A stretch of DNA of 64,000 nt, taken from positions 521,095 through 585,094 of the forward strand of contig NZ_KK020677.1 of the NCBI RefSeq assembly GCF_000307775.2. The letters are read 5' to 3'. The DNA comes from Stutzerimonas stutzeri KOS6 (lineage in GTDB: Bacteria > Pseudomonadota > Gammaproteobacteria > Pseudomonadales > Pseudomonadaceae). Numbering within the stretch: the stretch's first letter is position 1; each line of letters opens with the position of its first letter. Shown here one piece after another: positions 1-64,000 of this stretch. Under the pieces are notes generated by a model. It worked only from the letters and a program-made list of their open reading frames with translations, was not told where the DNA came from and did not search any database. A program made the translations under genes and the position numbers.

Positions 1-1887
1 TGCGCCCGCCGCGTTGATGACCAACGGCACATCATTGCTGCCGGTGATCGTGATCGTGACGACTTGATCGATGTAAGCACCGAATTCATCGGTGACACGT
101 GCCGTATAGGTCTGGGTGACTTCCTCGCCTTCCTTCAAGGCCTGCGTGGCGGCGAGGGTGTTATCGAGGGTATAGGTCCAGACGCCGGTCGCGGCATCGA
201 GTACGAAATCGCCATAGGTGGTGCTCGGCGTGCCCTGCACGCTCCAGGTGCGGGTGGCATCGGCGTCCACATCGGTGGCGCTCAGCGTGCCGGTGGCGAC
301 GGTGCCATCGTCCAAGGGGCCGGCTTCGCTGACGTTGCCTACCAGCGCGCCGAGCGTATTGCTTATCACCGGCGCATCATTGGTACCGTTCAGGGTGACG
401 GTGACGGTCTGGGGGGTGCCATCGACGGTGAGTGCCGTAAAACTGTCGTAATACACGACACCGGCGGCGAGTGCGTTGTTCGCATCGGCGCTATATGTCC
501 AGACACCGTTGGCATCAATGCTGAATACGCCATGGCCGTTGCTTCCGGCGACCTGAGTCTGGACCTGAAACTGTCCGCTGCCTTTGTTGCTTGTCAATGC
601 TGCGCCGACATTGAGGGGCGAATCTGTTTCAGTGACCTTTGCCGTGTTGATGCCGCCGATCAGCGTGATGACTTGCGGTTGCTCCGCTGGTGGGGGCAAG
701 GGAGTGACGCTGGTGCTGATGGGCGCAAATGGCGCGGCAGGCAAGGGAGAGGAAAAAACCGGCGTTGTGACGGGGAGGGGGGCAGGGCTGGGGCCGGAAA
801 AAGGCGCCGTAGCTGCGCTGTTGGAGAACGGAGCGCCCGCATTGAAACCGGAAAAAGGCGCGATCGAATGGCTTCCGAAGTTCGTATTGCCGAAGGAACT
901 GCCGGGAGCACTGCCACTGGTGGAACTTGCGATAGTGAAAGACGAGCCAGGATCGGCGCCTGCACCCGTTGCGCCAGGCCCCTCGGTCAGCCGCGAGATC
1001 GCAGAGGTTTGAGCAGGAGTCGGAGCGCCGAGCTGCGCGTCCTGAATACCTCCGGCCTGCAATACGATCGCCTCGCCCGGTAGCGAGATCCGGGACACGA
1101 TGCCGGCGCTCTGTATGAAGATTCCGCTATTGCCCTCGAGCGCCGACACGTTGGAGTTGAGCGCCATGACCGTGGTTTCGCCATTCGAGGCGTTGACATG
1201 AACGCCAAAGTTCTGGCCGCGGCCGTCCATCAGCCCCGCCGGGGTGCGAATGAAGATACGAGCGCCGCTGACATCCAGGTTTTCTAGGATGACCGCGCCG
1301 ATACGGACATCCATGGTAAGCGTCGATGTATCCGCTCCCGCTTGTTCGATCAGTTCGTGCTGCAACTCCACGCTTGAGTTGGCGCCTATGGTTGCGGTAA
1401 CTACCGGCTTGTTTGTGTCCTGAGGCTCGGTTTCGACGAATTCGAGTTTTGCCTTGCCGTCCCCATTGCTGTCGATGATGTCGCCATCCAATAAGGCATC
1501 ACCTGGCTTGAGGTCAGTTTCATTGTTGTTGCGAACCAGCCGAATGCTGCCGGTCGCTTCCCTGACGTGGGCGACGATGATTTCTGCATCCGAGCCGGCG
1601 ACGCTGCCGTCACTTCCGGACGATGTCGGAAGCGGCGCTGCCGCGAGGTGGGGGAAATTCGCGAGCAGTATTTCGCTACTGAGCGCAACAGATGAACCGG
1701 GAGCGGTAAATACCGCCTTGGGGTCATTGAAGAAGTCGGGGATGACGGTTGTCTCTCCATTGGCCGATGTGTATATCAGATTGTTGCCATCGCGCAACAA
1801 TGTACCGCCATCCAGCCCTGCGAAATTGCGGCCGGAGTTGTTTTGTGCAGTCGACGGTACGGTATCTGTAATATTGTCGGTGGCCAT
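1..1887 (-). CDS. FecR-like/VCBS-repeat surface protein, C-terminal part cut by window edge
   Basis: The reading frame is open from an ATG at 1887 to the left edge, about 629 codons, so only the N-terminal part is visible. Residues about 95-180 look FecR-like: a VREATGSIRLVR segment, then a D/G-rich LKPGDALLDGDII segment. About residues 300-400 form a low-complexity linker rich in S, P, G, A and F, with repeated APFSGF/APFSNS-type units. From about residue 400 two VCBS/cadherin-like repeats appear, each with a GxWTY core and ending in T-x-TGSNDxP or LNGTNDAP. This layout is typical of large RTX- or LapA-type adhesins secreted by type I systems and retained at the cell surface. There is no Sec signal peptide, which fits type I export. 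The gene lies left of the attachment core and is therefore chromosomal flank, not ICE. The repeat-rich C-terminus and any calcium-binding or secretion signal lie outside the window. Confidence 0.85.
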   Translation of the reverse strand, partial: MATDNITDTVPSTAQNNSGRNFAGLDGGTLLRDGNNLIYTSANGETTVIPDFFNDPKAVFTAPGSSVALSSEILLANFPHLAAAPLPTSSGSDGSVAGSDAEIIVAHVREATGSIRLVRNNNETDLKPGDALLDGDIIDSNGDGKAKLEFVETEPQDTNKPVVTATIGANSSVELQHELIEQAGADTSTLTMDVRIGAVILENLDVSGARIFIRTPAGLMDGRGQNFGVHVNASNGETTVMALNSNVSALEGNSGIFIQSAGIVSRISLPGEAIVLQAGGIQDAQLGAPTPAQTSAISRLTEGPGATGAGADPGSSFTIASSTSGSAPGSSFGNTNFGSHSIAPFSGFNAGAPFSNSAATAPFSGPSPAPLPVTTPVFSSPLPAAPFAPISTSVTPLPPPAEQPQVITLIGGINTAKVTETDSPLNVGAALTSNKGSGQFQVQTQVAGSNGHGVFSIDANGVWTYSADANNALAAGVVYYDSFTALTVDGTPQTVTVTLNGTNDAPVISNTLGALVGNVSEAGPLDDGTVATGTLSATDVDADATRTWSVQGTPSTTYGDFVLDAATGVWTYTLDNTLAATQALKEGEEVTQTYTARVTDEFGAYIDQVVTITITGSNDVPLVINAAGA

Positions 1888-2199
1888 GGACGATTCTATT
1901 TTTAGGTTTCGTTAGACCGAACTTGGTCATGTTTCGCGTGCTTACATGGCGCGCGGAAATTTCTAAGTGTCGAAGGCGGGACGCTTCGCTCCGGAAGGGA
2001 GTGCCGACATTTTTGCGCAGCGGCTTTGATGCTCGGTCATAGCGCTGCAGCTTATAGGCGGTTTGTAAAACAATGCCGTTCTGAAAAGGCGAGTTTCACG
2101 GCAAACGCACTTCCTCGGGAAATCACCTCGTCGCGAGGATATGAGTTTCCACTTGTAAAGTGTCTGAGCAAATCTGAGCAGGGAGGGCGCTCTTGCGTT
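1888..2199. other. Leader region of the surface-protein gene, no ORF supported
   Basis: About 310 bases separate the two minus-strand genes and should contain the promoter of the surface-protein gene. I see no convincing open frame. Short ORFs on both strands here have no recognisable content. No clear -35/-10 pair stands out. Confidence 0.5.
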
Positions 2200-2216
2200 C
2201 TTGTCAGGCTGACAAG
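2200..2216. promoter_or_regulatory. Perfect inverted repeat overlapping the PAS-regulator stop codon
   Basis: CTTGTCAG-g-CTGACAAG has two perfect 8-bp arms around a single centre base, and it covers the stop codon of the minus-strand PAS regulator. It has no T-run like a strong terminator. It could be a protein-binding operator for the downstream adhesin gene or a weak transcription end. The symmetry is visible; the role is inference. Confidence 0.35.
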
Positions 2217-2947
2217 GGTGAAACGCCGCTCGCCAGGGGGCGGTGGATGATCTTGATCTCTTCGTAGAAGCGGTAGCCAATGCCGCGAAGAGTCGTCACG
2301 GGCAACTGGAGGCCGCACGCCTGTTCCACTTTGCGCCGCAGTCGGCGCATCTGTGTGTCCAGGCGGCGTTGGTCATATTCAAGAAAGTCTTCACCTAGGG
2401 CGAGTACGATCTTCTTGCGGCTGACGGCTTCGCCGCTCGCCGCCAATGCCAGCATTACAGTGAGGTCTTGCGCGGAAAGTGGGATAGGTGGGAATCCGGG
2501 CGGGATCAGTCGCGGTGGCGCCGTCGATAGTTGCCAATGTTTCACGATCTCCGGAACGTCTTGCGGCAAGGCTTGCATGGCCTCGAGGCGTTTGCGCTCG
2601 GTGATGTCACGCGCTACGGCGATGCGCCTCTGATCCGCCTCCGACCATCGGGCCGACCAGTTTATATGGACAATCTCGCCGTCCTTGCGCACGTAGCGGT
2701 TTTCGAAATGAAATTGCAGATACCCGGCGTGGACTCTTGCGGCGGCTTCCAGTGTTCTCTGGCGGTCCTCGTGGAAGACAAAGTCGATCATCGGTTTGCC
2801 GATCATTTCTTCGGGGGTATAGCCGAAAATTCGCTCGCACGCACCGCTGACGGAGACGAAGCAGCCCGTCGCATGGTCGACGACGCAGATAGCATCAAGC
2901 AGGAAGTCCAGAATGTTCGAGTAATCGGCAAAGTTACTATTTTTCAT
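2204..2947 (-). CDS. PAS-domain / OmpR-type winged-helix transcriptional regulator
   Basis: About 247 residues starting at the ATG at 2947; a longer frame starts at 2989. Residues about 10-125 form a PAS-PAC sensor domain: ICVVD, then FGYTPEEMIG, and a PAC end with RDITERKRLEAM. Residues about 150-235 form an OmpR/PhoB-like DNA-binding domain, with LSAQDLTVMLALAASGEAVSRKKI, then RRLDTQMRRLRRKVE and a TLRGIGYRF wing. It therefore senses a small molecule, redox state or light through PAS and binds DNA directly. There is no receiver or kinase domain, so it is a one-component relative of response regulators. It is followed, on the same strand, by the large surface protein, which is a plausible target. 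It belongs to the chromosomal flank. Confidence 0.85.
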   Translation of the reverse strand: MKNSNFADYSNILDFLLDAICVVDHATGCFVSVSGACERIFGYTPEEMIGKPMIDFVFHEDRQRTLEAAARVHAGYLQFHFENRYVRKDGEIVHINWSARWSEADQRRIAVARDITERKRLEAMQALPQDVPEIVKHWQLSTAPPRLIPPGFPPIPLSAQDLTVMLALAASGEAVSRKKIVLALGEDFLEYDQRRLDTQMRRLRRKVEQACGLQLPVTTLRGIGYRFYEEIKIIHRPLASGVSPLSA

Positions 2948-3233
2948 GACATCAATGAAAAACGGACACAGAGGAGCCGAAGCGAGCAATCTGTCGGGGA
3001 GCGATGAAGGAGTTGACGAACAGGCATAAGTGAACTGCAGGATACTTGCCGTATTGTTTGCTCAGAAAGCGGAAGTCAAGGCGGCGCCCATATGAACCCC
3101 TCGGGGAGATCCCTTCAAGGGACAGCTTGGTTTGATGAAGCTGTATGGTCGTCTAAATTACTGGCTACTGAGCACAATTATTTTATTTATATTTATTTCA
3201 GGCACGGCAGTCTAACGTCGAGGTTCCAGGTAA
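2948..3233. other. AT-richer intergenic tract upstream of the PAS regulator
   Basis: About 290 bases with no supportable gene. It includes an AT-rich stretch around 3170-3200 (TTATTTTATTTATATTTATT), unusual against the GC-rich surroundings, and presumably holds the promoter of the PAS regulator gene. No RNA gene or repeat was recognised. Confidence 0.4.
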
Positions 3234-3401
3234 ACAAGCTGCGAAGATCTTCTGGAAAGCGTCCAGCAGCTGGACGAGATTCACCGTGGCGGACGTCAGC
3301 CCTCGCGTGAGTTCGTTGTCGAGTCGCTGCAGGTCAAAGAGATCCGCAAGCCGACGCGATCCAGTCGGACCGGCAAAGGCGTTGCTCCGCGCCATCCATA
3401 G
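3234..3401 (+). pseudogene. Decayed coding remnant next to the attachment core, unidentified
   Basis: A 55-codon open frame without its own start runs from just after a TAA at 3231 to a TAG at 3399. The peptide has protein-like, charged sequence (LLESVQQLDEIHRGG, then REFVVESLQVKEIRKPTRSS) resembling the C-terminal tail of a real protein. A second frame downstream ends in a TAA at 3500 with protein-like content (FFDTTKSQKQ). I do not recognise the family. The tract looks like the eroded end of an earlier gene or element beside a tRNA integration site. Confidence 0.35.
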
Positions 3402-3495
3402 CGATCCGAGGCTCGTCGTCCAGACGCTTTCTTTCGTCTGATGCTAGTACGGCTGGACCTTTTCGACACTTCTTCGACACCACCAAAAGCCAGAA

Positions 3496-3529
3496 ACAAT
3501 AAGGCCCTGTAAGCACAGGGCCTTATTGT
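3496..3529 (-). terminator. Strong intrinsic terminator hairpin beside the tRNA-Gly end
   Basis: A perfect 15-bp inverted repeat (ACAATAAGGCCCTGT and its complement) flanks a 4-base loop at 3511-3514. On the minus strand it continues into a T-rich stretch (TTATTGTTTCTGG). It sits 8 bp beyond the end of the tRNA-Gly fragment in the transcription direction of that tRNA. It is most simply the original terminator of the tRNA-Gly gene, left on the chromosomal side when the element inserted. Confidence 0.75.
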
Positions 3530-3537
3530 GTGGTGTC

Positions 3538-3555
3538 TGGAGCGGGCGAAGGGAA
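3538..3555 (-). other. Attachment-site core: 18-bp 3' end of tRNA-Gly(CCC), distal ICE end
   Basis: TGGAGCGGGCGAAGGGAA is, read on the minus strand, TTCCCTTCGCCCGCTCCA. That is the acceptor-stem/T-arm end of tRNA-Gly(CCC) including CCA. The tRNA homology stops after exactly these 18 bases, so this is only the duplicated core. ICEclc-family integrases target an 18-bp 3' end of tRNA-Gly. With the tRNA reading leftward, the element must lie to the right, and the intact tRNA plus the integrase gene would be at its other end, outside the window. The 250 bases to the right (3556-3803) hold no gene that I can support. Confidence 0.75.
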
Positions 3556-3803
3556 CAGCACCCGGTCGCTAACTCGTTTATTACGAACGTTTTTTCCGAT
3601 CCAAGCGTCACGGAATGGACTCGATTGTGGACTCAAGTCTTCGGCCTGGTCAACGCAGGCCGTTGCGGGTGATCCAAAGCGAGCCAAGCACATCCATCAA
3701 CAGCCAGAGCATCGGATTTCATACCGAAGTCTATCTGTCCACTGGCACATCACGCCACAGGCCGCTACGGACAGGTGAGCTGCGTCCTCAAAGGATTGAC
3801 TCA

Positions 3804-4700
3804 TCATCGACAGGCCCGGTCCCGCCCGCCTTTCGCCCGCTCGATGAACCGCTTCATGGGCTCCGAGGGTTCGCCCCGGCGGCGCAGCAGGTAGGTAGAG
3901 AGCACCGGTGGGCTGCCGGCCAAGGGACGAATGGAGATGTCCGGGCGCTGTAGCGTCTGCACCTGCGAGGCGATGGCGAAGCCGATGCCGTAGCCGGCAC
4001 CGACCAGGGTCAGCATCACGCCCAGGCTGGTCACTTCATCGACCAGCTTGAGCGGCGTGCCTGCGTCCTGCAGCAGCGCTTGAATCTGATGGCGGCAGCC
4101 CGATCCCGATTCGGGATGGCACAGAACCAGCGGGAACTTCAGGGCTTCGGCCAGCGGCACCTGCACGTGTGCCAGCAAGGGGTGGCGTGCGGGCACGATC
4201 ACCGACAGCGGATCGGTCCACACCGGCTCGGCGACGAGGCCATCATGTACCGCGTTTGACAACGCAAAGCCGATGTCCAGCAGATCGTCGTGCAGCGTCT
4301 TGAGCTGCTGCGCGAACGGCAGCTCGAAGACGCGAATCTCCATCTCGGGCTCCTCCTCGCGGCTGCGTGCCAGCAAGGTGGCGATGCGGGGCTGCGCCAG
4401 GCCGTCGCAGATCGCGATGCGCAGATGGCCCTGGTAGCCCTGTGCCGCCGCCTTGGCGCTCTTGACTGCCTGCTCCACGGTGGCCTGCACGCGCCGGCAT
4501 TCGCCGAGGAACACCTGGCCGGCCCAGGTCAGCCGCGTCAGGCGTGTGCTGCGGTCGAACAACTGCACGCCAAGCTGGCTTTCTAGGTCGCGCATCGCAC
4601 GTGACACAGGCGATTGCTCGATGCCCAGACGCTCGGCTGCCCGGGCCAGATGCAGTTCTTCCGCGACTGCGATGAAGTAGCGCAGCAATCTGAAATCCAA
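3804..4700 (-). CDS. LysR-family regulator (TciR-like paralogue)
   Basis: 298 residues. The start is set at TTG 4700 because AGGAGG lies 5 bp upstream (4711-4706); longer frames reaching 4760 have no such site. The N-terminal helix-turn-helix begins DFRLLRYFIAVAEELHLARAAERLGIEQSPVSR, and the substrate-binding domain covers about residues 90-295. It is clearly related to the LysR gene at 18104 and the pseudogene at 17131 (shared IEQSP-SR, LLARSREEEP/LLALCREESP and YGxGF segments). In ICEclc a LysR regulator, TciR, starts the transfer-competence cascade. This copy lies at the element end and is divergent from a TetR gene that precedes an efflux operon, similar to the mfsR-marR-tciR/mfsABC setting of ICEclc. 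The direct target is unknown. Confidence 0.85.
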   Translation of the reverse strand: MDFRLLRYFIAVAEELHLARAAERLGIEQSPVSRAMRDLESQLGVQLFDRSTRLTRLTWAGQVFLGECRRVQATVEQAVKSAKAAAQGYQGHLRIAICDGLAQPRIATLLARSREEEPEMEIRVFELPFAQQLKTLHDDLLDIGFALSNAVHDGLVAEPVWTDPLSVIVPARHPLLAHVQVPLAEALKFPLVLCHPESGSGCRHQIQALLQDAGTPLKLVDEVTSLGVMLTLVGAGYGIGFAIASQVQTLQRPDISIRPLAGSPPVLSTYLLRRRGEPSEPMKRFIERAKGGRDRACR

Positions 4701-4949
4701 GGCCACCTCCTGTTCGTCTTCTTCTGGTTCGGCCTCTCGGGCGCCAGCATCTCCATCCACATCCCGCCCACTTACGCCCCGCCAGGCTTGCGATGTGCCG
4801 GCGCCCTTCCGCCAATGAGGTGCGGAGGGCGACGTTTGCGCCCGCTAGAAATCGACCGTTGGCAGCCGTCTGAGATAGCAGTTCTGCTGTTCATCGAGAC
4901 CTCTTTTTCGTGCTTCCCCTCTTGCGGCCTGGCTGCACAGTGGTAAGAT

Positions 4950-4963
4950 AGTAATAGATTACT
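4950..4963. promoter_or_regulatory. Palindromic operator upstream of the TetR gene
   Basis: AGTAAT-AG-ATTACT is a perfect 6-bp inverted repeat around a 2-base centre, lying 11 bp before the TetR start codon in an AT-rich patch. Position and symmetry fit an autoregulatory TetR-family operator. It could also control the divergent LysR gene. Confidence 0.55.
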
Positions 4964-4974
4964 CACTTTTTGGG

Positions 4975-5592
4975 ATGCAAGCAATGAGCGGACGCTCCAG
5001 GCATCTACCGGCTGATGAGAGGCGCGCGGCCACCGTCGAGGCAGTGGTCGACTTGGCTGCCGAACAGAACCCCAGCGACATCACGACCACGGCCATCGCG
5101 CAGCGCATGGGGTTGACCCAGGGAGCACTGTTCCGTCACTTCCCGACTAAAGACGCAATCCTGCAGGCGGTGATGTCCTGGGTTACGGAACGCTTGCTGG
5201 CTCGAGTAGACAAGGCCGCAGAAGGTGCTACGTCCCCCCTCGCAGCTCTTGAAGCGATCTTCAAGACGCACATCGACTTCGTGGCCGAGCACCCGGGGGT
5301 GCCGAGGATGCTCTTCGGCGAATTACAGCGGCCGGGGGAGACCCTGCCCAAGCAAATGGTGCAGACCTTGACCCGTCAATATGGTGAGCGGTTGCGTCGA
5401 CTGCTCGAAGCCGGTAAGGCGCGAAGCGAGCTGCATTCAGAACTGGATGTGGACGCGGCCGTCGTCTTGTTCATCGGCACAATTCAAGGGCTGGTGATGC
5501 AGTCGTTGCTGGCGGGCGATGTAGCACGCATCCGCCGCGACGCGCCAGCCGTGTTTGCCATCTATCTCCGTGGCATCACGCACACCCGATGA
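4975..5592 (+). CDS. TetR/AcrR-family repressor of the adjacent efflux operon
   Basis: 205 residues starting at ATG 4975; ATG 4984 is an alternative. Residues about 12-60 form the TetR helix-turn-helix, with ITTTAIAQRMGLTQGALFRHFPTKDAIL as the recognition region. The remainder is an all-helical ligand and dimer domain. It is the first gene of a co-directional series leading into the membrane protein, HlyD, ABC and outer-membrane-factor genes, so it probably represses that pump until a substrate binds. The palindrome at 4950-4963 is its likely operator. In ICEclc the TetR-type MfsR represses both a pump operon and the LysR activator of transfer. The divergent LysR gene here makes a similar link possible, but this is inference. 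Confidence 0.88.
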   Translation: MQAMSGRSRHLPADERRAATVEAVVDLAAEQNPSDITTTAIAQRMGLTQGALFRHFPTKDAILQAVMSWVTERLLARVDKAAEGATSPLAALEAIFKTHIDFVAEHPGVPRMLFGELQRPGETLPKQMVQTLTRQYGERLRRLLEAGKARSELHSELDVDAAVVLFIGTIQGLVMQSLLAGDVARIRRDAPAVFAIYLRGITHTR

Positions 5593-5776
5593 AACGCCTT
5601 CCATCCTGCCGCCACGCAGTTCCTCGGTCAGCCGAGAGGCACACCACGGTCATGCGATCGCGTTGCGCCTCCAGCGCGAATCCGCGTCATTCAACACTCA
5701 GCCCGACCGCCCGGCGGAATGCACACGCACGCCGCGACGACGAAGGCCTGGGAGTTTCCCCGATCAAGTAAAGGCC

Positions 5777-6202
5777 ATGAAGATGACCACTCATCCACAA
5801 CGCAGCATCTGGCACTGGCTGATCTCCCTGCTTGCGATCGGCTTCGGTCTGCTCACTCTTCGGGAGGGCGGCGCCGTTCTGTTTGTCGACGGCGCGGCGC
5901 GCCAAGCCGCCGGCCACTATGTGCCCTTCGTGCTCTGGTTCAATTTTCTGGCCGGGTTCGCCTACATCGTCGCCGGCGTCGGCTTGTGGATGCGCCGGCG
6001 CTGGGCCGCGTGGTTGGCGATTGTCATCACGGTGGCGACCGCACTCGTGTTCCTCGCTTTCGGAGTGCATGTGGCTCTGGGTGGCGCCTGGGAGCGACGC
6101 ACGGTGGTCGCCATGACGCTGCGCACGTTGGTGTGGGCTGGCATAGCGGCCATCGCCTGGCGCCGGTCAGCGGCGAATGCGCCGGTCGCACGCGAGCACT
6201 GA
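5777..6202 (+). CDS. Small four-helix inner-membrane protein of the efflux cluster
   Basis: 141 residues from ATG 5777, preceded by AAGG. Four hydrophobic segments are visible (about residues 12-32, 45-68, 74-98 and 108-125), separated by short charged loops such as MRRRWAAW. I do not recognise a named family. It lies 28 bp upstream of the HlyD gene on the same strand and is probably cotranscribed. A role as an accessory membrane protein of the pump is plausible from position only. Confidence 0.7.
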   Translation: MKMTTHPQRSIWHWLISLLAIGFGLLTLREGGAVLFVDGAARQAAGHYVPFVLWFNFLAGFAYIVAGVGLWMRRRWAAWLAIVITVATALVFLAFGVHVALGGAWERRTVVAMTLRTLVWAGIAAIAWRRSAANAPVAREH

Positions 6203-6229
6203 GCACCTTTATCCAGCGGAAACCCATCG

Positions 6230-7270
6230 ATGAAAACTCCAAACCTCCTCTTCAAGAAAACCCGTTGGGTCGTGATCGCCGTCGTCGTGCTCGCTCTTGG
6301 CGGCGCACTGGCGTTCTGGTTGTCGCGCGACCATGGACAACAAGATGCATTGCGCCTCTACGGCAACGTCGACATCCGCGAGGTGCAACTGGCCTTCCGT
6401 CAGCCCGGGCGCGTGATGCAAATGGCTTTCGATGAGGGCGATGCCGTCAGCGCGGGCGCGCGCCTGGCGGCGCTTGACGCGCAACCCTATCGGGAAGCAC
6501 TTGCGGCAGCACAGGCCCAGGTGCAGGTGGCGCAGGCGGAACTGGCCAAGCTGCGCCGCGGTCTGCGACCGCAGGAAATCACCCAGGCGCGCGAAGCCCT
6601 CAGGCAGGCCCAGGCGCTCGCCACCGAGACCGAGCGCAATTTCCAGCGCCAGAGTGGCCTGCTGGCATCTGGCGCCAGCAGCCAGCGCACGGTCGATGCA
6701 GCCCGCACGGCGCGCGACCAGGCAGCCGCTGGCGTCGAAGCGGCCAAGGCGGCCCTGTCGCAAGCATCCGAAGGTTTTCGCAAGGAAGACATCGCCGCGG
6801 CAGAAGCTCGCCTTGCGGCCGCACAGGCTGCCGCAGCGCAAGCCACGACAGCCTTGGCGGACACCGAGTTGATGGCGCCCAGTAGCGGCACCGTCATCGC
6901 ACGAGTGCGGGAGCCCGGCAGCATGGTCGCAAGCCAGAGCGCGGTCTACAGCCTGAGCCTGGACAAGCCGGTTTACGTGCGCGCCTACGTGGGCGAGTCG
7001 GACTTGGGGCGCATCGCGCCCGGTACTTTGGTGCGCGTCAAAAGCGATTCATCAGAGAAGGTCTATCGCGGCCAGATCGGCTTCATCTCGCCGCGCGCCG
7101 AGTTCACCCCCAAGACGGTGGAGACGACGGATTTGCGTACGGATCTGGTCTACCGCCTGCGCATCGTCATCGACGAAGCCGACAGCGACAGTGCCTTGCG
7201 CCAGGGCATGCCGGTGACGATCGAGGTCGATGCGAAAGCCGGCACCCGTATCCCGGCGGGGGAGCGTTGA
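6230..7270 (+). CDS. HlyD-family periplasmic adaptor of an ABC efflux system (YbhG-like)
   Basis: 346 residues. A single N-terminal membrane anchor (about residues 12-32) precedes an HlyD-type body: a first biotinyl-lipoyl half (about 45-90, GRVMQMAFDEGDAV), a long alanine-rich coiled-coil hairpin (about 90-215), the second lipoyl half (MAPSSGTVIARVREPGSMV) and a beta-barrel to about 330. It should bridge the inner-membrane ABC permeases and the TolC-like protein encoded downstream. The stop codon is followed within 2 bases by the ABC gene start, so the two are translationally close. Domain order matches YbhG and YhiI adaptors. Confidence 0.92.
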   Translation: MKTPNLLFKKTRWVVIAVVVLALGGALAFWLSRDHGQQDALRLYGNVDIREVQLAFRQPGRVMQMAFDEGDAVSAGARLAALDAQPYREALAAAQAQVQVAQAELAKLRRGLRPQEITQAREALRQAQALATETERNFQRQSGLLASGASSQRTVDAARTARDQAAAGVEAAKAALSQASEGFRKEDIAAAEARLAAAQAAAAQATTALADTELMAPSSGTVIARVREPGSMVASQSAVYSLSLDKPVYVRAYVGESDLGRIAPGTLVRVKSDSSEKVYRGQIGFISPRAEFTPKTVETTDLRTDLVYRLRIVIDEADSDSALRQGMPVTIEVDAKAGTRIPAGER

Positions 7271-7271
7271 A

Positions 7272-9044
7272 ATGCAGGCAAGCCCTGCTATCGCCGCCGT
7301 GCCTGCGGGTGCGGGCGAAGACGCTGCCATCGTCATCGAAGACGTGGACAAGCATTTCGGCGACGTAAAGGCGCTGCGGGGCTTGAGCGCGCGCATCCAC
7401 TATGGACGGCTGACGGGTCTGGTCGGCCCCGACGGCGCCGGCAAGACGACGCTGATGCGGATTCTGACCGGCCTCCTGGTGCCGAACGCCGGCCACGTCA
7501 CCTTGGCAGGCTATGACGTGGTCAAGGACAACGACGCCATTCATGTCGCCAGTGGCTACATGCCGCAACGCTTTGGCCTGTACGAAGACCTGTCGGTGAT
7601 GGAGAACATGCGCCTGTATGCGCAGTTGCGCGGCATGGATGCGGACCGCAACGCCGATCTGTTTGCCGAGCTGCTGGACTTCACGCGGCTCGGACCCTTC
7701 ACCAAACGCCTGGCCGGCAAGCTCTCCGGCGGCATGAAGCAGAAGCTGGGCCTTGCCTGTGCGCTCATGGCGCGGCCGAAGGTGCTGCTGCTGGACGAGC
7801 CGGGCGTGGGTGTCGACCCGGTCAGCCGCCAGGACTTGTGGCGCATGGTGCAGGCGCTGACCGATGAAGGCATGGCCGTGGTCTGGTCCACCGCCTATCT
7901 CGACGAAGCCGAGCGCTGCGAGAGCGTGCTGCTGCTGAACCAAGGGCAGCTCCTGTTCGATGGCCCGCCGCAGGAGCTGACCGCGCAGCTCGAAGGCCGC
8001 AGTTTCCGTCTGGAAGACGTCGGTGCCGAGCGCCGAGCGGTCCTGACCCAGGCACTCGACCTGCCCAGCGTGAGCGATGGCGTGATCCAGGGCGCCGGCG
8101 TGCGCGTGGTGTTGCGCGAGGGCGCTCAAGCGGAGCAGCTCCAGGCCCTGTCCGATCAGGCGCGAGTGGAGCTGGCGCAGGTGCCCGCGCGCTTCGAAGA
8201 CGCCTTCATCGATCTGCTCGGTGGCGGCCCCGGCGGCACTTCGACGCTGGCCGAGCGTCTGCCGCCGGTTGAGCTGGGTTCCGACATTGCCGTGTCGTGC
8301 CGAAACCTCACCAAGCGCTTCGGCGAGTTCACCGCCACCGACAACGTCAGCTTCGAGGTGCAAAAGGGCGAAATCTTCGGCCTGCTCGGCCCTAACGGCG
8401 CCGGCAAGTCCACCACCTTCAAGATGTTGTGCGGCCTGTTGAAACCAACTGCTGGCGAAGCGCATGTGGTGGGCCATGATCTGCGCCGCGCCACCGGCGC
8501 AGCCAAGAGCCGGCTCGGCTACATGGCGCAGAAGTTTTCGCTCTACGGCCTGCTCTCGGTGCAGCAGAACCTGGAATTCTCGGCCGGCGTCTACGGACTG
8601 GAAGGCAACACCCGGCGCGAGCGCATTGCCGAGATGATCGAAACCTTCGATCTGGGCGACTGGCTGTCCGCCACGCCCGATTCCCTGCCGCTGGGCCACA
8701 AGCAGCGCCTGGCATTGGCTTGTTCGCTGATGCACCGGCCGCCCGTGCTGTTCCTAGATGAACCCACTTCGGGCGTGGACCCGATCACCCGGCGCGAATT
8801 CTGGACCCACATCAACGGACTGGCCCGCAAGGGCGTGACCATCATGGTCACCACCCACTTCATGGACGAGGCCGAATACTGCGACCGCGTGGCCATGCTC
8901 TCGCGTGCGCAACTGATTGCGCTGGATACGCCCGACGCGCTCAAACGTTCGGCGGTCAGCTCCGAACGACCCGACCCGACGATGGAGGACGCCTTCATTC
9001 ACCTGGTGGAGTCGGCGGACCGCGAGCTGGAGGCCGCCACATGA
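7272..9044 (+). CDS. ABC transporter with two fused ATPase domains (YbhF-like)
   Basis: 590 residues from ATG 7272. Two ABC cassettes lie in tandem. The first has Walker A GPDGAGKTT (residues 52-60), signature LSGGMKQKLG and Walker B LLLDEPGVGVDP. The second has GPNGAGKST, a degenerate signature LPLGHKQRLALA and LFLDEPTSGVDP. The linker between them carries a DUF4162-like region (DGPPQELTAQLEG). One chain thus supplies both ATPase sites for the two ABC-2 permeases that follow. The gene overlaps the next by 4 bases (ATGA). This arrangement is that of YbhF-type drug or xenobiotic exporters; the substrate cannot be told from sequence. Confidence 0.93.
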   Translation: MQASPAIAAVPAGAGEDAAIVIEDVDKHFGDVKALRGLSARIHYGRLTGLVGPDGAGKTTLMRILTGLLVPNAGHVTLAGYDVVKDNDAIHVASGYMPQRFGLYEDLSVMENMRLYAQLRGMDADRNADLFAELLDFTRLGPFTKRLAGKLSGGMKQKLGLACALMARPKVLLLDEPGVGVDPVSRQDLWRMVQALTDEGMAVVWSTAYLDEAERCESVLLLNQGQLLFDGPPQELTAQLEGRSFRLEDVGAERRAVLTQALDLPSVSDGVIQGAGVRVVLREGAQAEQLQALSDQARVELAQVPARFEDAFIDLLGGGPGGTSTLAERLPPVELGSDIAVSCRNLTKRFGEFTATDNVSFEVQKGEIFGLLGPNGAGKSTTFKMLCGLLKPTAGEAHVVGHDLRRATGAAKSRLGYMAQKFSLYGLLSVQQNLEFSAGVYGLEGNTRRERIAEMIETFDLGDWLSATPDSLPLGHKQRLALACSLMHRPPVLFLDEPTSGVDPITRREFWTHINGLARKGVTIMVTTHFMDEAEYCDRVAMLSRAQLIALDTPDALKRSAVSSERPDPTMEDAFIHLVESADRELEAAT

Positions 9045-10210
9045 ACGGCACCACAAAGCACAAGGACGGGAATGGACCACAGCAGACCGACCTGCGCCAT
9101 TTTGATCTGCGGCGCTTGATCGCCCTGGTCACCAAGGAAAGCTACCAGGCGCTGCGCGACCCCTCGACGCTGCTGATCGCGTTCGTGCTGCCGGTGGTGT
9201 TGCTGCTGCTGTTCGCCTATGCGGTGTCGCTGGATGCGAAGGATGTCCGCGTCGGCGTGGTGCTGGAGTCGCCCGGCGCTGCAGCGCAGGAGCTTGCGGC
9301 GGCCTTTGCCGGCACAAAGTTCCTGGATGCCCACTTCGCCCATGACCGGCGCGAAGTGGCCGACCAGCTGGTCTCAGGCGACCTGCGCGGCTACGTGGTG
9401 ATCCCGCAGGATTTCGAGCAGCGGCTGGCCCAGCGTGGCAGCGAGCCGCTGGTGCAGATCGTCACCGACGGCTCCTACCCCAATACCGCCAACTACGTCG
9501 AGAACTACGCCCGCGGCGTGGTCCAGTCCTGGCGTGCCGGACTGGACGTCGGAGCACCAGCGCAGGCCGTCATGCTGGAACCGCGCTACTGGTTCAACCC
9601 CGAGCTGGAAAGCCGCCGCGCACTGATTCCCGGTGCCATCGCCATCGTCATGACCATCATCGGCACCATGCTGACTGCACTGGTGGTGGCGCGCGAATGG
9701 GAGCGCGGCACCATGGAGGCGGTGCTGTCCACGCCCGCCTCGGTGGCCGAAATCCTGATCGGCAAGCTGCTGCCGTATTTCGTGCTCGGCATGCTATCCA
9801 CACTGGGTGCGGCGGCGCTGGCGGTGTTCGTGTTCGGCGTGCCGATGCGAGGCTCGCTGGCGGCGCTGCTACTGCTGTCGGCGGTATTCATGGTACCGGC
9901 GCTGGGTCAGGGTCTGCTGATTTCCTCATTGGCACGCAACCAGTTCCTGGCCGCGCAGATCGCGCTGTTCACGGGTTTTCTGCCGGCTTTCATGCTGTCG
10001 GGCTTTCTATATGAGATCGACGCGATGCCCGCGCCAATCCGGGCCATCACCCGGCTGGTTCCGGCGCGTTACTTCGTCGATTCGCTGAAGACGGTGTTCC
10101 TGGCCGGCGACATCTGGGCCGTGTTCCTGCCCAACCTTGCGGCCATGGCGGCGATCGGGGTGCTGTTCTTCGTGATCGCCAAGCGCGCCACGCGCAAGAA
10201 CCTGGAGTGA
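9041..10210 (+). CDS. ABC-2 type permease, first subunit (YbhS-like)
   Basis: 389 residues. An N-terminal membrane helix (about residues 45-65, LLIAFVLPVVLLLLFAYAVS) is followed by a large periplasmic domain (about 70-205) and five further helices to the C-terminus, the standard ABC2_membrane_3 layout. Typical EREWERGTMEAVLSTP coupling-helix residues are present (about 222-238). It pairs with the next permease to form the transmembrane pore driven by the YbhF-like ATPase. It overlaps the ATPase gene by 4 bases and is followed 4 bases later by the second permease. Confidence 0.92.
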   Translation: MNGTTKHKDGNGPQQTDLRHFDLRRLIALVTKESYQALRDPSTLLIAFVLPVVLLLLFAYAVSLDAKDVRVGVVLESPGAAAQELAAAFAGTKFLDAHFAHDRREVADQLVSGDLRGYVVIPQDFEQRLAQRGSEPLVQIVTDGSYPNTANYVENYARGVVQSWRAGLDVGAPAQAVMLEPRYWFNPELESRRALIPGAIAIVMTIIGTMLTALVVAREWERGTMEAVLSTPASVAEILIGKLLPYFVLGMLSTLGAAALAVFVFGVPMRGSLAALLLLSAVFMVPALGQGLLISSLARNQFLAAQIALFTGFLPAFMLSGFLYEIDAMPAPIRAITRLVPARYFVDSLKTVFLAGDIWAVFLPNLAAMAAIGVLFFVIAKRATRKNLE

Positions 10211-10214
10211 CGCG

Positions 10215-11333
10215 ATGTTGACTTCCGCATTCTCGTTCACCCGCCTGCGCGCCCAGTTCATCAAGGAAGTGCTCAGCGTCCTGCGCGACCCGCGGAGCCG
10301 GATGGTGGTGTTCGTGCCGCCGATCCTGCAGTTGCTGGTGTTCGCCTTTGCTGCGACGCTGGAAGTGCGCAACGTCGATATCGCCGTCTACGATCAGGAT
10401 GCGGGGCGCTGGTCGCACGAGTTGGAACAGCGCCTGGACAGCGCGCGCTTCATCACCCACGTCCGGCATGTCGACAGCCAGCAGCAGCTGCACGAGCTGA
10501 TCGACCGTGGCGAGGTGATCGCCGCGCTCGCCATCCCGGTGGATTTCTCGCGCTCCATCGCTGCCGGCGAAAGTGGCCGCGCCCAGGTACTGGTCGATGG
10601 CCGGCGCAGCAACTCGGGGCAGATCACCGTGGCCTATCTGTCTACCATCGCCGCCGATGTCGGCGCTGAGGTCGTGCCCGACGCCCAGGCACCGACGCCA
10701 GTGGTCGTGCGCCACTGGTTCAACCCGAATCTGGTCTACCGCTGGTTCATCGTGCCCGGCCTCACGGGCATCCTGGCGCTGTTCAGCGCGCTGCTCATCA
10801 CCTCGCTGTCGATTGCACGCGAACGCGAGCTTGGCACCTTCGACCAATTGCTGGTGTCGCCCACTTCAACGCCGGAAATCATCATTTCCAAATCACTGCC
10901 GGCACTCGCAATTGGCACCGTGCTGGGCCTGTTCATGATCAGCGCAGGCGTATTCCTGTTCGGCATCCCGTTTACTGGCTCGTTTGCACTTCTGCTCGCC
11001 AGCCTGGTGCTGTTCATCCTGTCGGTGGTCGGCATCGGCCTGATGATTTCCGCGGTCAGCATGACCCAGCAGCAGGCCATCCTGGGTGCGTTCGCCATCG
11101 GCGTGCCGGCGGTGCTGATGTCCGGCTTTGCGACGCCTGTGGAAAACATGCCTGTCGTCCTGCAATGGCTGGCCCAGGCCATTCCGCTAACCCACTTCCT
11201 CATCATCGTCGAAGGCAGCTTTCTCAAGGCTATGCCGCCCGGTGACATTCTCGCCAGCCTGTGGCCGCTGGCGGTCATCGCCCTTGCCACGCTGACGATG
11301 GCCACCGTATTCGTCCGAGGACGCCTGCAATGA
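10215..11333 (+). CDS. ABC-2 type permease, second subunit (YbhR-like)
   Basis: 372 residues with the same architecture as its neighbour: one N-terminal helix (VVFVPPILQLLVFAFAAT), a periplasmic domain, and five C-terminal helices. The coupling segment reads ARERELGTFDQLLVSPTSTPEI. It forms a heterodimeric channel with the upstream permease. Its stop overlaps the start of the outer-membrane-factor gene (ATGA at 11330), which argues for one operon and coordinated assembly. Confidence 0.92.
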   Translation: MLTSAFSFTRLRAQFIKEVLSVLRDPRSRMVVFVPPILQLLVFAFAATLEVRNVDIAVYDQDAGRWSHELEQRLDSARFITHVRHVDSQQQLHELIDRGEVIAALAIPVDFSRSIAAGESGRAQVLVDGRRSNSGQITVAYLSTIAADVGAEVVPDAQAPTPVVVRHWFNPNLVYRWFIVPGLTGILALFSALLITSLSIARERELGTFDQLLVSPTSTPEIIISKSLPALAIGTVLGLFMISAGVFLFGIPFTGSFALLLASLVLFILSVVGIGLMISAVSMTQQQAILGAFAIGVPAVLMSGFATPVENMPVVLQWLAQAIPLTHFLIIVEGSFLKAMPPGDILASLWPLAVIALATLTMATVFVRGRLQ

Positions 11334-12868
11334 AATCCAAGACCCGCACTCCCTTTCTTCGCGCAACCGTCACCGGCCTGACCCCAGGGCGCGTGCGTCC
11401 GCTCGCGCTGGCCCTGTCCTGCGTGCTGCTGACTGCCTGTGCGACCGTGGGCCCCGACTACCGCGAGCCGCCGCCGGTCGACGTCGGCAGCGGCTGGACC
11501 TTGCCGTTGGCAAGCGAATCCCAGTCCGCAGACTTGAGCCACTGGTGGTCTGCACTGGACGATCCGATCCTCGACCGCCTGATGGCCACGGCGCTGGCAC
11601 AGAACCTGGATCTGCGCCAGGCTGCGGCACGCATCGATGAGGCACGCGCCCTGCGCGATCGCGTGGCCGGCGAGGCATTGCCCACCGTCGGCGCTGGCAC
11701 GAGCGTCAACCGGCGCCGTCAAAGCGAGAACGGCCCCTTGCCCATCGGCTCCATCCCCGGTCTTGACGCCACGCAGACCATCTACGATGCGGGCTTCGAC
11801 GCGGCCTGGGAAGCCGATTTGTTTGGGGCCAAGCGGCGCGCCATGGAAGGCGCCAGCGCCCGCCTGGAGGCGACCGAAGCCGAGGCACAGGGCGTACGCA
11901 TGCGCATCGTGGCCGAGGTCGCGCGCACCTGGTTCACCGCCGCCGGCGCCCGCTACGAGTTGCACACACAACAGGCCACGCTAGATACGCTGCAGCAGAC
12001 CTTGGAATTGGTGCGCCTGCGGCATGCGCTGGGCGACGCGTCGGCCGCCGACGTGGAGGCGGCGTACGCCCAATGGACAGCAGCCAACGCGCTTATCCCG
12101 GATATCCAGGCGCGCCAGCGCGCCGCGGTGCTCAGCCTGGGCGTGCTGCTGGGCGCACCGCCGGAGCGGGAGCTGGCACTGCTTGATGGCCCCTTGACGC
12201 CGAGCACGCTGCGGGCGCTGCCGGTGGGCGAGCGCGCAGATATGCTGCGCCGACGCCCTGACGTGCTGGCTGCGGAACGTCGCCTGGCAGCGAGTTCCGC
12301 CGACATCGGCGTGGCCACAGCCGAGTTGTTCCCCAAACTCTCCATCGGTGTCGGCGGCGGGTTCCAGGCGCTCAGTACGGGCAATTGGTTCGATGCATCC
12401 AGCTCGCGTTTTTCCATCCTGCCGCTGATTTCCTGGCGCCTGTTCGACGGTGGCCGCGTGCGAGCCGAAATTCGGGCACGCGAGGCAGCCGAGCGGCAGG
12501 CTGCGCTGGCCTACGAGCAGGCGGTGCTGGCGGCGCTGGGCGATGCCGAGCGCGCGCTGGGCGACTATCACGGCGGGCTGGACACACTGGAGCGCCGCGG
12601 CATGGCACTGGATGCCACGCGCGTGAGCTACGGCCACGCCAAGGCCCGCTACGCCGCGGGCGACATCGCCCTGGTCGAACTGCTGGCAGCCCAGCGCAGC
12701 CTGCACGAGGCGGAAACCGCAGCCGCGCGGGCGCATACCAACGCCGCCGTGCAATTGGTGGCGCTGTACAAGGCCCTTGGTGGTGGCTGGGACGTATCCA
12801 CGACGGCATCGACCGCAACCCATCCGCTGCGGGGCGCTGCCGCCCCCGTCGCGTTTTCAAGCCGCTGA
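11330..12868 (+). CDS. NodT-family outer-membrane efflux lipoprotein
   Basis: 512 residues from the ATG overlapping the permease stop. The N-terminus has a signal peptide ending in a lipobox (LLTAC, cysteine about residue 37). Then come two OEP/TolC repeats rich in alanine coiled coil, with characteristic LDLRQAAARIDEAR and RRRPDVLAAERRLAAS segments. It should form the trimeric outer-membrane exit duct for the ABC efflux system. With the HlyD adaptor, the double ABC ATPase and the two permeases it makes a complete tripartite exporter, all on the plus strand with overlapping or nearly touching ends. Confidence 0.93.
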   Translation: MKSKTRTPFLRATVTGLTPGRVRPLALALSCVLLTACATVGPDYREPPPVDVGSGWTLPLASESQSADLSHWWSALDDPILDRLMATALAQNLDLRQAAARIDEARALRDRVAGEALPTVGAGTSVNRRRQSENGPLPIGSIPGLDATQTIYDAGFDAAWEADLFGAKRRAMEGASARLEATEAEAQGVRMRIVAEVARTWFTAAGARYELHTQQATLDTLQQTLELVRLRHALGDASAADVEAAYAQWTAANALIPDIQARQRAAVLSLGVLLGAPPERELALLDGPLTPSTLRALPVGERADMLRRRPDVLAAERRLAASSADIGVATAELFPKLSIGVGGGFQALSTGNWFDASSSRFSILPLISWRLFDGGRVRAEIRAREAAERQAALAYEQAVLAALGDAERALGDYHGGLDTLERRGMALDATRVSYGHAKARYAAGDIALVELLAAQRSLHEAETAAARAHTNAAVQLVALYKALGGGWDVSTTASTATHPLRGAAAPVAFSSR

Positions 12869-12888
12869 TTCAACACAAGGAGACCGTC

Positions 12889-13092
12889 ATGCAAATCAAC
12901 GTTGGAAATCTCGACCGCATTGTGCGCATCGTCATCGGACTGATTTTGCTCAGTCTCCCATTGTGGCTGGACTCATCCTGGCGTTGGCTGGGACTCATTG
13001 GAATCATGCCACTCCTCACCGGCCTGGCAGGCCGCTGTCCTGGCTATCGCCTGCTCGGCCTCAGCACTTGCCCGATGCGAAAACCCGAGTGA
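12889..13092 (+). CDS. DUF2892 (YgaP-type) small membrane protein
   Basis: 67 residues, ATG 12889 preceded by AAGGAG. The pattern NVGNLDRIVRIVIGLILLSL, then a second hydrophobic segment and LLTGLAGRCPGYRLLGLSTC, is characteristic of DUF2892. This two-helix domain occurs alone or fused to rhodanese domains and has conserved cysteines in GxCPxYxLLGxxTC. The biochemical role is not established; members often cluster with sulfur or redox-stress genes. It lies 20 bp after the outer-membrane factor and 7 bp before the MBL gene. Confidence 0.85.
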   Translation: MQINVGNLDRIVRIVIGLILLSLPLWLDSSWRWLGLIGIMPLLTGLAGRCPGYRLLGLSTCPMRKPE

Positions 13093-13099
13093 ACGCCCT

Positions 13100-14509
13100 A
13101 TGAAACTCAGTTTTTTGGGCGCAGCCCGAGAAGTCACCGGATCGTGCTTTCTGGTCGAAGCGGCTAATGTCCGCTTCCTGGTCGATTGCGGCATGGTTCA
13201 AGGTGGGCGTATAGCAGCAGCACGCAACCACGAGCCGTTCGCGTTCGACCCGGCGTCCATTGACTTCGTCCTGCTGACCCACGCCCACATCGACCACAGC
13301 GGGCTATTGCCCAAACTCACGCGCGCCGGGTTCAAGGGGCCCATCTACGCCACGCCAGCGACGGTTGATCTGCTCGGGGTGATGCTGCCCGATAGCGCTC
13401 ACATCCAGGAAAGCGATGCCAAGCGGGTTGCCAAGCGGCTCAAAGAAAAGACCGTGCCGCCACCCCTGTATACCCTGCAGGATGCACACGAATGCCTGCA
13501 GCAAGTACGAGGTATCGAATACGACCGGGAGTTCGCACCCCGCGTCGGAGTGCGCGCCCGCTTTCGTGATGCCGGACACATCCTTGGTTCGGCCATCGTG
13601 GAAGTGTGGATTACCGAGTACGGTTACCCCACGAAGATCGTGTTCAGCGGCGATCTGGGTCAGCCGGGACGCCCCATCCTGCGCGACCCGACACCCATTG
13701 AGGAAGCCGACATCCTCGTCATCGAGTCCACCTACGGTGACCGCCGGCACAAGGATTTTTCGGCGACCGAAGCGGACATGATCGGCATCGTCGAGAAAAC
13801 CCTGTTCGAGCGCGGCGGCAATGTCATCGTTCCGGCCTTTGCGGTCGGCCGAACCCAGGAGGTGCTCTACCACCTACATCGTCTCACCTGCGAAGGGCGT
13901 CTGCAGCGTCCAATGGTGTTTGTCGATTCGCCGATGGCCACCGAGGCCACACGCATCACGCGCGAGCATCTCGAATTGTTCGACGAACAGGCGAAGCGGT
14001 TGGCCGGCTGGCACGCGCGCGGCGAGAACCTCCCATACCTGAGTTTCACAGCGAGCGCTGAGGAGTCCATGGCGCTGAACCGGATCCGCTCCGGAGCCAT
14101 CATCATTTCTGCCAGCGGCATGTGCGATGCGGGACGCATCCGGCACCACCTGCGGCACAACTTGCCACGCCGCGAATGCAGCATCTTGTTTCCCGGTTTC
14201 CAGGCGCAGGGGACGCTTGGCCGGCGCCTGATCGAGGGGGCCGAACGCGTGCGCATCTTCGGTGAGGACATTCCGGTACGTGCTGCGATCCACAGCGTGG
14301 ATGGCCTCTCGGCGCATGCCGACCAAAAGGCGTTGCTGGATTGGGCTCGGGGTTTTATTCACCCCCCGGCGCAAACCTTCGTGGTGCATGGGGAACTGTC
14401 CGCCGCCCAGACCTTCGCCGAACTCTTGCAACAGCAACTCGGCTGGCAGGTCACGGTGCCTGAGTATGGTCATGCGCTGCGCTGGCCGGACTTTCTGGCG
14501 CACGAGTGA
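13100..14509 (+). CDS. Beta-CASP metallo-beta-lactamase-fold RNA hydrolase
   Basis: 469 residues from ATG 13100. The MBL motif HAHIDHSG is at about residues 60-67, a second metal-ligand region reads DAGHILGS, and the beta-CASP motif A is IESTYGDRRH. A C-terminal RMMBL segment (SVDGLSAHADQKALLDWARGF, then FVVHGE) is complete. Such proteins act as cytoplasmic RNA endo- or exonucleases of the YSH1/CPSF73-like type. All expected zinc ligands appear present, so it is probably active. The stop overlaps the ATG of the next gene (TGATG). Why an RNA nuclease travels with an efflux operon is not clear. Confidence 0.9.
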   Translation: MKLSFLGAAREVTGSCFLVEAANVRFLVDCGMVQGGRIAAARNHEPFAFDPASIDFVLLTHAHIDHSGLLPKLTRAGFKGPIYATPATVDLLGVMLPDSAHIQESDAKRVAKRLKEKTVPPPLYTLQDAHECLQQVRGIEYDREFAPRVGVRARFRDAGHILGSAIVEVWITEYGYPTKIVFSGDLGQPGRPILRDPTPIEEADILVIESTYGDRRHKDFSATEADMIGIVEKTLFERGGNVIVPAFAVGRTQEVLYHLHRLTCEGRLQRPMVFVDSPMATEATRITREHLELFDEQAKRLAGWHARGENLPYLSFTASAEESMALNRIRSGAIIISASGMCDAGRIRHHLRHNLPRRECSILFPGFQAQGTLGRRLIEGAERVRIFGEDIPVRAAIHSVDGLSAHADQKALLDWARGFIHPPAQTFVVHGELSAAQTFAELLQQQLGWQVTVPEYGHALRWPDFLAHE

Positions 14510-15375
14510 TGAAGCCCGCCGAAGATCTCGATGAACGCCTGCGCGCCATCCGCGAGTCGCCAACGTACCGTCTTGCGTACGAAGACATCGAGCTGCTTGG
14601 CCAGGAAGAACTGCGGCCGCTGCGACTGCAGCTCGAACTGCTCAAGCCTGACCGCATCCTGCACGAGCAAGGCATTCGCTCGACGGTAGTGGTCTTCGGC
14701 AGCGCACGCGTGAGCGATGCCGAGACGGCAGAAGCCCGTCTTGGCGCGCTGGAGCGTCAGGCGCGCGTCACTCCGGAGGATGTCGGGCTGAGGCAAGAGC
14801 TTGCCCGAGCCAATCGCCGGGTCGAACAGGCACGTCACTACGAGCAAGCGAGGCGTTTCTCGGGCCTTATTTCGGCGCGTTTCCAGCAGCAAAACCGCCG
14901 TGATTTCGTCGTCGTCACCGGGGGTGGGCCCGGCATCATGGAGGCCGCCAACCGCGGTGCTTTCGAGGTCGGCGCACGTTCGATTGGCCTCAACATCACG
15001 CTGCCCCACGAACAGGCACCCAACCCCTACATGTGCCCAAATTTGGCGTTCCGATTCCACTATTTCGCGCTGCGCAAGATGCACTTCTTGTTGCACGCCA
15101 AGGGCTTGGTGGCCTTCCCCGGTGGCTATGGAACGCTCGATGAGCTGTTCGAGGTGCTCACCTTGATCCAGACCGGAAAGATGCAGCGTATTCCGGTGGG
15201 GCTGGTCGGCCGTGCATTCTGGCGTCGCGTAGTTGATTTCGATCTTCTGCTCGACGAAGGCTATGTCTCTCCATCCGATCTCGACTTGTTCACCTGCGTA
15301 GACGAAGCCGAGGAAATCGTTAGTGCTCTCGAACGCTTTTACGTCAACAGGGCAGCAGGCGATGGGGCGACATGA
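14509..15375 (+). CDS. LOG-family (TIGR00730-like) nucleotide phosphoribohydrolase-type protein
   Basis: 288 residues from the ATG overlapping the MBL stop. It has the Rossmann-like LOG signatures: VVFGSARV near the N-terminus, GGGPGIMEAANRGAFE (about residues 142-157) and PGGYGTLDELFE (about 206-217), the last being the conserved PGGxGTxxE motif. Family members cleave nucleoside 5'-monophosphates, some to release cytokinin-type bases. The N-terminal extension of about 60 charged residues and an insertion after the first strand make it longer than the minimal 190-residue LOG proteins. The 3' end overlaps the next gene by 4 bases. Confidence 0.85.
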   Translation: MKPAEDLDERLRAIRESPTYRLAYEDIELLGQEELRPLRLQLELLKPDRILHEQGIRSTVVVFGSARVSDAETAEARLGALERQARVTPEDVGLRQELARANRRVEQARHYEQARRFSGLISARFQQQNRRDFVVVTGGGPGIMEAANRGAFEVGARSIGLNITLPHEQAPNPYMCPNLAFRFHYFALRKMHFLLHAKGLVAFPGGYGTLDELFEVLTLIQTGKMQRIPVGLVGRAFWRRVVDFDLLLDEGYVSPSDLDLFTCVDEAEEIVSALERFYVNRAAGDGAT

Positions 15376-16571
15376 TCGGCGTCGACGGGTATTGCCGGAG
15401 CCTGTGCGGCACCAAGGTGCGGCAGCCGATGCAGTGCGTCATCTTGTTGATTGCGGGTGCATTGTTCAGCCCGATTTCTGCTTTTGGTTCCGAAGTCTCA
15501 CTCTCTGCAAATCCTCCCTCCTGCTCGCCAGAGCAATCCCTGCGCTGGCGGGGCGGCACCCTGCGTCTGGAGAACGATTTGTTCACCGGCTCCGATCGCA
15601 ACTACACCAACGGTGTCGCGCTAACAGCAGTCTCACGTGATCTGCAAGGCGGGCTCCGTCCGGAGTGCCTGCCTCAGCCGATTGGTTTGTACGCCCGCTT
15701 CATCGGCTGGGCTGATCCCGGGTTCTGGCGCGATTCCGGCGCCCAGACATCGTCGCAAAACCTCGTCGTGCGCTTTGGCCAGTCCATGTACACGCCCGAG
15801 AACAAGACGCGCACCGACGTGATTCCAGATGACCGACCGTACGCTGGTTTGCTCTACCTGGGTTTGGCGTGGAATCGCCGCATCCACCCACAAGCCGCCA
15901 GCTACGAAATGCTTGACGTGCGTGAGCTGACCCTGGGCGTGATCGGCCCCTGGTCGCTGGCCGAGCAATCTCAGGATCTGGTGCATCGGGCACGCGGCAT
16001 TGAGCGATTTCGCGGCTGGGACAACCAGTTGCGCAACGAGCCGGCATTTCAGATGGCCATGGAACGCAAGTTCAAGCCGTACACGGAGGGTGCGGTCCGC
16101 CCTGGATGGGGCAGCGACGTGATCGGCAGCTATGCCCTGCGGGTCGGAAACATCGAAACCGCCGCCAGTACCGGCGTGGAGTTTCGCGCGGGCTGGAACA
16201 TACCGAACGACTTCGGCAGCTATCCGATCCGCCCTGGCGCGGAGAACCGCCCGCCCTCTGGTGTTGCCGATCTGCGCACGACAACGCCGCAATCGGTCCT
16301 GGCGCCCAAACCTGGGGCACATGTCTTCCTGAACCTGGAGGGTAAAGCCGTCGCCTGGGACTTCTCACTCGACGGAAACATGTTCCGGAATAGCCACCAT
16401 GTCAGCCGGCGGCCTTGGGTCGCGCAAGCAGCTCTCGGCATCAGCAGCCAATGGGTCGTTGCTGGACGTGGCGTGCGGCTTGCCGTGATGCGCGTTTGGA
16501 GAACCCGCGAGTTCGACCAGCAGGCGGGCTATCACGCATTCGGATCGATCGCGCTGAGCTTGGAATTTTGA
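15372..16571 (+). CDS. LpxR-like lipid A deacylase (DUF2219 outer-membrane protein)
   Basis: 399 residues. A signal peptide is likely (about residues 20-40, CVILLIAGALFSPISAFGS). The mature protein starts with the family pattern LRLENDLFTGSDRNYTNGVALT (asparagine, aspartate and tyrosine-asparagine residues that bind calcium and form the active site in LpxR) and continues as an outer-membrane beta-barrel, with DDRPYAGLLYLGLAWNR and a C-terminal SIALSLEF ending in phenylalanine. LpxR removes the 3' acyloxyacyl group of lipid A at the cell surface. The gene closes the overlapping run MBL-LOG-LpxR. A change in lipid A on a mobile element could alter envelope permeability or immune recognition. 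Confidence 0.85.
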   Translation: MIGVDGYCRSLCGTKVRQPMQCVILLIAGALFSPISAFGSEVSLSANPPSCSPEQSLRWRGGTLRLENDLFTGSDRNYTNGVALTAVSRDLQGGLRPECLPQPIGLYARFIGWADPGFWRDSGAQTSSQNLVVRFGQSMYTPENKTRTDVIPDDRPYAGLLYLGLAWNRRIHPQAASYEMLDVRELTLGVIGPWSLAEQSQDLVHRARGIERFRGWDNQLRNEPAFQMAMERKFKPYTEGAVRPGWGSDVIGSYALRVGNIETAASTGVEFRAGWNIPNDFGSYPIRPGAENRPPSGVADLRTTTPQSVLAPKPGAHVFLNLEGKAVAWDFSLDGNMFRNSHHVSRRPWVAQAALGISSQWVVAGRGVRLAVMRVWRTREFDQQAGYHAFGSIALSLEF

Positions 16572-16619
16572 GGACACCTGCAACCATTCGTTAGACCCAA
16601 AGCATTCGTCACAACATCA

Positions 16620-17093
16620 ATGGAGAAATTCGTGAACCAGCCCTTGAAACCCAGATCGTTCTTCACAGTCTCGCTGTCCGTGCTCTTGGCAACCTTCGCC
16701 ACGGCACTCGGTGCGCAGTCCGCAGAGGCGGCAAAGCCAATGGCGCTTCGTACCATAATGGAAAGACTCGGGCGCGACATGCAAGTCGTCACGGGCGCGA
16801 TCTCCAAAGAAGACTGGCCACTGGTCGCCGAGCTAGCACCACGAATCGCCAAGCATGCCGAGCCGCCCATGTCGGAAAAGATGCGCATCCTTGCCTGGCT
16901 TGGGGCAGACGCTGGAAAGTTTCGGGGTCTTGATGGACAGGTGCATGACGCCGCGACCGCCATGGGCGAGGCCGCAAAGCGGAGTGACGGCCAAGCAGTC
17001 ATCGCGGCTTTCTCCAAGACCCAGCAAAGCTGCCTAGCCTGCCACCAGAGTTACCGTCGCTCGTTCGTGGAAAAGTTCTATGGAAGTCGCTAG
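16620..17093 (+). CDS. Periplasmic c-type cytochrome (cytochrome c'-like)
   Basis: 157 residues. A signal peptide with a hydrophobic core (FFTVSLSVLLATFATALGA) ends near residue 36. The body is helical and carries a single heme-binding motif CLACH close to the C-terminus, followed by SYR. This is the arrangement of four-helix cytochromes c556/c' (heme at the C-terminal end). It would bind one heme in the periplasm and may handle electrons or nitric oxide. It stands 48 bp after the LpxR-like gene and is probably the last gene of this cargo block; the next gene on the right is on the other strand and is broken. Confidence 0.82.
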   Translation: MEKFVNQPLKPRSFFTVSLSVLLATFATALGAQSAEAAKPMALRTIMERLGRDMQVVTGAISKEDWPLVAELAPRIAKHAEPPMSEKMRILAWLGADAGKFRGLDGQVHDAATAMGEAAKRSDGQAVIAAFSKTQQSCLACHQSYRRSFVEKFYGSR

Positions 17094-17130
17094 CAGGGGA
17101 TGGCTACACCTGCTGACGGAAGACTAGCCC

Positions 17131-17892
17131 CTATCCAATCGATATACCTCGACGAGTTCCAGGTTCCCAAGAAGCCACCCGTTCAGCGATCACGGGTTCC
17201 TGCTTCACCCGCCGCAGCACTCGTTGGATCTGACGTGCATGACTCCCGCATGCATGTGGGTCACACGGCACCATCGGATAACGCAGCACCTCGTCCAGTG
17301 AGATACGTTTGTGCTTGAGCAGCGGATGCCATGCCGGCACCGCGACCATGAGGGGGTCGCTCCAAAGCACCTTAGCCACGATGCCGTCACCCACTTCACC
17401 AGACTGGGCCCTAGGTCATACAGATCGTCATGCAGCCCCTTGATTTGCTGCGACAGTGGCACCTCGAACAGGCGCAACTCGACTTCGGGCTCCTCCTGCC
17501 GGCATAGCGCCAGCAAGGTCGGCAAGCGCGACGGGGTGATGCCATCGGACAGCGCAATGCGTTGCTGACCGTGAAAGCCGTTGGCCGCTGCCCTCACGCT
17601 GTCGCGGGCTTGCTGCAAGGCAGTGAAGATGCGCGGCACATGTTCCAGGAATTGCTTGTCCGCCCGCGTCAGCCGCTTGCTGCGGCTGCTCCGGTCGCAG
17701 TGCTTCAGCAGCGCGGTTACAGGTGGCGATCTCGAAGTCGCCGAACATGCCCATCGACAGTTCATCCGGCGCGATGCCCGCTGGCGCGAGCTTCAGACGC
17801 CGCGCCGCCGCCCGTGTCGACAGACCAAATCGCTCGCCCTCGGGGAGTGACGTAAGACGCCGCGACTGTCTTCCTCGGGTCGCTGCGGCCAC
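17131..17892 (-). pseudogene. Decayed LysR regulator (paralogue of the 3804 and 18104 genes)
   Basis: Three minus-strand frames, read in succession, carry pieces of one LysR protein. The first has a corrupted N-terminal helix-turn-helix around 17750-17890. The second is a middle part with LTRADKQFLEHVPRIFTALQ and LPTLLALCRQEEPEVELRLFEVPLSQQIKGL. The third is a C-terminal part with SDPLMVAVPAWHPLLKHKRISLDEVLRYPMV that ends early, without the YGxGF region. At least two frameshifts and a 3' truncation make it non-functional. Its similarity to the two intact LysR genes suggests duplicated regulators, of which this one is decaying. Confidence 0.8.
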
Positions 17893-18103
17893 AGAAGACT
17901 AGCCGAGGCGCGCTGGCGCGAGTGCTCTAGCCATCCGCCATGACCGCCGCCCGCGCTCAAGCAGCGTTGCAATAACTCCGGACACCATTGCCCGCGTGCT
18001 GTGAGCCGGCGACGGCAGGCGCTGCAAGACATGCCGGTCTCTTCTCCGCACGCATGCGGCTCCCTACGATCATAAGGACTGGTCACGTCACGAAGGACTG
18101 CGC

Positions 18104-19015
18104 ATGAACTTACGTCATCTTCGCTGCTTCATTGCTGTAGCCGAGGAACTGCACTTCGGTCGAGCCGCTCGGCGGCTGCACATAGAACAATCTCCCCTAT
18201 CACGCACGATCCGCAAGCTGGAGACAACTCTAGGCGTGACGTTGCTCAGTCGCACGCCGCGTGGCGCAACCCTGACCTGGGCAGGGCGAGTCTTCTTGGA
18301 GGACGCCCGCCGCGTCATGTTGAGCGTTGAGCAGGCAGTGGCCAGAGCGAAGGCTGCTGCCTCCGGTTTTCAGGGCACTTTGCGCATCGCGCTGTCGAGA
18401 GACATAGGGCGGGCGAGGCTATCAGCACTGCTTGCGCTGTGCCGCGAAGAGTCGCCGCAGGTAAACATCCGGCTCTCCGAAGTACCGCTGACCGAACTCG
18501 TGCAGGGGCTGAACGCGGATCTGTTCGACGCCGGCTTTGCAATGGTCGATGAAGTGGAGGCCGGGATCATTGCTCAGCCGTTGTGGGCCGACCCCTTGGT
18601 AGTGCTCCTGCCCGCACGGCACCCGCTTGTAGCCTTCAAGGAAGTGCCGTTGCAGGAAGTGGTGAGCTATCCGCTGGTACTTTGTGATCCACGGGCATGC
18701 CAAGGTTGCGGTCGGCAGAGCGAACGACTGTTCCGCTCTGTCGATGTCCAACCGATTGTGGCCGAGTACGCCGCTTCTCACGGGCTGATGCTGACGTTGG
18801 TGGCCGCAGGGTACGGGCTAGGTTTTTCCACTGCCGCGCACTTGGCAACTTGCCAGCCGGCGGATGTTGTTGTCCGCCCGTTGGCCGATCAGAGCGCATC
18901 GATAACCACCTATCTGTTACGAACCGAGGGTGGTATGACGGAGCCGTTGCAGCGGTTCATCGAACGCGCCGAACGTGTATGCCATCAGGACGCAAGCACA
19001 TCACGCGCGATCTGA
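18104..19015 (+). CDS. LysR-family regulator, TciR-like (candidate activator of ICE transfer competence)
   Basis: 303 residues; ATG 18104 with GAAGGA upstream. The helix-turn-helix starts LRHLRCFIAVAEELHFGRAARRLHIEQSPLSR, and the effector-binding domain includes LLALCREESPQV, ADPLVVLLPARHPL and LVAAGYGLGF. In ICEclc the LysR protein TciR activates the next factor, BisR. Here the LysR gene is followed, on the same strand after about 550 bp, by a 251-residue gene in the BisR position and then alpA-parA-shi-bisDC. The functional call rests on that order; the LysR family itself is certain. The effector is unknown, and the LysR gene at 3804 is a competing candidate. Confidence 0.88.
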   Translation: MNLRHLRCFIAVAEELHFGRAARRLHIEQSPLSRTIRKLETTLGVTLLSRTPRGATLTWAGRVFLEDARRVMLSVEQAVARAKAAASGFQGTLRIALSRDIGRARLSALLALCREESPQVNIRLSEVPLTELVQGLNADLFDAGFAMVDEVEAGIIAQPLWADPLVVLLPARHPLVAFKEVPLQEVVSYPLVLCDPRACQGCGRQSERLFRSVDVQPIVAEYAASHGLMLTLVAAGYGLGFSTAAHLATCQPADVVVRPLADQSASITTYLLRTEGGMTEPLQRFIERAERVCHQDASTSRAI

Positions 19016-19227
19016 CGCAGATCTATCGAAAGGTGCGCGGCTAGTTTTCTCGGATTGCGCGATTCATCTTTGGTCTTGCGGCTGACCCGATCTGCATGGC
19101 TCATGCGCTGTACTGATGCCAGTTTCGACGCAATTGCTGCGCCCTTCCGTCCTCCGGCACTCGCCTGCGGGCTCGCCGCCGCGGTCATTTCACTGACGCG
19201 GAACGCATGAGCTTTTGCTGGTTGCAA
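18985..19227 (-). CDS. Possible small basic protein, doubtful
   Basis: An 80-codon minus-strand frame whose 3' end overlaps the 3' end of the LysR gene by about 30 bases. The peptide is lysine-, arginine- and serine-rich (KGAAIASKLASVQRMS, then RKLAAHLSIDLRQIARDVLAS) and not obviously a shadow translation. I recognise no family and see no good ribosome-binding site. It may be a real small regulator between the LysR and BisR-like genes or chance. Confidence 0.25.
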   Translation of the reverse strand: MQPAKAHAFRVSEMTAAASPQASAGGRKGAAIASKLASVQRMSHADRVSRKTKDESRNPRKLAAHLSIDLRQIARDVLAS

Positions 19228-19569
19228 ACCGGCTCATCCTGTTGACGCATTGGCACTTTACGCCGTTGGAATTCCTACGGAAAACTTTGGCCAGGTTTCG
19301 GGTAAAGCGCGGCACCCATGCTTGACTCCAGGGGAGCGCGACCACCAAGCCGCGTGCCGGTCCAAAGGCAAAGCGCCCGCATCATGGTTGAGGAGTTTCA
19401 AGCGTAGCAAGATGTAGTTCGCCCTTAGCCGGCCGTCAGCGCCGATGCAACGCTTCCTTCCACGATCCCGGCCGGTCCTGCGCTTCATCCGGATTTCTGG
19501 GCAATCGCCTCGCCCACTTGGGCGGTGCGCGTCTGCCAGAGTTCGATCCGACGATGGGACGCACGCGAC
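19228..19569. other. Leader region of the BisR-like gene
   Basis: About 340 bases with no supportable gene on either strand; minus-strand frames here are shadows running antisense to the following gene. The tract should hold the promoter of the BisR-like gene and any binding site for the LysR activator. I could not single out a LysR T-N11-A box or a clear -35/-10 pair. Confidence 0.4.
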
Positions 19570-20325
19570 ATGGAGAAATCGAGTTGCCTTGCCTTTGGCG
19601 CCAGGATCTACTACCGCCCGATCGAGGCGGCCGTCCGTTGGGCGGGACTGTTGCGCTTTGAGCCGCGGATTCTGGAAACGCTCGGGCCACGTGCCATGCC
19701 TGAGCCGAACGACTTTCCGCGCTGGCCCTTGCTGCGCCTTTTCTCCGAGCGCATCTTCGACGCATTGGCACACGATGAGCTTTCTTACGGCAAGGCAGGC
19801 ATGGCGCAGGAACCTCAGCGCCCCGCACTCGACGATCCTGCGTTGATCGTGCGCCACGTCGACCTGAAGGCGTGGATGTCGCATTACTACCCCGGTGAGC
19901 GGCCTCCATTCCTGTTCGACGGCATCGAGCGCGAACTGCATCCTTCGGTGAGCGTCGCCATGCTGAACGTGTTGCTGGCCGATCGCGAGGCCGCCAAGCT
20001 GCAGCTTGCCGAACTCGCACAACTACATGCGGCGCTGAAGGCACAGCACGAAGCGTTGGCGAAGGAGCATGCCAGTAGCATTCGTGAGGGCGATGCGAGT
20101 GAACCGGGCCTGCGCAGCGAATCGACTTACCTGAACATCATTGGCGGCCTGCTGACATTGCTGTTGGGCAAGTCCCCCGCGGGCTCTGCCTACTCGTCCT
20201 TCCGCAACATGGATGCGGTGATCAGTGCGCTACTGGCCCACCATGAAGGGCGGCCCGGCATCAGCGAGCGAACGCTGTGGAGCAAGCTGGCACAGGCGCG
20301 TCGCCACCTGGAGGCATCGCGCTGA
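19570..20325 (+). CDS. bisR: BisR-like ICE transfer-competence regulator
   Basis: 251 residues from ATG 19570; a longer frame to 19525 is less likely. There is no classical DNA-binding signature. Residues about 1-110 contain FGARIYYRPIEAAVRWAGLLR and RWPLLRLFSERIFDALAHDEL. A helical Q/A/E-rich stretch follows at about 135-180, and the C-terminus (TYLNIIGGLLTLLLGK, then SERTLWSKLAQARRHLEA) resembles a helix-turn-helix-like end. I recall ICEclc BisR as a 251-residue protein without known domains, encoded just upstream of alpA and activating its promoter; length and position agree here. The gene ends about 125 bp before alpA, and two palindromic sites lie between. Confidence 0.7.
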   Translation: MEKSSCLAFGARIYYRPIEAAVRWAGLLRFEPRILETLGPRAMPEPNDFPRWPLLRLFSERIFDALAHDELSYGKAGMAQEPQRPALDDPALIVRHVDLKAWMSHYYPGERPPFLFDGIERELHPSVSVAMLNVLLADREAAKLQLAELAQLHAALKAQHEALAKEHASSIREGDASEPGLRSESTYLNIIGGLLTLLLGKSPAGSAYSSFRNMDAVISALLAHHEGRPGISERTLWSKLAQARRHLEASR

Positions 20326-20340
20326 GCCTGTAACAGCAGA

Positions 20341-20373
20341 CTGCAATTGCAGTTGCGTGTTCTGCAGTTGCAG
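20341..20373 (+). promoter_or_regulatory. Paired palindromic activator sites upstream of alpA
   Basis: CTGCAATTGCAG (20341-20352, perfect palindrome) and CTGCAGTTGCAG (20362-20373, one mismatch) are spaced 21 bp start to start, two helical turns, so they face the same side of DNA. They lie 77-109 bp upstream of the alpA start, between bisR and alpA. Known biology of ICEclc is that the alpA promoter is driven by BisR and then BisDC; these are the best candidate binding sites here. The repeats are seen; the assignment is inference. Confidence 0.55.
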
Positions 20374-20449
20374 TGAATCTCGCAGCAGCAGCATATGGAA
20401 TGCGAGGCACTTTCTGAACAACGCCATCGAGCGTCAAGGAGTGCCTCTC

Positions 20450-20668
20450 ATGTCTTCGCAGACCATCGCGCCGGCCTTGCCGCCCGAGCACCGCGTCCTG
20501 CGCCGCGCCGAGGTCGAAGCCAAGACCGGCTTCAAGCGCGCGCACATCTACAGCCTCATGAAGGAAGGCAAGTTCCCCAAGGCGCTGCGCCTGGGCGTGC
20601 GCGCGGTGGGCTGGGACTCGGTGGAGATCGAACAGTGGATCGCCGATCGCCTCAAAGAACGCGCCTGA
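20450..20668 (+). CDS. alpA: AlpA-family small DNA-binding protein
   Basis: 72 residues; ATG 20450, with AAGGAG about 8 bp upstream. It shows the AlpA/MerR-like winged helix-turn-helix pattern: VLRRAEVEAKTGFKRAHIYSLMKEGKFPKALRLGVRAVGWDSVEIEQWIADRL. It is the first gene of the alpA-parA-shi-bisD-bisC operon, whose promoter is bistably controlled in ICEclc. Its own role (regulator of excision or of integrase) is not settled in that family. The paired palindromes upstream mark its promoter region. Confidence 0.9.
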   Translation: MSSQTIAPALPPEHRVLRRAEVEAKTGFKRAHIYSLMKEGKFPKALRLGVRAVGWDSVEIEQWIADRLKERA

Positions 20669-20708
20669 CGCTTCTTCTCGGTTCATGCCATTCGACGAGG
20701 AGAAGCCC

Positions 20709-21575
20709 ATGCAGGTGGTGTCCATCATTTCGACCAAGGGCGGCGTGGGCAAGACCACGACGGCGGCCAACCTGGGCGGCTTCATCGCCGATGCCGGGCT
20801 GCGCGTGCTGCTGCTGGACCTGGACGTGCAGCCCACGCTGTCGAGCTACTTCACGCTGGACGTTCGCGCGCCCGGCGGCATCTACCAGATGCTGGCCTTC
20901 AACGAGCGGCGCATCGAGCAACTGGTGTCGCGTACCGTGATCGCGGGCCTGGACCTGGTGCTCTCCAACGACGACCGCGGCGAACTGAACACGCTGCTGC
21001 TGCACGCTCCGGATGGGCGCCTGCGACTGCGCCATCTGCTTCCCGTCTTCCGCACGCACTACGACTTGCTGCTGATCGACACCCAGGGCGCGCGCAGCGT
21101 GCTGCTGGAGATGGCGGTGCTGGCGTCCGACCTGGCGCTGTCGCCGGTGACGCCGGAAATCCTCGCGGCGCGCGAGCTGCGGCGCGGCACGCTGCAACTG
21201 ATCGAGGACATCGCGCCGTATCGGCACCTGGGCATCGAGCCGCCGCCGCTGCGTCTGCTCATCAACCGTGTACATCCTGTGTCGTCGAATGCGCGGCTGG
21301 TCCAGCAGGCGCTGCGACAGGTGTTTCAGGAACAGGCCGGCGTGCAGGTGCTGGGCACCGACGTACCGGCCATCGAAGCCTATCCGCGCGCTGCGACACG
21401 AGGATTGCCGGTGCACCGGGTGGAGCGCCGGCAGCCGGCTGGGCGCACGGCGCCCGCGGCGTTGGAGACCATGCGCACGCTGGCCGGCGAGCTGTTCCCC
21501 GTGTGGCGGGAGCGCTTCGCGCTGGTCACCGGTCGGGCCGATGCGGGAGGGGCCGGCCATGGCGAGCGCGCATGA
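20709..21575 (+). CDS. parA: ParA-family ATPase of the ICE
   Basis: 288 residues. Start at ATG 20709, chosen because GAGGAG lies just upstream; an ATG at 20685 gives 8 more residues. The deviant Walker A KGGVGKTT is at residues 10-17, followed by a Walker A'/B region LLLDLDVQPTLSSYF and LLLIDTQGARS. Type Ia ParA proteins drive partition of plasmids, and in ICEs they support maintenance of the excised circle; in ICEclc parA is also part of the transfer-competence operon. It overlaps the small downstream gene by 17 bases. Confidence 0.92.
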   Translation: MQVVSIISTKGGVGKTTTAANLGGFIADAGLRVLLLDLDVQPTLSSYFTLDVRAPGGIYQMLAFNERRIEQLVSRTVIAGLDLVLSNDDRGELNTLLLHAPDGRLRLRHLLPVFRTHYDLLLIDTQGARSVLLEMAVLASDLALSPVTPEILAARELRRGTLQLIEDIAPYRHLGIEPPPLRLLINRVHPVSSNARLVQQALRQVFQEQAGVQVLGTDVPAIEAYPRAATRGLPVHRVERRQPAGRTAPAALETMRTLAGELFPVWRERFALVTGRADAGGAGHGERA

Positions 21576-21795
21576 ACTGGCGCGCGGCCGCGAACGGCTG
21601 CGCGCGCTGATCGAGTTCGCGCTGGGCGAAGGCTGGCGCGTGGTTCGCACGTCCGGCGGGCACCTGGAATTCACGAAGCAAGGCTGCGCGTCGATCTACA
21701 CCAGCTCGACGGCGAGCGACCACCGTGCCGACCGCAATGCCCGCGCACAGCTTCGCCGCGCCGACCGGCAAGCGCAGGAGAATGGCCGTGGCTGA
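21559..21795 (+). CDS. shi: Small Shi-like protein overlapping parA
   Basis: 78 residues in the position of ICEclc shi, a small gene between parA and bisD linked to the growth inhibition of transfer-competent cells. It starts inside parA (ATG 21559, with GGGAGGGG upstream) and ends inside the start of the ParB-like gene, a double overlap that suggests translational coupling. The sequence has a helical N-terminus (ELARGRERLRALIEFALGEG), a short central part (WRVVRTSGGHLEF) and a polar C-terminus. The middle looks like a YcfA/HicA-type fold (RTSGGHLEFTK), which might indicate RNA binding; that is tentative. Confidence 0.7.
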   Translation: MASAHELARGRERLRALIEFALGEGWRVVRTSGGHLEFTKQGCASIYTSSTASDHRADRNARAQLRRADRQAQENGRG

Positions 21796-23431
21796 GCTGA
21801 CGCCGCAGGACATGGCTGCCAAGCTGCTGGCCACCGGCTTCGAGCGCAGCGGCCCTTCGGCCGCGACCTTGAGCGACCCCATCGCCGACACGCCGATGGT
21901 GGTGACGCTGGACCAGTTGCGGCCCTACGACCACGACCCACGCGTGACGCGCAACCCGGCCTATGCGGAGATCAAGGCGTCCATCCGTGAACGTGGGCTG
22001 GACGCGCCCCCCGCGATCACGCGCAGGCCGGGCGAGGCGCACTACATCATTCGCAACGGCGGCAACACGCGGCTGGCGATCCTGCGCGAGTTGTGGAGCG
22101 AGACCAAGGAGGAACGCTTCTTCCGCATTGCGTGCCTGTTCCGCCCGTGGCCGGCGCGCGGCGAAATCGTGGCGCTGACCGGGCATCTGGCCGAGAACGA
22201 GCTGCGCGGCGGCCTGACCTTCATCGAGCGGGCCTTGGGCATCGAGAAGGCGCGCGAGTTCTACGAGCAGGAAAGCGGCCAGGCGCTGTCGCAAAGCGAA
22301 CTCGCGCGGCGACTGACGGCCGACGGCTATCCGGTGCCGCAGTCACACATCAGCCGCATGAACGATGCGGTGCGCTATCTGCTGCCGGCGATCCCGACGC
22401 TGTTGTACGGCGGATTGGGCCGGCATCAGGTGGACCGGCTCGCAGTGCTGCGCAAGGCGTGCGAGCGCACCTGGGAGCGGCGTGCGCTGGGCCGGCCGCT
22501 GACCGTGGACTTCGCTTCGCTGTTTCAGGATGTGCTGTCGCAGTTCGACACGCAGCCGGAGGGCTTCTCGCCCCAGCGCGTGCAGGACGAACTGGTGGGT
22601 CAGATGGCCGAGCTGCTGGAAGCGGACTACGACACGCTGGCATTGGAGGTCGATGACAGCGAAAGCCGTCAGCGAGTATTGACCAGCGAGCCGGCCGCGC
22701 CGAACCCGGCAACGCCTGTCGCACCTGCGGCGCCAGCCATCACGCCGCAACTGTCGCCCGCGGCGCCAACGCCACGGGACACCTCGCCCGTCGCGCCACC
22801 GGCAGAGACACCCTCGGCACCACCTGCCGCTGCACCAAACGCCCGGGACGGGCAGCGCGACGAGCGCCTGCAGGGGCACATCGTGACGCCGGCCCCAACC
22901 ACCGAGCGCCTGCAGTCCATCCAGAGGATGGTCGCGGATCAGCTCGGCGACAAGCTACCCGACTTCGAGGCCGACGCGCTGCGTGCGATCCCGGTGCAGG
23001 TTGGCGGGCTCTTTCCCATCTCGGATGTCTGGTACATCGAGCCGGGCCTGGACGTGCCGGATCGCCTGCGCGTGCATATCGCGCAGTTCGCTCGCGAGAT
23101 CGCGGGGGAAGCGGCGGTGGGCGACCACATCGAAGCCAGCGATGGCGGCATCGGCTTCGTCTGCGTGACGCCGGCCGTGGGCCAGGCGAAGGCGCTCCCG
23201 GCGTTCGCGCGTGCGATGCTGACCCTGCTGCACGCGCTGAGCACCGCGCCGGCACCCGCGACCGGGCTGGACAGCGCGCGGCTGGCCGATGACCTTGGGC
23301 CGCTGCTGCATGGTCACGGCGGCTTGGTCACGCGCCTGAGCGATGCCGGGCTGGTAAAGCTGTTCCGTCTGCTGCGCCTGGCGCGCCGGCTGCTGGATCT
23401 GGAAGCCGGCGTAGCGAGCCAGGATTCCTGA
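21782..23431 (+). CDS. parB: ParB-family ICE protein (BisD position)
   Basis: 549 residues from ATG 21782; GTG 21788 has the better spacing from AGGAG and is an alternative. Residues about 35-160 form a ParB/Srx nuclease-like domain (VVTLDQLRPYDHDPR, then IIRNGGNTRLAILREL), followed by a KorB/HTH-like middle (ALSQSELARRLTADGYPVPQSHISRM). Residues about 300-375 are a proline/alanine linker, and a helical C-terminus follows. It matches the PFGI-1-class ParB proteins of TIGR03764 type. In ICEclc the gene in this place, with the next one, encodes the BisDC activator that locks cells into the transfer-competent state. Confidence 0.88.
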   Translation: MAVAELTPQDMAAKLLATGFERSGPSAATLSDPIADTPMVVTLDQLRPYDHDPRVTRNPAYAEIKASIRERGLDAPPAITRRPGEAHYIIRNGGNTRLAILRELWSETKEERFFRIACLFRPWPARGEIVALTGHLAENELRGGLTFIERALGIEKAREFYEQESGQALSQSELARRLTADGYPVPQSHISRMNDAVRYLLPAIPTLLYGGLGRHQVDRLAVLRKACERTWERRALGRPLTVDFASLFQDVLSQFDTQPEGFSPQRVQDELVGQMAELLEADYDTLALEVDDSESRQRVLTSEPAAPNPATPVAPAAPAITPQLSPAAPTPRDTSPVAPPAETPSAPPAAAPNARDGQRDERLQGHIVTPAPTTERLQSIQRMVADQLGDKLPDFEADALRAIPVQVGGLFPISDVWYIEPGLDVPDRLRVHIAQFAREIAGEAAVGDHIEASDGGIGFVCVTPAVGQAKALPAFARAMLTLLHALSTAPAPATGLDSARLADDLGPLLHGHGGLVTRLSDAGLVKLFRLLRLARRLLDLEAGVASQDS

Positions 23432-23448
23432 GCGCAGGAGGCTCCCGT

Positions 23449-24009
23449 ATGTCGGCACCGCACCCGCTCAACCAGGCCGTGATCGCCCAGGCCCTGCATG
23501 ACCTGCGCAACGGCCAGTTGCGCCGCTGCAAGGCCATGGGCTTCGGTGAGGAGGAGCTGGATGCGCTGAAGCACCCAGAACTCGTGAGCATGCTGGTGAA
23601 TGCCACGGTGTCGTGGTGTTCGGTGTCGGTGAACCGGGAAGTGTTGAAGCGGCTGCTGAGCCAGGTGCACGACGTGGAGCGGGAGATCGCCACGGTAGAC
23701 CGCATGCTGCGCCTGGGGGCGAGCACGGAGATGGTCAGCAAGTTCTACGGCCTCACGCATCAGGAAGTGGCGCTGCGCCGCGACATCCTCGGGCTGCCCA
23801 AGCGTAAGGGTCGGCATCCGGTGCTCGACGAGGCGCAGGACGTGGCCCTGTGGGAACGCTGGAAGGCCGGCGTCTCCGAGCGCCATATCGCCCTGACCGA
23901 CGACATGGCGATGCTGGAGCTGACCATGGATCTGGCCGAGGCCATGACTCTGCCCATGTCGGTGCTCTGGTCGGCGATACGGAACTGGATCGACCAGGGG
24001 CTGGTGTAG
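23449..24009 (+). CDS. DUF2857 protein (BisC position, FlhC-like activator subunit)
   Basis: 186 residues, starting 17 bp after the ParB-like gene with GCAGGAGGCTCCC upstream. The sequence has the DUF2857 features: LNQAVIAQALHDLRNGQLRRCKAMGFGEEEL, a helix-turn-helix-like region ASTEMVSKFYGLTHQEVALRRDILGL, and a helical C-terminus. DUF2857 proteins are distantly like the flagellar master regulator FlhC. In ICEclc the equivalent, BisC, acts with BisD as an autoactivating transcription factor. It closes the five-gene alpA-parA-shi-bisD-bisC unit and is followed at once by the STY4528-like gene. Confidence 0.85.
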   Translation: MSAPHPLNQAVIAQALHDLRNGQLRRCKAMGFGEEELDALKHPELVSMLVNATVSWCSVSVNREVLKRLLSQVHDVEREIATVDRMLRLGASTEMVSKFYGLTHQEVALRRDILGLPKRKGRHPVLDEAQDVALWERWKAGVSERHIALTDDMAMLELTMDLAEAMTLPMSVLWSAIRNWIDQGLV

Positions 24010-24012
24010 GCC

Positions 24013-25182
24013 ATGAGCACGGGTGGCGTACCACGGCGCGAAGGCCCCGTTGCGCTGTCCGCGCTCTTCGACGAGGCCCTGCAGCACCTGCAGCCGGCGC
24101 AGGGAACGGCGCCGGCCGCCGACGGTTTCCTCTACAGCGGCAACCGCCATGAGAGCGTGCCGCGCAGGCTGTTCCTCGACCGGCGCCTGACGCCGCTGGA
24201 GCGCAACGCCTGGCAGGTGTTCCGCCTGCAGCTCAACGACGACGGCGTGACCGCATTTCCCACCTACGACCAATTGCGCCCCTACCTGGCCTCGATGCCC
24301 TGCGCGGCGCAGGCATCGCACGAGACCGTGGCGCGCGCCCTGACGCTGCTGCGGCTGACGCGCTGGCTGAGCCTGGTGCGACGACGGCGCGACCCCAAGA
24401 CCGGCCGCATCCAAGGCAACCTCTACGTGCTGCACGACGAACCGCTGTCGCCCTTCGAGGCGATGCAGCTCGATGCCGACTACCTCGGCCTGGTCAGCCA
24501 GGCGCTGACCCATGCCGCCAAGGCGGTGCAGATCGTGGGCATGAACACGCTCAAGGAAATTGCCGAAGACCCGCTGCTCAGCGGCCGCACGCTACCGACC
24601 CGCCTGCAGGTGCTGGCGCAGCGCATGACACGCCACGGCTTGGCGGCGGAGAGTTATCCACAGGAGGTCGCCGACTACGATTCCGAAGAAGGCCGAAATG
24701 CCTTTCTTCGGAATGCTGCGCGCCCGTCTTCGGAATCCGAAGCAGGGCCGGAACCCGCGCCGGACGGCTCTGTTGGGATTCCGAAGGAGGACCGTACAGT
24801 ACGTAATGATCGTATAAATGAAGCACGTACAGTACCGTGCGCGAGGGCCTTGCAGAACCTGCGGCTGCCCGAGCGCTTCCTGCGCCTGAAGGACGAGCAG
24901 CAGGCGGGTGCGCTTGTGGCGCTGCAACAGGTGGACGAGGCGCAGCGCCAGGCGGTGCTCGACGAGTGGGCGGCGCGCTGTGGCGGCAGCACGGTGCGCA
25001 ATCCGCCCGGCTACCTGTTCGGCATCATCCAGAAGGCGATCCGCGGAGAATTCCGTGCCTGGGCCGGGCAAGGCGATGCCCGCGCCATGTCCGGTCCGGC
25101 ATCCGCTGTGTCAAAGGCCGCCGGTCCGGAGGTGGCACAGGCTCACATCACGCGCCTGCGCTCGCTGCTGGAGCGGCCATGA
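24013..25182 (+). CDS. STY4528-like pathogenicity-island/ICE protein
   Basis: 389 residues, starting 3 bp after the DUF2857 stop. The N-terminal half (about residues 40-150) has a winged-helix look: RRLTPLERNAWQVFRLQ, TAFPTYDQLRPYL, SHETVARALTLLRLTRWLSLVRRRRD, resembling replication-initiator or regulator folds. A low-complexity stretch at about 215-275 coincides with a dense cluster of short DNA repeats. The C-terminus (about 280-389) contains NPPGYLFGIIQKAIRGEF. Relatives sit at this place in SPI-7-like elements and are annotated STY4528; the activity is unknown. Replication or regulatory DNA binding is a reasonable guess from the winged-helix look and the internal repeats. Confidence 0.75.
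   Translation: MSTGGVPRREGPVALSALFDEALQHLQPAQGTAPAADGFLYSGNRHESVPRRLFLDRRLTPLERNAWQVFRLQLNDDGVTAFPTYDQLRPYLASMPCAAQASHETVARALTLLRLTRWLSLVRRRRDPKTGRIQGNLYVLHDEPLSPFEAMQLDADYLGLVSQALTHAAKAVQIVGMNTLKEIAEDPLLSGRTLPTRLQVLAQRMTRHGLAAESYPQEVADYDSEEGRNAFLRNAARPSSESEAGPEPAPDGSVGIPKEDRTVRNDRINEARTVPCARALQNLRLPERFLRLKDEQQAGALVALQQVDEAQRQAVLDEWAARCGGSTVRNPPGYLFGIIQKAIRGEFRAWAGQGDARAMSGPASAVSKAAGPEVAQAHITRLRSLLERP
24676..24835. repeat. Cluster of short direct and inverted repeats inside the STY4528-like gene
   Basis: Several copies of ATTCCGAA or its complement TTCGGAAT occur between about 24679 and 24788, including the palindrome CTTCGGAATCCGAAG and a hairpin CCGAAGAAGGC/GCCTTTCTTCGG. They are followed by two exact direct copies of CGTACAGTAC at 24793-24802 and 24826-24835, 33 bp apart. 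The region is AT-richer than the rest of the gene. Iteron-like clusters of this kind are typical of replication origins or regulator arrays. Confidence 0.55.
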
Positions 25183-25197
25183 AGGCGGCACATTGCG

Positions 25198-25251
25198 CCA
25201 TCCCCAAGGGATGGTTGCAACAGGAAGCCTTCCGATCAATACGGACCGGGC
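25198..25251 (+). repeat. Intergenic repeat, copy A (hairpin plus AGCCTTCCG box)
   Basis: The hairpin CCATCCC-caa-GGGATGG (25198-25214) is followed by AGCCTTCCG (25226-25234) and CCGGGC (25246-25251). The same three blocks with the same spacing recur at 26840-26893. Copy A lies just after the STY4528-like gene and before parD. Confidence 0.6.
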
Positions 25252-25280
25252 AAGGAAAAGCCTGCCGGACGCTTGCTGGC

Positions 25281-25307
25281 GTATTCATTTTTGCGTATGT
25301 TGAATAC
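25281..25307 (+). promoter_or_regulatory. Inverted repeat upstream of parDE (candidate autoregulatory operator)
   Basis: GTATTC (25281-25286) and GAATAC (25302-25307) form an inverted repeat 24 bp upstream of the parD start, in an AT-rich patch. Ribbon-helix-helix antitoxins usually bind such operators over their own promoter. No other symmetric site is visible in the gap. Confidence 0.5.
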
Positions 25308-25330
25308 AACAACGGCAACAGGAGCCAGAC

Positions 25331-25591
25331 ATGCCCCGGACAACGACCACGACCATGACGGTTCGCCTCAGCGGACCGCTCAGCGATTTCGTCGCCGCCA
25401 ACGTGGGCGAGCATGGCGACTACGAGAACGTCAGCGAATACATGCGCGACCTGGTCCGCCGCGACAAGGAACGCAAGGAGCAGGAAGCCTTCGACCGGCT
25501 GAAGGCCGAGCTAGCCCATGCCTTTGGCGCCCCGGAAACTTCGTATCGTCCCCTGACCGCCGCCGACGTGACCGCGCGCAACCAGGGCTGA
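25331..25591 (+). CDS. parD: ParD-family ribbon-helix-helix antitoxin
   Basis: 86 residues, with AGGAG upstream (ACAGGAGCCAGAC). The N-terminus TMTVRLSGPLSDFVAANVGEHG and the helix ENVSEYMRDLVRRDKERKEQEAFDRLKAEL are typical of ParD/CC2985-type antitoxins: a DNA-binding ribbon-helix-helix followed by a toxin-wrapping helix. It neutralises the ParE-like toxin encoded 5 bp downstream and probably represses the operon. Such modules stabilise ICEs against loss. Confidence 0.88.
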   Translation: MPRTTTTTMTVRLSGPLSDFVAANVGEHGDYENVSEYMRDLVRRDKERKEQEAFDRLKAELAHAFGAPETSYRPLTAADVTARNQG

Positions 25592-25596
25592 CGGTT

Positions 25597-25911
25597 GTGG
25601 CCAAGGTCCTGGTCCAGGAGGCGGCGTCCTGGCGGCTCGACGAGATCTACCGCTACACGCGCGATCGCTGGGGCACCGAGCAGGCCGATCGCTACATCGC
25701 CGGGCTGTTCGAGGCCTTCGACGGCATCGACACGCACCGGACATCGTCCAGGCCCGTCCCGGCCGAGTTCGGCATCGAAGGCTACTTCTTCCGCTACGAA
25801 CGGCACTTCGTCTACTGGCGCCGGCTCTCGAATGGCGACATCGGCATCGTGACCATCCTGCACGAGCGGATGCACCAGATCGACCGATTCCGGGACGATT
25901 TCGGTTCATGA
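25597..25911 (+). CDS. parE: ParE-family toxin
   Basis: 104 residues from GTG 25597. It has the RelE/ParE fold pattern: VLVQEAASWRLDEIYRYTRDRWG near the N-terminus and a C-terminal strand segment FRYERHFVYWRR, then IGIVTILHERMH. ParE toxins inhibit DNA gyrase. It is cotranscribed with the ParD-like antitoxin upstream (5 bp apart). The stop overlaps the ATG of the broken LOTUS-domain gene by 4 bases, so the three genes form one transcription unit. Confidence 0.85.
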   Translation: MAKVLVQEAASWRLDEIYRYTRDRWGTEQADRYIAGLFEAFDGIDTHRTSSRPVPAEFGIEGYFFRYERHFVYWRRLSNGDIGIVTILHERMHQIDRFRDDFGS

Positions 25912-26855
25912 CCGGACAGACCGACGGCGATCTCCTGGACCGCCAGCGCGAAGTCCAGCGCGTGCTCGGCCGTTGCATGCTCCGCCTCCAGCAATACGAG
26001 CGCCTGATCAAGACCATCGTGGCCCACCACGACCTTACGGGACCGGCCCACGCACTGGCGTCGACCCGCGCGGCGCGCATCGCCGATGCCGCAGGCAAGA
26101 CGCTCGGCACCCTGGTCGGGCGGCTCTTGGGATCGTATGCCGTCATCGACGGAACCGACACATCCGCCGATTCGTTAGGCAACGCCCCGAAGACCTCATC
26201 TCGTTCAGCATGCGGATCCACCTGAGCCTGTCCGCGGAAGACTACGCCCAGACCCAGGACGGCCTGAGGGAATTGGTGTCGCTGCGCAACAATCTGGTGC
26301 ACCACTTCATCGACCAGCACGACCTGTGGACTTTGGGCGGATGTCGTGAAGCGCACAAGGCGCTGGCCGCCGCCTACGCTCGCATCGACCAGCACTTCGA
26401 GCGCCTCCGGGGCTGGGCCGAACACATGGACCAGGCCAGGCGCCTGGCGGCAGAGTTTGTTCAGCCCGATACCTTCCGTGACCTGGTGATCCATGACATC
26501 GCCCCGGCTGACTCGGTGGATTGGCCGGCGGCAGGCATCGTCCGCGCCCTGCGCGAGGCCTCGGTCGAACTGGCCGTGGAAGGCTGGACACCCGTTGCCA
26601 GCGCAGGACGATGGATCACACAACGGTATCCCGAGCAGCAGCCTGCCAGGTACGGCTGTGCCGGTTGGCGGCAGGTGCTTGCACGAGTCGCGCCTGTTCG
26701 AACCGCGCCTGTTCGAACTGAGCTACCGTGACGTGGACGGGCAGCGTGCCGCCTGGTACAGGGCTCGCGCCCACTGTCGAAGTCGTGGTGCCGCATCGGC
26801 GGCTTTCCCCGTCCTGCTGTCATCTCATCAGGCTATCCCTATCCCCAGGGGATAG
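25908..26855 (+). pseudogene. OST-HTH/LOTUS-type protein gene broken by two frameshifts
   Basis: Three plus-strand frames join into one protein of about 290 residues. Frame one (from 25908) starts MTGQTDGDLLDRQREVQRVLG. A one-base deletion in a GCCCCG run at about 26186 moves the sense into the frame with EDLISFSMRIHLSLSAEDYAQ and SLRNNLVHHFIDQHD. A one-base insertion at about 26681 then moves it to the frame with LHESRLFE and DVDGQRAAWYRAR. The end looks like a LOTUS/OST-HTH domain (WRQVLHESRLFEL), an RNA-binding fold. A perfect tandem 15-bp duplication (26689-26703 and 26704-26718) adds five in-frame codons. The parts remain recognisable, so the breaks are recent. Confidence 0.75.
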
Positions 26856-26893
26856 CCGGTACAGCCAGCCTTCCGGCAGCGAACAAACCGGGC
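26840..26893 (+). repeat. Intergenic repeat, copy B (hairpin plus AGCCTTCCG box)
   Basis: TATCCCC-a-GGGGATA (26840-26854) is followed by AGCCTTCCG (26867-26875) and CCGGGC (26888-26893), matching copy A at 25198 in content and spacing. It lies upstream of the PFL_4669-family gene. Copies A and B bracket the parD-parE-LOTUS unit. Confidence 0.6.
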
Positions 26894-26977
26894 GCACGCC
26901 GATTGCGGTTTGTTGACTTACGGCCTTCCGACCGATGCCGATGCTGGCGACTCGCCCCTTCACCGCGAGTCGCTCCC

Positions 26978-27766
26978 ATGGCCAACGAACGCACAGAACC
27001 CCTGCAACTGAATCTCGGATCGCTGCGCAGCGCGATGTCGCTGACGCTGCACACGCACCACGCCTCGCGCATCTGGCACGGCCGTGCGCCGACCGAGGGG
27101 CGCCCCGGTATCATCGGACTCAACGGCTTCATCAGTGCGATGAACAGGATGAAGCGCGGCGCCGAGCAGGACGACCCGTACTCGGACTGGTGGATGTTGC
27201 GGATCGAGGACAAGCTCGCCGACACAAAGGCTCGCCTGCAAGAACTTCGCGAACAGGTGGACCAGGCCCTGGCCGATGTGCCAGCGGCGCTGTCCCTGGG
27301 CGAGAACATGAACGTGCAGCCGGTGAAGCTGCCGCTGTTCGTGAACGCCCAGCTCGGCTTCATGGCGGTGTATCTGCTGGCCGACTACGACGACCTGGCA
27401 CGCAAACTCATCCTGGCGCACCACACGGCGCTGATCGATCGCAGCACCTTGGAGCGCTGGCTCAATGATGGTGCGCACGCGCTGCGCAGCCTGTTCTCGC
27501 TGGCCCAGCAGTACCGCTACTCGGGCACCACGCGCGACGACTTCGCGGCGAAGAACGCGGCGGCGCGAGCGGCGCTGGAGAAGTTCGGCGAGTTGCCGCA
27601 GGACGTGCTGGAAGGCACGCGCCGCTCGCGCTTCGCGCCACCCATCGCGCGGCGGTCGAACAAGCCCGGCACGCCGCCTGCTGAGCCTGCCATCGTGCCC
27701 GATGCGCAGGCTCCCACGGGTGGCGCAGCCGATGGTGCCGCGGGCGATGAGGGTGCTGGCGCATGA
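26978..27766 (+). CDS. TIGR03761-type ICE protein (PFL_4669 family)
   Basis: 262 residues from ATG 26978. The pattern LNLGSLRSAMSLTLHTHHASRIWHGR, with GIIGLNGFISAMNRMKRGAEQDDPYSDWWMLRIEDKL, is that of the PFL_4669 family of integrating conjugative elements. A helical centre contains FVNAQLGFMAVYLLADYDDLARK. The C-terminus is a proline/alanine-rich tail. The function is not known; the gene always accompanies the ssb-topB replication module. Its stop overlaps the next start (ATGA). Confidence 0.85.
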   Translation: MANERTEPLQLNLGSLRSAMSLTLHTHHASRIWHGRAPTEGRPGIIGLNGFISAMNRMKRGAEQDDPYSDWWMLRIEDKLADTKARLQELREQVDQALADVPAALSLGENMNVQPVKLPLFVNAQLGFMAVYLLADYDDLARKLILAHHTALIDRSTLERWLNDGAHALRSLFSLAQQYRYSGTTRDDFAAKNAAARAALEKFGELPQDVLEGTRRSRFAPPIARRSNKPGTPPAEPAIVPDAQAPTGGAADGAAGDEGAGA

Positions 27767-28311
27767 CAGCATCGCCCCCTATCAGCCACTCCACGCGCTT
27801 CGTGGCGCTGGAACAGGCGGACTTCCAGCGGCTGGAACATGCAGGCTACCTAAAAGGCCTTTTACAGCCTTTTAAGGGTAAGGGGAGTCTGGAGACCTGG
27901 GCCAGCCAGTGCGCAGCGCTGCGCGACGACGTGATTGGCCTGGCGCAGCGGCGCGTGCTGCCCCAGGCGCGCGCCTATCCATTCAGTCTGCTCGACGTGC
28001 AACTGGCCCAGCAGGCCACTGGCGCAGGGACGACCTTCCTGCGCTGGCGCAACCTCGACCGTTCCTCCATGGGCGTGGCGTTGTGGGAGGCCCTGCTGGC
28101 CAACCCCGCGACGCCGGCCTCGCTGATCGACGAGCTGTACGCGATCGAACTGCAGCGCATCGTGCTGAACATGCAGATCAGCCTGACCCACAGCATCGCC
28201 CGCCAAGCCCTGGAATGCGCCAACAAGGCCGCGCAGGCCGAAGCGGCTTACCTGCGGCGCGTCCACGGGCATACCGCGTCCGTTCCACCCACCACCAAGG
28301 AGTCTCCATGA
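27763..28311 (+). CDS. DUF3158 ICE protein
   Basis: 182 residues, overlapping its neighbours on both sides by 4 bases. DUF3158 members share the start FVALEQADFQRLEHAGYLKGLLQPFKGKGSL and a long helical body with RVLPQARAYPFSLLDVQLAQQ and TFLRWRN. No enzymatic motif is visible. Its tight coupling to ssb suggests a part in DNA processing of the element. Confidence 0.8.
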   Translation: MTASPPISHSTRFVALEQADFQRLEHAGYLKGLLQPFKGKGSLETWASQCAALRDDVIGLAQRRVLPQARAYPFSLLDVQLAQQATGAGTTFLRWRNLDRSSMGVALWEALLANPATPASLIDELYAIELQRIVLNMQISLTHSIARQALECANKAAQAEAAYLRRVHGHTASVPPTTKESP

Positions 28312-28691
28312 GCACGCACTTCGTCGGCGAGGGCAACATCGGTTCTGCGCCGGACTACCGCGAATTTCCGAACGGCAACGACGAGCCACGTCGGCTGCTT
28401 CGCCTGAACGTCTACTTCGACAATCCGATCCCGAAGAAGGACGGCGAGTACGAAGATCGCGGCGGCTTCTGGGCGCCCGTGGAGCTGTGGCACCGCGACG
28501 CCGAGCACTGGAAGACGCTATACCAGAAAGGCATGCGGGTGCTGGTCGAGGGCCGCACCGTGCGCGACGAATGGGAGGACGCCGACGAGAACGAGCGCGT
28601 GACGTTCAAGGTCGAGGCGCGGCGCGTGGGCATCCTGCCGTACCGCATCGAGTCGGTGGCGCTCAGCACCAAGCCGGCCGGCGGACAGTAA
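28308..28691 (+). CDS. ssb: Single-stranded DNA-binding protein of the ICE
   Basis: 127 residues with an OB-fold SSB pattern: FVGEGNIGSAPDYREFPNGNDEPRRLLRLNVYFDNP, then FWAPVELWHRDAEHWKTLYQKGMRVLVEGRTVRDEWED. The acidic C-terminal tip typical of chromosomal SSB is missing; the chain ends in KPAGGQ, as in many ICE-encoded versions. It would coat the transferred strand or the replicating excised circle. It overlaps the DUF3158 gene by 4 bases and is followed, after about 290 bp, by topB. Confidence 0.88.
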   Translation: MSTHFVGEGNIGSAPDYREFPNGNDEPRRLLRLNVYFDNPIPKKDGEYEDRGGFWAPVELWHRDAEHWKTLYQKGMRVLVEGRTVRDEWEDADENERVTFKVEARRVGILPYRIESVALSTKPAGGQ

Positions 28692-28755
28692 TTCGCCCAT
28701 CGCCGTTCCCCCGAGGGCGACTGTAGCAACCGTCATACGCCCACGATGCACCAGC

Positions 28756-28778
28756 GAGCTATCCCCAGGGGATAGCTC
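28756..28778. promoter_or_regulatory. Perfect palindrome upstream of topB
   Basis: GAGCTATCCCC and GGGGATAGCTC are 11-bp arms around a single A at 28767. The core TATCCCC-a-GGGGATA is identical to the hairpin in repeat copy B at 26840. It lies about 210 bp before topB in a 294-bp gap without genes. It could be a protein-binding site or an RNA hairpin. Confidence 0.55.
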
Positions 28779-28985
28779 CAAGGTCGTCCACGGAGTTCCA
28801 GCCGCCCTCCCGAAACGACGCTCTTGCTGTGCCAGCTCCTACGATCTATGCACACCGCTGCGGCAACGAACCGCCTGCCGATCACAAAGCGGTGTCTGCA
28901 TCAATCGACTTCCTTGCTGCCGGCATCTCCTGGCCCCGCCAAGCTGACGCCCATCCGATGAACCGCACATTTCCAAGGAGGCTTC

Positions 28986-31001
28986 ATGCGCGTTTTCCTG
29001 TGCGAGAAGCCGTCCCAGGGCAAGGACATCGCCCGTGTGCTGGGTGCCGGTCAACGCGGCAACGGCTGCTACAGCGGCGCGGGTGTCGTCGTGACCTGGT
29101 GCATCGGTCATCTGGTGGAGGCGGTTCCGCCCGAAGGCTACGGCGAGCAATACAAGCGCTGGGCCATCGAGCAACTGCCCATTCTTCCTGAGCGTTGGCG
29201 TGTCGAGCCCAAGGCGGCGACCGCAGCGCAATTCAAGGTCGTGCAGCAGCTCGTCGCCAAGGCGGGCGAGCTGGTGATAGCGACCGACGCCGACCGCGAG
29301 GGCGAGATGATCGCCCGCGAGATCATCGACCTGTGCGGCTACCGCGGGCCGATTCAGCGCCTGTGGCTGTCGGCGCTCAACGATGCGTCGATCCGCAAAG
29401 CGCTGGGTGCGCTCAAGCCGTCCGCCGAGACGCTGCCGCTGTATTTCTCCGCACTCGCCCGATCGCGCGCCGACTGGCTGATCGGGATGAACTTGAGCCG
29501 CTTGTTCACACTGCTGGGGCGTCAGGCCGGCTATATGGGCGTGCTGTCGGTGGGGCGCGTGCAGACGCCGACGCTGAAGTTGGTCGTGGATCGTGATCGC
29601 GAGATCGCGCGATTCGTCTCCATGCCGTATTGGGCCGTGGATGTGCTGCTATCCCATGCCGGCCAATCCTTCACCGCGAGCTGGATACCGCCCGAAGGCA
29701 GCACGGATGCAGCGGGTCGCTGCCTTCAGCAGCCGGTGGCGCAGCAGGCTGCGGATCGCATTCGCGCGGCACGCGATGCGCAGGTCGTGTCGGTGGACAC
29801 CGAGCGCGTGCGCGAGGCACCGCCGCTGCCATTCGATCTGGGCACCTTGCAGGAAGTGTGTTCGCGTCAGCTCGGCCTCGATGTGCAGGAGACGCTGGAC
29901 ATCGCGCAGGCGCTGTACGAGACGCACAAGGCGACGACCTATCCGCGCAGCGACTCGGGATATCTGCCCGAAAGCATGCTCGCGGAAGTGCTGGCGGTGC
30001 TCGATGCACTGCTCGCCACCGATCCCAGCCTGCGGCCCTTGATCGGCCAGCTCGACCGCAACCAGCGTTCGCGCGCCTGGAACGACGGCAAGGTGTCGGC
30101 TCACCACGGCATCATCCCGACGCTGGAGCCCGCCAACCTGTCGGCCATGAACGAGAAGGAACTGGCTGTCTACCGGCTGATCCGCGCCCATTACCTCGCG
30201 CAGTTCCTCCCGCACCATGAGTTCGACCGGACGGTGGCGCAGTTCTCGTGCGGCAGTCAGTCGCTGGCGGCCGTGGGCAAGCAGATCGCCGTCATCGGCT
30301 GGCGTGAGGTGCTGGCGACGCCGGGGCCGGACGATGCCGATGGCGAGGATGCGCAGCGCAGCCAGGTGCTGCCCGCCCTGCATGCGGGCCTGTCCTGCCC
30401 GGTCGGAAAGGTGGATCTCAAGGCGCTGAAGACGCTGCCGCCCAAACCCTACACGCAGGGCGAGCTGATCAAGGCCATGAAGACCGTCGCCAAGTTCGTG
30501 ACCGACCCGCGCCTGAAACAGAAGCTGCGAGATACCACCGGCATCGGCACCGAGGCGACACGCGCCAACATCATCAACGGTCTGATCGGTCGCGGCTACC
30601 TGGTCAAGAAAGGCCGTGCCGTCCGCGCTTCCGATGCGGCATTCACGCTCATCGACGCGGTGCCCTCGGCCATCGCCGACCCCGGCACTACGGCGGTGTG
30701 GGAGCACGCGCTCGACATGATCGAGGCCGGCCAGATGGCGTTGGACACCTTCATCGAGAAGCAGTCCGTGTGGGTCGGTCAGCTCGTGCAGCAGTACCGC
30801 GGCGCGACGCTCTCGCTCAAGCTGCCGCCGGCGCCGGCCTGCCCGCAGTGCGGCGCGCCGATGCAGCAGCGCACGGGCAAGAGCGGCGCGTTCTGGTCCT
30901 GCTCGCGCTACCCGGACTGCAAGGGCACGCTGCCGATCGAGTCCCCGACGGGCCGGCGCAGCGCACCGCGCAAGCGGCGCGCTGCCTCCAAGGCGTCCTG
31001 A
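28986..31001 (+). CDS. topB: DNA topoisomerase III (ICE type)
   Basis: 671 residues; ATG 28986 with AAGGAGG upstream. The Toprim acidic motif DADREGE is at residues 101-107, the catalytic tyrosine in TYPRSD is residue 319, and SVGRVQTPTLKLVVDRDREI is complete. A four-cysteine zinc ribbon at the C-terminus (CPQCG to CSRYPDC) is followed by a basic tail. This type IA enzyme decatenates and relaxes single-strand-containing DNA during transfer or replication of the element. Length and domain order match ICE-borne TopB proteins, somewhat longer than the core enzyme because of the zinc ribbon. Confidence 0.95.
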   Translation: MRVFLCEKPSQGKDIARVLGAGQRGNGCYSGAGVVVTWCIGHLVEAVPPEGYGEQYKRWAIEQLPILPERWRVEPKAATAAQFKVVQQLVAKAGELVIATDADREGEMIAREIIDLCGYRGPIQRLWLSALNDASIRKALGALKPSAETLPLYFSALARSRADWLIGMNLSRLFTLLGRQAGYMGVLSVGRVQTPTLKLVVDRDREIARFVSMPYWAVDVLLSHAGQSFTASWIPPEGSTDAAGRCLQQPVAQQAADRIRAARDAQVVSVDTERVREAPPLPFDLGTLQEVCSRQLGLDVQETLDIAQALYETHKATTYPRSDSGYLPESMLAEVLAVLDALLATDPSLRPLIGQLDRNQRSRAWNDGKVSAHHGIIPTLEPANLSAMNEKELAVYRLIRAHYLAQFLPHHEFDRTVAQFSCGSQSLAAVGKQIAVIGWREVLATPGPDDADGEDAQRSQVLPALHAGLSCPVGKVDLKALKTLPPKPYTQGELIKAMKTVAKFVTDPRLKQKLRDTTGIGTEATRANIINGLIGRGYLVKKGRAVRASDAAFTLIDAVPSAIADPGTTAVWEHALDMIEAGQMALDTFIEKQSVWVGQLVQQYRGATLSLKLPPAPACPQCGAPMQQRTGKSGAFWSCSRYPDCKGTLPIESPTGRRSAPRKRRAASKAS

Positions 31002-31577
31002 TCCTCGCTTCCCCTGCCGCGCCGGCCACTTCACTGACGGCGAGGCAAACGTCCCGCACCGCGCGGGACTCCAAAGCGCGCGTCTCCTTCTGCAACGGTG
31101 TGCGCGCCCAGTCTGCCCGCCATCGGGCGACGGGGCGAGAAGGTCATTGCTCCACGAATCGCGCCCGCCGCCATTCCCTTGATCGGTGTGCCTTGCCTCG
31201 GTCACGAGGGGCTTCCTGACGCCTTGCCGCCGCGCGAGCCGTGAGGAGGCCCCTTGGGCCGAGGGTATTCCGTGCCGGTGCCCGCCGGCGGAACAACGGG
31301 CTCCCTTTGTGTGTGGATGCACGCCAGAGGTTTCCGGCCCCAGCCACGAAACGGGCCGGGTGCGATTGCTGACGCAGCGAACGGCTTTGACGACGGCCCG
31401 CGCTGACGCAGCCCACAGGTGGTTTTCCTTCCTCTCCAGCCGAAGGCCCGCATGGCCTTCGGCGCCCTGGTCCTTGCCTTGTCCCGTGACGCGGGCCTGC
31501 CCTAAAGCGGGCCGTCCGCGATTCGGTTTTCCCTGCGACGGCAGCCATGCCTCGCGCCCATCCTCACGCCATGCGTT
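31002..31577. other. Hairpin-rich non-coding tract after topB
   Basis: No convincing ORF on either strand; frames here are compositionally unlike proteins. Strong inverted repeats are present: GTCCCGC/GCGGGAC (31051-31069) and a perfect 10-bp stem GCCGAAGGCC/GGCCTTCGGC with a 5-base loop (31439-31463). In an element where most genes nearly touch, nearly 600 bp of structured DNA could hold an origin, a transfer origin or a long leader RNA. It runs into the three-hairpin element at 31578. Confidence 0.5.
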
Positions 31578-31646
31578 GCTGACAGTCGTCAGCGGCATGC
31601 CCTGGCAGTCTCGGTCTTCAAGACTGCAACGCGGTTCGCCGCGTTG
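31578..31646 (+). ncRNA. Three-hairpin leader RNA element, copy 1
   Basis: Hairpin 1 is GCTGAC/GTCAGC (31578-31593). An 11-nt linker contains CATGCCC. Hairpin 2 is GCAGTC/GACTGC with an 11-nt loop ending CTTCAA (31605-31627). Hairpin 3 is CAACGCGG/CCGCGTTG closed by TTCG (31627-31646). The same architecture with compensating base changes occurs at 33520 and 35040. It lies 134 nt upstream of the small gene at 31780. A cis-acting leader or small RNA is likely; the ligand or partner is unknown. Confidence 0.75.
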
Positions 31647-31724
31647 ACCGATCCAGTCCGCTTCGCATCGCCCACCGCGGACGCTCGCCGGCCTGGCGAC
31701 GATGCACTTTTCTCAACCACCCTA

Positions 31725-31759
31725 GGGGAACTCCATCCCCTGCGGGATGCGTGCTCCCC
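31725..31759 (+). promoter_or_regulatory. Leader hairpin before the 31780 gene
   Basis: GGGGA (31725-31729) pairs with TCCCC (31755-31759) around an inner stem CATCCC/GGGATG (31734-31749). It ends about 10 nt before AAGGAG. It is one of a series of G/C hairpins placed just upstream of ribosome-binding sites in this module. Confidence 0.45.
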
Positions 31760-31779
31760 GACCCACCAAGGAGCACGGC

Positions 31780-32016
31780 ATGTCTGAACCTTCCGCATCT
31801 TCCTCTGCAATCGCAGTACGCAGTAGTGCGCTGGCGCTGGCCTGGACCGGCAAGCGTTTGCCGCTACAGGTGCTGCGCAGCGCGGCCGGCCACTACATCG
31901 GCACGCAAGACGACGAAGGCCCGGTATCGCGGGAGTCCGTCGAGTATTTCCCGACCCACCTCGCAGCACAGCGCGCTCTGGATACCCATGCCTGGACACA
32001 GCGCGCTCACCCCTGA
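31780..32016 (+). CDS. ICE hypothetical protein, 78 residues
   Basis: ATG 31780, preceded by AAGGAG. The sequence is a short alpha/beta protein with ALALAWTGKRLPLQVLRSAAGHYIGTQDDEGPVSRESVEYF. Its end (AAQRALDTHAWTQRAH) is helical. I know no characterised relative; similar small proteins occur in the topB-to-helicase segment of ICEclc-like elements. It is preceded by the first copy of the three-hairpin RNA element and its own leader hairpin, so it is probably the first gene of a transcription unit with the next gene, 25 bp downstream. Confidence 0.7.
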   Translation: MSEPSASSSAIAVRSSALALAWTGKRLPLQVLRSAAGHYIGTQDDEGPVSRESVEYFPTHLAAQRALDTHAWTQRAHP

Positions 32017-32041
32017 TTCCCACCCTTCAAGGAGTTCTCTC

Positions 32042-32434
32042 ATGAATCTGTCTTTACCCGAAGACGTGCTCGATCAGATGGCGCTGGAACAGGCGCACTT
32101 CGACGCTGCACCGCAGGCCTTCTTCGAGGCCTGGAAGCGCGGCGCGCAGATCGCCGGCCACGAGTGGTTCGGCGACGGCACACGCGAAGGTCTGCAGCGT
32201 GCCACCACCAAGTGGGACCTGCGGCCCAACATGCTGATGCTCAACGACGCCCTGGGCGTGCTGAGCAGCGGTCAACGCATGTTCCTGTCCGCGATGGTGA
32301 GCTTCTACAACTCCCGCGAGGGCGGCGCGATGCTCAAGCGTTGCGGCTTCGAGGGGCTGTCCGACTTCGGCGGCCTCGATCTGGAACGGCGCCAGGTCAT
32401 CGCTGACCTCACGCTGCACTACAACGGCTGGTGA
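32042..32434 (+). CDS. ICE hypothetical protein, 130 residues
   Basis: ATG 32042, with AAGGAG in the 25-bp gap after the previous gene. The protein is mostly helical: LPEDVLDQMALEQAHFDAAPQAFFEAW, then TTKWDLRPNMLMLNDALGVLSSGQRMFLSAMVSFYN and a C-terminus FGGLDLERRQVIADLTLHYNGW. No motif or family with known function was recognised. It belongs to the conserved but uncharacterised gene set of this ICE module. Confidence 0.72.
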   Translation: MNLSLPEDVLDQMALEQAHFDAAPQAFFEAWKRGAQIAGHEWFGDGTREGLQRATTKWDLRPNMLMLNDALGVLSSGQRMFLSAMVSFYNSREGGAMLKRCGFEGLSDFGGLDLERRQVIADLTLHYNGW

Positions 32435-32474
32435 GCCGCGCCTGGCAACCCACCGTCCTTTCATCCCACCCCAC

Positions 32475-32510
32475 GAGGGACATGCGTCCCCGTTCGGGGC
32501 CATGTCCCTC
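32475..32510 (+). promoter_or_regulatory. Long hairpin between ICE transcription units
   Basis: GAGGGACATG (32475-32484) pairs with CATGTCCCTC (32501-32510) around an inner CCCC-gttc-GGGG stem, followed by CTTCCTTTC. It may end transcription of the 32042 gene or act as a leader hairpin. It is followed by a ribosome-binding site and an 8-codon ORF (32532-32558). Confidence 0.5.
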
Positions 32511-32635
32511 CTTCCTTTCGCAGGAGCGGCCATGTCCCGAATCACCATCTTCCACTGACCTGCACCGCCCGCCACCAGGGCGGCCCGACGCCGCGGCCGG
32601 CTGACCGGTTGCCACTTCATCCACTCGCTGGGGTT

Positions 32636-32655
32636 CAATCCCCGGCAGGGGATTG
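32636..32655 (+). promoter_or_regulatory. Leader hairpin before the 32685 gene
   Basis: CAATCCCC and GGGGATTG are 8-bp arms with a GGCA loop, ending about 12 nt before the CTGGAGG ribosome-binding site of the next gene. It resembles the ATCCCC/GGGGAT cores at 25198, 26840 and 28756. Confidence 0.5.
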
Positions 32656-32684
32656 CCTCGGCCATCCTCTGCTGGAGGAATCCC

Positions 32685-33401
32685 ATGTCTCATTCCAAAA
32701 ACCCCTTCGTCCGCGGCTACGATGGCCTGTCCGTGCAGCGGCTGCTGGCGATTTCCTACGACGACGACTGCCCGCTGAGCTATCTGCCGCTGCACGTCTC
32801 GCAGTCGCACCTGCCGGACAGCGAGGTCGAGCGCCATGCCTGCGTCTTCTGCGACGACTTCGCGCTGATCACCGAGGGCCAGGACGTGCCGCCCGAGCTG
32901 GACGCGCAGTGCCCCAGCCACGGTCTCGCCCGAAACCTCGTCTACGCCGTCATGGCCGAAGAAGCCGGCCAACCGCTGCACGTCGCCGATACCTACTCCG
33001 AGGAAGCCGCGCGCGAGGTGGTGCGGCGCCTGCGCTTCGAGACCGGCTTCTACAGCCGTGCCTGGGAAATCAGTTCGGCGCACATCACCGAAGAGGCCGG
33101 CCGCTATCTGGCCAACCTGGCCGACATCGCCACGCCGAGCGGTTTTCTGTTCGTCGCCTTCCGCATCCCGTACAGCCCCGCGATCGGCGTGAAGTTGATC
33201 GCCACCCCCTGGACGGATGCGAACCTGCAGCATGTCGAGGGCATCACCGCCGAAGAGCTGCGGCAGGAGCACCGGGCCAAGGGCGTGCCGGAGTCCTTCG
33301 TGGAAGTGTTGCACCTGGCTGCGCTCGCTGACGTTCGCATGTTGGTGTTCGATGCCGACGCGCCCGTGCTGGACGGGCTGACGCTCTACGACGACGAGTA
33401 A
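32685..33401 (+). CDS. ICE hypothetical protein, 238 residues
   Basis: ATG 32685, with GGAGG upstream. The N-terminal part contains LAISYDDDCPLSYLPLHVSQSHLPDSEVERHACVFCDDFALI, with the pair CVFCDD. The middle is helical (YSEEAAREVVRRLRFETGFYSRAWEISSAHI), and the C-terminus is acidic. I do not recognise a characterised family; it may belong to one of the unnamed ICE domain families. An intrinsic terminator follows 14 bp after the stop, so it forms a single-gene unit. Confidence 0.72.
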   Translation: MSHSKNPFVRGYDGLSVQRLLAISYDDDCPLSYLPLHVSQSHLPDSEVERHACVFCDDFALITEGQDVPPELDAQCPSHGLARNLVYAVMAEEAGQPLHVADTYSEEAAREVVRRLRFETGFYSRAWEISSAHITEEAGRYLANLADIATPSGFLFVAFRIPYSPAIGVKLIATPWTDANLQHVEGITAEELRQEHRAKGVPESFVEVLHLAALADVRMLVFDADAPVLDGLTLYDDE

Positions 33402-33415
33402 CCCGCAACCCATTC

Positions 33416-33442
33416 GAGCCCCACGTCGGGGCTCTTCTTTTT
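33416..33442 (+). terminator. Intrinsic terminator after the 32685 gene
   Basis: GAGCCCC-acgtc-GGGGCTC is followed by TTCTTTTT. The perfect 7-bp GC-rich stem and the T-run give a clear rho-independent terminator 14 bp after the stop codon. The next structured RNA copy starts about 80 bp downstream. Confidence 0.85.
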
Positions 33443-33519
33443 CGCGGAACGCGGTGCCGGCGCATTGCCGATTCCCAACGGACGGCCGCCGCCATGTGCC
33501 GCACGCTGGCCGCATGTTC

Positions 33520-33587
33520 GCTGGCGTTGCCGGCAGCATGCCCAGGTAGTCGAGACCTTCAAGACTGCGGCGCGGTTCGCCGTGCTG
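33520..33587 (+). ncRNA. Three-hairpin leader RNA element, copy 2
   Basis: Hairpin 1 is GCTGGC/GCCGGC (33520-33534). An 11-nt linker with CATGCCC follows. Hairpin 2 is GTAGTC/GACTGC with an 11-nt loop ending CTTCAA (33546-33568). Hairpin 3 is CGGCGCGG/CCGTGCTG closed by TTCG (33568-33587). Relative to copy 1 the stems differ by paired or G-U-preserving changes. It starts 77 bp after an intrinsic terminator and 104 nt before the next gene, so it belongs to that gene's leader. Confidence 0.75.
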
Positions 33588-33632
33588 GTTGTTTCGTTCT
33601 CCGGGCGCATCCGCGTCCATCCACCTCACCCT

Positions 33633-33668
33633 CAAGGGACAGACCTCCCTTGCGGGCGGGAGTCCCTT
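33633..33668 (+). promoter_or_regulatory. Leader hairpin before the 33691 gene
   Basis: AAGGGA and TCCCTT arms enclose an inner CTCCC/GGGAG stem with TTGCGGGC in the loop. The structure ends about 8 nt before the AAGGAG ribosome-binding site of the downstream gene. Confidence 0.45.
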
Positions 33669-33690
33669 GGTTGCCACAAGGAGTCTCCCC

Positions 33691-34491
33691 ATGGATACCC
33701 AAGCCATCCGTGCACAGATGCCAACGCTTGTCGTCGGTCATGTGCCTTCCAACGTCCGTTCGTTCAAGTTCAACATCTTCGACGGCCAGCCCAAGGTTTC
33801 GACGCTGGGCTTTCACATCGACCCGAAGCCTTTCGAGGGCAAGGTCATCGCCACCACCGACGAGGCTATCGTCGTCAAGACGGGGCGAGCCGAGTTCGCG
33901 GTGCTCGATCGCACGCTCGTGACCCAAGTGCCCGACGAGGGCGCCAAGGTGCAGGTCGAACCCTATGTCAGACGCCGCTTCGACGGTCGGCGGGCGGACA
34001 CGCCCGAGGAGCACACCGAGTTCACGGGCGACGGCCAGCCCTACACGGTGAAGCGGTTCGTGCTCGGGTCCGCACCGGCGAAGCTGCCGATCCCCGAGCC
34101 GCGCTGCCCCGACCTGCAGGAACTGATCGACCAACTGGAGCAGTTGCCCGCTCCCGACGGCTTCCGGCGCATCACCCACATGCTGGTGGACGCCGGTGCT
34201 CGGGACATCACCTGGGTCGATCCGCTGCCCGCCGACATCATCCGCACGCCACCGGCCATCGGCTTCACCGTCGCCACGATGAAGTTCCAGGGTCACGTCA
34301 CCGTGCTGTATGAGCGTGGCCTCGACCTCTACGCGGTGGAGCTGCGCCGCGACGGCGAGCTGATTGAACGGGTCGATGAGGTGTTCTTCGACACCCTCGG
34401 CGAGACGCTGGAACGGCTGATCGACGACGGGAGCTGGCGCCGCATCCGAGTGCAGTGCCTGTTGTCGGGTCGCAAGGCTGTCCGGCACTGA
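33691..34491 (+). CDS. ICE hypothetical protein, 266 residues
   Basis: ATG 33691, with AAGGAG upstream; longer in-frame starts lie inside the leader hairpin. The N-terminal half has short strands (TLVVGHVPSNVRSFKFNIFDGQPKV, then EGKVIATTDEAIVVKTGRAEFAVLDRTLV) resembling an OB-like or barrel domain. The C-terminal half has TVATMKFQGHVTVLYERGLDLYAVELRRDG. No catalytic motif is visible, and I know no characterised relative. It is preceded by the second copy of the three-hairpin element. Confidence 0.72.
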   Translation: MDTQAIRAQMPTLVVGHVPSNVRSFKFNIFDGQPKVSTLGFHIDPKPFEGKVIATTDEAIVVKTGRAEFAVLDRTLVTQVPDEGAKVQVEPYVRRRFDGRRADTPEEHTEFTGDGQPYTVKRFVLGSAPAKLPIPEPRCPDLQELIDQLEQLPAPDGFRRITHMLVDAGARDITWVDPLPADIIRTPPAIGFTVATMKFQGHVTVLYERGLDLYAVELRRDGELIERVDEVFFDTLGETLERLIDDGSWRRIRVQCLLSGRKAVRH

Positions 34492-34503
34492 TCTCCCAGC
34501 AGC

Positions 34504-34524
34504 TTCCCGCCTTCGCGGCGGGAA
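34504..34524 (+). promoter_or_regulatory. Leader hairpin before the DUF3085 gene
   Basis: TTCCCGCC and GGCGGGAA form an 8-bp stem with a TTCGC loop, 12 bp after the previous stop and about 34 bp before the next start. CTCTCTTCCT follows, so it could also act as a partial terminator. Confidence 0.45.
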
Positions 34525-34557
34525 GCCTCTCTTCCTGCATCCCTGGAGATCACACCC

Positions 34558-34920
34558 ATGACTGTTCGATTCAAAGGCACGGAGCTGCGGCCCGTGCTCG
34601 CCGAAGCGGTGGCGAATCAATGCCGCGTCATCCTGGTCAAGGATCAGGGCGTGTACTTCCTGGCCGAGCGCGGCGAGCGCCGACCCGATGGTCGCCAGAA
34701 GACCATCGCCTATGCCGCCGGCTGCAACCCGGATGTCGATGCGTTCGATGACTGGTGGGAGCTGGCGCGCGCCGAGTTCGGCGGCGATGACTTTGGCGAG
34801 TTCTTCGATCCGCAGGAGGGCGTGTTTGCGCGCATCCTGCACAGCGAGGACGACCTCGACGTGTCCGCCACCACGACACACCTGTCGCTGCAGGCGGTTC
34901 CTCCGCCCAGCGGTAACTGA
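34558..34920 (+). CDS. DUF3085 ICE protein
   Basis: 120 residues. The DUF3085 pattern is plain: MTVRFKGTELRPVLAEAVAN, CRVILVKDQGVYFLAERGE, AYAAGCNPDVDAFDDWW and RAEFGGDDFGEFFDP. These are small acidic proteins of plasmids and ICEs with no known activity. The gene has a leader hairpin upstream and a strong terminator 14 bp after its stop. Confidence 0.85.
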   Translation: MTVRFKGTELRPVLAEAVANQCRVILVKDQGVYFLAERGERRPDGRQKTIAYAAGCNPDVDAFDDWWELARAEFGGDDFGEFFDPQEGVFARILHSEDDLDVSATTTHLSLQAVPPPSGN

Positions 34921-34933
34921 CCGCCCATCCCTG

Positions 34934-34959
34934 GCCCCCGCTCCGGGGGCTTCTTTCTT
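34934..34959 (+). terminator. Intrinsic terminator after the DUF3085 gene
   Basis: GCCCCCG-ctc-CGGGGGC is followed by TTCTTTCTTC. The GC-rich stem and pyrimidine/T tail indicate rho-independent termination. The third RNA element copy begins 80 bp later. Confidence 0.8.
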
Positions 34960-35039
34960 CCCGGCAATGCGGACAGCCGCGAGTGCCGATTGCCGCTCGC
35001 ATGCGCGCCGTCCTGGCGCCACGCTTCCGGCCATGTTCC

Positions 35040-35110
35040 GCTGACGTCCGTCAGCGACATGCCCAGGCAGCCACGATCTTCAAGGCTGCGATGCGGTTCC
35101 GACCGCGTTG
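35040..35110 (+). ncRNA. Three-hairpin leader RNA element, copy 3 (upstream of DUF3577)
   Basis: Hairpin 1 is GCTGAC/GTCAGC (35040-35055). An 11-nt linker contains CATGCCC. Hairpin 2 is GCAGCC/GGCTGC with an 11-nt loop ending CTTCAA (35067-35089). Hairpin 3 is CGATGCGGT/ACCGCGTTG with a TCCG loop (35089-35110). The stems keep pairing although the bases differ from copies 1 and 2. It lies 155 nt before the DUF3577 gene. A DUF3577 RNA motif has been proposed from comparative genomics; whether this is it cannot be checked here. Confidence 0.78.
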
Positions 35111-35264
35111 ATCACTCCAGTTCGCACCGGCATCCATGCGCGAACGGCCATCGGTTTTCGATGGCGATGCCACCAAGCTGTTCCATCAACCCACGCGGGG
35201 GTTCCACACCTTCCCCGCCTTGGGTCGGGTGTGTCTCCGCCTCTTTGTTCCCAGGAGATTCACC

Positions 35265-35816
35265 ATGACCACTTCCAACGAAAAGTCCTACTTCGATCTG
35301 CACATCACCGGCCTCGGGTACCTCAATCGCATCCGCGAAGTGAAGCCCAAGAAAGGCGATGCGTTCCTGGCCTGCGACATCGCGGCTCTGAACGGTCCCA
35401 GCGATGACGTCTCGTATGTGCGTTTCGACACGCGCGTATCGGGTTCGGAAGCGCAGCACCTGGTGCGCCGCTGCATTCAGGCCGTCGACGCCGAGAAGAA
35501 GGTGATGATCGGCTTCCGCTTGGGCGACCTGTGGACCGACACCTTCACCTACTCCAAGGGCAAGCGTGCCGGCGAGCAGGGGGTGAGCCTCAAGGCCCGC
35601 CTGCTGTTCGTCAGTTGGATCAAGGTCGACGGCAAGCTCGTCTACAAGGCCGAACCCAAGCCGACCGAGACCGACGAGCGGGACCCGGAAGTCCCTGTGA
35701 CGTCCGACGCGCCCGCCGCGCAGCAAGCCTCGGCACCGGAGCCTTCCAAGCCCCTCGCCGATGCTGCCGACGACGCTGCCGATGCCCCCGCATTGGCCGT
35801 TGCCGAGTCGTTCTGA
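35265..35816 (+). CDS. DUF3577 / STY4534-family ICE protein
   Basis: 183 residues from ATG 35265, with AGGAG upstream. The domain reads YFDLHITGLGYLNRIREVKPKKGDAFLACDIAALNG, then YVRFDTRVSGSEAQHLVRRCIQAVDAEKKVMIGFRLGDLW, an OB-fold-like pattern that fits a DNA-binding protein. An acidic, alanine/proline-rich tail (about residues 140-183) resembles SSB tails. Relatives are annotated as ICE replication proteins of the STY4534 family. The leader contains the third RNA element copy. Confidence 0.85.
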   Translation: MTTSNEKSYFDLHITGLGYLNRIREVKPKKGDAFLACDIAALNGPSDDVSYVRFDTRVSGSEAQHLVRRCIQAVDAEKKVMIGFRLGDLWTDTFTYSKGKRAGEQGVSLKARLLFVSWIKVDGKLVYKAEPKPTETDERDPEVPVTSDAPAAQQASAPEPSKPLADAADDAADAPALAVAESF

Positions 35817-35820
35817 TCCG

Positions 35821-35844
35821 CAAGGCCCAATCCCCGGGGCCTTG
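35821..35844 (+). promoter_or_regulatory. Leader hairpin before the DUF3275 gene
   Basis: CAAGGCCC (35821-35828) pairs with GGGCCTTG (35837-35844). It ends 26 nt before the next start and starts 4 nt after the DUF3577 stop. It may attenuate as well as separate the two genes. Confidence 0.5.
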
Positions 35845-35870
35845 TCTTCTCTTCGTCCCAGGAGACCTTC

Positions 35871-36482
35871 ATGATCACCATCCCCGGCCAACTGGCCATC
35901 AAGACCATCCACGGCAGGAACGGCGACTTCAACGTCGGCCGCCTGGCGACCTCGATCGGCGAGTTCGTCGTGAAGAACGCCGAGCTCGATCAGTACCGCG
36001 AGGGCAAGTACGACGGTGATTTCGTCATCGTCGAGATTCGCCCCTCCACGTACAACGCCAACGGCCGCATGGTCATCGAGATCCGCGCCCATCTGGGCGG
36101 GATGACGCTGTCCAACATCGACGCCCTGAGCCGCGACGAAGCCCGCCGGCTGAGTCCGCAGGAAGTCGATCCGATCGACGAGGAAGCGCAGGCGCCCGTG
36201 CCGGCAACGCCCCCGGCCAAGCCGAAGGCGAAGCCGCGCAGTCCGCGCGATCCCCTGGTCGATACCACGCCGTTCGGCAGCGAACCGGCTCCCGTGTCCG
36301 CTGCGGCCTCGGCCGAGGCAGACGACGCGGCGCTGTTCGGTGCCTTGTGGCCCCTGGGCGAGACCGTGAAGCTCGATGCGACCGTGGATCGTCGTGTGCT
36401 GCGTCAGCAGCGAGACCGTCTCGACAAGCTGGGCTACGAGTTCGCTCCGTTGTCCCAGGACTGGCACCTCAAAGCTGCCTGA
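35871..36482 (+). CDS. DUF3275 ICE protein
   Basis: 203 residues. The N-terminal domain (ITIPGQLAIKTIHGRNGDFNVGRLATSIGEFVVKN, then YDGDFVIVEIRPSTYNANGRMVIEIRAHLG) is typical of DUF3275. A proline- and lysine-rich linker follows (about residues 105-145). A C-terminal part with LRQQRDRLDKLGYEFAPLSQDWHLK ends the chain. The function is unknown; it accompanies DUF3577 in most elements of this family, and the two genes are separated only by a leader hairpin and a ribosome-binding site. Confidence 0.82.
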   Translation: MITIPGQLAIKTIHGRNGDFNVGRLATSIGEFVVKNAELDQYREGKYDGDFVIVEIRPSTYNANGRMVIEIRAHLGGMTLSNIDALSRDEARRLSPQEVDPIDEEAQAPVPATPPAKPKAKPRSPRDPLVDTTPFGSEPAPVSAAASAEADDAALFGALWPLGETVKLDATVDRRVLRQQRDRLDKLGYEFAPLSQDWHLKAA

Positions 36483-36571
36483 TCCATCCGCCGCCTTGCG
36501 CGGCATACCGCCACCCGCCGGGGTTCTCCCCCGACGGGGAGGGCTCCGGCCTTTTCTTCAAGGAGACCCTC

Positions 36572-36937
36572 ATGGGCTGGACCTTCGTTCGTCAGACGCG
36601 CGATCAGTTGATCCGCGAGCTGATCGCTCCGCAGGCGTCCGAACGCGCTTGCTGCGAAGTCATCGACCACACGCTGGACGGCGACGTTCTGTGGACCGTG
36701 GTTCGCGTCACCGCCAGGCAGGCGGGCGTCATGGGCCTCACGGCCGGTGAGTCCGTCTGCTACATCGGCTGCCACCTGCTGGAAAGCTCGGGCGGCGATT
36801 GGGGCTACAAGTCCCTCGATGAGTCCGTGCATCCCTACTACTACTCGTGCCCGCTGCGCTATCTCGACATGGCGCCGGTGCAAAGCCCCGAGTGGCGCGA
36901 GCGGGTTCACCGCTTCCACGCGGGCCGCGCTGTCTAG
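36572..36937 (+). CDS. ICE hypothetical protein, 121 residues (possibly DUF6927-like)
   Basis: ATG 36572, preceded by AAGGAG. It starts MGWTFVRQTRDQLIRELI, and the second half contains VCYIGCHLLESSGGDWGYKSLDESVHPYYYSCPLRYLDM. The tail YKDMDE/YKSLDES with a following CP-RxLD segment resembles a family I recall as DUF6927, but I am not certain. No enzymatic motif is visible. A GC-rich leader with several G- and C-runs precedes it. Confidence 0.7.
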   Translation: MGWTFVRQTRDQLIRELIAPQASERACCEVIDHTLDGDVLWTVVRVTARQAGVMGLTAGESVCYIGCHLLESSGGDWGYKSLDESVHPYYYSCPLRYLDMAPVQSPEWRERVHRFHAGRAV

Positions 36938-37021
36938 CGGAACGCATCTTCCTTCACCCAACCGGGGCGAGCATGGCCCCGCGGGCTGTGGTTGCTCCTT
37001 CATTTCCAAGAGGACATCACC

Positions 37022-37672
37022 ATGCCTGCACCTTCTTCCGCGAAACCGCTGTACCGCATCGACGAATGCCCCGACCTCATGGCCGACGGTTGCGTCGGTG
37101 ACGAGCAGGGCAATCTGGTCTTTCTCTCGATCTGGGCGCGCGACACCGCCGTTCAGGAGTTCCTCGCCCGTCTGACCCTCGGCCGGGATGAACAGGGGCT
37201 GGATCAGTTCCACGTCATCACCGAGCAGGGCGCATCCATCCCGGTCTTCGTCGGCAACGTCGAGAACCTGGAAAAGCGCATCACCCGCGCCTACCGGCGA
37301 ACGCTGTTCGGTTCGCTGACGAATGTGTGGCTGTTCGATCGTCGCAGCGTGAAGCCAGACAAGGCCAACGCCAGCGCGCTGGCGCTTCTGCCCAGGGACT
37401 CCGCTCACCGGCTCGACCGGCTGTGGACGCTGGTGCAGGACACCTGCCCGCTGCCACTGCTCGACCACTGGCGCGACACCGTGCTGGAGCTGTTGCAGAC
37501 ACGGCGGATGCTGACCGGTCTTCCCTTGGCCCTAGGGCCACTGGAAGGCCATCGGCTGGCCCTCGATGTCCCGGCGCTGACGAAGGCGCTGGGCGAACTG
37601 ATTCGCAACGGCACCCTCGGCGCCACGCAGTACGAACTGGCCGCGAACGCACCGCTTCGGCGTGTGGCGTGA
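37022..37672 (+). CDS. ICE hypothetical protein, 216 residues
   Basis: ATG 37022, preceded by AAGAGG. The N-terminus contains YRIDECPDLMADGCVGDEQGNLVFLSIWARDTAVQEFLARLTLGRDEQG, and the centre VFVGNVENLEKRITRAYRRTLFGSLTNVWLFDRR. The C-terminal helices may end in a short winged part (ALTKALGELIRNGTLG). I do not recognise a family. A leader hairpin with CGGGGC/GCCCCG arms stands in the gap upstream, as for its neighbours. Confidence 0.7.
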   Translation: MPAPSSAKPLYRIDECPDLMADGCVGDEQGNLVFLSIWARDTAVQEFLARLTLGRDEQGLDQFHVITEQGASIPVFVGNVENLEKRITRAYRRTLFGSLTNVWLFDRRSVKPDKANASALALLPRDSAHRLDRLWTLVQDTCPLPLLDHWRDTVLELLQTRRMLTGLPLALGPLEGHRLALDVPALTKALGELIRNGTLGATQYELAANAPLRRVA

Positions 37673-37737
37673 GCCATCCCCACGGGCATGCGCGCCGCGC
37701 GTGCCCGCCTTCCCTCATCCATCATCAGGAGAAATCC

Positions 37738-38847
37738 ATGGCACTCATGTTTCCGCGCCTGGCGCGCAATTTCATTCGTAACGGCTACTTCCCCACCGAC
37801 GAGCCGACGCTGGAGCGGGCCTTGTCCGCACTGGCGCCGTCTCCCGGCTCCATGTCCATCCTCGATCCCTGCGCCGGCGAAGGCGTGGCGATTGCCGAAG
37901 CCGCCCACGCCCTCGGGCGCGAGCAGGTCCAGGCCTTCGTCGTCGAGTACGACGCCGAGCGTGCCCGCCACGCACGGCAACTGGTCGATCGCTGCATCCA
38001 CGGTGACCTGATGGACACGCTGATCTCGCGCCAGTCCTTCGGGCTGCTGTGGCTGAACCCGCCGTATGGCGACCTGAGCAAGGACGTGAACGGCAACATC
38101 GGCTATCAGGGCCAGGGCCGTGCGCGGCTGGAAAAGCTGTTCTATCAGCGCGCGCTGCCGCTGCTGCAGTACGGCGGCGTGCTGATCTTCATCGTGCCGT
38201 CCTACGTGCTCGACCCCGAGCTGGTCGGATGGCTGACGCGCCACTTCGCCGACCTGCGCATCTACCGTGCGGTGGAAACGCAGTTCAAGCAGGTGGTGAT
38301 CTTCGGTCGCAGGATTCGTCAACGCGACCAGGCGTCGGAGTCGGTCAAAGCCGTGCGCGGTCTGCTGCTGCAGATCGGACAGGGTGACGCCGAAGCCGAG
38401 GAACTGCCGCTCGAATGGCCGTTCCTGCCGTACACCGTCCCTGCCAGCCCGGCCGAGCCGGAGCACTTCTATCGCGTGACGATGGAGCCCGAGCAGTTCG
38501 CCGATGAAGTCGGCCGGCTACAAGGACTCTGGCCGGCGCTCGATACGCACCTGGGCGCCGCGCAGCAATCGCTGCGTCCGCCCGCGCGGGCCTTGTCGCA
38601 CTGGCATCTCGCCCTGGCCCTGGCCGCAGGCGCGATCTCCGGCGTGGTGACGTCCAAGAGCGGGCGCGTGCTGGTCGTCAAAGGTGATACCCACAAGGAG
38701 AAGACCCTCCAGACGGAATACACCGAACGCGACGATGGCTCCGTGACCGAGACGCGCATCCTCACCGACAAGTTCGTGCCGGTCATTCGTGCATGGGACT
38801 TGACGCTGGGCTCGCCCACGTGGGGCGAAGTGCTGACCATCCGCTGA
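37738..38847 (+). CDS. Adenine-specific DNA methyltransferase-like ICE protein (DUF6094-type)
   Basis: 369 residues. The SAM-binding motif I region is ILDPCAGEGVAIAEAA (about residues 41-56), and the catalytic motif IV is NPPYGD (about 105-110). The fold continues with PLLQYGGVLIFIVPSYVL. This is the N6-adenine (gamma-type) methyltransferase pattern. Downstream residues (about 200-369) lack a recognisable restriction domain and read like a target-recognition or accessory part. No restriction gene is adjacent, so an orphan modification or anti-restriction role during transfer is more likely than a restriction-modification pair. Confidence 0.82.
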   Translation: MALMFPRLARNFIRNGYFPTDEPTLERALSALAPSPGSMSILDPCAGEGVAIAEAAHALGREQVQAFVVEYDAERARHARQLVDRCIHGDLMDTLISRQSFGLLWLNPPYGDLSKDVNGNIGYQGQGRARLEKLFYQRALPLLQYGGVLIFIVPSYVLDPELVGWLTRHFADLRIYRAVETQFKQVVIFGRRIRQRDQASESVKAVRGLLLQIGQGDAEAEELPLEWPFLPYTVPASPAEPEHFYRVTMEPEQFADEVGRLQGLWPALDTHLGAAQQSLRPPARALSHWHLALALAAGAISGVVTSKSGRVLVVKGDTHKEKTLQTEYTERDDGSVTETRILTDKFVPVIRAWDLTLGSPTWGEVLTIR

Positions 38848-38948
38848 TCCCTGTTCCCTGACGGTTCGCCGTCGCTTTCATCCACCCACCGGGGTCACGT
38901 TGCCCCGATGGGGTGCCGTGGCCCCTTCTTCCAGAAGGAGAAACCACC

Positions 38949-39254
38949 ATGGCACTCGCAATCCTCAACCTCGCGTCACAAGCACGCTTTTCGCCCGGGC
39001 AGGTGGTCATGACCGCCGGCGTCGACGAGCTGGTCCGACAGGGCCGGCTCAACCCCACGCCGTACCTGCGCCGCCATCTTCATGGCGACTGGGGCGACCT
39101 GAGCGACGACGATCGGCGATTGAACGACGCTGCGCTGCAATCCGGTGAGGATCGTCTGTTTTCGTCCTACCAGGTCACGCGCGACCTGAAGCTTTGGATC
39201 ATCACCGAATGGGATCGCAGCGTCACCACGCTGCTGTTGCCCAGCGAATACTGA
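38949..39254 (+). CDS. ICE hypothetical protein, 101 residues
   Basis: ATG 38949, with AAGGAG upstream. The sequence reads FSPGQVVMTAGVDELVRQGRLNPTPYLRRHLHGDWGDLSDDDRRLNDAALQ, then LFSSYQVTRDLKLWIITEWDRSVTTLLLPSEY. Similar plasmid and ICE proteins are common but uncharacterised; some are loosely annotated as restriction-related without evidence. It stands between the methyltransferase-like gene and the helicase gene. Confidence 0.75.
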   Translation: MALAILNLASQARFSPGQVVMTAGVDELVRQGRLNPTPYLRRHLHGDWGDLSDDDRRLNDAALQSGEDRLFSSYQVTRDLKLWIITEWDRSVTTLLLPSEY

Positions 39255-39307
39255 TCCGCATCCAGCGGCACCTACACGTTTCTTTGCCGCATCTTTCTTC
39301 CCACCCA

Positions 39308-39345
39308 GGGGCATGTCACCGCCCCGTGGGGGAGGTGCATGCCCC
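39308..39345 (+). promoter_or_regulatory. Leader hairpin before the helicase gene
   Basis: GGGGCATG (39308-39315) pairs with CATGCCCC (39338-39345) around an inner C/G-rich loop (CCGCCCCGTGGGGG). It ends 19 nt before the helicase start codon and just before the ribosome-binding site CTCTGGAG. Confidence 0.55.
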
Positions 39346-39364
39346 ATTGCTCTGGAGCATCACC

Positions 39365-41635
39365 ATGTCCCTCGATCTCGAAACCGTTCCCGAAACCGCT
39401 GTGCAGGGCGACCTGCTCGAAGCGGCCGCTTCACCCCTCACGCTCAGCCTGCAGGACTTCGTGTCCGAGTTCGGCGACGAGCTGCTCGACTCGCTCAACC
39501 GCGCCAATCCTCCGGTCTACACCGGCCAGGTGCGGGTGCATCGGCAACTGATCCTCGCCGCGCTGAAGCGCAAGCTGTTCCCGGCGCAAGCCGATGTGGT
39601 CCACACCGTCACCGAGCTGTTGGTCGATCGCGGCGAACGCGCCGCGATCGTCAATGGCGAGATGGGCTGCGGCAAGACGACGGTGGGTATTGCCACCGCC
39701 GCCGTGCTCAACGCCGAAGGCTACCGCCGCACCCTGGTGCTCTCGCCACCCCACTTGGTCTACAAGTGGCGGCGCGAAATCCAGGAGACGGTGGCCGGGG
39801 CCAAGGTCTGGGTGCTCAACGGCCCGGACACGCTGGTCAAGCTGCTGAAACTGCGTGAGCAGTTGGGCGTGCCGGCGCAGGGCCAGGAGTTCTTCGTCCT
39901 GGGCCGCGTGCGGATGCGGATGGGGTTCCACTGGAAGCCTGTCTTCGTTCGGCGGCGCACGCCTCACGGCGACGTGGGGGCCTGCCCGGCTTGCGGGCAT
40001 GTCATCACCGACCTGGACGGCGAGCCTGTCAACACCATCGATCTAGAAGCGGAAGAGTCCCGCCGTAAATGCAGCCACTGCACCTCACCGCTGTGGACGC
40101 TGATCCGTCCCAGAGGTCTGTCCGCCAGCGACCAGTCCTCGACCGTGCTCAAGGCACTGAAGCGTATTCCAACCATTGGCGAAGTGACCGCGCAGAAGCT
40201 GATGCAGAAGTTCGGTGACGCCTTCCTCGCATCGATGCTCGGGGACAACATCCACGAGTTCATCAACCTGATGGATGGCAACGGCGAGCTGGTCTTCTCG
40301 GACCGGCAAGCCCATCGCATGGAACGTGCGATGGCCAACATGGAGTTCGGCTTCGGCGAGGGCGGCTACCAGCCGTCCGAGTTCATCAAGAGGCAGCTTC
40401 CCCAAGGCACGTTCGACCTGCTCATCGCCGACGAGGCACACGAGTACAAGAACGGCGGCTCCGCACAGGGCCAGGCCATGGGGGTGTTGGCGGCCAAGGC
40501 ACGCAAGACGCTATTGCTCACCGGCACGCTGATGGGCGGTTACGGCGACGACCTGTTCCACCTGCTGTTCCGAGCCCTGCCGGGGCGGATGATCGAAGAC
40601 GGCTACCGCCCGACGAAGAGCGGCAGCATGACCTCGGCCGCGATGGCGTTCATGCGCGATCACGGTGTCTTGAAGGACATCTACTCCGAGAGCACCGGCA
40701 CGGCGCACAAGACGGCCAAGGGCACCAAGGTATCGGTGCGCACGGTCAAGGCGCCGGGCTTCGGTCCGAAGGGCGTACTGCGTTGCGTCCTGCCGTTCAC
40801 CGTCTTCCTCAAGTTGAAGGACATCTGTGGCAATGTGCTGCCGCCCTACGACGAGGAGTTCCGCGAGGTCGCGATGGACACGGCGCAGGCCGCGGCCTAC
40901 CGCGATCTGGCCGGTCGGCTGACCCAGGAGCTGAAGCAGGCCCTGGCGAAGCGCGACACGACGCTGCTCGGTGTGGTCCTCAACGTGCTGCTGGCCTGGC
41001 CGGACTGCTGCTTCCGGTCGGAAACCGTGGTGCATCCGCGCACGCGCAATACTTTGGCGTTCGTCCCCGCTCAGTTCAACGAGCTGGAGGTGATGCCCAA
41101 GGAACGCGAGCTGATCGAGATCTGCAAGCAGGAGAAGGCAGAAGGGCGCAAGACCCTGGTCTATTCGGTCTACACCGGCACGCGCGACACCACGTCGCGT
41201 TTGAAGGTGCTGCTGGAGCAGGAAGGCCTCAAGGTGGCGGTACTGCGCGCGAGCGTGGATGCCTCCCGCCGGGAAGATTGGATCGCCGAGCAGTTGGACC
41301 GCGGCATCGACGTGCTCATCACCAATCCCGAGCTGGTGAAAACCGGCCTGGACCTGTTGGAGTTCCCGACCATCGTGTTCCTCCAGTCGGGCTACAACGT
41401 GTATTCGTTGCAGCAGGCCGCCCGGCGCTCCTGGCGCATCGGCCAGAAGCAGCCGGTGCGCGTGATCTACCTGGGCTACGCCAACTCCTCGCAGATGACC
41501 TGCCTGGGGCTGATGGCCAAGAAGATTATGGTGTCGCAAAGCACGTCGGGAGACGTACCCGAATCCGGGTTGGATGTGCTCAATCAGGACGGCGATTCGG
41601 TGGAGGTGGCACTGGCCCGGCAGTTGGTGCATTGA
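39365..41635 (+). CDS. Large SNF2/DEAD-type helicase with zinc ribbon and HhH-like insertion
   Basis: 756 residues from ATG 39365. Walker A GEMGCGKTT is at residues 98-106, and motif II DEAHEYKN is near residue 355. Motif III-like LLTGTLMGGYGDDLF follows, and the C-terminal helicase half contains TNPELVKTGLDLLEFPTIVF and QAARRSWRIGQKQPVRV, an SNF2-type motif V/VI. Between Walker A and motif II there is a zinc-ribbon insertion (CPACG to CSHC, about residues 205-240) and an HhH-like segment IPTIGEVTAQKLMQKFG. It could remodel or unwind DNA for ICE replication or transfer. The last gene of the leftward core, it is followed by a strong terminator. Confidence 0.88.
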   Translation: MSLDLETVPETAVQGDLLEAAASPLTLSLQDFVSEFGDELLDSLNRANPPVYTGQVRVHRQLILAALKRKLFPAQADVVHTVTELLVDRGERAAIVNGEMGCGKTTVGIATAAVLNAEGYRRTLVLSPPHLVYKWRREIQETVAGAKVWVLNGPDTLVKLLKLREQLGVPAQGQEFFVLGRVRMRMGFHWKPVFVRRRTPHGDVGACPACGHVITDLDGEPVNTIDLEAEESRRKCSHCTSPLWTLIRPRGLSASDQSSTVLKALKRIPTIGEVTAQKLMQKFGDAFLASMLGDNIHEFINLMDGNGELVFSDRQAHRMERAMANMEFGFGEGGYQPSEFIKRQLPQGTFDLLIADEAHEYKNGGSAQGQAMGVLAAKARKTLLLTGTLMGGYGDDLFHLLFRALPGRMIEDGYRPTKSGSMTSAAMAFMRDHGVLKDIYSESTGTAHKTAKGTKVSVRTVKAPGFGPKGVLRCVLPFTVFLKLKDICGNVLPPYDEEFREVAMDTAQAAAYRDLAGRLTQELKQALAKRDTTLLGVVLNVLLAWPDCCFRSETVVHPRTRNTLAFVPAQFNELEVMPKERELIEICKQEKAEGRKTLVYSVYTGTRDTTSRLKVLLEQEGLKVAVLRASVDASRREDWIAEQLDRGIDVLITNPELVKTGLDLLEFPTIVFLQSGYNVYSLQQAARRSWRIGQKQPVRVIYLGYANSSQMTCLGLMAKKIMVSQSTSGDVPESGLDVLNQDGDSVEVALARQLVH

Positions 41636-41650
41636 GCGGTGCTGGACTTG

Positions 41651-41676
41651 GCGGCCCCTTCGGGGGCCGCTTTTCT
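41651..41676 (+). terminator. Intrinsic terminator after the helicase gene
   Basis: GCGGCCCC-ttcg-GGGGCCGC is followed by TTTTCTT, a perfect 8-bp stem with a UUCG-type loop and a T-run, 15 bp after the stop. It closes the core block and marks the left edge of the inserted defence island. Confidence 0.9.
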
Positions 41677-41801
41677 TGTCAGGGTTCCTTTGGTGTTCTC
41701 ACGGCGTACCGTCTTTGCCGCAGGGCAATAATAGTAGGTGCACACGGCGCAGATTTCTAAGCAATATGAACCCGCCGCGAGTGACCGTGAGCGCCAACCC
41801 A

Positions 41802-44330
41802 TTATTCAGATTGAGACATCATTGAGCCGATTAACCGCATGTTACGCTCAAGCTCTGCCGTCGATTGATACTCGATCAGCTGAGTTCGTTCGGCGTCTTC
41901 TTCGACCGTCAGTCCACTCTGCGCTTGCTTGCGGTTCAGTATCGCCAGACGAAGGCCTCGGTGAACGGGCGTACTTGTGTCGCGAAGCCGACTCCAGAGT
42001 CCTTCAGCGGCTTCGACCTCACCAAATCGGATTTCGTATTTGCACCGTAGCCCAACCTGAGCGTCGTGGTTGATGGCACCAAATCGTTTCTGAAGTCGCC
42101 CGAGCGTGGTCAAAGCGCCTTCGCACTCTCCTGCCTCGATCTCGCAGTTCGCTAAATTGGCGAGAACCTCAAAGGGAGGGTGGGCTATCTTTTGGTCAGC
42201 GATACGGGCGAAGCGTAGTGCATCCTCAGGGCTCCCGTTTGCTTGTTCGAAGGTGGAGCGGCGATGCTCAGCGAATCCACTTGAATCAATGCGGTCAAGG
42301 ATCTCAAGGGCGCGCTCAGCAGTAGGGAGATCGCCAAGCCTAAGCGCAATCGTGCATTTCAAATCAACTACATATGGGTTATGCGGAGACTGCTGCTCGG
42401 CCTGACGAATATACTCTTCGGCGGCTGGAAGATCCCCCGTTTCAAAAAAGCAGCTTGCCAGTTCCCGGTGGATGGCGACGCCTCGGCGGCCATTGGCGAG
42501 ACTCTTCTTGTAAGCCTCGATCGCTTCAGGATACTCTCGCTTCCGTCGCGCGGCGAAGCCCCGCACGTAGTACGCCTCCTTAAGTTCACCGAGGCGAAGC
42601 AGCTCGCTGATATGCTGCTCTGCTTCATCATATCGCTCTTTCCGAATGAGAGCTTGCGCGACATAGCGTCGTACATCAACGCTATCGGGCCGCACGTCCA
42701 AGGCAGACGAACCGTACTTGATAGCGAGGTCGTAGTCTTGATCGTGATAGCTCCTAGTTGCTACGTTGATCAGATCTGCGGCAAATCCAATCGCGAATCG
42801 AGAGTCAGCCTGGCTTCCTGCAAGGAGGTTGGCTCGGAAAATCGTTTGCCCGAGATCAAGTCGTGCGTCATCGTCAGGCTCATCTGCCAGGTACGCTTCA
42901 AGAAGCTCGGCCACTTTCCTGGTATCGACGCGAAGTCCGCCAAATGCTCTGTATGCTGCATCACGGATGGGCTCTGAGATGCGATAGTGCATTCCGGCAG
43001 GCATAACAAACGCGAGGTCAAGTAAGAAGTTCAGATCATCGCTTGTATCGTGTGACGTTTGCGCGCAGTACGCCACAATGACCTGAAGTGGGAGAGGGCT
43101 GAAGCTTGATAGGATCTGCAGGATCGTCTGCATGCTCGGTGTTAGCGATCTGTTCTCCCTTAAGTGCCGGAGAAACTGTTCGGCATTAAAATTCACCAAT
43201 GCACGTTGATCAGTTACGACTTGCGAGATTCCGCGAAGCCGAGCCTCATCAAGAATAAATCGTACAGCGGGAGGATAGCCACGAGCGTAGGTTGCGATTG
43301 CCGTAAGCGCGGTTCGATCGAATACCAAGCCGACGTCGCGTCCGGCGATACGCAACAGATTCTGCGTTGATGTTTGATCAAGTTCGGGGACGCGCACGGA
43401 CGGGCACGGGTTTTCGGCAGGTCGATACAGCCTCCTGCTTGAAACGATCATGGCGTCAGTATCCCGATCAGACGAAATCGCGTTGTACAGCGCATCGAAC
43501 TCGGGTCTCATCACGCCATTCTCGGCGGCTAGGGCGCCTTCGTCGACAAATATCGGCAACGTCCCCGCTTGGCAGGCCTGACGCAACAGAGAGGTTATCT
43601 CGTCGACCAAGTTCTCCTTCGCTTTTTGCTCTTGCTGCTTCAGAAAAGCCACCAAGTCGGAGATACCCCCTGGTGAAATCGCTTCGGCGACGCGGATCGA
43701 TGTCTCAGGCAAGAGATCGCCCGCGTGGAGGTTAATTGGCAATATTGAGGCAAAGGATAGGTTGTCGCGTGCAATCGCTTGGACAAGCGAGCGTCTGCCG
43801 ATACCCTTTAGGCCGTAAACGATTAGAGGCGGGCGGAAATTGGGATCTGTGAAGCCTGATATGGTTTCGAGCGATTGCTCGATCTCAGCCCTACGTCCGA
43901 CAAAGTATCTCGGAATGCGCTCTCCAAGACGTTGACTGATGATACGCCGGATGTCGGTGGCGATCAGACCCGGCGATGCCTCTTTCCTGATGAGCGTTGC
44001 CCGCATCCATTCAGGAAGGTCGTCGTGGGTTAGCTCCTGATCAACGATATAGGTTGTCACCTTACTGAGTGCATTCTTGATGAGCGCTTCGGAAGCGAGT
44101 TCTATTTCTAATTTAACCCAATCTCGTTGGAGCGAGGCCCGGCTTGCAAACAGAATAAATACATCTGATCGATCGATGCCTTTGATGATGGCATCACGGA
44201 ATTCATCGCCAACCGAAAACTCGAACTCGTCGTAAATGACGGCTGCGCGCCCGAGATTGCGCGCAACTTCTCTCACTATATGTTTGTCAACATGTCCGTG
44301 AGATAGAAAGGCTCTTGGGAACTTTGTCAT
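41802..44330 (-). CDS. TIR-domain STAND ATPase with C-terminal TPR repeats (candidate anti-phage NADase)
   Basis: 842 residues. The N-terminal TIR domain (about 5-130) starts AFLSHGHVDKHIV and has the WVKLE segment, whose E75 is the likely catalytic glutamate. A STAND/NACHT-like ATPase follows: YFVGRRAEIEQ at about 142, a P-loop GLKGIGRRS at 173-181 where the usual lysine is arginine, and Walker B LPIFVDEG at about 259. From about residue 500 there are TPR-like repeats (DYDLAIKYGSSALDVRPDSV, ERYDEAEQHISELLRLG, EYPEAIEAYKKSLANG). TIR domains of this kind degrade NAD+ after activation. The gene has no clear Shine-Dalgarno; TATACT lies 11-16 bp before the ATG, so it may be almost leaderless. It is AT-richer than the core. 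Confidence 0.85.
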   Translation of the reverse strand: MTKFPRAFLSHGHVDKHIVREVARNLGRAAVIYDEFEFSVGDEFRDAIIKGIDRSDVFILFASRASLQRDWVKLEIELASEALIKNALSKVTTYIVDQELTHDDLPEWMRATLIRKEASPGLIATDIRRIISQRLGERIPRYFVGRRAEIEQSLETISGFTDPNFRPPLIVYGLKGIGRRSLVQAIARDNLSFASILPINLHAGDLLPETSIRVAEAISPGGISDLVAFLKQQEQKAKENLVDEITSLLRQACQAGTLPIFVDEGALAAENGVMRPEFDALYNAISSDRDTDAMIVSSRRLYRPAENPCPSVRVPELDQTSTQNLLRIAGRDVGLVFDRTALTAIATYARGYPPAVRFILDEARLRGISQVVTDQRALVNFNAEQFLRHLRENRSLTPSMQTILQILSSFSPLPLQVIVAYCAQTSHDTSDDLNFLLDLAFVMPAGMHYRISEPIRDAAYRAFGGLRVDTRKVAELLEAYLADEPDDDARLDLGQTIFRANLLAGSQADSRFAIGFAADLINVATRSYHDQDYDLAIKYGSSALDVRPDSVDVRRYVAQALIRKERYDEAEQHISELLRLGELKEAYYVRGFAARRKREYPEAIEAYKKSLANGRRGVAIHRELASCFFETGDLPAAEEYIRQAEQQSPHNPYVVDLKCTIALRLGDLPTAERALEILDRIDSSGFAEHRRSTFEQANGSPEDALRFARIADQKIAHPPFEVLANLANCEIEAGECEGALTTLGRLQKRFGAINHDAQVGLRCKYEIRFGEVEAAEGLWSRLRDTSTPVHRGLRLAILNRKQAQSGLTVEEDAERTQLIEYQSTAELERNMRLIGSMMSQSE

Positions 44331-44366
44331 TTTTTAATCTTAGTATATTTGGCTGCATGGCGGACG

Positions 44367-46130
44367 CTATTCGAAGCGCAAACCAAACAACCCTCCAGTA
44401 TCGGTCGCATCAGTCAGCTTCGTGTCCATGACATGAGCGCGAATATCGAAGCCCGGCTTGAACCCCTCACGTGGCAGCACGTCCGAGTTCATCGTGACGA
44501 TGTATTGAAAACCAGCCGCCTCCGCCCGTTCAGCACCAAGTTGCAATGCCTTTGCGATCTGACGCTCATCGACGCCGTCGAACAGATGACTGTCGTGAAT
44601 CAGGAAGCCGGGGCCGCGCCCATTCTTCAAACTGATCTCAGTCAACATGAGATCGAAGCAGAAAATCTGCATGTTGGTGATGCCCTTGCTTCGCTGTCCA
44701 TCGATATGGACCTCGAATTGCGGACCACCTCCAGTTTCGGAAATCGTCAGGCTACCGGCCTTTTCGTACAGGGATTCCGATAGCGACTCAAACGCAAGGA
44801 TCGCTTCGCGGGTGATGTCGCTACGTTCATGGATGTCGTCGCGGAGCGCCTTGGTCAGATTGGCTCGCTTGATATCGAGTTCGGCCTTTGTGCTTTCTAT
44901 CCGCTCGGCGGTTTCAAGCCGTTGGCGCAATCCTTCGACCTCGGCCTCGGCCCTTCCGGCTTCCTCACGCAAGGACACATAATGCTCAAGTGCCCCGCCG
45001 GAGCGCAGGACTCCCATGATCTGCCGGCGCCGACGGTCGCGCTCGGAGATCCTCTGATCCCGCTCGACAACCCGTGCCTCTGCCGAGGCGATCTCGGCAT
45101 TCAAATGCGCGCGCCGGTTTTCGATGATGGCCCGATGGAAGAGTTCGACCTCATCAAAACGCCGCCGTACCATATCGGGCAGGACGACACCGGCTTCGGC
45201 ATAGAGCTTCGTTACATCACCCAGATCCGGCGCGTCTTCGTCGGCCAACGATGCTCGAAGCTGTTGCAGGAGATTGCCATCGATCACGTTCTCTACGTTC
45301 AGGCTGTCGATCTCGCGCGTGATCTCATTGGCTTCCTGCTCAAGTGCCTTGTATTCAGGCACAACCTCAAACGTTTCGAGCTGGCTGCGGAGTCGTTTGG
45401 CGTGGGCCTCGGCGATAGTTAGCCGTGTCCGAAGATCGGCGGCCTTACCGAAGAAGCGGCCGAGGTCGCCGCTGCGGGCAGCCTTCCGTAATTCCTGCGC
45501 GACCTTTTCCTGCGCCCTCAGTTCCTGGAACCGGCCAGGAATGCTCCAATCGAGACCGAGCAAATAGCAGATCGAGACCTGCTGGTCCCAGCTTTGCTGC
45601 ATCGTCGAATGCTGCATCGGCTGCTGGAAACCGCCGCCATTTTGCCGCCTGACAAAGTAGGAGAAGAGCGAACGGAACGACGGCTGGAAGCGCTCGACCT
45701 CATCGCCGGCCGAGATGGGCAAGCCAAACCAGAGATGCCCGAGATTGGCCTTCCAATTTTCGTTGGATAGCTCGAACAATCCGGCGCGCTGATCAAATTG
45801 CGGCGCGATCGGCCACGATTCCACAGCCCCGTTGACGAGGATGCGGCTAGGCTTGGTGCCACTGCGGGCGGCCGATACGGTCTCGCCGGCGATGTCGACG
45901 GTGACGTCGAAGGTCCAAGGTGCCAGCGCCTCCGAGCGGAAAATGTTCTCCTTGCGCACATCGGCTCCGAACAGGAAATGCACCAGTTCGATAAAGCTGG
46001 TCTTACCTGCACCGTTTCTCGACTGTCGGTCGTTCGCACCTTCGCTCTTGTCGGCGAGCAGGACGTTCAAGCCGGGCTTTAAGTTCAGCGCCTTGAAGGA
46101 AGCGAGATCGCTTCCAAAGCGTCGGATCAT
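44367..46130 (-). CDS. DUF2326 SMC-like ATPase of an ABC-three-component system
   Basis: 587 residues. Walker A is in SRNGAGKTS (residues 38-46, with K43), the middle (about 215-460) is a long coiled coil, and the C-terminal ABC part contains NMQIFCFDLMLTEISLKNGRGPGFLIHDSHLFDGVDERQ, a Walker B/D-loop pattern typical of DUF2326. Such SMC-like ATPases form ABC-3C conflict systems together with a middle component and an effector protein. The gene overlaps the middle-component gene by 4 bases (ATGA). The likely role is sensing invading DNA or aberrant ends and activating the partner nuclease-like protein. Confidence 0.85.
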   Translation of the reverse strand: MIRRFGSDLASFKALNLKPGLNVLLADKSEGANDRQSRNGAGKTSFIELVHFLFGADVRKENIFRSEALAPWTFDVTVDIAGETVSAARSGTKPSRILVNGAVESWPIAPQFDQRAGLFELSNENWKANLGHLWFGLPISAGDEVERFQPSFRSLFSYFVRRQNGGGFQQPMQHSTMQQSWDQQVSICYLLGLDWSIPGRFQELRAQEKVAQELRKAARSGDLGRFFGKAADLRTRLTIAEAHAKRLRSQLETFEVVPEYKALEQEANEITREIDSLNVENVIDGNLLQQLRASLADEDAPDLGDVTKLYAEAGVVLPDMVRRRFDEVELFHRAIIENRRAHLNAEIASAEARVVERDQRISERDRRRRQIMGVLRSGGALEHYVSLREEAGRAEAEVEGLRQRLETAERIESTKAELDIKRANLTKALRDDIHERSDITREAILAFESLSESLYEKAGSLTISETGGGPQFEVHIDGQRSKGITNMQIFCFDLMLTEISLKNGRGPGFLIHDSHLFDGVDERQIAKALQLGAERAEAAGFQYIVTMNSDVLPREGFKPGFDIRAHVMDTKLTDATDTGGLFGLRFE

Positions 46131-46372
46131 GGCCGAGTCCTCCGCACCAAGCCGCGATCGAACTCAAGCGCGCCGATCATGTAGAGCAGGTCCAGCGACA
46201 GGACGAACCACTGGTAATCAATTGGGGCATTGGGCGCGTGCAGGGAGCGACGGCCACGCACCTCGTCCCATAGCCGCGACATAGTCAGCGGCCGCTTAAG
46301 GATGTCGAGGACTTCTGCACCGACGCCAATGAGTGCGCGGTCGGAACGAACATGCTTCGTCGGCAGAATCAT
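46127..46372 (-). CDS. ABC-three-component system middle component (MC6-like)
   Basis: 81 residues: MILPTKHVRSDRALIGVGAEVLDILKRPLTMSRLWDEV, then FVLSLDLLYMIGALEF. The pattern of a small winged-helix-like protein with MILP at the start and LDLLYxIGAL near the end matches middle component 6 of ABC-3C systems. It overlaps both neighbours by 4 bases, so the three proteins are made together and are expected to form one complex, the middle component bridging ATPase and effector. Confidence 0.82.
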   Translation of the reverse strand: MILPTKHVRSDRALIGVGAEVLDILKRPLTMSRLWDEVRGRRSLHAPNAPIDYQWFVLSLDLLYMIGALEFDRGLVRRTRP

Positions 46373-47307
46373 GACGCCTCCACGGAAGCAATCGGGTCTT
46401 CGAAGATGTCGCAGCTATCGAAGAAATAGGCGAGAACCGCTAGAGCTGCGCCCTGACGCTTGGGCTCGCCATTGAATCCGGCATAGTCCTGAAGATGCCT
46501 GAAGATCGTGTCGGCCGGCAGGTCGAGCGCCTTCAACTCCGCATAACGCAGACGGAAGGCTTCGGCGATGCGCTCACCGAGATCGGGGCGCGGGCTCTTG
46601 CGGAAGAAGGCATCGGCGAGAGCAGATTTGCGACGACCAATTCGCAGAAAGAGACCGGACTCATCCGAGAGCGCATTCTTCTCCAGCTTCTCTGACGAGG
46701 GCGGTGTCAGGGGTGGATCACCCGGATTAGGTTCCTGCCGTTGAAGCGCCTCGATAATTGGCACCAGATCAGACATGACAAGCCGGTCCACAATGGCGAT
46801 TGAGGCGGCGGGGCCAAAGAGGGCCTGAAGGGCAGACAGATCAAGGCCCATGGCGAGCGTGAGCAGTTCTGGCTCGGACCAAGTCGCGATCTTGAGCGGC
46901 GCGTAGGCATTGCGAAGGCCATCGAGATGCTGAACGGCGTTAGGCGGCAGGCCACGGCCATCATTGTGGACGAGCACCCATTCCTGCATGTTGTCGGCCC
47001 AATGCACGCGGGCGCCATGGAAATCCTCATTGATCTTCGCGATAAGCTCGGTTTCCTTCATCGCCTCAGGCGCATAGCACTGGAACACCGAGCCCGTGCT
47101 AATCCGAAGTCCATCGCATTTCAGATCCCCATAAAGACCATAGGGGCGAACCTCCTCGAAATCGGGGCCGAAGGCGTAGCCCGCCAGACGCACGAACCAG
47201 TCCTGAAAAGCGGTACCCTTCTGGGTATGGAACGCCAAACGGAACCGATCGACGTAGATGGATCGCTGCAGTTCATCCATGGCGCCGCCTTGGCGACGAT
47301 TCGTCAT
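46369..47307 (-). CDS. ABC-three-component effector with possible PD-(D/E)xK nuclease-like N-terminus
   Basis: 312 residues; ATG 47307, or ATG 47280 (MDELQRS), which avoids most of the overlap with the XRE gene. Residues about 30-80 read FHTQKGTAFQDWFVRLAGYAF, then GDLKCDGLRISTGSVFQCYAPE. The acidic/lysine pattern (E-x-x near RPYG, D-x-K, then FQCYAP) looks like a diverged restriction-endonuclease fold, often seen as GDxKNDG and FQxYAP in such effectors. The C-terminus (about 250-312) is helical and fits the ABC-3C C-terminal domain that binds the middle component. The nuclease call is inference. Confidence 0.72.
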   Translation of the reverse strand: MTNRRQGGAMDELQRSIYVDRFRLAFHTQKGTAFQDWFVRLAGYAFGPDFEEVRPYGLYGDLKCDGLRISTGSVFQCYAPEAMKETELIAKINEDFHGARVHWADNMQEWVLVHNDGRGLPPNAVQHLDGLRNAYAPLKIATWSEPELLTLAMGLDLSALQALFGPAASIAIVDRLVMSDLVPIIEALQRQEPNPGDPPLTPPSSEKLEKNALSDESGLFLRIGRRKSALADAFFRKSPRPDLGERIAEAFRLRYAELKALDLPADTIFRHLQDYAGFNGEPKRQGAALAVLAYFFDSCDIFEDPIASVEAS

Positions 47308-47638
47308 TTTTTCTCCGGGTCGACAGCTTTGCCGCCATGACAGCCGAAACTGTACCGAGATGATGGATGCGCAGCACCGGCCGTTCTGGCAGCTTGACAG
47401 TCAATTCCAGCTCCCCCCCGATGGCTTCGACATAGCTGCGTAACGTCGAGAGATACATGTCGGTTTGCTTCTCGATCTTGGATACCGATGGTTGTTTGAT
47501 GTTCAGAGCAGATGCGATGTCGGCTTGCCCCTTGCCGGCGAGTTGCCGCAACTCTCGCAAACCTTCGACCTCGTGCGAAACCATAGGCTTGGGCGGCTCG
47601 TTCGGATCGCCTGATCCGCGGTTACGAGTAAAAGCCAT
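47273..47638 (-). CDS. XRE-family helix-turn-helix regulator of the defence operon
   Basis: 121 residues from ATG 47638. Residues about 22-80 form an XRE domain (VEGLRELRQLAGKGQADIASALNIKQPSVSKIEKQTDMYLSTLRSYVEAIGGELEL). The tail VKLPERPVLRIHHLG is typical of HigA/MqsA-like or stand-alone repressors. It is the first gene of the minus-strand cassette and overlaps the effector gene by about 35 bases. The palindrome at 47726-47747 in front of it is the obvious autoregulatory operator. It probably keeps the ABC-3C genes low until needed. Confidence 0.85.
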   Translation of the reverse strand: MAFTRNRGSGDPNEPPKPMVSHEVEGLRELRQLAGKGQADIASALNIKQPSVSKIEKQTDMYLSTLRSYVEAIGGELELTVKLPERPVLRIHHLGTVSAVMAAKLSTRRKNDESSPRRRHG

Positions 47639-47725
47639 CAAATTTCCCCATATTCAGAATCGAGGTACCAGCGATACAGAACCGCCACGACCCAGCCATG
47701 CAATCGACTCCAGCTCGGCCGGAGA

Positions 47726-47747
47726 AATATAGCCCGAAAGCTATATT
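47726..47747. promoter_or_regulatory. Operator palindrome upstream of the XRE gene
   Basis: AATATAGC and GCTATATT are perfect 8-bp arms around CCGAAA. The site lies 88 bp upstream of the XRE start in the only AT-rich part of the gap and fits a dimeric XRE repressor. The gap 47639-47916 holds no gene that I can support. Confidence 0.65.
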
Positions 47748-47916
47748 GCAGTCAAAGAAAGAGGCTGATTCAAGTTGGCAATCCACTCTGGCTGCCTCAA
47801 ATCGTCATCTATTGCTAATCATTAAATAGCGCGCATCATCTGGTTGGTTAGAAAGAAGATGGTTGAGCGCCGGTTCCCTTTCTTTGCTGCCTTCGACTTC
47901 TCACGCATCGAAGGTG

Positions 47917-47938
47917 TCGGCTCCGCTACAGGAGCCGA
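47917..47938 (+). promoter_or_regulatory. Hairpin masking the pilL2 ribosome-binding site
   Basis: TCGGCTCC (47917-47924) and GGAGCCGA (47931-47938) form an 8-bp stem with a GCTACA loop, 3 bp before the ATG at 47942. AGGAG, the Shine-Dalgarno, is at 47930-47934 inside the 3' arm. A second stem CTTCGA/TCGAAG (47891-47913) stands just upstream. The arrangement suggests control of translation by RNA folding. Confidence 0.6.
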
Positions 47939-47941
47939 ATC

Positions 47942-48553
47942 ATGCATCGATCTTCACCTTTCCACCCCATTGTTCACCGACTGGCTACTGTCGGTCTACT
48001 TTCGGCTGGGGCTATGTTGGCGGCCGGCTGCGCCACCACGGAACAGCCGCAAGGACAGGCAGGGATCATCGAAAGCGCTGCGGACGAGCCTGCTCCGGGC
48101 CTGATCCTGATCGCCCGCTACGGCCGCTACACGCTGATCGAGCTGGTACCCGACGCCGCGCAGCGTGACCTGCTGCAGCAGGTCATCGACATCTCCATCC
48201 CCACCACGGCGGACGCAACCTTGGGCGATGCCATGCGCCACGTGTTGCTGCGCTCCGGCTACCGGCTCTGCGATGCGGCCGAGGCCGCCACGCTCTACGC
48301 GCTGCCGCTGCCTGCCGCACACCTGCGCCTGGGCCCGCTGATGCTGCGCGATGCCTTGCTGACCCTTGCCGGCCCCGCCTGGGAGCTGTCGGTCGATGAC
48401 TTGACTCGCCAGGTCTGCTTCAGCCGGCGCGGTGCTCCCGCCTTCCTTTCCGCCAACCCGCCCGACACCGCCACGCCCGTGCCGGACGCCGACCGGCCCG
48501 ACACCGCCACGCCCGTGCCGGACGCCGACCGGCCCGAGGAGCTGCAGCCATGA
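47942..48553 (+). CDS. pilL2: PilL2-type conjugative type IV pilus lipoprotein
   Basis: 203 residues. A lipoprotein signal ends in LAAGC (cysteine about residue 30). The mature part contains ARYGRYTLIELVPDAAQRDLLQQVIDISIP, ATLGDAMRHVLLRSGYRLC and LPAAHLRLGPLMLRDALLTLAGPAWELSVD, the N-terminal domain of PilL proteins that occurs as PilL2 in PFGI-1-class elements. It should act at the outer membrane in the mating pilus. The C-terminus ends in two identical 12-residue units PDTATPVPDADR. It overlaps the next gene by 4 bases and starts the rightward conjugation operon. Confidence 0.88.
   Translation: MHRSSPFHPIVHRLATVGLLSAGAMLAAGCATTEQPQGQAGIIESAADEPAPGLILIARYGRYTLIELVPDAAQRDLLQQVIDISIPTTADATLGDAMRHVLLRSGYRLCDAAEAATLYALPLPAAHLRLGPLMLRDALLTLAGPAWELSVDDLTRQVCFSRRGAPAFLSANPPDTATPVPDADRPDTATPVPDADRPEELQP
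48461..48532 (+). repeat. Perfect 36-bp tandem repeat at the 3' end of pilL2
   Basis: Two identical 36-bp units lie at 48461-48496 and 48497-48532 and encode PDTATPVPDADR twice. The identical DNA points to a recent slippage duplication; copy number may vary between strains. Confidence 0.9.
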
Positions 48554-49197
48554 CCTTTCCCCAAGCGTCATCCGAGCGCGATTCCCGCACGCGCTGGCTC
48601 AAGATCTCCGCGGCCTTCTGGCTGCTGCTCATCAGTGCCGTGGCACTCATCAACAGCGTCGGCTTGTCGCGGCTCGCCGAACAGACCCAGAGCACCGCAC
48701 AGGATGCGCAGGTCAATGCGCTGGTCCTGCGCGTGGCCGATCTCGAACAACAGGCCGATGCGGACAAGCGCCGGCCGGCGCCGATCAGCCAGGCCGAATT
48801 CGCCACCGCGCGGCAGGCGCTGGACGAGCGGATGACGCGCCTCGAAGAGGCCGACGAGACGAGGGCCTTGGCCGTCGACCTGCAGACGCTGCAGGCGCGC
48901 GTGAGCGGAATCGAAACCCGCCTGGAGAAGACCCGGCAGGTGGCATCCGCCGCTCGCGCGCGCGCTCCGGTTGCGACGAAGCCCAAGGTGCCGGAGCCGC
49001 CGTTCCGGGTGCTCGGCGTGGAGCTGCGGGGAGGCGAGCGCTTTCTGTCGATCACCTCCACCGCCGCGGCCTCGCTCGCGGGCGCCCGGCTGCTGCGTGA
49101 GGGCGATGCCGAGGGCGGCTGGCAACTGCAGTCCATCGAGGCGCAGGCGGGCGTGTTCCAGGTGAACGGCCAGACGCAGCGCATCGCGGTGCCGTAG
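48550..49197 (+). CDS. Membrane-anchored coiled-coil protein of the ICE transfer operon
   Basis: 215 residues. An N-terminal membrane helix (about residues 18-38, ISAAFWLLLISAVALINSVG) precedes a helical coiled-coil part (about 40-130, LVLRVADLEQQADADK, LEEADETRALAVDLQTLQARVSGIETRLEKTRQ) and a small C-terminal beta domain (PPFRVLGVELRGGERFLSITS, then QAGVFQVNGQTQRIAVP). The C-terminal unit resembles the PilP/TraP-like domains of secretion systems. I cannot name the family with certainty; genes of this type follow pilL2 in related elements. Confidence 0.75.
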   Translation: MTFPQASSERDSRTRWLKISAAFWLLLISAVALINSVGLSRLAEQTQSTAQDAQVNALVLRVADLEQQADADKRRPAPISQAEFATARQALDERMTRLEEADETRALAVDLQTLQARVSGIETRLEKTRQVASAARARAPVATKPKVPEPPFRVLGVELRGGERFLSITSTAAASLAGARLLREGDAEGGWQLQSIEAQAGVFQVNGQTQRIAVP

Positions 49198-49208
49198 GAG
49201 GTGTCATG

Positions 49209-49283
49209 ACCCCCACGCTCACTTCGTTCGCTGCCCCCCGAGGGGGCTTCAGCCTCCTTGAGGCGGCTCGGCGGAGGCTGACC
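49209..49283 (+). repeat. GC-rich intergenic repeat of a type common in Comamonadaceae
   Basis: The tract ACGCTCACTTCGTTCGCTGC, followed by the hairpin GCCCCC-cga-GGGGGC and a CTCCTTGAGGCGGC/GGCGGAGG end, matches my memory of a widespread Comamonadaceae intergenic repeat. The 3' part supplies the GGAGG ribosome-binding site of the next gene. The identification is from memory and needs a search. Confidence 0.45.
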
Positions 49284-50003
49284 ATGATCCTGCGGTCGTT
49301 GCTCGCTGCCGTCGTCCTGTTCGCCGCCTTCGGCGCATCCGCCCAGCCGGCCCCGGTGACGAACTCGCGCATGGTGCCCGCCCAGGTGCAGCCGGGCGCC
49401 GATGCCGCGCTCGACGAGAGACAGGCGCGGGAGTGGGGGCTTCGCTCCGAGGAGTGGGCACGTTACCGGCAACTGATGCAGGGGCCGCTCGGGGTCTATT
49501 CGCCCCAGCTCGATCCGCTCACGGCGCTGGGCATCGAGGCCCGCAGCGAGGAGGAGCGCAGGCGCTACGCGGAGTTGCAGGTGCAGGCCGAGGCTCGGCG
49601 CGTCGGCAAGACGCTGGCCTACCAGCGGGCCTACGACGCGGCGTGGCAGCGCCTGTTTCCCGGCCAGCCGCGCGTGAGCCTGCCCGGCGCCAAGGCGCAG
49701 GGTGCCGGCAACACCGGCTCCGGGCGCCTGGCCGTCTTCGTCAAGGCCGACTGCGCACCGTGCGCGCAGCGCGTGCAGCAGTTGCAGGCGGCTGGCACGG
49801 CCTTCGACCTCTACATGGTCGGCAGCCGTCAGGACGACGCGCGCATCCGGCAGTGGGCCACCCAGGCGGGCATCGATCCGGCCAGGGTGCGCGCCCGCAC
49901 CATCACGCTCAACCACGATGCCGGGCGCTGGCTGTCGCTGGGCCTGCCCGGCGAGCTGCCAGCCGTGGTGCGCGAGGTGAACGGCCAATGGCAGCGGCAA
50001 TAG
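49284..50003 (+). CDS. TIGR03759-type ICE protein (PFL_4693 family)
   Basis: 239 residues from ATG 49284, chosen for the GGAGG upstream; an ATG at 49206 adds residues that only translate the intergenic repeat. A signal peptide ends near residue 19 (FAAFGASA). The protein has DERQAREWGLRSEEWARYRQLMQGPLGVYSPQLDPLTALGIEA and a thioredoxin-like C-terminal half with CAPC (about 155-158) and a DARIRQWATQAGIDPARVRARTITLNHD stretch. Members act in the periplasm in mating-pair formation. It overlaps the transglycosylase gene by 16 bases. Confidence 0.87.
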   Translation: MILRSLLAAVVLFAAFGASAQPAPVTNSRMVPAQVQPGADAALDERQAREWGLRSEEWARYRQLMQGPLGVYSPQLDPLTALGIEARSEEERRRYAELQVQAEARRVGKTLAYQRAYDAAWQRLFPGQPRVSLPGAKAQGAGNTGSGRLAVFVKADCAPCAQRVQQLQAAGTAFDLYMVGSRQDDARIRQWATQAGIDPARVRARTITLNHDAGRWLSLGLPGELPAVVREVNGQWQRQ

Positions 50004-50608
50004 GTGCTCCGGGCCGGGAGCGTCGGCCGTCCCGCATCGCCATCCGCTGCGCCAGCGCCATGCTGCTGCTCACCACCGGCGGCTGGGCATTGGCCGCCCT
50101 GGCGCGGGAAGTGCCGCCGCCGGCCTATCAACTGGCGGCGCACCGTGCAGACGTGCCGGCGGCGGTGCTGTACGCGGTGGCCTTGCAGGAGAGCGGCGCC
50201 ATGCTGCGCGGGCGCCTGATCCCCTGGCCGTGGACGCTCAACGTCGCCGGCTCGCCACAGCGCTATGCCACCCGCGCCGAGGCCTGCGCGGGGCTGCACC
50301 GTGCCCTCGCTCACACGCCGGCCAATCGCATCGACGCCGGCCTCGGCCAGGTCAATCTCGGCTACCACGCGCATCGCTACACGCAGCCCTGCGAGCTGCT
50401 GGACCCGTACCGCAACCTCGCCATCGCTGCGGAAATCCTGCGCGAACAGCACACGCCGGGCGAGGACTGGCTGCTTGCCATCGGCCGCTACCACCGGCCC
50501 GCCGGCGGGGCACCCGCGGCGCGCTACCGGCGCAGTGTGCATCGGCACCTGACCCGCGTGCTCGACCCCGACGTTCCCGTTCCAACCCTCCAGGCCACCA
50601 CGCCATGA
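49988..50608 (+). CDS. SLT-domain lytic transglycosylase of the conjugation apparatus
   Basis: 206 residues from ATG 49988 inside the end of the previous gene. A signal-type hydrophobic stretch (about residues 19-40) precedes the SLT fold: LYAVALQESG with the catalytic glutamate, ANRIDAGLGQVNLGYH and LLDPYRNLAIAAEILREQ. It should cut peptidoglycan locally to let the transfer channel through the wall. The order PFL_4693 gene, transglycosylase, PFL_4695 gene, traD is constant in this ICE family. It overlaps the next gene by 4 bases. Confidence 0.9.
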   Translation: MAAAIGAPGRERRPSRIAIRCASAMLLLTTGGWALAALAREVPPPAYQLAAHRADVPAAVLYAVALQESGAMLRGRLIPWPWTLNVAGSPQRYATRAEACAGLHRALAHTPANRIDAGLGQVNLGYHAHRYTQPCELLDPYRNLAIAAEILREQHTPGEDWLLAIGRYHRPAGGAPAARYRRSVHRHLTRVLDPDVPVPTLQATTP

Positions 50609-51138
50609 ACCACATCGTCCTCATCGCCACCATCGGGCTGCTGCCCACGACCACCGTCTTCGCGCAGACCGCCTCTGCGCCGTTGATCGTCGACGAAGAC
50701 CGCGGCGGCGACTCCGCGCTGCCGTACTACCAGTCGCTGAATCCTCAGCCGGATCAGGCCACACCGCCGGCCCCGATGCCGGCCCCTCGCGTGGGCAATG
50801 CGGCCGACGCCGAAGCCGCCATGCTGCCGGTGCGCTCGATGCAACTGTCGCCGGGCGAGGTGCAGCGCCGCGTCAACCGGGCGCCGGGCCTGACGGCGCT
50901 GTTCCTGATCGGCGACGACGAGCGTTCGCGCGCCTGGCTGCGGCAGCGGCAGACCGCGCTGCGCGAGCTGCAGGCCGTGGGCCTGGTGGTCAACGTGGAG
51001 TCGATGGCCGCGCTGACGGCGCTGCGCAGCCTGGCTCCCGGCCTGAGCCTCTCGCCGGCCTCCGGCGACGACCTGGCCCAGCGCCTGGGCCTGCGCCACT
51101 ACCCGGTGCTCATCACGTCCACCGGCGTCGAGCAGTAG
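50605..51138 (+). CDS. TIGR03765-type ICE protein (PFL_4695 family)
   Basis: 177 residues. A signal peptide ends about residue 20 (TTTVFAQ). The family pattern LIVDEDRGGDSALPYYQSL is near the N-terminus, and the conserved end LFLIGDDERSRAWLRQR, then LRHYPVLITSTGVEQ is complete. It is a periplasmic protein of the mating system without a known catalytic role. It ends 8 bp before traD. Confidence 0.88.
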   Translation: MNHIVLIATIGLLPTTTVFAQTASAPLIVDEDRGGDSALPYYQSLNPQPDQATPPAPMPAPRVGNAADAEAAMLPVRSMQLSPGEVQRRVNRAPGLTALFLIGDDERSRAWLRQRQTALRELQAVGLVVNVESMAALTALRSLAPGLSLSPASGDDLAQRLGLRHYPVLITSTGVEQ

Positions 51139-51146
51139 GTGCGCAA

Positions 51147-53303
51147 ATGGCCCAACCGCATGCGGTCGAGGTTCTGCTGCGGCCAGCGGTGGAGCTTCAT
51201 ACCGTGGCGGTCTGCACCGGCGCCGCGATTCTGTGCCTGGTGGCACCGTGGTCGCTCGCGCTGAACCCGCTGCTCGGCCTGGGCTCGGCACTGGCCTTCC
51301 TGATCTTCGGCGCGATTCGCCTGCGCGATGCCTGGGCGATCCTGCGCTATCGCCGCAACATCCGCCGCCTGCCGCGCTACGTGATGACCAGCCGCGACGT
51401 GCCGGTGAGCCAACAGCGGCTGTTCGTCGGCCGAGGCTTTCGCTGGGAGCAGCGGCACACGCACCGGCTGATGCAGACCTACCGGCCGGGGTTCCGCCGC
51501 TATGTCGAGCCGACGGCGATCTACCGGGCCGCCCGGCGGCTGGAGGAGCGGCTTGAGTTCGCGCCGTTTCCCGTCTCGACACTGGCGCGCGCGTTGGCCT
51601 GGGACAGCCCGCTCAACCCGGCGCGGCCACTGCCGCCAGTCGGTGGACTGCCGCGCCTGCATGGCATTGAGCCGGCCGAGGTCGACGTCACCCTGCCGCT
51701 GGGCGAGCGCGTCGGCCACACCCTGGTGCTGGGCACCACGCGCGTGGGCAAGACGCGGCTGGCCGAGCTGTTCATCACCCAGGACATCCGCCGCAAGGTT
51801 GGTGGTCAGCACGAGGTGGTGATCGTCTTCGACCCCAAGGGCGATGCGGACCTGTTGAAGCGCATGTACGTCGAGGCCAAGCGCGCCGGGCGCGAAGGCG
51901 AGTTCTACGTGTTCCATCTGGGCTGGCCGGACATCTCGGCGCGCTACAACGCCGTCGGCCGGTTCGGGCGGATCTCCGAGGTGGCCACGCGCATCGCCGG
52001 ACAGCTCTCGGGCGAAGGCAACAGCGCCGCGTTCCGCGAATTCGCCTGGCGCTTCGTCAACATCATCGCGCGCGCCCTGGTCGAGCTGGGGCAGCGGCCG
52101 GACTACCTGCTGATCCAGCGCCACGTCATCAACATCGACGCGCTGTTCATCGAGTACGCCCAGCACTACTTCGCCAGGAACGAGCCGAAGGCCTGGGAGG
52201 TCATCGTCCAGCTCGAAGGCAAGCTGAACGACAAGAACATCCCGCGCAACATGATCGGGCGCGAGAAGCGCGTGGTGGCCCTCGAACAGTACCTGTCCCA
52301 GGTGCGCGTCTATGACCCGGTGCTCGACGGCCTGCGCAGCGCCGTGCGCTACGACCGGACGTACTTCGACAAGATCGTCGCCTCGCTGCTGCCGCTGCTG
52401 GAGAAGCTCACCACCGGCAAGATCGCGCAACTGCTCGCACCGAACTATTCCGACCTGTCCGACCCGCGGCCGATCTTCGACTGGATGCAGGTCATCCGCA
52501 AACGCGCGGTGGTCTACGTGGGACTGGATGCGCTGTCCGACGCCGAAGTCGCGGCGGCGGTGGGCAACTCGATGTTCAGCGATCTGGTCTCGGTCGCCGG
52601 CCACATCTACAAGTTCGGCATCGACGACGGGCTGCCCGGCGCAGCGGCGGGCGCCAAGATTCCGATCAACGTCCACGCCGACGAATTCAATGAACTCATG
52701 GGCGACGAGTTCATTCCCATGGTCAACAAGGGCGGCGGCGCCGGCGTGCAGGTGACGGCCTACACGCAGACCTTGAGCGACATCGAGGCGCGCATCGGCA
52801 ACCGTGCCAAGGCCGGCCAGGTGGTCGGCAACTTCAACAACCTGTTCATGCTGCGCGTGCGCGAGACCGCCACCGCCGAACTGCTGACGCGACAACTGCC
52901 CAAGGTCGAGGTGTACGCCACGGCACTGATGAGCGGCGCCACCGACAGCTCCGACCCGCACGGCAATACCGCGTTCACGTCCAACACCCAGGACCGCATC
53001 AGCAGCAACAGCGTGCCGCTGATCGAGCCGGCGCATGTGGTGGCGCTGCCCAAGGGGCAGTGCTTCGCGCTGACCGAGGGCGGCAACCTCTGGAAAGTCC
53101 GCATGCCGCTGCCGGCACCCGACCCCGACGAAGCCATGCCGAAGGATCTGCAGGAGCTGGCCGGCTACATGCGACAGCACTACGTCGAGGCTGGAGACTG
53201 GTGGGAGAACCAAGGCATCCCCGGCCTGCAGGACAAGGCGCTGCCCGACGACCTGCTGGACGACTTCAAGCAGATGGCCGCCGCTGAAGAGGCCGAACCA
53301 TGA
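51147..53303 (+). CDS. traD: TraD-type conjugative coupling ATPase (PFGI-1 class)
   Basis: 718 residues. Two N-terminal membrane helices (about 18-34 and 38-56) anchor it. Walker A is in LGTTRVGKTRLAE (about residues 195-207), Walker B-like VVIVFDPKGDADLLK follows at about 224-238, and the central motor contains QVTAYTQTLSDIEARIGNRAKAGQVVGNFNNLFMLRVRE. This is the VirD4-like coupling protein that brings the relaxase-bound strand to the transfer channel at the inner membrane. Length and motifs match the PFGI-1-class TraD family. It overlaps the next gene by 4 bases. Confidence 0.95.
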   Translation: MAQPHAVEVLLRPAVELHTVAVCTGAAILCLVAPWSLALNPLLGLGSALAFLIFGAIRLRDAWAILRYRRNIRRLPRYVMTSRDVPVSQQRLFVGRGFRWEQRHTHRLMQTYRPGFRRYVEPTAIYRAARRLEERLEFAPFPVSTLARALAWDSPLNPARPLPPVGGLPRLHGIEPAEVDVTLPLGERVGHTLVLGTTRVGKTRLAELFITQDIRRKVGGQHEVVIVFDPKGDADLLKRMYVEAKRAGREGEFYVFHLGWPDISARYNAVGRFGRISEVATRIAGQLSGEGNSAAFREFAWRFVNIIARALVELGQRPDYLLIQRHVINIDALFIEYAQHYFARNEPKAWEVIVQLEGKLNDKNIPRNMIGREKRVVALEQYLSQVRVYDPVLDGLRSAVRYDRTYFDKIVASLLPLLEKLTTGKIAQLLAPNYSDLSDPRPIFDWMQVIRKRAVVYVGLDALSDAEVAAAVGNSMFSDLVSVAGHIYKFGIDDGLPGAAAGAKIPINVHADEFNELMGDEFIPMVNKGGGAGVQVTAYTQTLSDIEARIGNRAKAGQVVGNFNNLFMLRVRETATAELLTRQLPKVEVYATALMSGATDSSDPHGNTAFTSNTQDRISSNSVPLIEPAHVVALPKGQCFALTEGGNLWKVRMPLPAPDPDEAMPKDLQELAGYMRQHYVEAGDWWENQGIPGLQDKALPDDLLDDFKQMAAAEEAEP

Positions 53304-54049
53304 GCGATCCGGCCGTCGCGGCACAGCGCCAGCAGCAACGACAGCAGGGGCTGATCGCCGGCCTGGTCACGCTGCCGTTCCGCTTCTTCGGCGTGCTGTG
53401 CGGCGCGCTGCTGCTGTGCATCCTGATCGAATGCGTCGGCATGCACCTCTTCTGGCCCGATCAGGACTGGCGCCACGCGCAGGGCATGCTGCACTACGAG
53501 CTGGACCAGCTCTCCACGCATTTCACGCGCAGCGCGCTGGTGCAGGAGCCGGGGCGCACCGCGCACCGGCTGGTCGAGCAGGGCTACGACTGGCTGTTCG
53601 TGAAGAGCGGTCTGCTGGACTGGATACGCGACGCCTCGGCGCAGGCCAGCGCCGGCAGCCACCGCCCGACCAAGGATTTCCGCTACTACATCGGCTTGGT
53701 CTACGTGAACGTGGAGAGCTACCTGATCGCGGCGGCCTACACGACGTTGGTCTTCCTCGTGCGGCTGCTGGTGCTGTGCCTGACCCTGCCGCTGTTCCTG
53801 ATAGCCGCCTTCGTCGGGCTGGTGGACGGCCTGGTGCGCCGGGACATCCGCCGCTTCGGCGCGGGCCGCGAGTCGGGGTTCATCTATCACCGCGCCAGGG
53901 CCAGCCTGATCCCGCTGGCCGTGCTGCCGTGGGTGACTTACCTGGCACTGCCGGTCAGCGTGAACCCGCTGCTGATCCTGCTGCCCAGCGCTGCATTGCT
54001 CGGCGTGGCGGTGTGCATCGCGGCGGCGACGTTTAAGAAGTACCTGTAG
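53300..54049 (+). CDS. TIGR03747-type ICE membrane protein
   Basis: 249 residues. Hydrophobic segments lie at about 22-48 (LVTLPFRFFGVLCGALLLCILIECVGM), 148-182 and 205-245. The loop contains FWPDQDWRHAQGMLHYELDQLSTHFTRSALVQEPGRTAHRLVEQGYDWLFVKSG, the family signature. It is an inner-membrane partner of TraD. The stop is one base from the stop of the convergent gene at 54051, so the BREX-derived island joins here directly. Confidence 0.9.
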   Translation: MSDPAVAAQRQQQRQQGLIAGLVTLPFRFFGVLCGALLLCILIECVGMHLFWPDQDWRHAQGMLHYELDQLSTHFTRSALVQEPGRTAHRLVEQGYDWLFVKSGLLDWIRDASAQASAGSHRPTKDFRYYIGLVYVNVESYLIAAAYTTLVFLVRLLVLCLTLPLFLIAAFVGLVDGLVRRDIRRFGAGRESGFIYHRARASLIPLAVLPWVTYLALPVSVNPLLILLPSAALLGVAVCIAAATFKKYL

Positions 54050-54050
54050 A

Positions 54051-55436
54051 TCACTCTGGCTGCCAGGCGCAATCTGCCCAGTGCGCTTCGTAGCGTTTCA
54101 TAAAGTCTTTCATCTCCCGGATGTTGACGGCAGGTTCGCGGCAGGCCCGGGCGCAGGTAGAAACGACATCCCGGTAGAACTCCGGAGCGACAGCCCTGAT
54201 GCCGTCATAATTCATAAGCAAGTCCGGAAGACGCTCCGTGATATTTGCTCCGCGAGGTGCCATCACAATGCTCGGGGGCTCTCCATACGTATTGATCAAC
54301 ACGTATCGCCAGCTTGGGTCTGCAGCTCCCTGGCGAGGGACAATCTCACAGGGACGTGCGTCTCCGCCTTTGGAAATGGCTTCGTAGACCTCCTTGATGG
54401 CCTGGGGTTTGTGGGCCACCAGGACATAAGGCCCGGCCCCTACATAACTACCCATGCGTTCGTCGTATTCGATGCCGAGCAAGGCTTCGAGATCAAAGCG
54501 CGCATGCCGGTCCAGGGGAGCCTTTCCCGAGGTAAACCATTGAAGTTCCCGCAGGGTGATCCCGGCACACTTGGCAACGTCTGCAGGCGAATTGGGCCAG
54601 CACGCCACGAGGTTCTTGGCGATCTCGGCTGCGTAGTCATAGTCACTGTCGGCCCAGAAATCATCGTCCTCAACGATGTCCTCCGGTGCCTTCTCACCTG
54701 TCACCAGCCAAGTTCTGCCATCGAACCCGTCGAGGTTGAAATAACGGGGCTGATCGGGCGGCAGAGAGGTCTCCCAGGACGACATCCATGGACCGGGTTC
54801 CCAGTCGAGCCCAACTGTAATTGTTGGCACCGGTACTTGCGCCGGTAAGGCCAGCCACTGCTGGATTCTGTCCTCGACCTCGCGGCTGTTCACGCCTCTG
54901 TGACCATCCCTGAAACGAAAATCGTGGTTATTTTGAGCGTCCCGGCAAAGGGCCTGGATGGACCCGGTAAGAGACCGGTCTTTTCCGTCGTGCTTCCTCA
55001 GCAGCCACCGGCTGGAGTCCTGGGCTGAGCGCAGGGAAGCTGGAAGGGATTTCTCCTTGGCATCGGCGACCTCGACCTGGACTCCAATTCTTGCCATTTC
55101 CTCTACCAGTCCAGGGCTGGCCGTCGCGAGGTGGCGGTTGATCCGCAGAATGTCCGGTCGGCCACGCAAGCCCTCGGCGCTACGCCACGCATCCAAAAGA
55201 ACATCCCGGAAGGCCCTGGGCTGATCGACCGGGGCAAAGGTCATCCACCGAATGGGCAACCCGGTAACGGTCAATCCATAGAGTATGAGGGGGCTGAGCC
55301 CGTACCGCTCTGCGTCCTTGACCTTGATCGGGTCCCGCACAGACACAATGCCGTGCTCCGGATGGCGAAAAAGGAACTTGGCAATCGCAACGTAGAAATG
55401 ATGTTCTCTTGGTGAAAGCATCGCCTGTCGATTCAT
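54051..55436 (-). CDS. Unrecognised 461-residue protein downstream of the BREX remnant
   Basis: ATG 55436; TTG 55442 is an alternative. The N-terminal region (LSPREHHFYVAIAKFLFRHPEHGIVSVRDPIKVKDAERYGLSPLILYGLTVTG) and the part around residues 95-140 (GRPDILRINRHLATASPGLVEEMARIGVQVEVAD) recall DUF6930-type segments, but I cannot confirm it. An acidic stretch (EDIVEDDDFWADSDYDYAAEIAKN) stands near residue 270. There is no membrane segment, helix-turn-helix, P-loop or nuclease motif that I can see. The frame is intact in a setting of broken genes, so it may still be used. It is convergent with the TIGR03747 gene, with stops one base apart. Confidence 0.65.
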   Translation of the reverse strand: MNRQAMLSPREHHFYVAIAKFLFRHPEHGIVSVRDPIKVKDAERYGLSPLILYGLTVTGLPIRWMTFAPVDQPRAFRDVLLDAWRSAEGLRGRPDILRINRHLATASPGLVEEMARIGVQVEVADAKEKSLPASLRSAQDSSRWLLRKHDGKDRSLTGSIQALCRDAQNNHDFRFRDGHRGVNSREVEDRIQQWLALPAQVPVPTITVGLDWEPGPWMSSWETSLPPDQPRYFNLDGFDGRTWLVTGEKAPEDIVEDDDFWADSDYDYAAEIAKNLVACWPNSPADVAKCAGITLRELQWFTSGKAPLDRHARFDLEALLGIEYDERMGSYVGAGPYVLVAHKPQAIKEVYEAISKGGDARPCEIVPRQGAADPSWRYVLINTYGEPPSIVMAPRGANITERLPDLLMNYDGIRAVAPEFYRDVVSTCARACREPAVNIREMKDFMKRYEAHWADCAWQPE

Positions 55437-55438
55437 TC

Positions 55439-55717
55439 TCAAGTCAACCTGTTTCTACGGCCCGTTCTGTAGCGCTCAACCTGCCGCATCCAGGGCCGGA
55501 TATCTGGCTTCCGCCACCGGTTTGAGACGTCACCTGGATCTGCGTGCTGATCCGCTCCTTCAAGGCGGGTACGTGTGAAATGAACGCCTATCAGCTTGCC
55601 GTCCTGCTGCAGGCCTGCGAGGGTTTCCAAAGCTGAAGTAGGCGAGTAGCCGCAATCTGGAGCCACTGGGGGCGCTCTGAAAACCATTTCGTCAGTGATG
55701 CCGATATCCCGCTCATG
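55439..55717 (-). pseudogene. Remnant of a gene following brxL (N-terminus and later fragment)
   Basis: An ATG at 55717 starts a frame with protein-like content, MSGISASLTKWFSERPQW and LQIAATRLLQ. It then runs into a stop after a shift, while another frame (ending 55439) continues with LAGLQQDGKLIG and arginine-rich text. This looks like a gene whose start survived and whose body was deleted and shifted. I could not identify the family; position suggests an accessory gene of the BREX island. Confidence 0.5.
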
Positions 55718-55720
55718 TTA

Positions 55721-56346
55721 TTACCCCTCAGCTCGATTCGGCTTTTGTTTAATGAACGTCACCTCGAACGCCTTGCATGGCCGGTATTGCTGCAACCGAT
55801 TTGCAAAGGTAAAGGCATCGTTCAACTCGTATCGCTGGAAAATATCGAGGCCTCGATCTAGGGAGATTTTCCAGCCGTGGTCGGTCACAATGTGGCGGGC
55901 ATGGATAGTTCCGGTGCTGTCTAACTCCCAGGTGAAGTTCACGCCCACCGAGCTGGCGGACTCCTTCATCTTCTCGAAGTTTTCTTTCTGCTGTTCGCCT
56001 TTGAACTCGTCTTCCGTCGTCACCAGATGCACGGACACTTCCTCATCCGGAGCCTTGTGCTTGACCACGGTCTCCAAAAATTCCATGAAGTTGCGCATCT
56101 GGTAGAACAGGCGGATGTACGGATCGGTGACTGTGATTGCAGTCGCGTCCTTGAGATAAGGACCGAGCAGCGTATCGAAGGAGAGGCCTTTCTGGTTCTC
56201 CTGGAATGTAAGGTGCATTTCCTTGAGGACAGGCTCGGCCGGTGCCAGTGGTTCGGTTGGAACTGGCGGTAAGCTCGGTTGCGCAGCTTCTAAGATATTC
56301 CCGTCTTCACCCTCGGCGATGGTCTTGTGGTAGTAGCTGGGGTACC
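55721..56346 (-). pseudogene. brxL: 3' end of brxL (Lon-like BREX protein), truncated
   Basis: A frame open on the minus strand from about 56389 to the stop at 55721 carries SYYHKTIAEGEDGNIL, a proline linker and then a domain with LTFQENQKGLSFDTLLGPYLKDATAITVTDPYIRLFYQMRNFMEFLETVV, IHARHIVTDHGWKISLDRGLDIFQRYELNDAFTFANR. I recognise this as the C-terminal MIT-like domain of BrxL / Lon-related TIGR02653 proteins. The AAA and protease domains (some 500 residues) are missing, and no start codon precedes the linker except an internal ATG at 56218. The 5' side joins the start of brxB. Confidence 0.7.
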
Positions 56347-56429
56347 TCGTTACCGAGACCTTGCTTATTGAGAAAACGTTGGCCCGAGATCACAGCAAAG
56401 AGATGCTGAAATCTGTCCTGCATCGGCAT
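56347..56429 (-). pseudogene. brxB: 5' end of brxB (DUF1788), truncated
   Basis: From ATG 56429, 17 bp after the brxA stop, the frame reads QDRFQHLFAVISGQRF and LNKQGLGNEVP, the start of DUF1788/BrxB proteins. After GNEVP the sense changes frame into the BrxL C-terminal sequence, and the brxB frame stops at 56307. The junction is at about 56343-56352 (around GGTACCCC). The loss removes most of brxB, all genes in between and most of brxL. Confidence 0.65.
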
Positions 56430-56446
56430 TCTGGCTATATCTGCTG

Positions 56447-57061
56447 TCACCGCTTCATCCCCTTCACATCGGATTCAAATGCAGGGAAGTACAAAACATC
56501 CCTGCGGCTGCCTTGATGGATCAGATCCAACAGTCTCGGACTGGGCATGGCCGCATGTATCATGTTGTTGGCCGTTAGGAGATCGGCCTCGCGAAGTATC
56601 TTGAACAAGACCTGGCGCAATTTGCTTCGCGTCGCCGGGGTGATCTCATCCAGTTCTAAATGCCACTCGGATTTCCGGTTGAAGAAGGAATCAAAATCCT
56701 CGTGGGTCAGATCACTTTTCAGTGTGATGTATCGCTCTCGAAGCACTTCGACGGCAAAATCAGCGATGAATCTGTACCGACGGCAAACGGCGAGCCACAG
56801 GAGATAGGCCTGCTCTTGATGGCTGGCCTCAACAAGGAATTCAAGTTCGCCTTGAGTCAGCGCCCTAAGCCGAGAGACAACTTCGCGGCAGACTCGCTTG
56901 AGCGTATTCAGTGTTCTTGTCTGCAGTAAATTTTCTGCGATGACCTTGTCTCGAACAGAGTTCCAGTCGCCAAGATCAAGATACAGCGCGGCCAGCTTCA
57001 CCGATTCGCGGTGAAAGAGACTGCCCGTTGTAAATGACATGCTGTATCTGTCGTTACTCAT
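56447..57061 (-). CDS. brxA: BrxA (DUF1819) protein, intact, of a deleted BREX system
   Basis: 204 residues. The DUF1819 pattern is complete: YSMSFTTGSLFHRESVKLAALYLDLGDWNSVRDKVIAENLLQTRTLNTLKRVCREVVSRLRALT, YLLWLAVCRRYRFIADFAVEVLRERY, and the C-terminal RSKLRQVLFKILREADLLT. BrxA binds DNA and is part of type I BREX phage-defence systems. Here it is the only full BREX core gene left. It starts 6 bp after the helix-turn-helix gene and is followed by the truncated brxB. Confidence 0.82.
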   Translation of the reverse strand: MSNDRYSMSFTTGSLFHRESVKLAALYLDLGDWNSVRDKVIAENLLQTRTLNTLKRVCREVVSRLRALTQGELEFLVEASHQEQAYLLWLAVCRRYRFIADFAVEVLRERYITLKSDLTHEDFDSFFNRKSEWHLELDEITPATRSKLRQVLFKILREADLLTANNMIHAAMPSPRLLDLIHQGSRRDVLYFPAFESDVKGMKR

Positions 57062-57067
57062 TCTTGG

Positions 57068-57262
57068 TCAGGATTCCTTTTTGTGATGTTCGGCAGCGCC
57101 ACCGGCCTTCACCCATTCGTCCACCTCATCCTTCTTGAACTTCCAGAGGCGGCCCATGCGATGCGCGGGCATTTCATGTTTATCAATCCACTTGTACACG
57201 GTGTCATTGCTGACCCCGAGGTACTTGCAAATTTCACTTATCGATAACCAGCGGTCTTCCAT
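57068..57262 (-). CDS. Excisionase-type (HTH_17) helix-turn-helix protein
   Basis: 64 residues from ATG 57262, which has GAGGA at a proper distance; ATG 57271 is too close to it. The pattern WLSISEICKYLGVSNDTVYKWIDKHEMPAHRMGRLWKFKKDEVDEWVKAGG is the HTH_17/MerR-like DNA-binding domain. It precedes brxA by 6 bp and probably controlled the BREX operon. An inverted repeat GGGAGA/TCTCCC at 57331-57353 lies in the promoter region. Confidence 0.85.
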   Translation of the reverse strand: MEDRWLSISEICKYLGVSNDTVYKWIDKHEMPAHRMGRLWKFKKDEVDEWVKAGGAAEHHKKES

Positions 57263-57665
57263 CTCGGCCATTCCTCAAGCTCCTCGTGGGCGATTGGGGT
57301 TAAACCATGCGCTCGCCAGAGGCGAAGTAAGGGAGAGCAGGCGCAGTTCTCCCAGTTAAACCGCCTGAAAATATACCAGCCGGCAGACCGATGGCAAACG
57401 ATCTTTGCCGATTAAAGCCGATTATCCGCTAACAGGGTCGATGCCAGGCGCCTGGTCCGAGCCGGCTTCCAGCGTCGATGCGCGGCATCCCGTAGGTTCA
57501 GGCAGGAATGAAGTGCGTCCGCACAGCACCGCCGCCATCACCACTGGTACGCCGCTACGCCAACCATCGAGGCAAATCGGGTGCACCGCCCGTTCCGATT
57601 CTTTGCGGCACACCCCGGCCCCACGCCGCAGCATCCCGCCATCCAGACGACTGCGGAACGGCGTG
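57263..57665. other. Divergent promoter gap between the BREX remnant and RAQPRD gene
   Basis: About 400 bases. The left part holds the promoter of the minus-strand helix-turn-helix/brxA unit with GGGAGA (57331-57336) and TCTCCC (57348-57353). The right part leads into the RAQPRD gene. The frame upstream of ATG 57666 is open but has no protein-like content. No repeats marking the insertion edges were recognised. Confidence 0.45.
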
Positions 57666-58037
57666 ATGACATCCCTTGGCAACCCGACGACCCCTTGCCG
57701 CCGTGTGCCGGCCCTGGCCTTGGCGCTGATCATCGCGCTGGCCGGCGCATCGCCCGCATCGGCCGGCGATGCCACCGCTGAACACGAGCAACTGGCGGCC
57801 CTCGTCCGCCAGCTCAACCTGATCGACCGCCTCGCCGAGCACGCCGCCAATACCGCGCCGCAGGAACGCACCCGCTACCACTTCGACTACGCCCGACTGC
57901 GTGCCGACCTGAACCGCGTTCGCGCCGGCCTGCAGGACTACCTCGTGCCCCAGCGCGCCCAGCCGCGCGATCCCGTCCCGCTGGCCGGCGACTACGTCCG
58001 CCGCGACCGCGCCGACGACGAGGAGCCGTCGCCATGA
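57666..58037 (+). CDS. RAQPRD-family ICE protein (TIGR01690)
   Basis: 123 residues from ATG 57666. A signal peptide (about 15-38, VPALALALIIALAGASPASA) precedes a helical body and the signature QRAQPRDP near residue 98, with LAGDYVRR after it. The family is named for this motif and is restricted to this ICE class; it is periplasmic and of unknown role. It overlaps the next gene by 4 bases and opens the second part of the mating operon. Confidence 0.92.
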   Translation: MTSLGNPTTPCRRVPALALALIIALAGASPASAGDATAEHEQLAALVRQLNLIDRLAEHAANTAPQERTRYHFDYARLRADLNRVRAGLQDYLVPQRAQPRDPVPLAGDYVRRDRADDEEPSP

Positions 58038-58273
58038 CGCCCTCTGCCGATCAGGTCGCCGCCTTCCAGGCCAACGGCGGCTTTGCGCCTTCGGCCGTCG
58101 CTGCCGTGGTGCTGGGCTTCGTGTTCGCCGTGTTGCTGCTGTGGGGCGTGTGGGCTATGCGCACCGCCTACGTCGGCTGGGCCGAGCACCGCATCACTGA
58201 ACGTCAGTTCCTCGCCGTCGTCGTGCGCTTCGTGGCGATGTACCTGGTGCTGACCTTCTTCCTCCTCTCCTGA
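58034..58273 (+). CDS. TIGR03758-type ICE membrane protein
   Basis: 79 residues with two hydrophobic segments (about 20-43, AVAAVVLGFVFAVLLLWGVWAM, and 58-78, FLAVVVRFVAMYLVLTFFLL). The start FAPSAVAA and the loop TAYVGWAEHRITERQ fit the TIGR03758 family. It resembles the small membrane subunits near VirB2/VirB3 in type IV secretion systems. It overlaps the RAQPRD gene by 4 bases. Confidence 0.88.
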   Translation: MTPSADQVAAFQANGGFAPSAVAAVVLGFVFAVLLLWGVWAMRTAYVGWAEHRITERQFLAVVVRFVAMYLVLTFFLLS

Positions 58274-58295
58274 CCGTCACGAAGGGCCATACGCC

Positions 58296-58664
58296 ATGAA
58301 CACTCCAACGACATCCCATCGCATTCCGTCCCGCATCGCCGCTCCGCTGCTGCCGCTGGCGCTCGCGGGCCTGCCGCTGTCGGCCTTCGCGCAGGGCCTG
58401 CCGACCATGGAGGACCCTTCGCGCGGCCAGGGCAGCGGCATCCTGCAGACCTTGCAGAACTACGGCTACGACATCGTGCTGCTGATCGCGCTGCTCGTGG
58501 TCGCATCGATGTTCGTCGGTGTCTGCTATCACGCCTACACGCGCTACTCGGAGATCCACACCGGCCGCGCCACCTGGGGCCAGTTCGGCCTGACGGTCGC
58601 CGTGGGCGCGATCCTCCTGGTGGTCGGCATCTGGCTGCTCACCAAGGCCACCGGCGTGCTGTGA
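58296..58664 (+). CDS. TIGR03745-type ICE membrane protein (pilin-like)
   Basis: 122 residues. A signal peptide is likely (about 15-32, LLPLALAGLPLSAFA). The mature part has two membrane segments (about 50-75 and 95-118) separated by YTRYSEIHTGRATWGQFG. Size and layout are those of VirB2/TraA-type pilins, and the family occupies that place in the operon. It is the probable subunit of the transfer filament in this system; that is inference. Confidence 0.88.
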   Translation: MNTPTTSHRIPSRIAAPLLPLALAGLPLSAFAQGLPTMEDPSRGQGSGILQTLQNYGYDIVLLIALLVVASMFVGVCYHAYTRYSEIHTGRATWGQFGLTVAVGAILLVVGIWLLTKATGVL

Positions 58665-58676
58665 GGGCGGCAAGCG

Positions 58677-59087
58677 ATGGCCGTCCCTTCGGAGACCCCG
58701 CAAGACACGCTGGTGACCTTCCTGCCGCATCGGCTGAACCGCCAGCCGGTGGTCGTGCGCGGGCTGACCGCCGACGAGTTGTGGATCTGCACCGGCCTGT
58801 CGGCCGCCGCCGGGTTCGCGCTCGGCCTGCCGCTGGCCTGGCTCACGCACAGCATCGCCGTGGTGCCCACGCTGATCGTCGCCGGTATCGCGCTGGGCGT
58901 CTTCGTCGGTGGCGGCTTCCTGCGCGCGCAGAAGCGCGGCCGGCCCGACACCTGGCTCTACCGGCAGCTCCAGTGGCGGCTGGCATTGCGGCACCCGGCG
59001 CTGGCAGCGCTCCTGGGCGGCCAGCGCCTCATCACCCGCTCGGGCTACTGGACTACCCGGCGCAATGCCGATCGAGGTACGCCATGA
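58677..59087 (+). CDS. TIGR03750-type conjugal transfer protein
   Basis: 136 residues. It contains FLPHRLNRQPVVVRGLTADELWICTGLSAAAGFALGLPLAW, two close membrane segments (about 35-60 and 63-85) and a basic end. The order TIGR03758, 03745, 03750 mirrors the small VirB2/VirB3-like membrane genes of type IV secretion. It overlaps the following gene by 4 bases. Confidence 0.9.
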   Translation: MAVPSETPQDTLVTFLPHRLNRQPVVVRGLTADELWICTGLSAAAGFALGLPLAWLTHSIAVVPTLIVAGIALGVFVGGGFLRAQKRGRPDTWLYRQLQWRLALRHPALAALLGGQRLITRSGYWTTRRNADRGTP

Positions 59088-59776
59088 GCCGTTTCAAGAA
59101 CGAGGTTGCGCACCTGCAGGCGCACGTGAAGACGTTGCGTCTGGGGGCCGGCGCGTTGTTCGTGGTGGCGCTGCTGCTCGGCTTCGGTTGGTGGAGTGCG
59201 CCGAAGAGTCTGACCATCCATGTGCCGCCGGACTTGCGCTCGGGCAGCACGCGCAAGTGGTGGGACGTGCCGCCCGAGAGCGTGTATGCCTTCTCCTTCT
59301 ACATCTGGCAGCAGGTACAGCGCTGGCCCACGAACGGCGAAGAAGACTACCCGCGCAACCTGCGCGCGCTGTCGGCCTACCTGACGCCGAGCTGCCGGGC
59401 CTTCCTGCAGCAGGACTACGAGTACCGGCGTGCCAGTGGCGAGCTGCGTCAGCGCGTGCGCGGCATCTACGAGATTCCCGGCCGCGGCTACGGCGATGAT
59501 CCGGCCACGCGCGTCAAGGTGGTTTCCGACCGCGATTGGATCGTCACGCTCGACGTGAGCGCGGACGAATACTACGGCTCCGAGCAGGTCAAGCGCGCCC
59601 TGGTGCGCTACCCCATCAAGGTCGTCCGGCTGGACATCGACCCCGAGCACAACCCCTTCGGCCTGGCGCTGGACTGCTACGCCAGCGCACCCCAGCGCAT
59701 CGAACCGTCGCCGACGCCGACCCAGGCCGGCGTGCCCGCCAATGCCTCCGGCCATCTGCAGGGAGACTCCCCATGA
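59084..59776 (+). CDS. TIGR03746/DUF2895 ICE protein (VirB8-like, PFL_4703)
   Basis: 230 residues. A single N-terminal membrane helix (about 20-40, GAGALFVVALLLGFGWW) is followed by a periplasmic domain containing VPPESVYAFSFYIWQQVQRWPTNGEEDYPRNL and SCRAFLQQDYEYRRASGELRQRVRGIYEIPGRGY. Topology and place are those of VirB8/TraE-type bitopic proteins, the assembly core at the inner membrane. It overlaps both neighbours by 4 bases. Confidence 0.9.
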   Translation: MSRFKNEVAHLQAHVKTLRLGAGALFVVALLLGFGWWSAPKSLTIHVPPDLRSGSTRKWWDVPPESVYAFSFYIWQQVQRWPTNGEEDYPRNLRALSAYLTPSCRAFLQQDYEYRRASGELRQRVRGIYEIPGRGYGDDPATRVKVVSDRDWIVTLDVSADEYYGSEQVKRALVRYPIKVVRLDIDPEHNPFGLALDCYASAPQRIEPSPTPTQAGVPANASGHLQGDSP

Positions 59777-60687
59777 AGCCCGTTAACTGGTCGGCCCTGG
59801 CCGGCGTCCTGCTGATCCTCGGTTTCGTGCCGGCCAGCCAGGCCGTGGAAATCCTGCGTTGGGAGCGCCTGCCCCTGCCGGTGCCGCTGGTGGTCGGCCA
59901 GGAGCGCGTGGTCTTCATCGACCGCAATGTGCGCGTCGGCGTGCCGGCCAGCGTCGGCGACCACCTGCGCGTGCAGAGTGCGGGCGGCGCGATCTACCTG
60001 CGGGCGAGCGAGCCGATTCCGCCCACGCGGCTGCAACTGCAGGACGTGGAATCCGGCGCGCTGATCCTGCTCGACATCGCCGCCGAGCCGGCGAAGGACG
60101 GCCAGGCGCCGCTGGAGCCGGTGCGCATCGTGGAAGCGGAAGCCCCCGCGAAGCGCTACGGCGGCGGTGCAGCAAGCGGCGCGGACGAGCAGGCCGATGC
60201 GCCCGCGGACAAACCCCTTCTCCGGCGCGAAACGCCGGTACCGGTCGTGCTGACGCGCCATGCCGCGCAGAGCCTGTACGCGCCGCTGCGCACCGTCGAG
60301 CCGGTCGCCGGCATCGGGCGCGTGAACCTGCGCCGCGGCCTCGCGCTGGACACCTTGCTGCCGACGCTGCCGGTGCACGCGCGGGCACTGGTCGCGTGGC
60401 GCCTGGAAGACCAGTGGGTGACGGCCGTGCGACTCACCAACACCTCGGCGCGCTGGCTCGACCTCGACCCGCGCGCCCTGCAGGGGAACTTCGTGGCGGC
60501 GACCTTCCAGCATCCGAACCTGGGGCCGGCCGGTACCCCGTCCGACACCACGGTGCTCTATCTGGTCACGCGCGGCCACGGCCTGGCCGAGTCGCTGCTG
60601 CCGGCGCTGAGCCCGATCGACGCCAGCGTGAACCTGCCGCCGGCCGCCGCGGCCGGCTCGACCGGAGGAGCGCGCGATGAAGAGTAA
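59773..60687 (+). CDS. TIGR03749 ICE protein (VirB9/TraK-like, PFL_4704)
   Basis: 304 residues. A signal peptide (about 1-24) is followed by VEILRWERLPLPVPLVVGQERVVFIDRNVRVGVPASV, a beta-rich N-terminal domain, a charged linker at about 115-150 and a beta C-terminal domain. TraK/VirB9-like secretins make the outer part of the channel, and the family fits that position. It overlaps the next gene by 11 bases. Confidence 0.9.
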   Translation: MKPVNWSALAGVLLILGFVPASQAVEILRWERLPLPVPLVVGQERVVFIDRNVRVGVPASVGDHLRVQSAGGAIYLRASEPIPPTRLQLQDVESGALILLDIAAEPAKDGQAPLEPVRIVEAEAPAKRYGGGAASGADEQADAPADKPLLRRETPVPVVLTRHAAQSLYAPLRTVEPVAGIGRVNLRRGLALDTLLPTLPVHARALVAWRLEDQWVTAVRLTNTSARWLDLDPRALQGNFVAATFQHPNLGPAGTPSDTTVLYLVTRGHGLAESLLPALSPIDASVNLPPAAAAGSTGGARDEE

Positions 60688-62110
60688 TCCGCTGCTCAAG
60701 TGGCTGCTGATCCCGATGGCGCTGCTGCTGGTGTTCGTCGGCATCAAGCTGTTCTCCGGCGCCCCCGGCGGCCAGCCCGCCCCCAAGGGCGCGGCCGGTA
60801 CGCTCACGCCCGAGGAGATGAAAGCCCTGGGCATCGCTGGCGACACGCCGCGCGATACCGTCGCCACGCTGGTGGCCCAGGTGAAGCAGTTGCGCACCGA
60901 GCTGCAGAGCGCGCTCGGCGACAACAAGCAGCACAAGGCCGAGAACGAGCGCCTGCGTGCGCGGGAAGGCGCGATCGACCAACGCATCCAGAGCGCGCTG
61001 GAAGGCGAACGCAATCGCCTGGAGCAGGAGCGCACCCAGGTGGCCAGCGACAGGCAGCAGACCCAGTTGCTGCTGCAGGATCTGCAGCGGCAACTGGACG
61101 GCCTTGCCGGCAAGGGTGGCCCGTCCGACCTGCCCGTCGGGCTGGGGCTGGAAGAGGGTGATGGCCAGCGCTTCAACCGCGGCGCCGGTGGCACGCAGTG
61201 GGTCGAGCCCGACGATGCCAAGGTCGACGCCAGGAACGGCAGCAAGGAGCCGAGCTTTCCCCTGAGCTTCGGGCCGGGCCAGAAAAGCCTGTCGGCCGCA
61301 GTGGAATCGGTCGCCGACGTCGGCAGCCGCGCGGTGGGCGCATCCACGAAGGCGGTCTACACCGTGCCGTCGAACTCGACGCTCATGGGGTCGATTGCCA
61401 TGACGGCGCTGATCGGGCGCGTGCCGATCGACGGAACCGTCAACGATCCCTATCCGTTCAAGGTTCTGATCGGCCCGGACAACCTCACGGCCAACGGCAT
61501 CGACATCCCCGACGTGGCCGGCGCCGTGGTCAGCGGCACGGCCTCGGGCGACTGGACGCTCTCGTGCGTGCGCGGGCAAATCCGCTCGGTCACGTTCGTG
61601 TTCCAGGACGGCACCATCCGCACGGTGCCGGAGGACAGCAGCAAGGGCGGCAGCAGCGGCGGCAACGCGGGTCACAACGGCGCCAGCATCCAAGGCGGCC
61701 TGGGCTGGATCAGCGACCCCTACGGCATTCCCTGCGTCAGCGGCGAGCGGCGCAGCAACGCCCAGCAGTACCTGGGCAGCCAGGCGCTCATCACCGCGGC
61801 CGGCGCCGGCGCGGCCTCGCTCATCAAGTCCGACAACGGTAGCGTGGCCGTGGTCGCCAACAGCAACGGTTCGCTGGGCACCGTCGGCATCAGCGGCAAC
61901 GAAGCGATGGGCCGCATCCTCGCGGGCGGCGTGCGCGACATGGCCGATTGGGTCAACAAGCTCTACGGCCAGGCCTTCGCGGCGGTCTACGTGCAGCCGG
62001 GCGCCAAAGTGGCCGTGCATCTGGAGCAGCCGCTCGACATCGACTACGACGCCAAGGGGCGTCGGGTCCACCACCGCACCGGAGAAGCCCATGCATCGGA
62101 TCTGGATTGA
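60677..62110 (+). CDS. TIGR03752 ICE protein (TraB/VirB10-like, PFL_4705)
   Basis: 477 residues. It starts with a membrane anchor (about 8-28, WLLIPMALLLVFVGIKLF), then a helical coiled coil (about 68-150, VKQLRTELQSALGDNKQHKAENERLRAREGAI) and a C-terminal VirB10-like beta domain (YTVPSNSTLMGSIAMTALIGRVPIDGTVNDPYPFKVLI, then QPGAKVAVHLEQPLDIDY). Such proteins span the envelope and gate the channel. It overlaps the lipoprotein gene by 20 bases. Confidence 0.92.
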   Translation: MKSNPLLKWLLIPMALLLVFVGIKLFSGAPGGQPAPKGAAGTLTPEEMKALGIAGDTPRDTVATLVAQVKQLRTELQSALGDNKQHKAENERLRAREGAIDQRIQSALEGERNRLEQERTQVASDRQQTQLLLQDLQRQLDGLAGKGGPSDLPVGLGLEEGDGQRFNRGAGGTQWVEPDDAKVDARNGSKEPSFPLSFGPGQKSLSAAVESVADVGSRAVGASTKAVYTVPSNSTLMGSIAMTALIGRVPIDGTVNDPYPFKVLIGPDNLTANGIDIPDVAGAVVSGTASGDWTLSCVRGQIRSVTFVFQDGTIRTVPEDSSKGGSSGGNAGHNGASIQGGLGWISDPYGIPCVSGERRSNAQQYLGSQALITAAGAGAASLIKSDNGSVAVVANSNGSLGTVGISGNEAMGRILAGGVRDMADWVNKLYGQAFAAVYVQPGAKVAVHLEQPLDIDYDAKGRRVHHRTGEAHASDLD

Positions 62111-62525
62111 CGCGGCCGCCGTGCTGCTGGCGGCCACCCTGCTCGGCGGCTGCGCTACCAGCAAGGAGAAGCTGCTGCCGCACGGCGACAGCACCATGCT
62201 CGACATCTGGCATCAGGAGACCGGCGGAAGCGCGGGCGGCGGCCAGGCCGCCCGGCAACTGCTCGATGCGCGCCAGGGCCTGCGCCGGCCGCTGACCGAG
62301 GCCGATGTGCAGGCGGCGCCAGGCATGCAGGCGCGCTACACCCGTACCGCGCAGAACGAGATTCACCGCCAGTTCCACCGCCTGCCGAATCCCGACCTGG
62401 TGATGTACGTGTTCCCGCACCTGGCGGGCACCGACCCGGTGCCGGTGCCCGGCTACAGCACGGTGTTCCCGCTCTACCAGCGCGTGCAGTACGCGATGCC
62501 GGGCGAGCGCGTGGAGGACTACTGA
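62091..62525 (+). CDS. TIGR03751 ICE lipoprotein (VirB7/TraV-like)
   Basis: 144 residues. The signal sequence ends in a lipobox LLGGC with the cysteine near residue 21. The family segment RRPLTEADVQAAPGMQARYTRTAQNEIHRQFHRLPNPDLVMYVFPHL and PVPGYSTVFPLYQRVQYAMPGE are complete. It would anchor the channel to the outer membrane. The stop overlaps the ATPase start (TGATG). Confidence 0.92.
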   Translation: MHRIWIDAAAVLLAATLLGGCATSKEKLLPHGDSTMLDIWHQETGGSAGGGQAARQLLDARQGLRRPLTEADVQAAPGMQARYTRTAQNEIHRQFHRLPNPDLVMYVFPHLAGTDPVPVPGYSTVFPLYQRVQYAMPGERVEDY

Positions 62526-64000
62526 TGGCCTGGTCGCTGCCGTGGTCACGCAAGCCCGACGCATCGCCTGCTGACGCCGTAGATGCGGCCGATGATGCCT
62601 GGGCACGGCACGTAACGGCCTTGGCGGCACAGGGTGTCGCCGAGCCGGGCAGCGCGCTCGGCCGGGGCCGGCGCAGGCCGGCCACCCAGGCCGACCACGA
62701 TGCGCTCTATGGGGTCGCGCCGTCGTTCGCGGACTTGCTGCCCTGGGTCGAGTATCTGCCCGACACCAAGTGCATGCTGCTGGAAGATGGCCAGTCGGTG
62801 GCGGCCTTCTTCGAGCTGGCGCCGGTCGGCACCGAGGGCCGCGAGATGGCCTGGCTGTGGCAGGCGCGCGATGCGCTGGAGAACGCCCTGCAGGACTCCT
62901 TCGACGAGTTGGACGACAACCCCTGGGTGGTGCAGCTCTACGCTCAGGACGAGGCCGACTGGGACAACTATCTGCGCTCCCTGGCGAACTATCTGCAGCC
63001 GCGTGCGCAGGGCAGCGCGTTCAGCGACTTCTACCTACGCTTCTTCGCCCATCACCTGCGGGCCATCGCCAAGCCGGGTGGCCTGTTCGAGGACACCACG
63101 GTGACGCGCCTGCCGTGGCGCGGCCAGGTCCGGCGCGTGCGCATGGTGGTCTACCGCCGCACGTCCGCGGCCCCGGCCTCGCGGCGCGGCCAGTCGCCCG
63201 AGCAGGCGCTGACCACGATCTGCGACCGCCTCGTCGGCGGGCTGGCGAATGCCGGCGTGAAAGCCCGACGTCTCGGCGCGGCGGACATCCACGCCTGGCT
63301 GATGCGCTGGTTCAACCCGAATCCGACCCTACTCGGCGCCACTGCCGAAGATCGGGAACGCTTCTACGCGCTGACCCGCTACCCGGAAGAGCGGGAGGAG
63401 GGCGAGATCGAACTCGCCGGCGGCACCGACTTCGCGCAGCGCCTGTTCTTCGGCCAGCCCCGCTCGGACGTGCCCAACGGCCTGTGGTTCTTCGACGGCA
63501 TGCCGCATCGGGTGATCGTGATGGATCGCCTGCGCACGCCACCCGTGACGGGCCATCTGACGGGCGAGACGCGCAAAGGCGGCGATGCCATGAACGCGCT
63601 GTTCGACCAGATGCCCGAGGACACGGTGATGTGCCTGACGCTGGTCGCCACGCCCCAGGACGTACTGGAGGCGCACCTCAACCACCTCGCCAGGAAGGCC
63701 GTCGGCGAGACCCTGGCCTCGGAGCAGACCCGGCAGGACGTCCAGCAGGCGCGCGGCCTGATCGGCAGCGCGCACAAGCTCTACCGCGGCGCGCTGGCTT
63801 TCTACCTGCGCGGCCGCGACCTGGCCCAGCTCGATGCGCGCGGCCTGCAGCTCGTCAACGTGATGCTCAACGCCGGCCTGCAACCGGTACGCGAAGAGGA
63901 CGAGGTGGCGCCGCTGAACAGCTATCTGCGCTGGCTGCCGTGCGTGTTCGATCCGGCTGCCGACAAGCGCCAGTGGTACACCCAGCTCATGTTCGCGCAA
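62525..64000 (+). CDS. TIGR03744 conjugative transfer ATPase (VirB4/TraC-like), C-terminus outside window
   Basis: At least 492 residues from ATG 62525, open to the right edge. The visible part is the family's N-terminal VirB4-like region: YGVAPSFADLLPWVEYLPDTKCMLLEDGQSVAAFFELAPVGTEGRE and FNPNPTLLGATAEDRERFYALTRYP, up to LNSYLRWLPCVFDPAADKRQWYTQLMFAQ. The Walker motifs lie downstream of the window end. The full gene should power pilus assembly and transfer. Further right one expects the rest of the mating genes, the relaxase, the integrase and the tRNA-Gly end of the element. Confidence 0.92.
   Translation, partial: MAWSLPWSRKPDASPADAVDAADDAWARHVTALAAQGVAEPGSALGRGRRRPATQADHDALYGVAPSFADLLPWVEYLPDTKCMLLEDGQSVAAFFELAPVGTEGREMAWLWQARDALENALQDSFDELDDNPWVVQLYAQDEADWDNYLRSLANYLQPRAQGSAFSDFYLRFFAHHLRAIAKPGGLFEDTTVTRLPWRGQVRRVRMVVYRRTSAAPASRRGQSPEQALTTICDRLVGGLANAGVKARRLGAADIHAWLMRWFNPNPTLLGATAEDRERFYALTRYPEEREEGEIELAGGTDFAQRLFFGQPRSDVPNGLWFFDGMPHRVIVMDRLRTPPVTGHLTGETRKGGDAMNALFDQMPEDTVMCLTLVATPQDVLEAHLNHLARKAVGETLASEQTRQDVQQARGLIGSAHKLYRGALAFYLRGRDLAQLDARGLQLVNVMLNAGLQPVREEDEVAPLNSYLRWLPCVFDPAADKRQWYTQLMFAQ

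Follow-up and report, generated by a model that had tools for sequence, protein, structure and literature searches.

The three stem-loop structures between positions 31578 and 35110 of the window (the whole 64,000-nucleotide stretch of Stutzerimonas stutzeri KOS6 DNA that was analysed) are genuine copies of the catalogued radC RNA (RF01754), a kind already known. They appear to open messages that are produced as a mobile DNA element readies itself for movement between bacteria. In our best explanation, to which we give an even chance, radC RNA is a translational-control leader domain at about +1 of the transcripts of ICE transfer-competence operons. The computation supports the structure, its strand, a motif at a fixed distance upstream and a hairpin over the Shine-Dalgarno sequence (SD); the transcript start point, regulation at translation and the manner of that regulation are what we infer.

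Three copies of radC RNA in the window

All three copies matched the radC family of Rfam, with scores of 121.8, 99.1 and 128.3 bits against a gathering score of 40. Each covers the model end to end, and the cmscan E-values for the three copies are 3e-24, 8.8e-23 and 1.3e-17. An RNA motif for DUF3577 was reportedly proposed in 2017. At E ≤ 5, the region 31300–35400 gave only the three radC matches and two others far under their thresholds, and a DUF3577-specific RNA family, considered as a candidate, had no Rfam match there. Chance stems were ruled out by the radC model scores together with the family-wide covariation described below. The genome holds 10 radC copies above the gathering score and one under it; none of 14 control genomes gave a radC match. 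When the 411 bp around copy 3 were compared with plasmids, 13 records matched, one of them over 80% of the query. The family was catalogued in 2010; we found no report of its function in the open-access PMC literature. Background was drawn from PMC2864571, PMC9286271, PMC7423338, PMC7736820, PMC3334931, PMC2892462, PMC7657543, PMC7708055 and PMC535899.

The earlier note had described three copies with three stems and fixed spacings, all of which are present in the sequence as given. Its stem 1 is the inner stem of P1 (GCTGAC/GTCAGC at 31578–31583 with 31588–31593 in copy 1, then GCTGGC/GCCGGC and GCTGAC/GTCAGC), its stem 2 is P2 (GCAGTC/GACTGC, GTAGTC/GACTGC and GCAGCC/GGCTGC, with every 11-nt loop ending in CTTCAA), and its stem 3 is P3 (AACGCGG-TTCG-CCGCGTT and relatives). 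Its reading of these stems as covarying parts of a functional structured RNA in the leaders of ICE genes agrees with the family-wide covariation; that reading was right about a functional leader RNA and overlooked the catalogued family to which it belongs. The covariance-model and Rfam search that it had called for returned the radC family and, from 283 model hits, family-wide covariation. Its boundaries are too narrow: the RNA with its SD hairpin would span the estimated +1 (31571, 33514 and 35032 for copies 1 to 3) to the start codon. The distance of 104–155 nt that it had given to the start codon is correct for the spans as it drew them, which end 134, 104 and 155 nt short of 31780, 33691 and 35265.

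The features of the copies and the genes behind them lie on the plus strand. Copy 1 (Rfam span 31560–31705) forms P1 at 31570–31599, P2 at 31605–31627 and P3 at 31628–31645. Its P2 loop pairs with 31646–31650 (PK1), and PK2 joins 31656–31661 with 31677–31682 and 31665–31670 with 31700–31705. Copy 2 (33503–33659) belongs to class B and has no PK2; P1 lies at 33513–33540, P2 at 33546–33568 and P3 at 33569–33586, and PK1 joins the P2 loop with 33587–33590. In copy 3 (35022–35170), P1 occupies 35032–35061, P2 35067–35089 and P3 35090–35109, PK1 joins 35075–35078 with 35110–35113, and PK2 joins 35120–35125 with 35140–35145 and 35129–35134 with 35166–35171.

Copy 1 leads a 78-aa ORF (31780–32016) and a 130-aa ORF (32042–32434), neither of which has a match in Pfam or NCBIfam. 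The 266-aa gene led by copy 2 (33691–34491) has a sub-threshold KfrB-domain match and is followed by a gene for a DUF3085 protein (34558–34920). Copy 3 leads a DUF3577 gene, coding for an ICE replication protein of the STY4534 family (35265–35816). The element in the window also carries genes for ParB (BisD-like) and DUF2857 (BisC-like) at 21725–24009. The terminators that the earlier note had placed ahead of copies 2 and 3 are found as terminator-like hairpins at 33416–33434 (7 pairs) and 34933–34951 (8 pairs), and the region 31000–36600 holds 12 terminator-like sites versus 3.4 expected. A weaker match of 5 pairs ahead of copy 1 (31507–31519) overlaps the promoter-like motif of that copy.

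Covariation and pseudoknots on the gene strand

The radC collection began with 283 model hits, of which 103 were removed as identical 100-mers to leave 180 distinct hits, and a further 97 as near-duplicates or short to leave 83 non-redundant copies; one locus, L035, was searched with R1 and without R2. An ORF of at least 40 aa begins within 430 nt of P3 in all 180 distinct hits, by a lenient criterion, and the medians in the two main groups of copies are 154 and 103 nt.

P1–P3 and PK1 are 92.5% paired among 43 sequences, with both sides changed in 22 of 28 pairs, a result reached in 0 of 500 shuffles. The earlier note had taken the covariation as strong evidence, which is true of the family as a whole; the changes among the three copies are modest evidence. 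Two further helices, PK1 and PK2, are pseudoknotted and covary. PK1 reaches at least 4 bp in 80 of the 83 non-redundant copies, and reassigned partners give a mean of 50.1 and a maximum of 57 in 500 trials. The first PK2 helix (a-a') is paired in 99.7% of 378 cells with 31 double changes (63 sequences; 0/500 shuffles). The second (b-b') was left uncounted on the alignment because b' is misaligned in A12, and its support comes from the helix list instead. That list gives PK2 helices in 61 of 63 class A copies versus about 25 expected, 4 of the 61 lying in a different register from the rest. In class B, helices resembling PK2 showed no excess over shuffles (8/20 versus 10.0 expected for clusters 1, 5 and 8 pooled).

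PK1 and PK2 are additions here to the Rfam structure, in whose structure line a 3-bp helix draws on PK2 nucleotides and pseudoknots would not be displayed. PMC7657543 (2020) reports covarying pairs of radC absent from the Rfam and ZWD structures, and other papers or supplements may already show pseudoknots.

On the gene strand, the model-fitted alignment contains 254 G-U versus 25 A-C among 3868 cells, and PK1, which lies outside the models, contains 17 versus 3 among 264 cells in copies with 11-nt loops. This excess of G-U indicates that the structure forms in the mRNA and not in the template strand, so that a template-strand ssDNA structure was ruled out. A corresponding count for PK2 (16 versus 61) was discarded as invalid because it included the flanking mismatches of helices picked as maximal.

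A promoter-like motif upstream of radC RNA

Alignment of the regions upstream of radC copies revealed a two-box promoter-like motif at a fixed distance from many of them. Of the 82 non-redundant copies that have 130 nt of upstream sequence, 65 make up the profile, for which clusters 3 and 8–16 were set aside in advance; among these 65, columns are conserved at -55 to -49 and -37 to -30, and the -10-like columns hold A in 56 and T in 63, four columns apart. In the window the motif occupies 31504–31530 (AAAGCGG...GATTCGGTTTT), 33448–33474 (AACGCGG...TTGCCGATT) and 34966–34992 (AATGCGG...TGCCGATT). The -10-like hexamer CATCCT of copy 1 (31559–31564) overlaps the first positions of the Rfam model, and the first columns of that model look like promoter -10 DNA. 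The register of the hexamer is that of the mapped -10 of PinR. The exact 8-mer TGCCG[AT]TT occurs in only 12 of the 82 upstream regions, always at -38/-37.

ICEclc carries five radC copies, which by coordinates stand ahead of ORF89247, 88400, 84835, 81655 and 58432; ORF89247 and ORF88400 were missed by the gene caller. For the cluster 4 copy at 89717, the ORF called next to it differs from ORF89247 as named. Published and found ORF ends are at most 1 apart for at least 10 ORFs and 13–16 off for three. The matrix with which we scanned 80 kb of ICEclc on both strands had L082, L084 and L158–L160 excluded from its training. Three radC sites ranked first to third, a site at 67,635 adjoining the predicted P67231 came fourth and PinR 14th, with non-promoter positions filling the fifth to 11th ranks (seven) and the 13th (one). 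Because relatives of the ICEclc copies remained in the training set, P67231 and PinR are the only independent sites. PinR has a published coordinate of 96,204 and its -10 was found at 96,032, a gap of about 170. The copy at 59140 has no promoter motif among the top 22 of the scan, and an EM search of seven ICEclc promoters gave no clear motif.

PMC9286271 states that its common motif occurs in P58432 and in none of the other regions. We found none of the present motif at P58432, and its second-best score lies ahead of ORF84835. Since these published statements conflict with the present result, the present motif may not be the published one. The 5' end of ORF81655, mapped by primer extension in published work, lies about 250 bp ahead of the start codon; radC RNA starts 235 nt and the estimated +1 lies 224 nt ahead of it.

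The SD hairpin and a possible switch

Located 3' of the Rfam model, a hairpin predicted by folding holds the SD. In copy 1, H1 (31724–31741) precedes an SD-sequestering H2 (31751–31757 with 31770–31776) ahead of the start codon at 31780. H1 and the SD-locking H2 of copy 2 are predicted within 33633–33689, ahead of the start codon at 33691, and are made of segments 1 (33633–33639), 2 (33646–33652), 3 (33658–33669) and 4 (33677–33689, with the SD). In copy 3, H1 (35195–35200 with 35213–35218) and H2 (35228–35238 with 35254–35264) directly precede the start codon at 35265. The median unpaired probability of the SD was 0.176 for 46 starts versus 0.302 for 398 control genes (p=1.3e-8), the controls being other genes of the same loci with unmatched composition (GC 61% versus 58%). 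Behind copy 1 the gene caller took the 130-aa ORF and passed over the 78-aa one, and therefore only two leaders of cluster 2 are in this test. In 9 of the 46 leaders the SD is open, the SD pairs downstream or H1 is absent. H2 of the DUF3577 group shows zero double changes, and its covariation score lies within the shuffles (138/500).

Pairing of segments 1 and 3 reached a score of 5 in 29 of 37 leaders (mean 5.89 versus 4.16 with segment 3 scrambled), and covariation of this pairing was absent within families; we keep a two-state switch as a possibility. Linker length has a median of 10 nt (0–27) in 38 class A copies, while the median for 18 copies of class B is 5 nt, and several copies are nearly without a linker.

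Discussion

In the translational-control model, an element-specific promoter directly 5' of radC would start transcription, so that P1 would consist of the first RNA nucleotides, followed by P2 and P3. The P2 loop would pair with the nucleotides after P3 to give PK1, one class would add the H-type pseudoknot PK2, and the gene-proximal hairpin would hold the SD and extend to the start codon. Most likely, the pseudoknotted 5' domain, with a single-stranded linker in most class A copies, would then load or block the ribosome at the locked SD. Such working may be likened to that of tisB +42 of E. coli, which (PMC7708055) has a pseudoknot near its 5' end and a single-stranded region, a standby site, ahead of a sequestered RBS. 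The likeness is in working only, with a putative standby role: radC has another sequence, several genes per RNA and a shorter linker.

Possible, though rather doubtful, is autogenous or cross-regulation by an OB-fold protein of the element, SSB or DUF3577, which transfer ssDNA would titrate to free translation. DUF3577 is the commonest radC-led gene in the set (whose loci were partly selected for DUF3577), and radC lies at most 800 nt upstream in 64 of 66 judged DUF3577 loci. Its predicted fold is SSB/PriB-like: the modelled structure aligns with PriB over 86 residues (Z 9.8, rmsd 2.1), and the best Foldseek match is to an SSB (E 1.9e-4, TM 0.35 by query length); a PDB sequence search gave a single, unconvincing match (E 1.5). 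The pseudoknots in the leaders also fit, and the T4 gene 32 operator offers a precedent, as gp32 represses its own mRNA through a structured leader (PMC535899). However, a common fold does not show function, protein binding by radC is putative, many led genes are not recognisable as SSB-like in profile searches, and no radC hit stands ahead of the window's own ICE ssb gene. The STAXI motif (Weinberg 2010) is likewise pseudoknotted, lies near SSB, topoisomerase and antirestriction genes, and was considered for an ssDNA function; its pseudoknots, unlike those of radC, are repeated. STAXI is absent from the Rfam matches of the window, a library that may not include it.

We also consider, as a speculative and improbable reading, a shared ICE transfer-competence checkpoint: the radC domain at +1 of several operons would keep an establishment and DNA-handling module untranslated until ssDNA of the element titrates the OB-fold protein DUF3577 or ICE SSB. 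The led genes would turn on at transfer or entry, and segments 1-2-3-4 ahead of the start codon would form the two-state switch. The earlier note had left both process and ligand open; the process may be narrowed to the ICE transfer-competence programme, and its statement on the ligand or trigger stands.

A riboswitch in which a putative small molecule opens or closes the SD hairpin is unlikely. In its favour, conserved unpaired stretches (CATGCCCAGG, CTTCAA) lie between covarying helices and a single core precedes differing downstream regions, but the nameable led genes share no metabolic pathway, and the 2010 authors' score for a riboswitch is "?". Quite unlikely is processive antitermination, for which elements named put and EAR are known, with polymerase passing terminators in long transfer operons. 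The probable position of radC at the transcript start, the terminator-like hairpins 3' of copy 3 (35820–35845 and 36517–36550) and the ORF81655 transcript, concluded in published ICEclc work to be about 14.5 kb, speak for it. However, Northern sizes from that work for the ICEclc units from 88819 and 85832 (3.0 and 2.6 kb observed versus 2.7 and 2.3 calculated) fit a stop ahead of the next radC copy, the SD hairpin would be left unexplained, and the copy at 59140 lacks the motif among the top 22 of the scan. That radC is no RNA at all but an ssDNA promoter, which the incoming strand would form by folding in the course of conjugation, is most improbable: Frpo is a precedent and all 190 radC hits in DUF3577 loci lie on the DUF3577 strand, but a promoter of that type lies on the transferred strand as template whereas on the gene strand here G-U outnumbers A-C roughly ten to one, the PK1 counts agree with the gene strand, and leader transcription was seen in donor cultures (published ICEclc work).

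radC RNA is an orphan family. ICEclc offers mapped transcripts, known regulators, RNA-seq and reporter strains, and the link to it opens the function of radC RNA to direct tests. Against the leader model, PMC9286271 reports that deletion of ORF88400–84388 or 81655–75419 did not measurably change transfer to an isogenic recipient, and its authors suggested post-transcriptional mechanisms because coverage upstream of ORF81655 was highest and reporter output Pint-like. The translational-control leader would offer a reading of the high leader coverage and modest reporter output of ORF81655, and also of the reads that rise upstream of ORF84835 and ORF89247, yet with cloned fragments showing no promoter activity. 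If translation is gated in this way, radC RNA would be an RNA layer of ICE control over the genes that accompany transfer.

Identity and Distribution

The three hairpin copies described in the earlier note are real and occupy the same places as the Rfam matches at gathering threshold within the 64-kb window, which number three and are all radC RNA (RF01754). Copies 1, 2, and 3 lie at 31560-31705, 33503-33659, and 35022-35170, respectively, and each covers the Rfam model end to end. They are new members of an already catalogued RNA family, which is rated by Weinberg et al. 2010 as certain for RNA, probable for cis-regulation, and "?" for a riboswitch, with Proteobacteria as its range. The host genome holds 10 radC copies above threshold. 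Contig C3 has four of them, three inside the window and one just beyond its right edge at C3:587218; the other six lie on contig C1 within a 45-kb stretch. This second cluster (C1 140611-185615, loci L014-L016), where the six radC RNAs are accompanied by ICE-type genes, is probably a second ICE. The occurrence is patchy: radC was found in 6 of 398 genomes sampled from the phylum and in 133 of 398 sampled from the family, both under stricter filters by which weak matches were lost. It was present in all 37 genomes reached via 39 of the 68 DUF3577 loci and in none of 14 control genomes.

Host Element and the Genes Led by radC

The neighboring genes mark the window element as an ICEclc/PAGI-2-type ICE, a family described in PMC7423338. 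The marker genes are ICE_PFGI_1 ParB (21725-23431), DUF2857 (23449-24009), STY4528, PFL_4669, SSB, TraD, and a topoisomerase-like ORF that resembles ICEclc ORF91884. By gene order, ParB and DUF2857 are counterparts of ICEclc BisD and BisC, respectively, and the N-terminus of DUF2857 is closely similar to that of BisC; on these grounds, the regulators of transfer competence seem to be present. On the minus strand, opposite to the radC-led genes, 41802-47307 holds defence-like cargo consisting of a TIR/TPR protein, which PADLOC calls TIR-NLR, and an ABC-3C pair that carries CTD10/DUF2326 domains and matches PADLOC PDC-M68A/B. An insert at 54051-57271 on the same strand holds BrxA, a mad1-like HTH protein, and a protein with a match to the BrxL C-terminal part; it is possibly a partial BREX/MADS-type cluster.

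The radC-led genes encode DUF3577/STY4534, RadC, a KfrB-like protein, small unknown proteins, and a HATPase-domain protein. radC lies at most 800 nt upstream in 64 of the 66 judged DUF3577 loci (exceptions L083 and L086; L035 and L052 fall outside the count), and all 190 radC hits at DUF3577 loci are on the DUF3577 strand. The predicted structure of DUF3577 (mean pLDDT 74.2, tail disordered) points to an OB fold of SSB/PriB type, and this predicted fold motivates a rival, gp32-like reading. Two long DUF3577 proteins (L015:12476-13387 and L053:9599-10525) look like tandem duplications, and an SF ending after the disordered tail, seen in 17 of 22 aligned proteins, is faintly like the SSB C-terminal tip.

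A Promoter-like Motif Upstream of radC

Two boxes stand at a fixed distance upstream of radC (65 of 82 non-redundant copies, aligned by RNA start): box 1 has AA at -55/-54 with GG at -50/-49, and box 2 reads T.CCG[AT]TT from -37 to -30. The exact 8-mer TGCCG[AT]TT occurs in 12 of the 82 upstream regions, invariably at -38/-37. The first model positions have A in 56/65 copies and T in 63/65, at a distance of four columns, and the radC hexamer has the same register as the mapped -10 of ICEclc PinR (TGTCGATCCT). The PinR transcript starts at a T located 25 nt ahead of the PinR start codon and, by count, seven nt after the -10 hexamer. By this rule, transcription of copies 1-3 would begin at the first stem, P1, at 31571, 33514, and 35032.

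ICEclc of P. knackmussii was identified in the comparison set (G540) from ORF coordinates and the PinR sequence, and by coordinates its five radC copies precede ORF89247, 88400, 84835, 81655, and 58432. After training with the ICEclc loci left out, a motif matrix was run along both strands of 80 kb of ICEclc. It ranked the copies at 88819, 85832, and 82807 first, second, and third, followed by a site at 67,635 beside the predicted P67231; the copy at 89717 came twelfth, and PinR came fourteenth. P67231 and PinR lack radC and are independent cases. Published ICEclc data class P88400 and P81655 as transfer-competence promoters; reads rise upstream of ORF84835 and ORF89247 where reporter activity is absent, for which the authors blame incomplete fragments or processing. 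The second-best motif of the 80 kb (copy at 85832, L158) lies upstream of ORF84835, where those reporter fragments are silent. The ORF81655 transcript was abundant, yet 5'-RACE yielded no product and primer extension just a weak one at ~250 bp; a structured radC leader that begins 235 nt upstream might account for this. Against the promoter reading, PMC9286271 finds its common 27-bp motif at P58432 but in no additional region, whereas the radC upstream motif is missing in front of the copy at 59140 (ORF58432) and scores strongly in front of ORF84835. In the aligned upstream regions, the motif was not found before copies leading RadC; this absence, together with reads that are not depleted upstream of ORF58432 in ICEclc, fits an operon-internal position of these copies.

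RNA Structure

The claim of covarying stems was borne out: two covariance models found 283 core hits (180 distinct) across 145 sources, and the structure is conserved with covariation in 43 diverse cores. In these cores, P1, P2, P3, and a pseudoknotted helix, PK1, show 92.5% standard pairs and 121 double-changed cells, a level reached by 0 of 500 shuffles. PK1, which lies outside both models, forms between the 5' half of the P2 loop and the nucleotides directly after P3 in variants such as GATC/GATC, GGTC/GACC, GACC/GGTY, and GGGT/ACCC; at least 4 bp form in 80 of 83 non-redundant copies, whereas with reassigned partners the mean is 50.1 and the maximum 57. Class A copies, which precede DUF3577, RadC, and several other genes, carry the H-type pseudoknot PK2, in which GTTCGC/GCGAAC and GCATCC/GGATGC cross; it was found by helix search in 61 of 63 copies versus about 25 expected, with its a-a' helix paired in 99.7% of 378 cells (63 sequences). 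In the structure displayed by Rfam, three nt of a' pair with the final b' nucleotides, which excludes PK2. Since Rivas 2020 states that covarying radC pairs are missing from databases, some of the added helices may already be known from supplements.

Class B copies, without PK2, lead either the KfrB-like gene, as does copy 2, or a 216-aa protein. In copy 2 (33568-33590), the P3 hairpin with the U-rich tract behind it is flagged as terminator-like, and other class B copies have such tracts as well; premature termination is conceivable. A DNA structure of the template strand is unlikely, because the opposite strand would reverse the G-U/A-C ratio, and the excess lies on the gene strand, with 254 G-U versus 25 A-C among 3868 paired cells (alignment fitted to the model), 80 versus 8 with P3 left out, and, in agreement, 17 versus 3 of 264 PK1 cells outside the model (11-nt loops only).

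A Putative Translational Leader

In 37 of 46 leaders, two hairpins, H1 and H2, lie in the stretch from PK2 or P3 to the start codon, and the second of them pairs the Shine-Dalgarno (SD) sequence. The median SD unpaired probability is 0.176 for 46 non-redundant led starts versus 0.302 for 398 control genes taken from those loci (p=1.3e-8), and values below 0.2 were found at 27/46 versus 109/398 starts. Covariation supports H1/H2 in the KfrB group (10 double-changed cells versus 2.6; 0/500); for the DUF3577 group, the covariation test gave no support for H2. In 29 of the 37 leaders, segment 1, which belongs to H1, is able to pair with segment 3 of H2, suggesting a candidate two-state switch; covariation was looked for in this pairing and gave no support. 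The class A linker before H1 is G-poor (6%) and pyrimidine-rich, with a median of 10 nt (0-27; 38 copies). Taken together, the pseudoknot, the linker, and the locked RBS are reminiscent of the tisB standby leader. The best-supported reading is that radC is a putative translational leader of the ICE transfer-competence programme.
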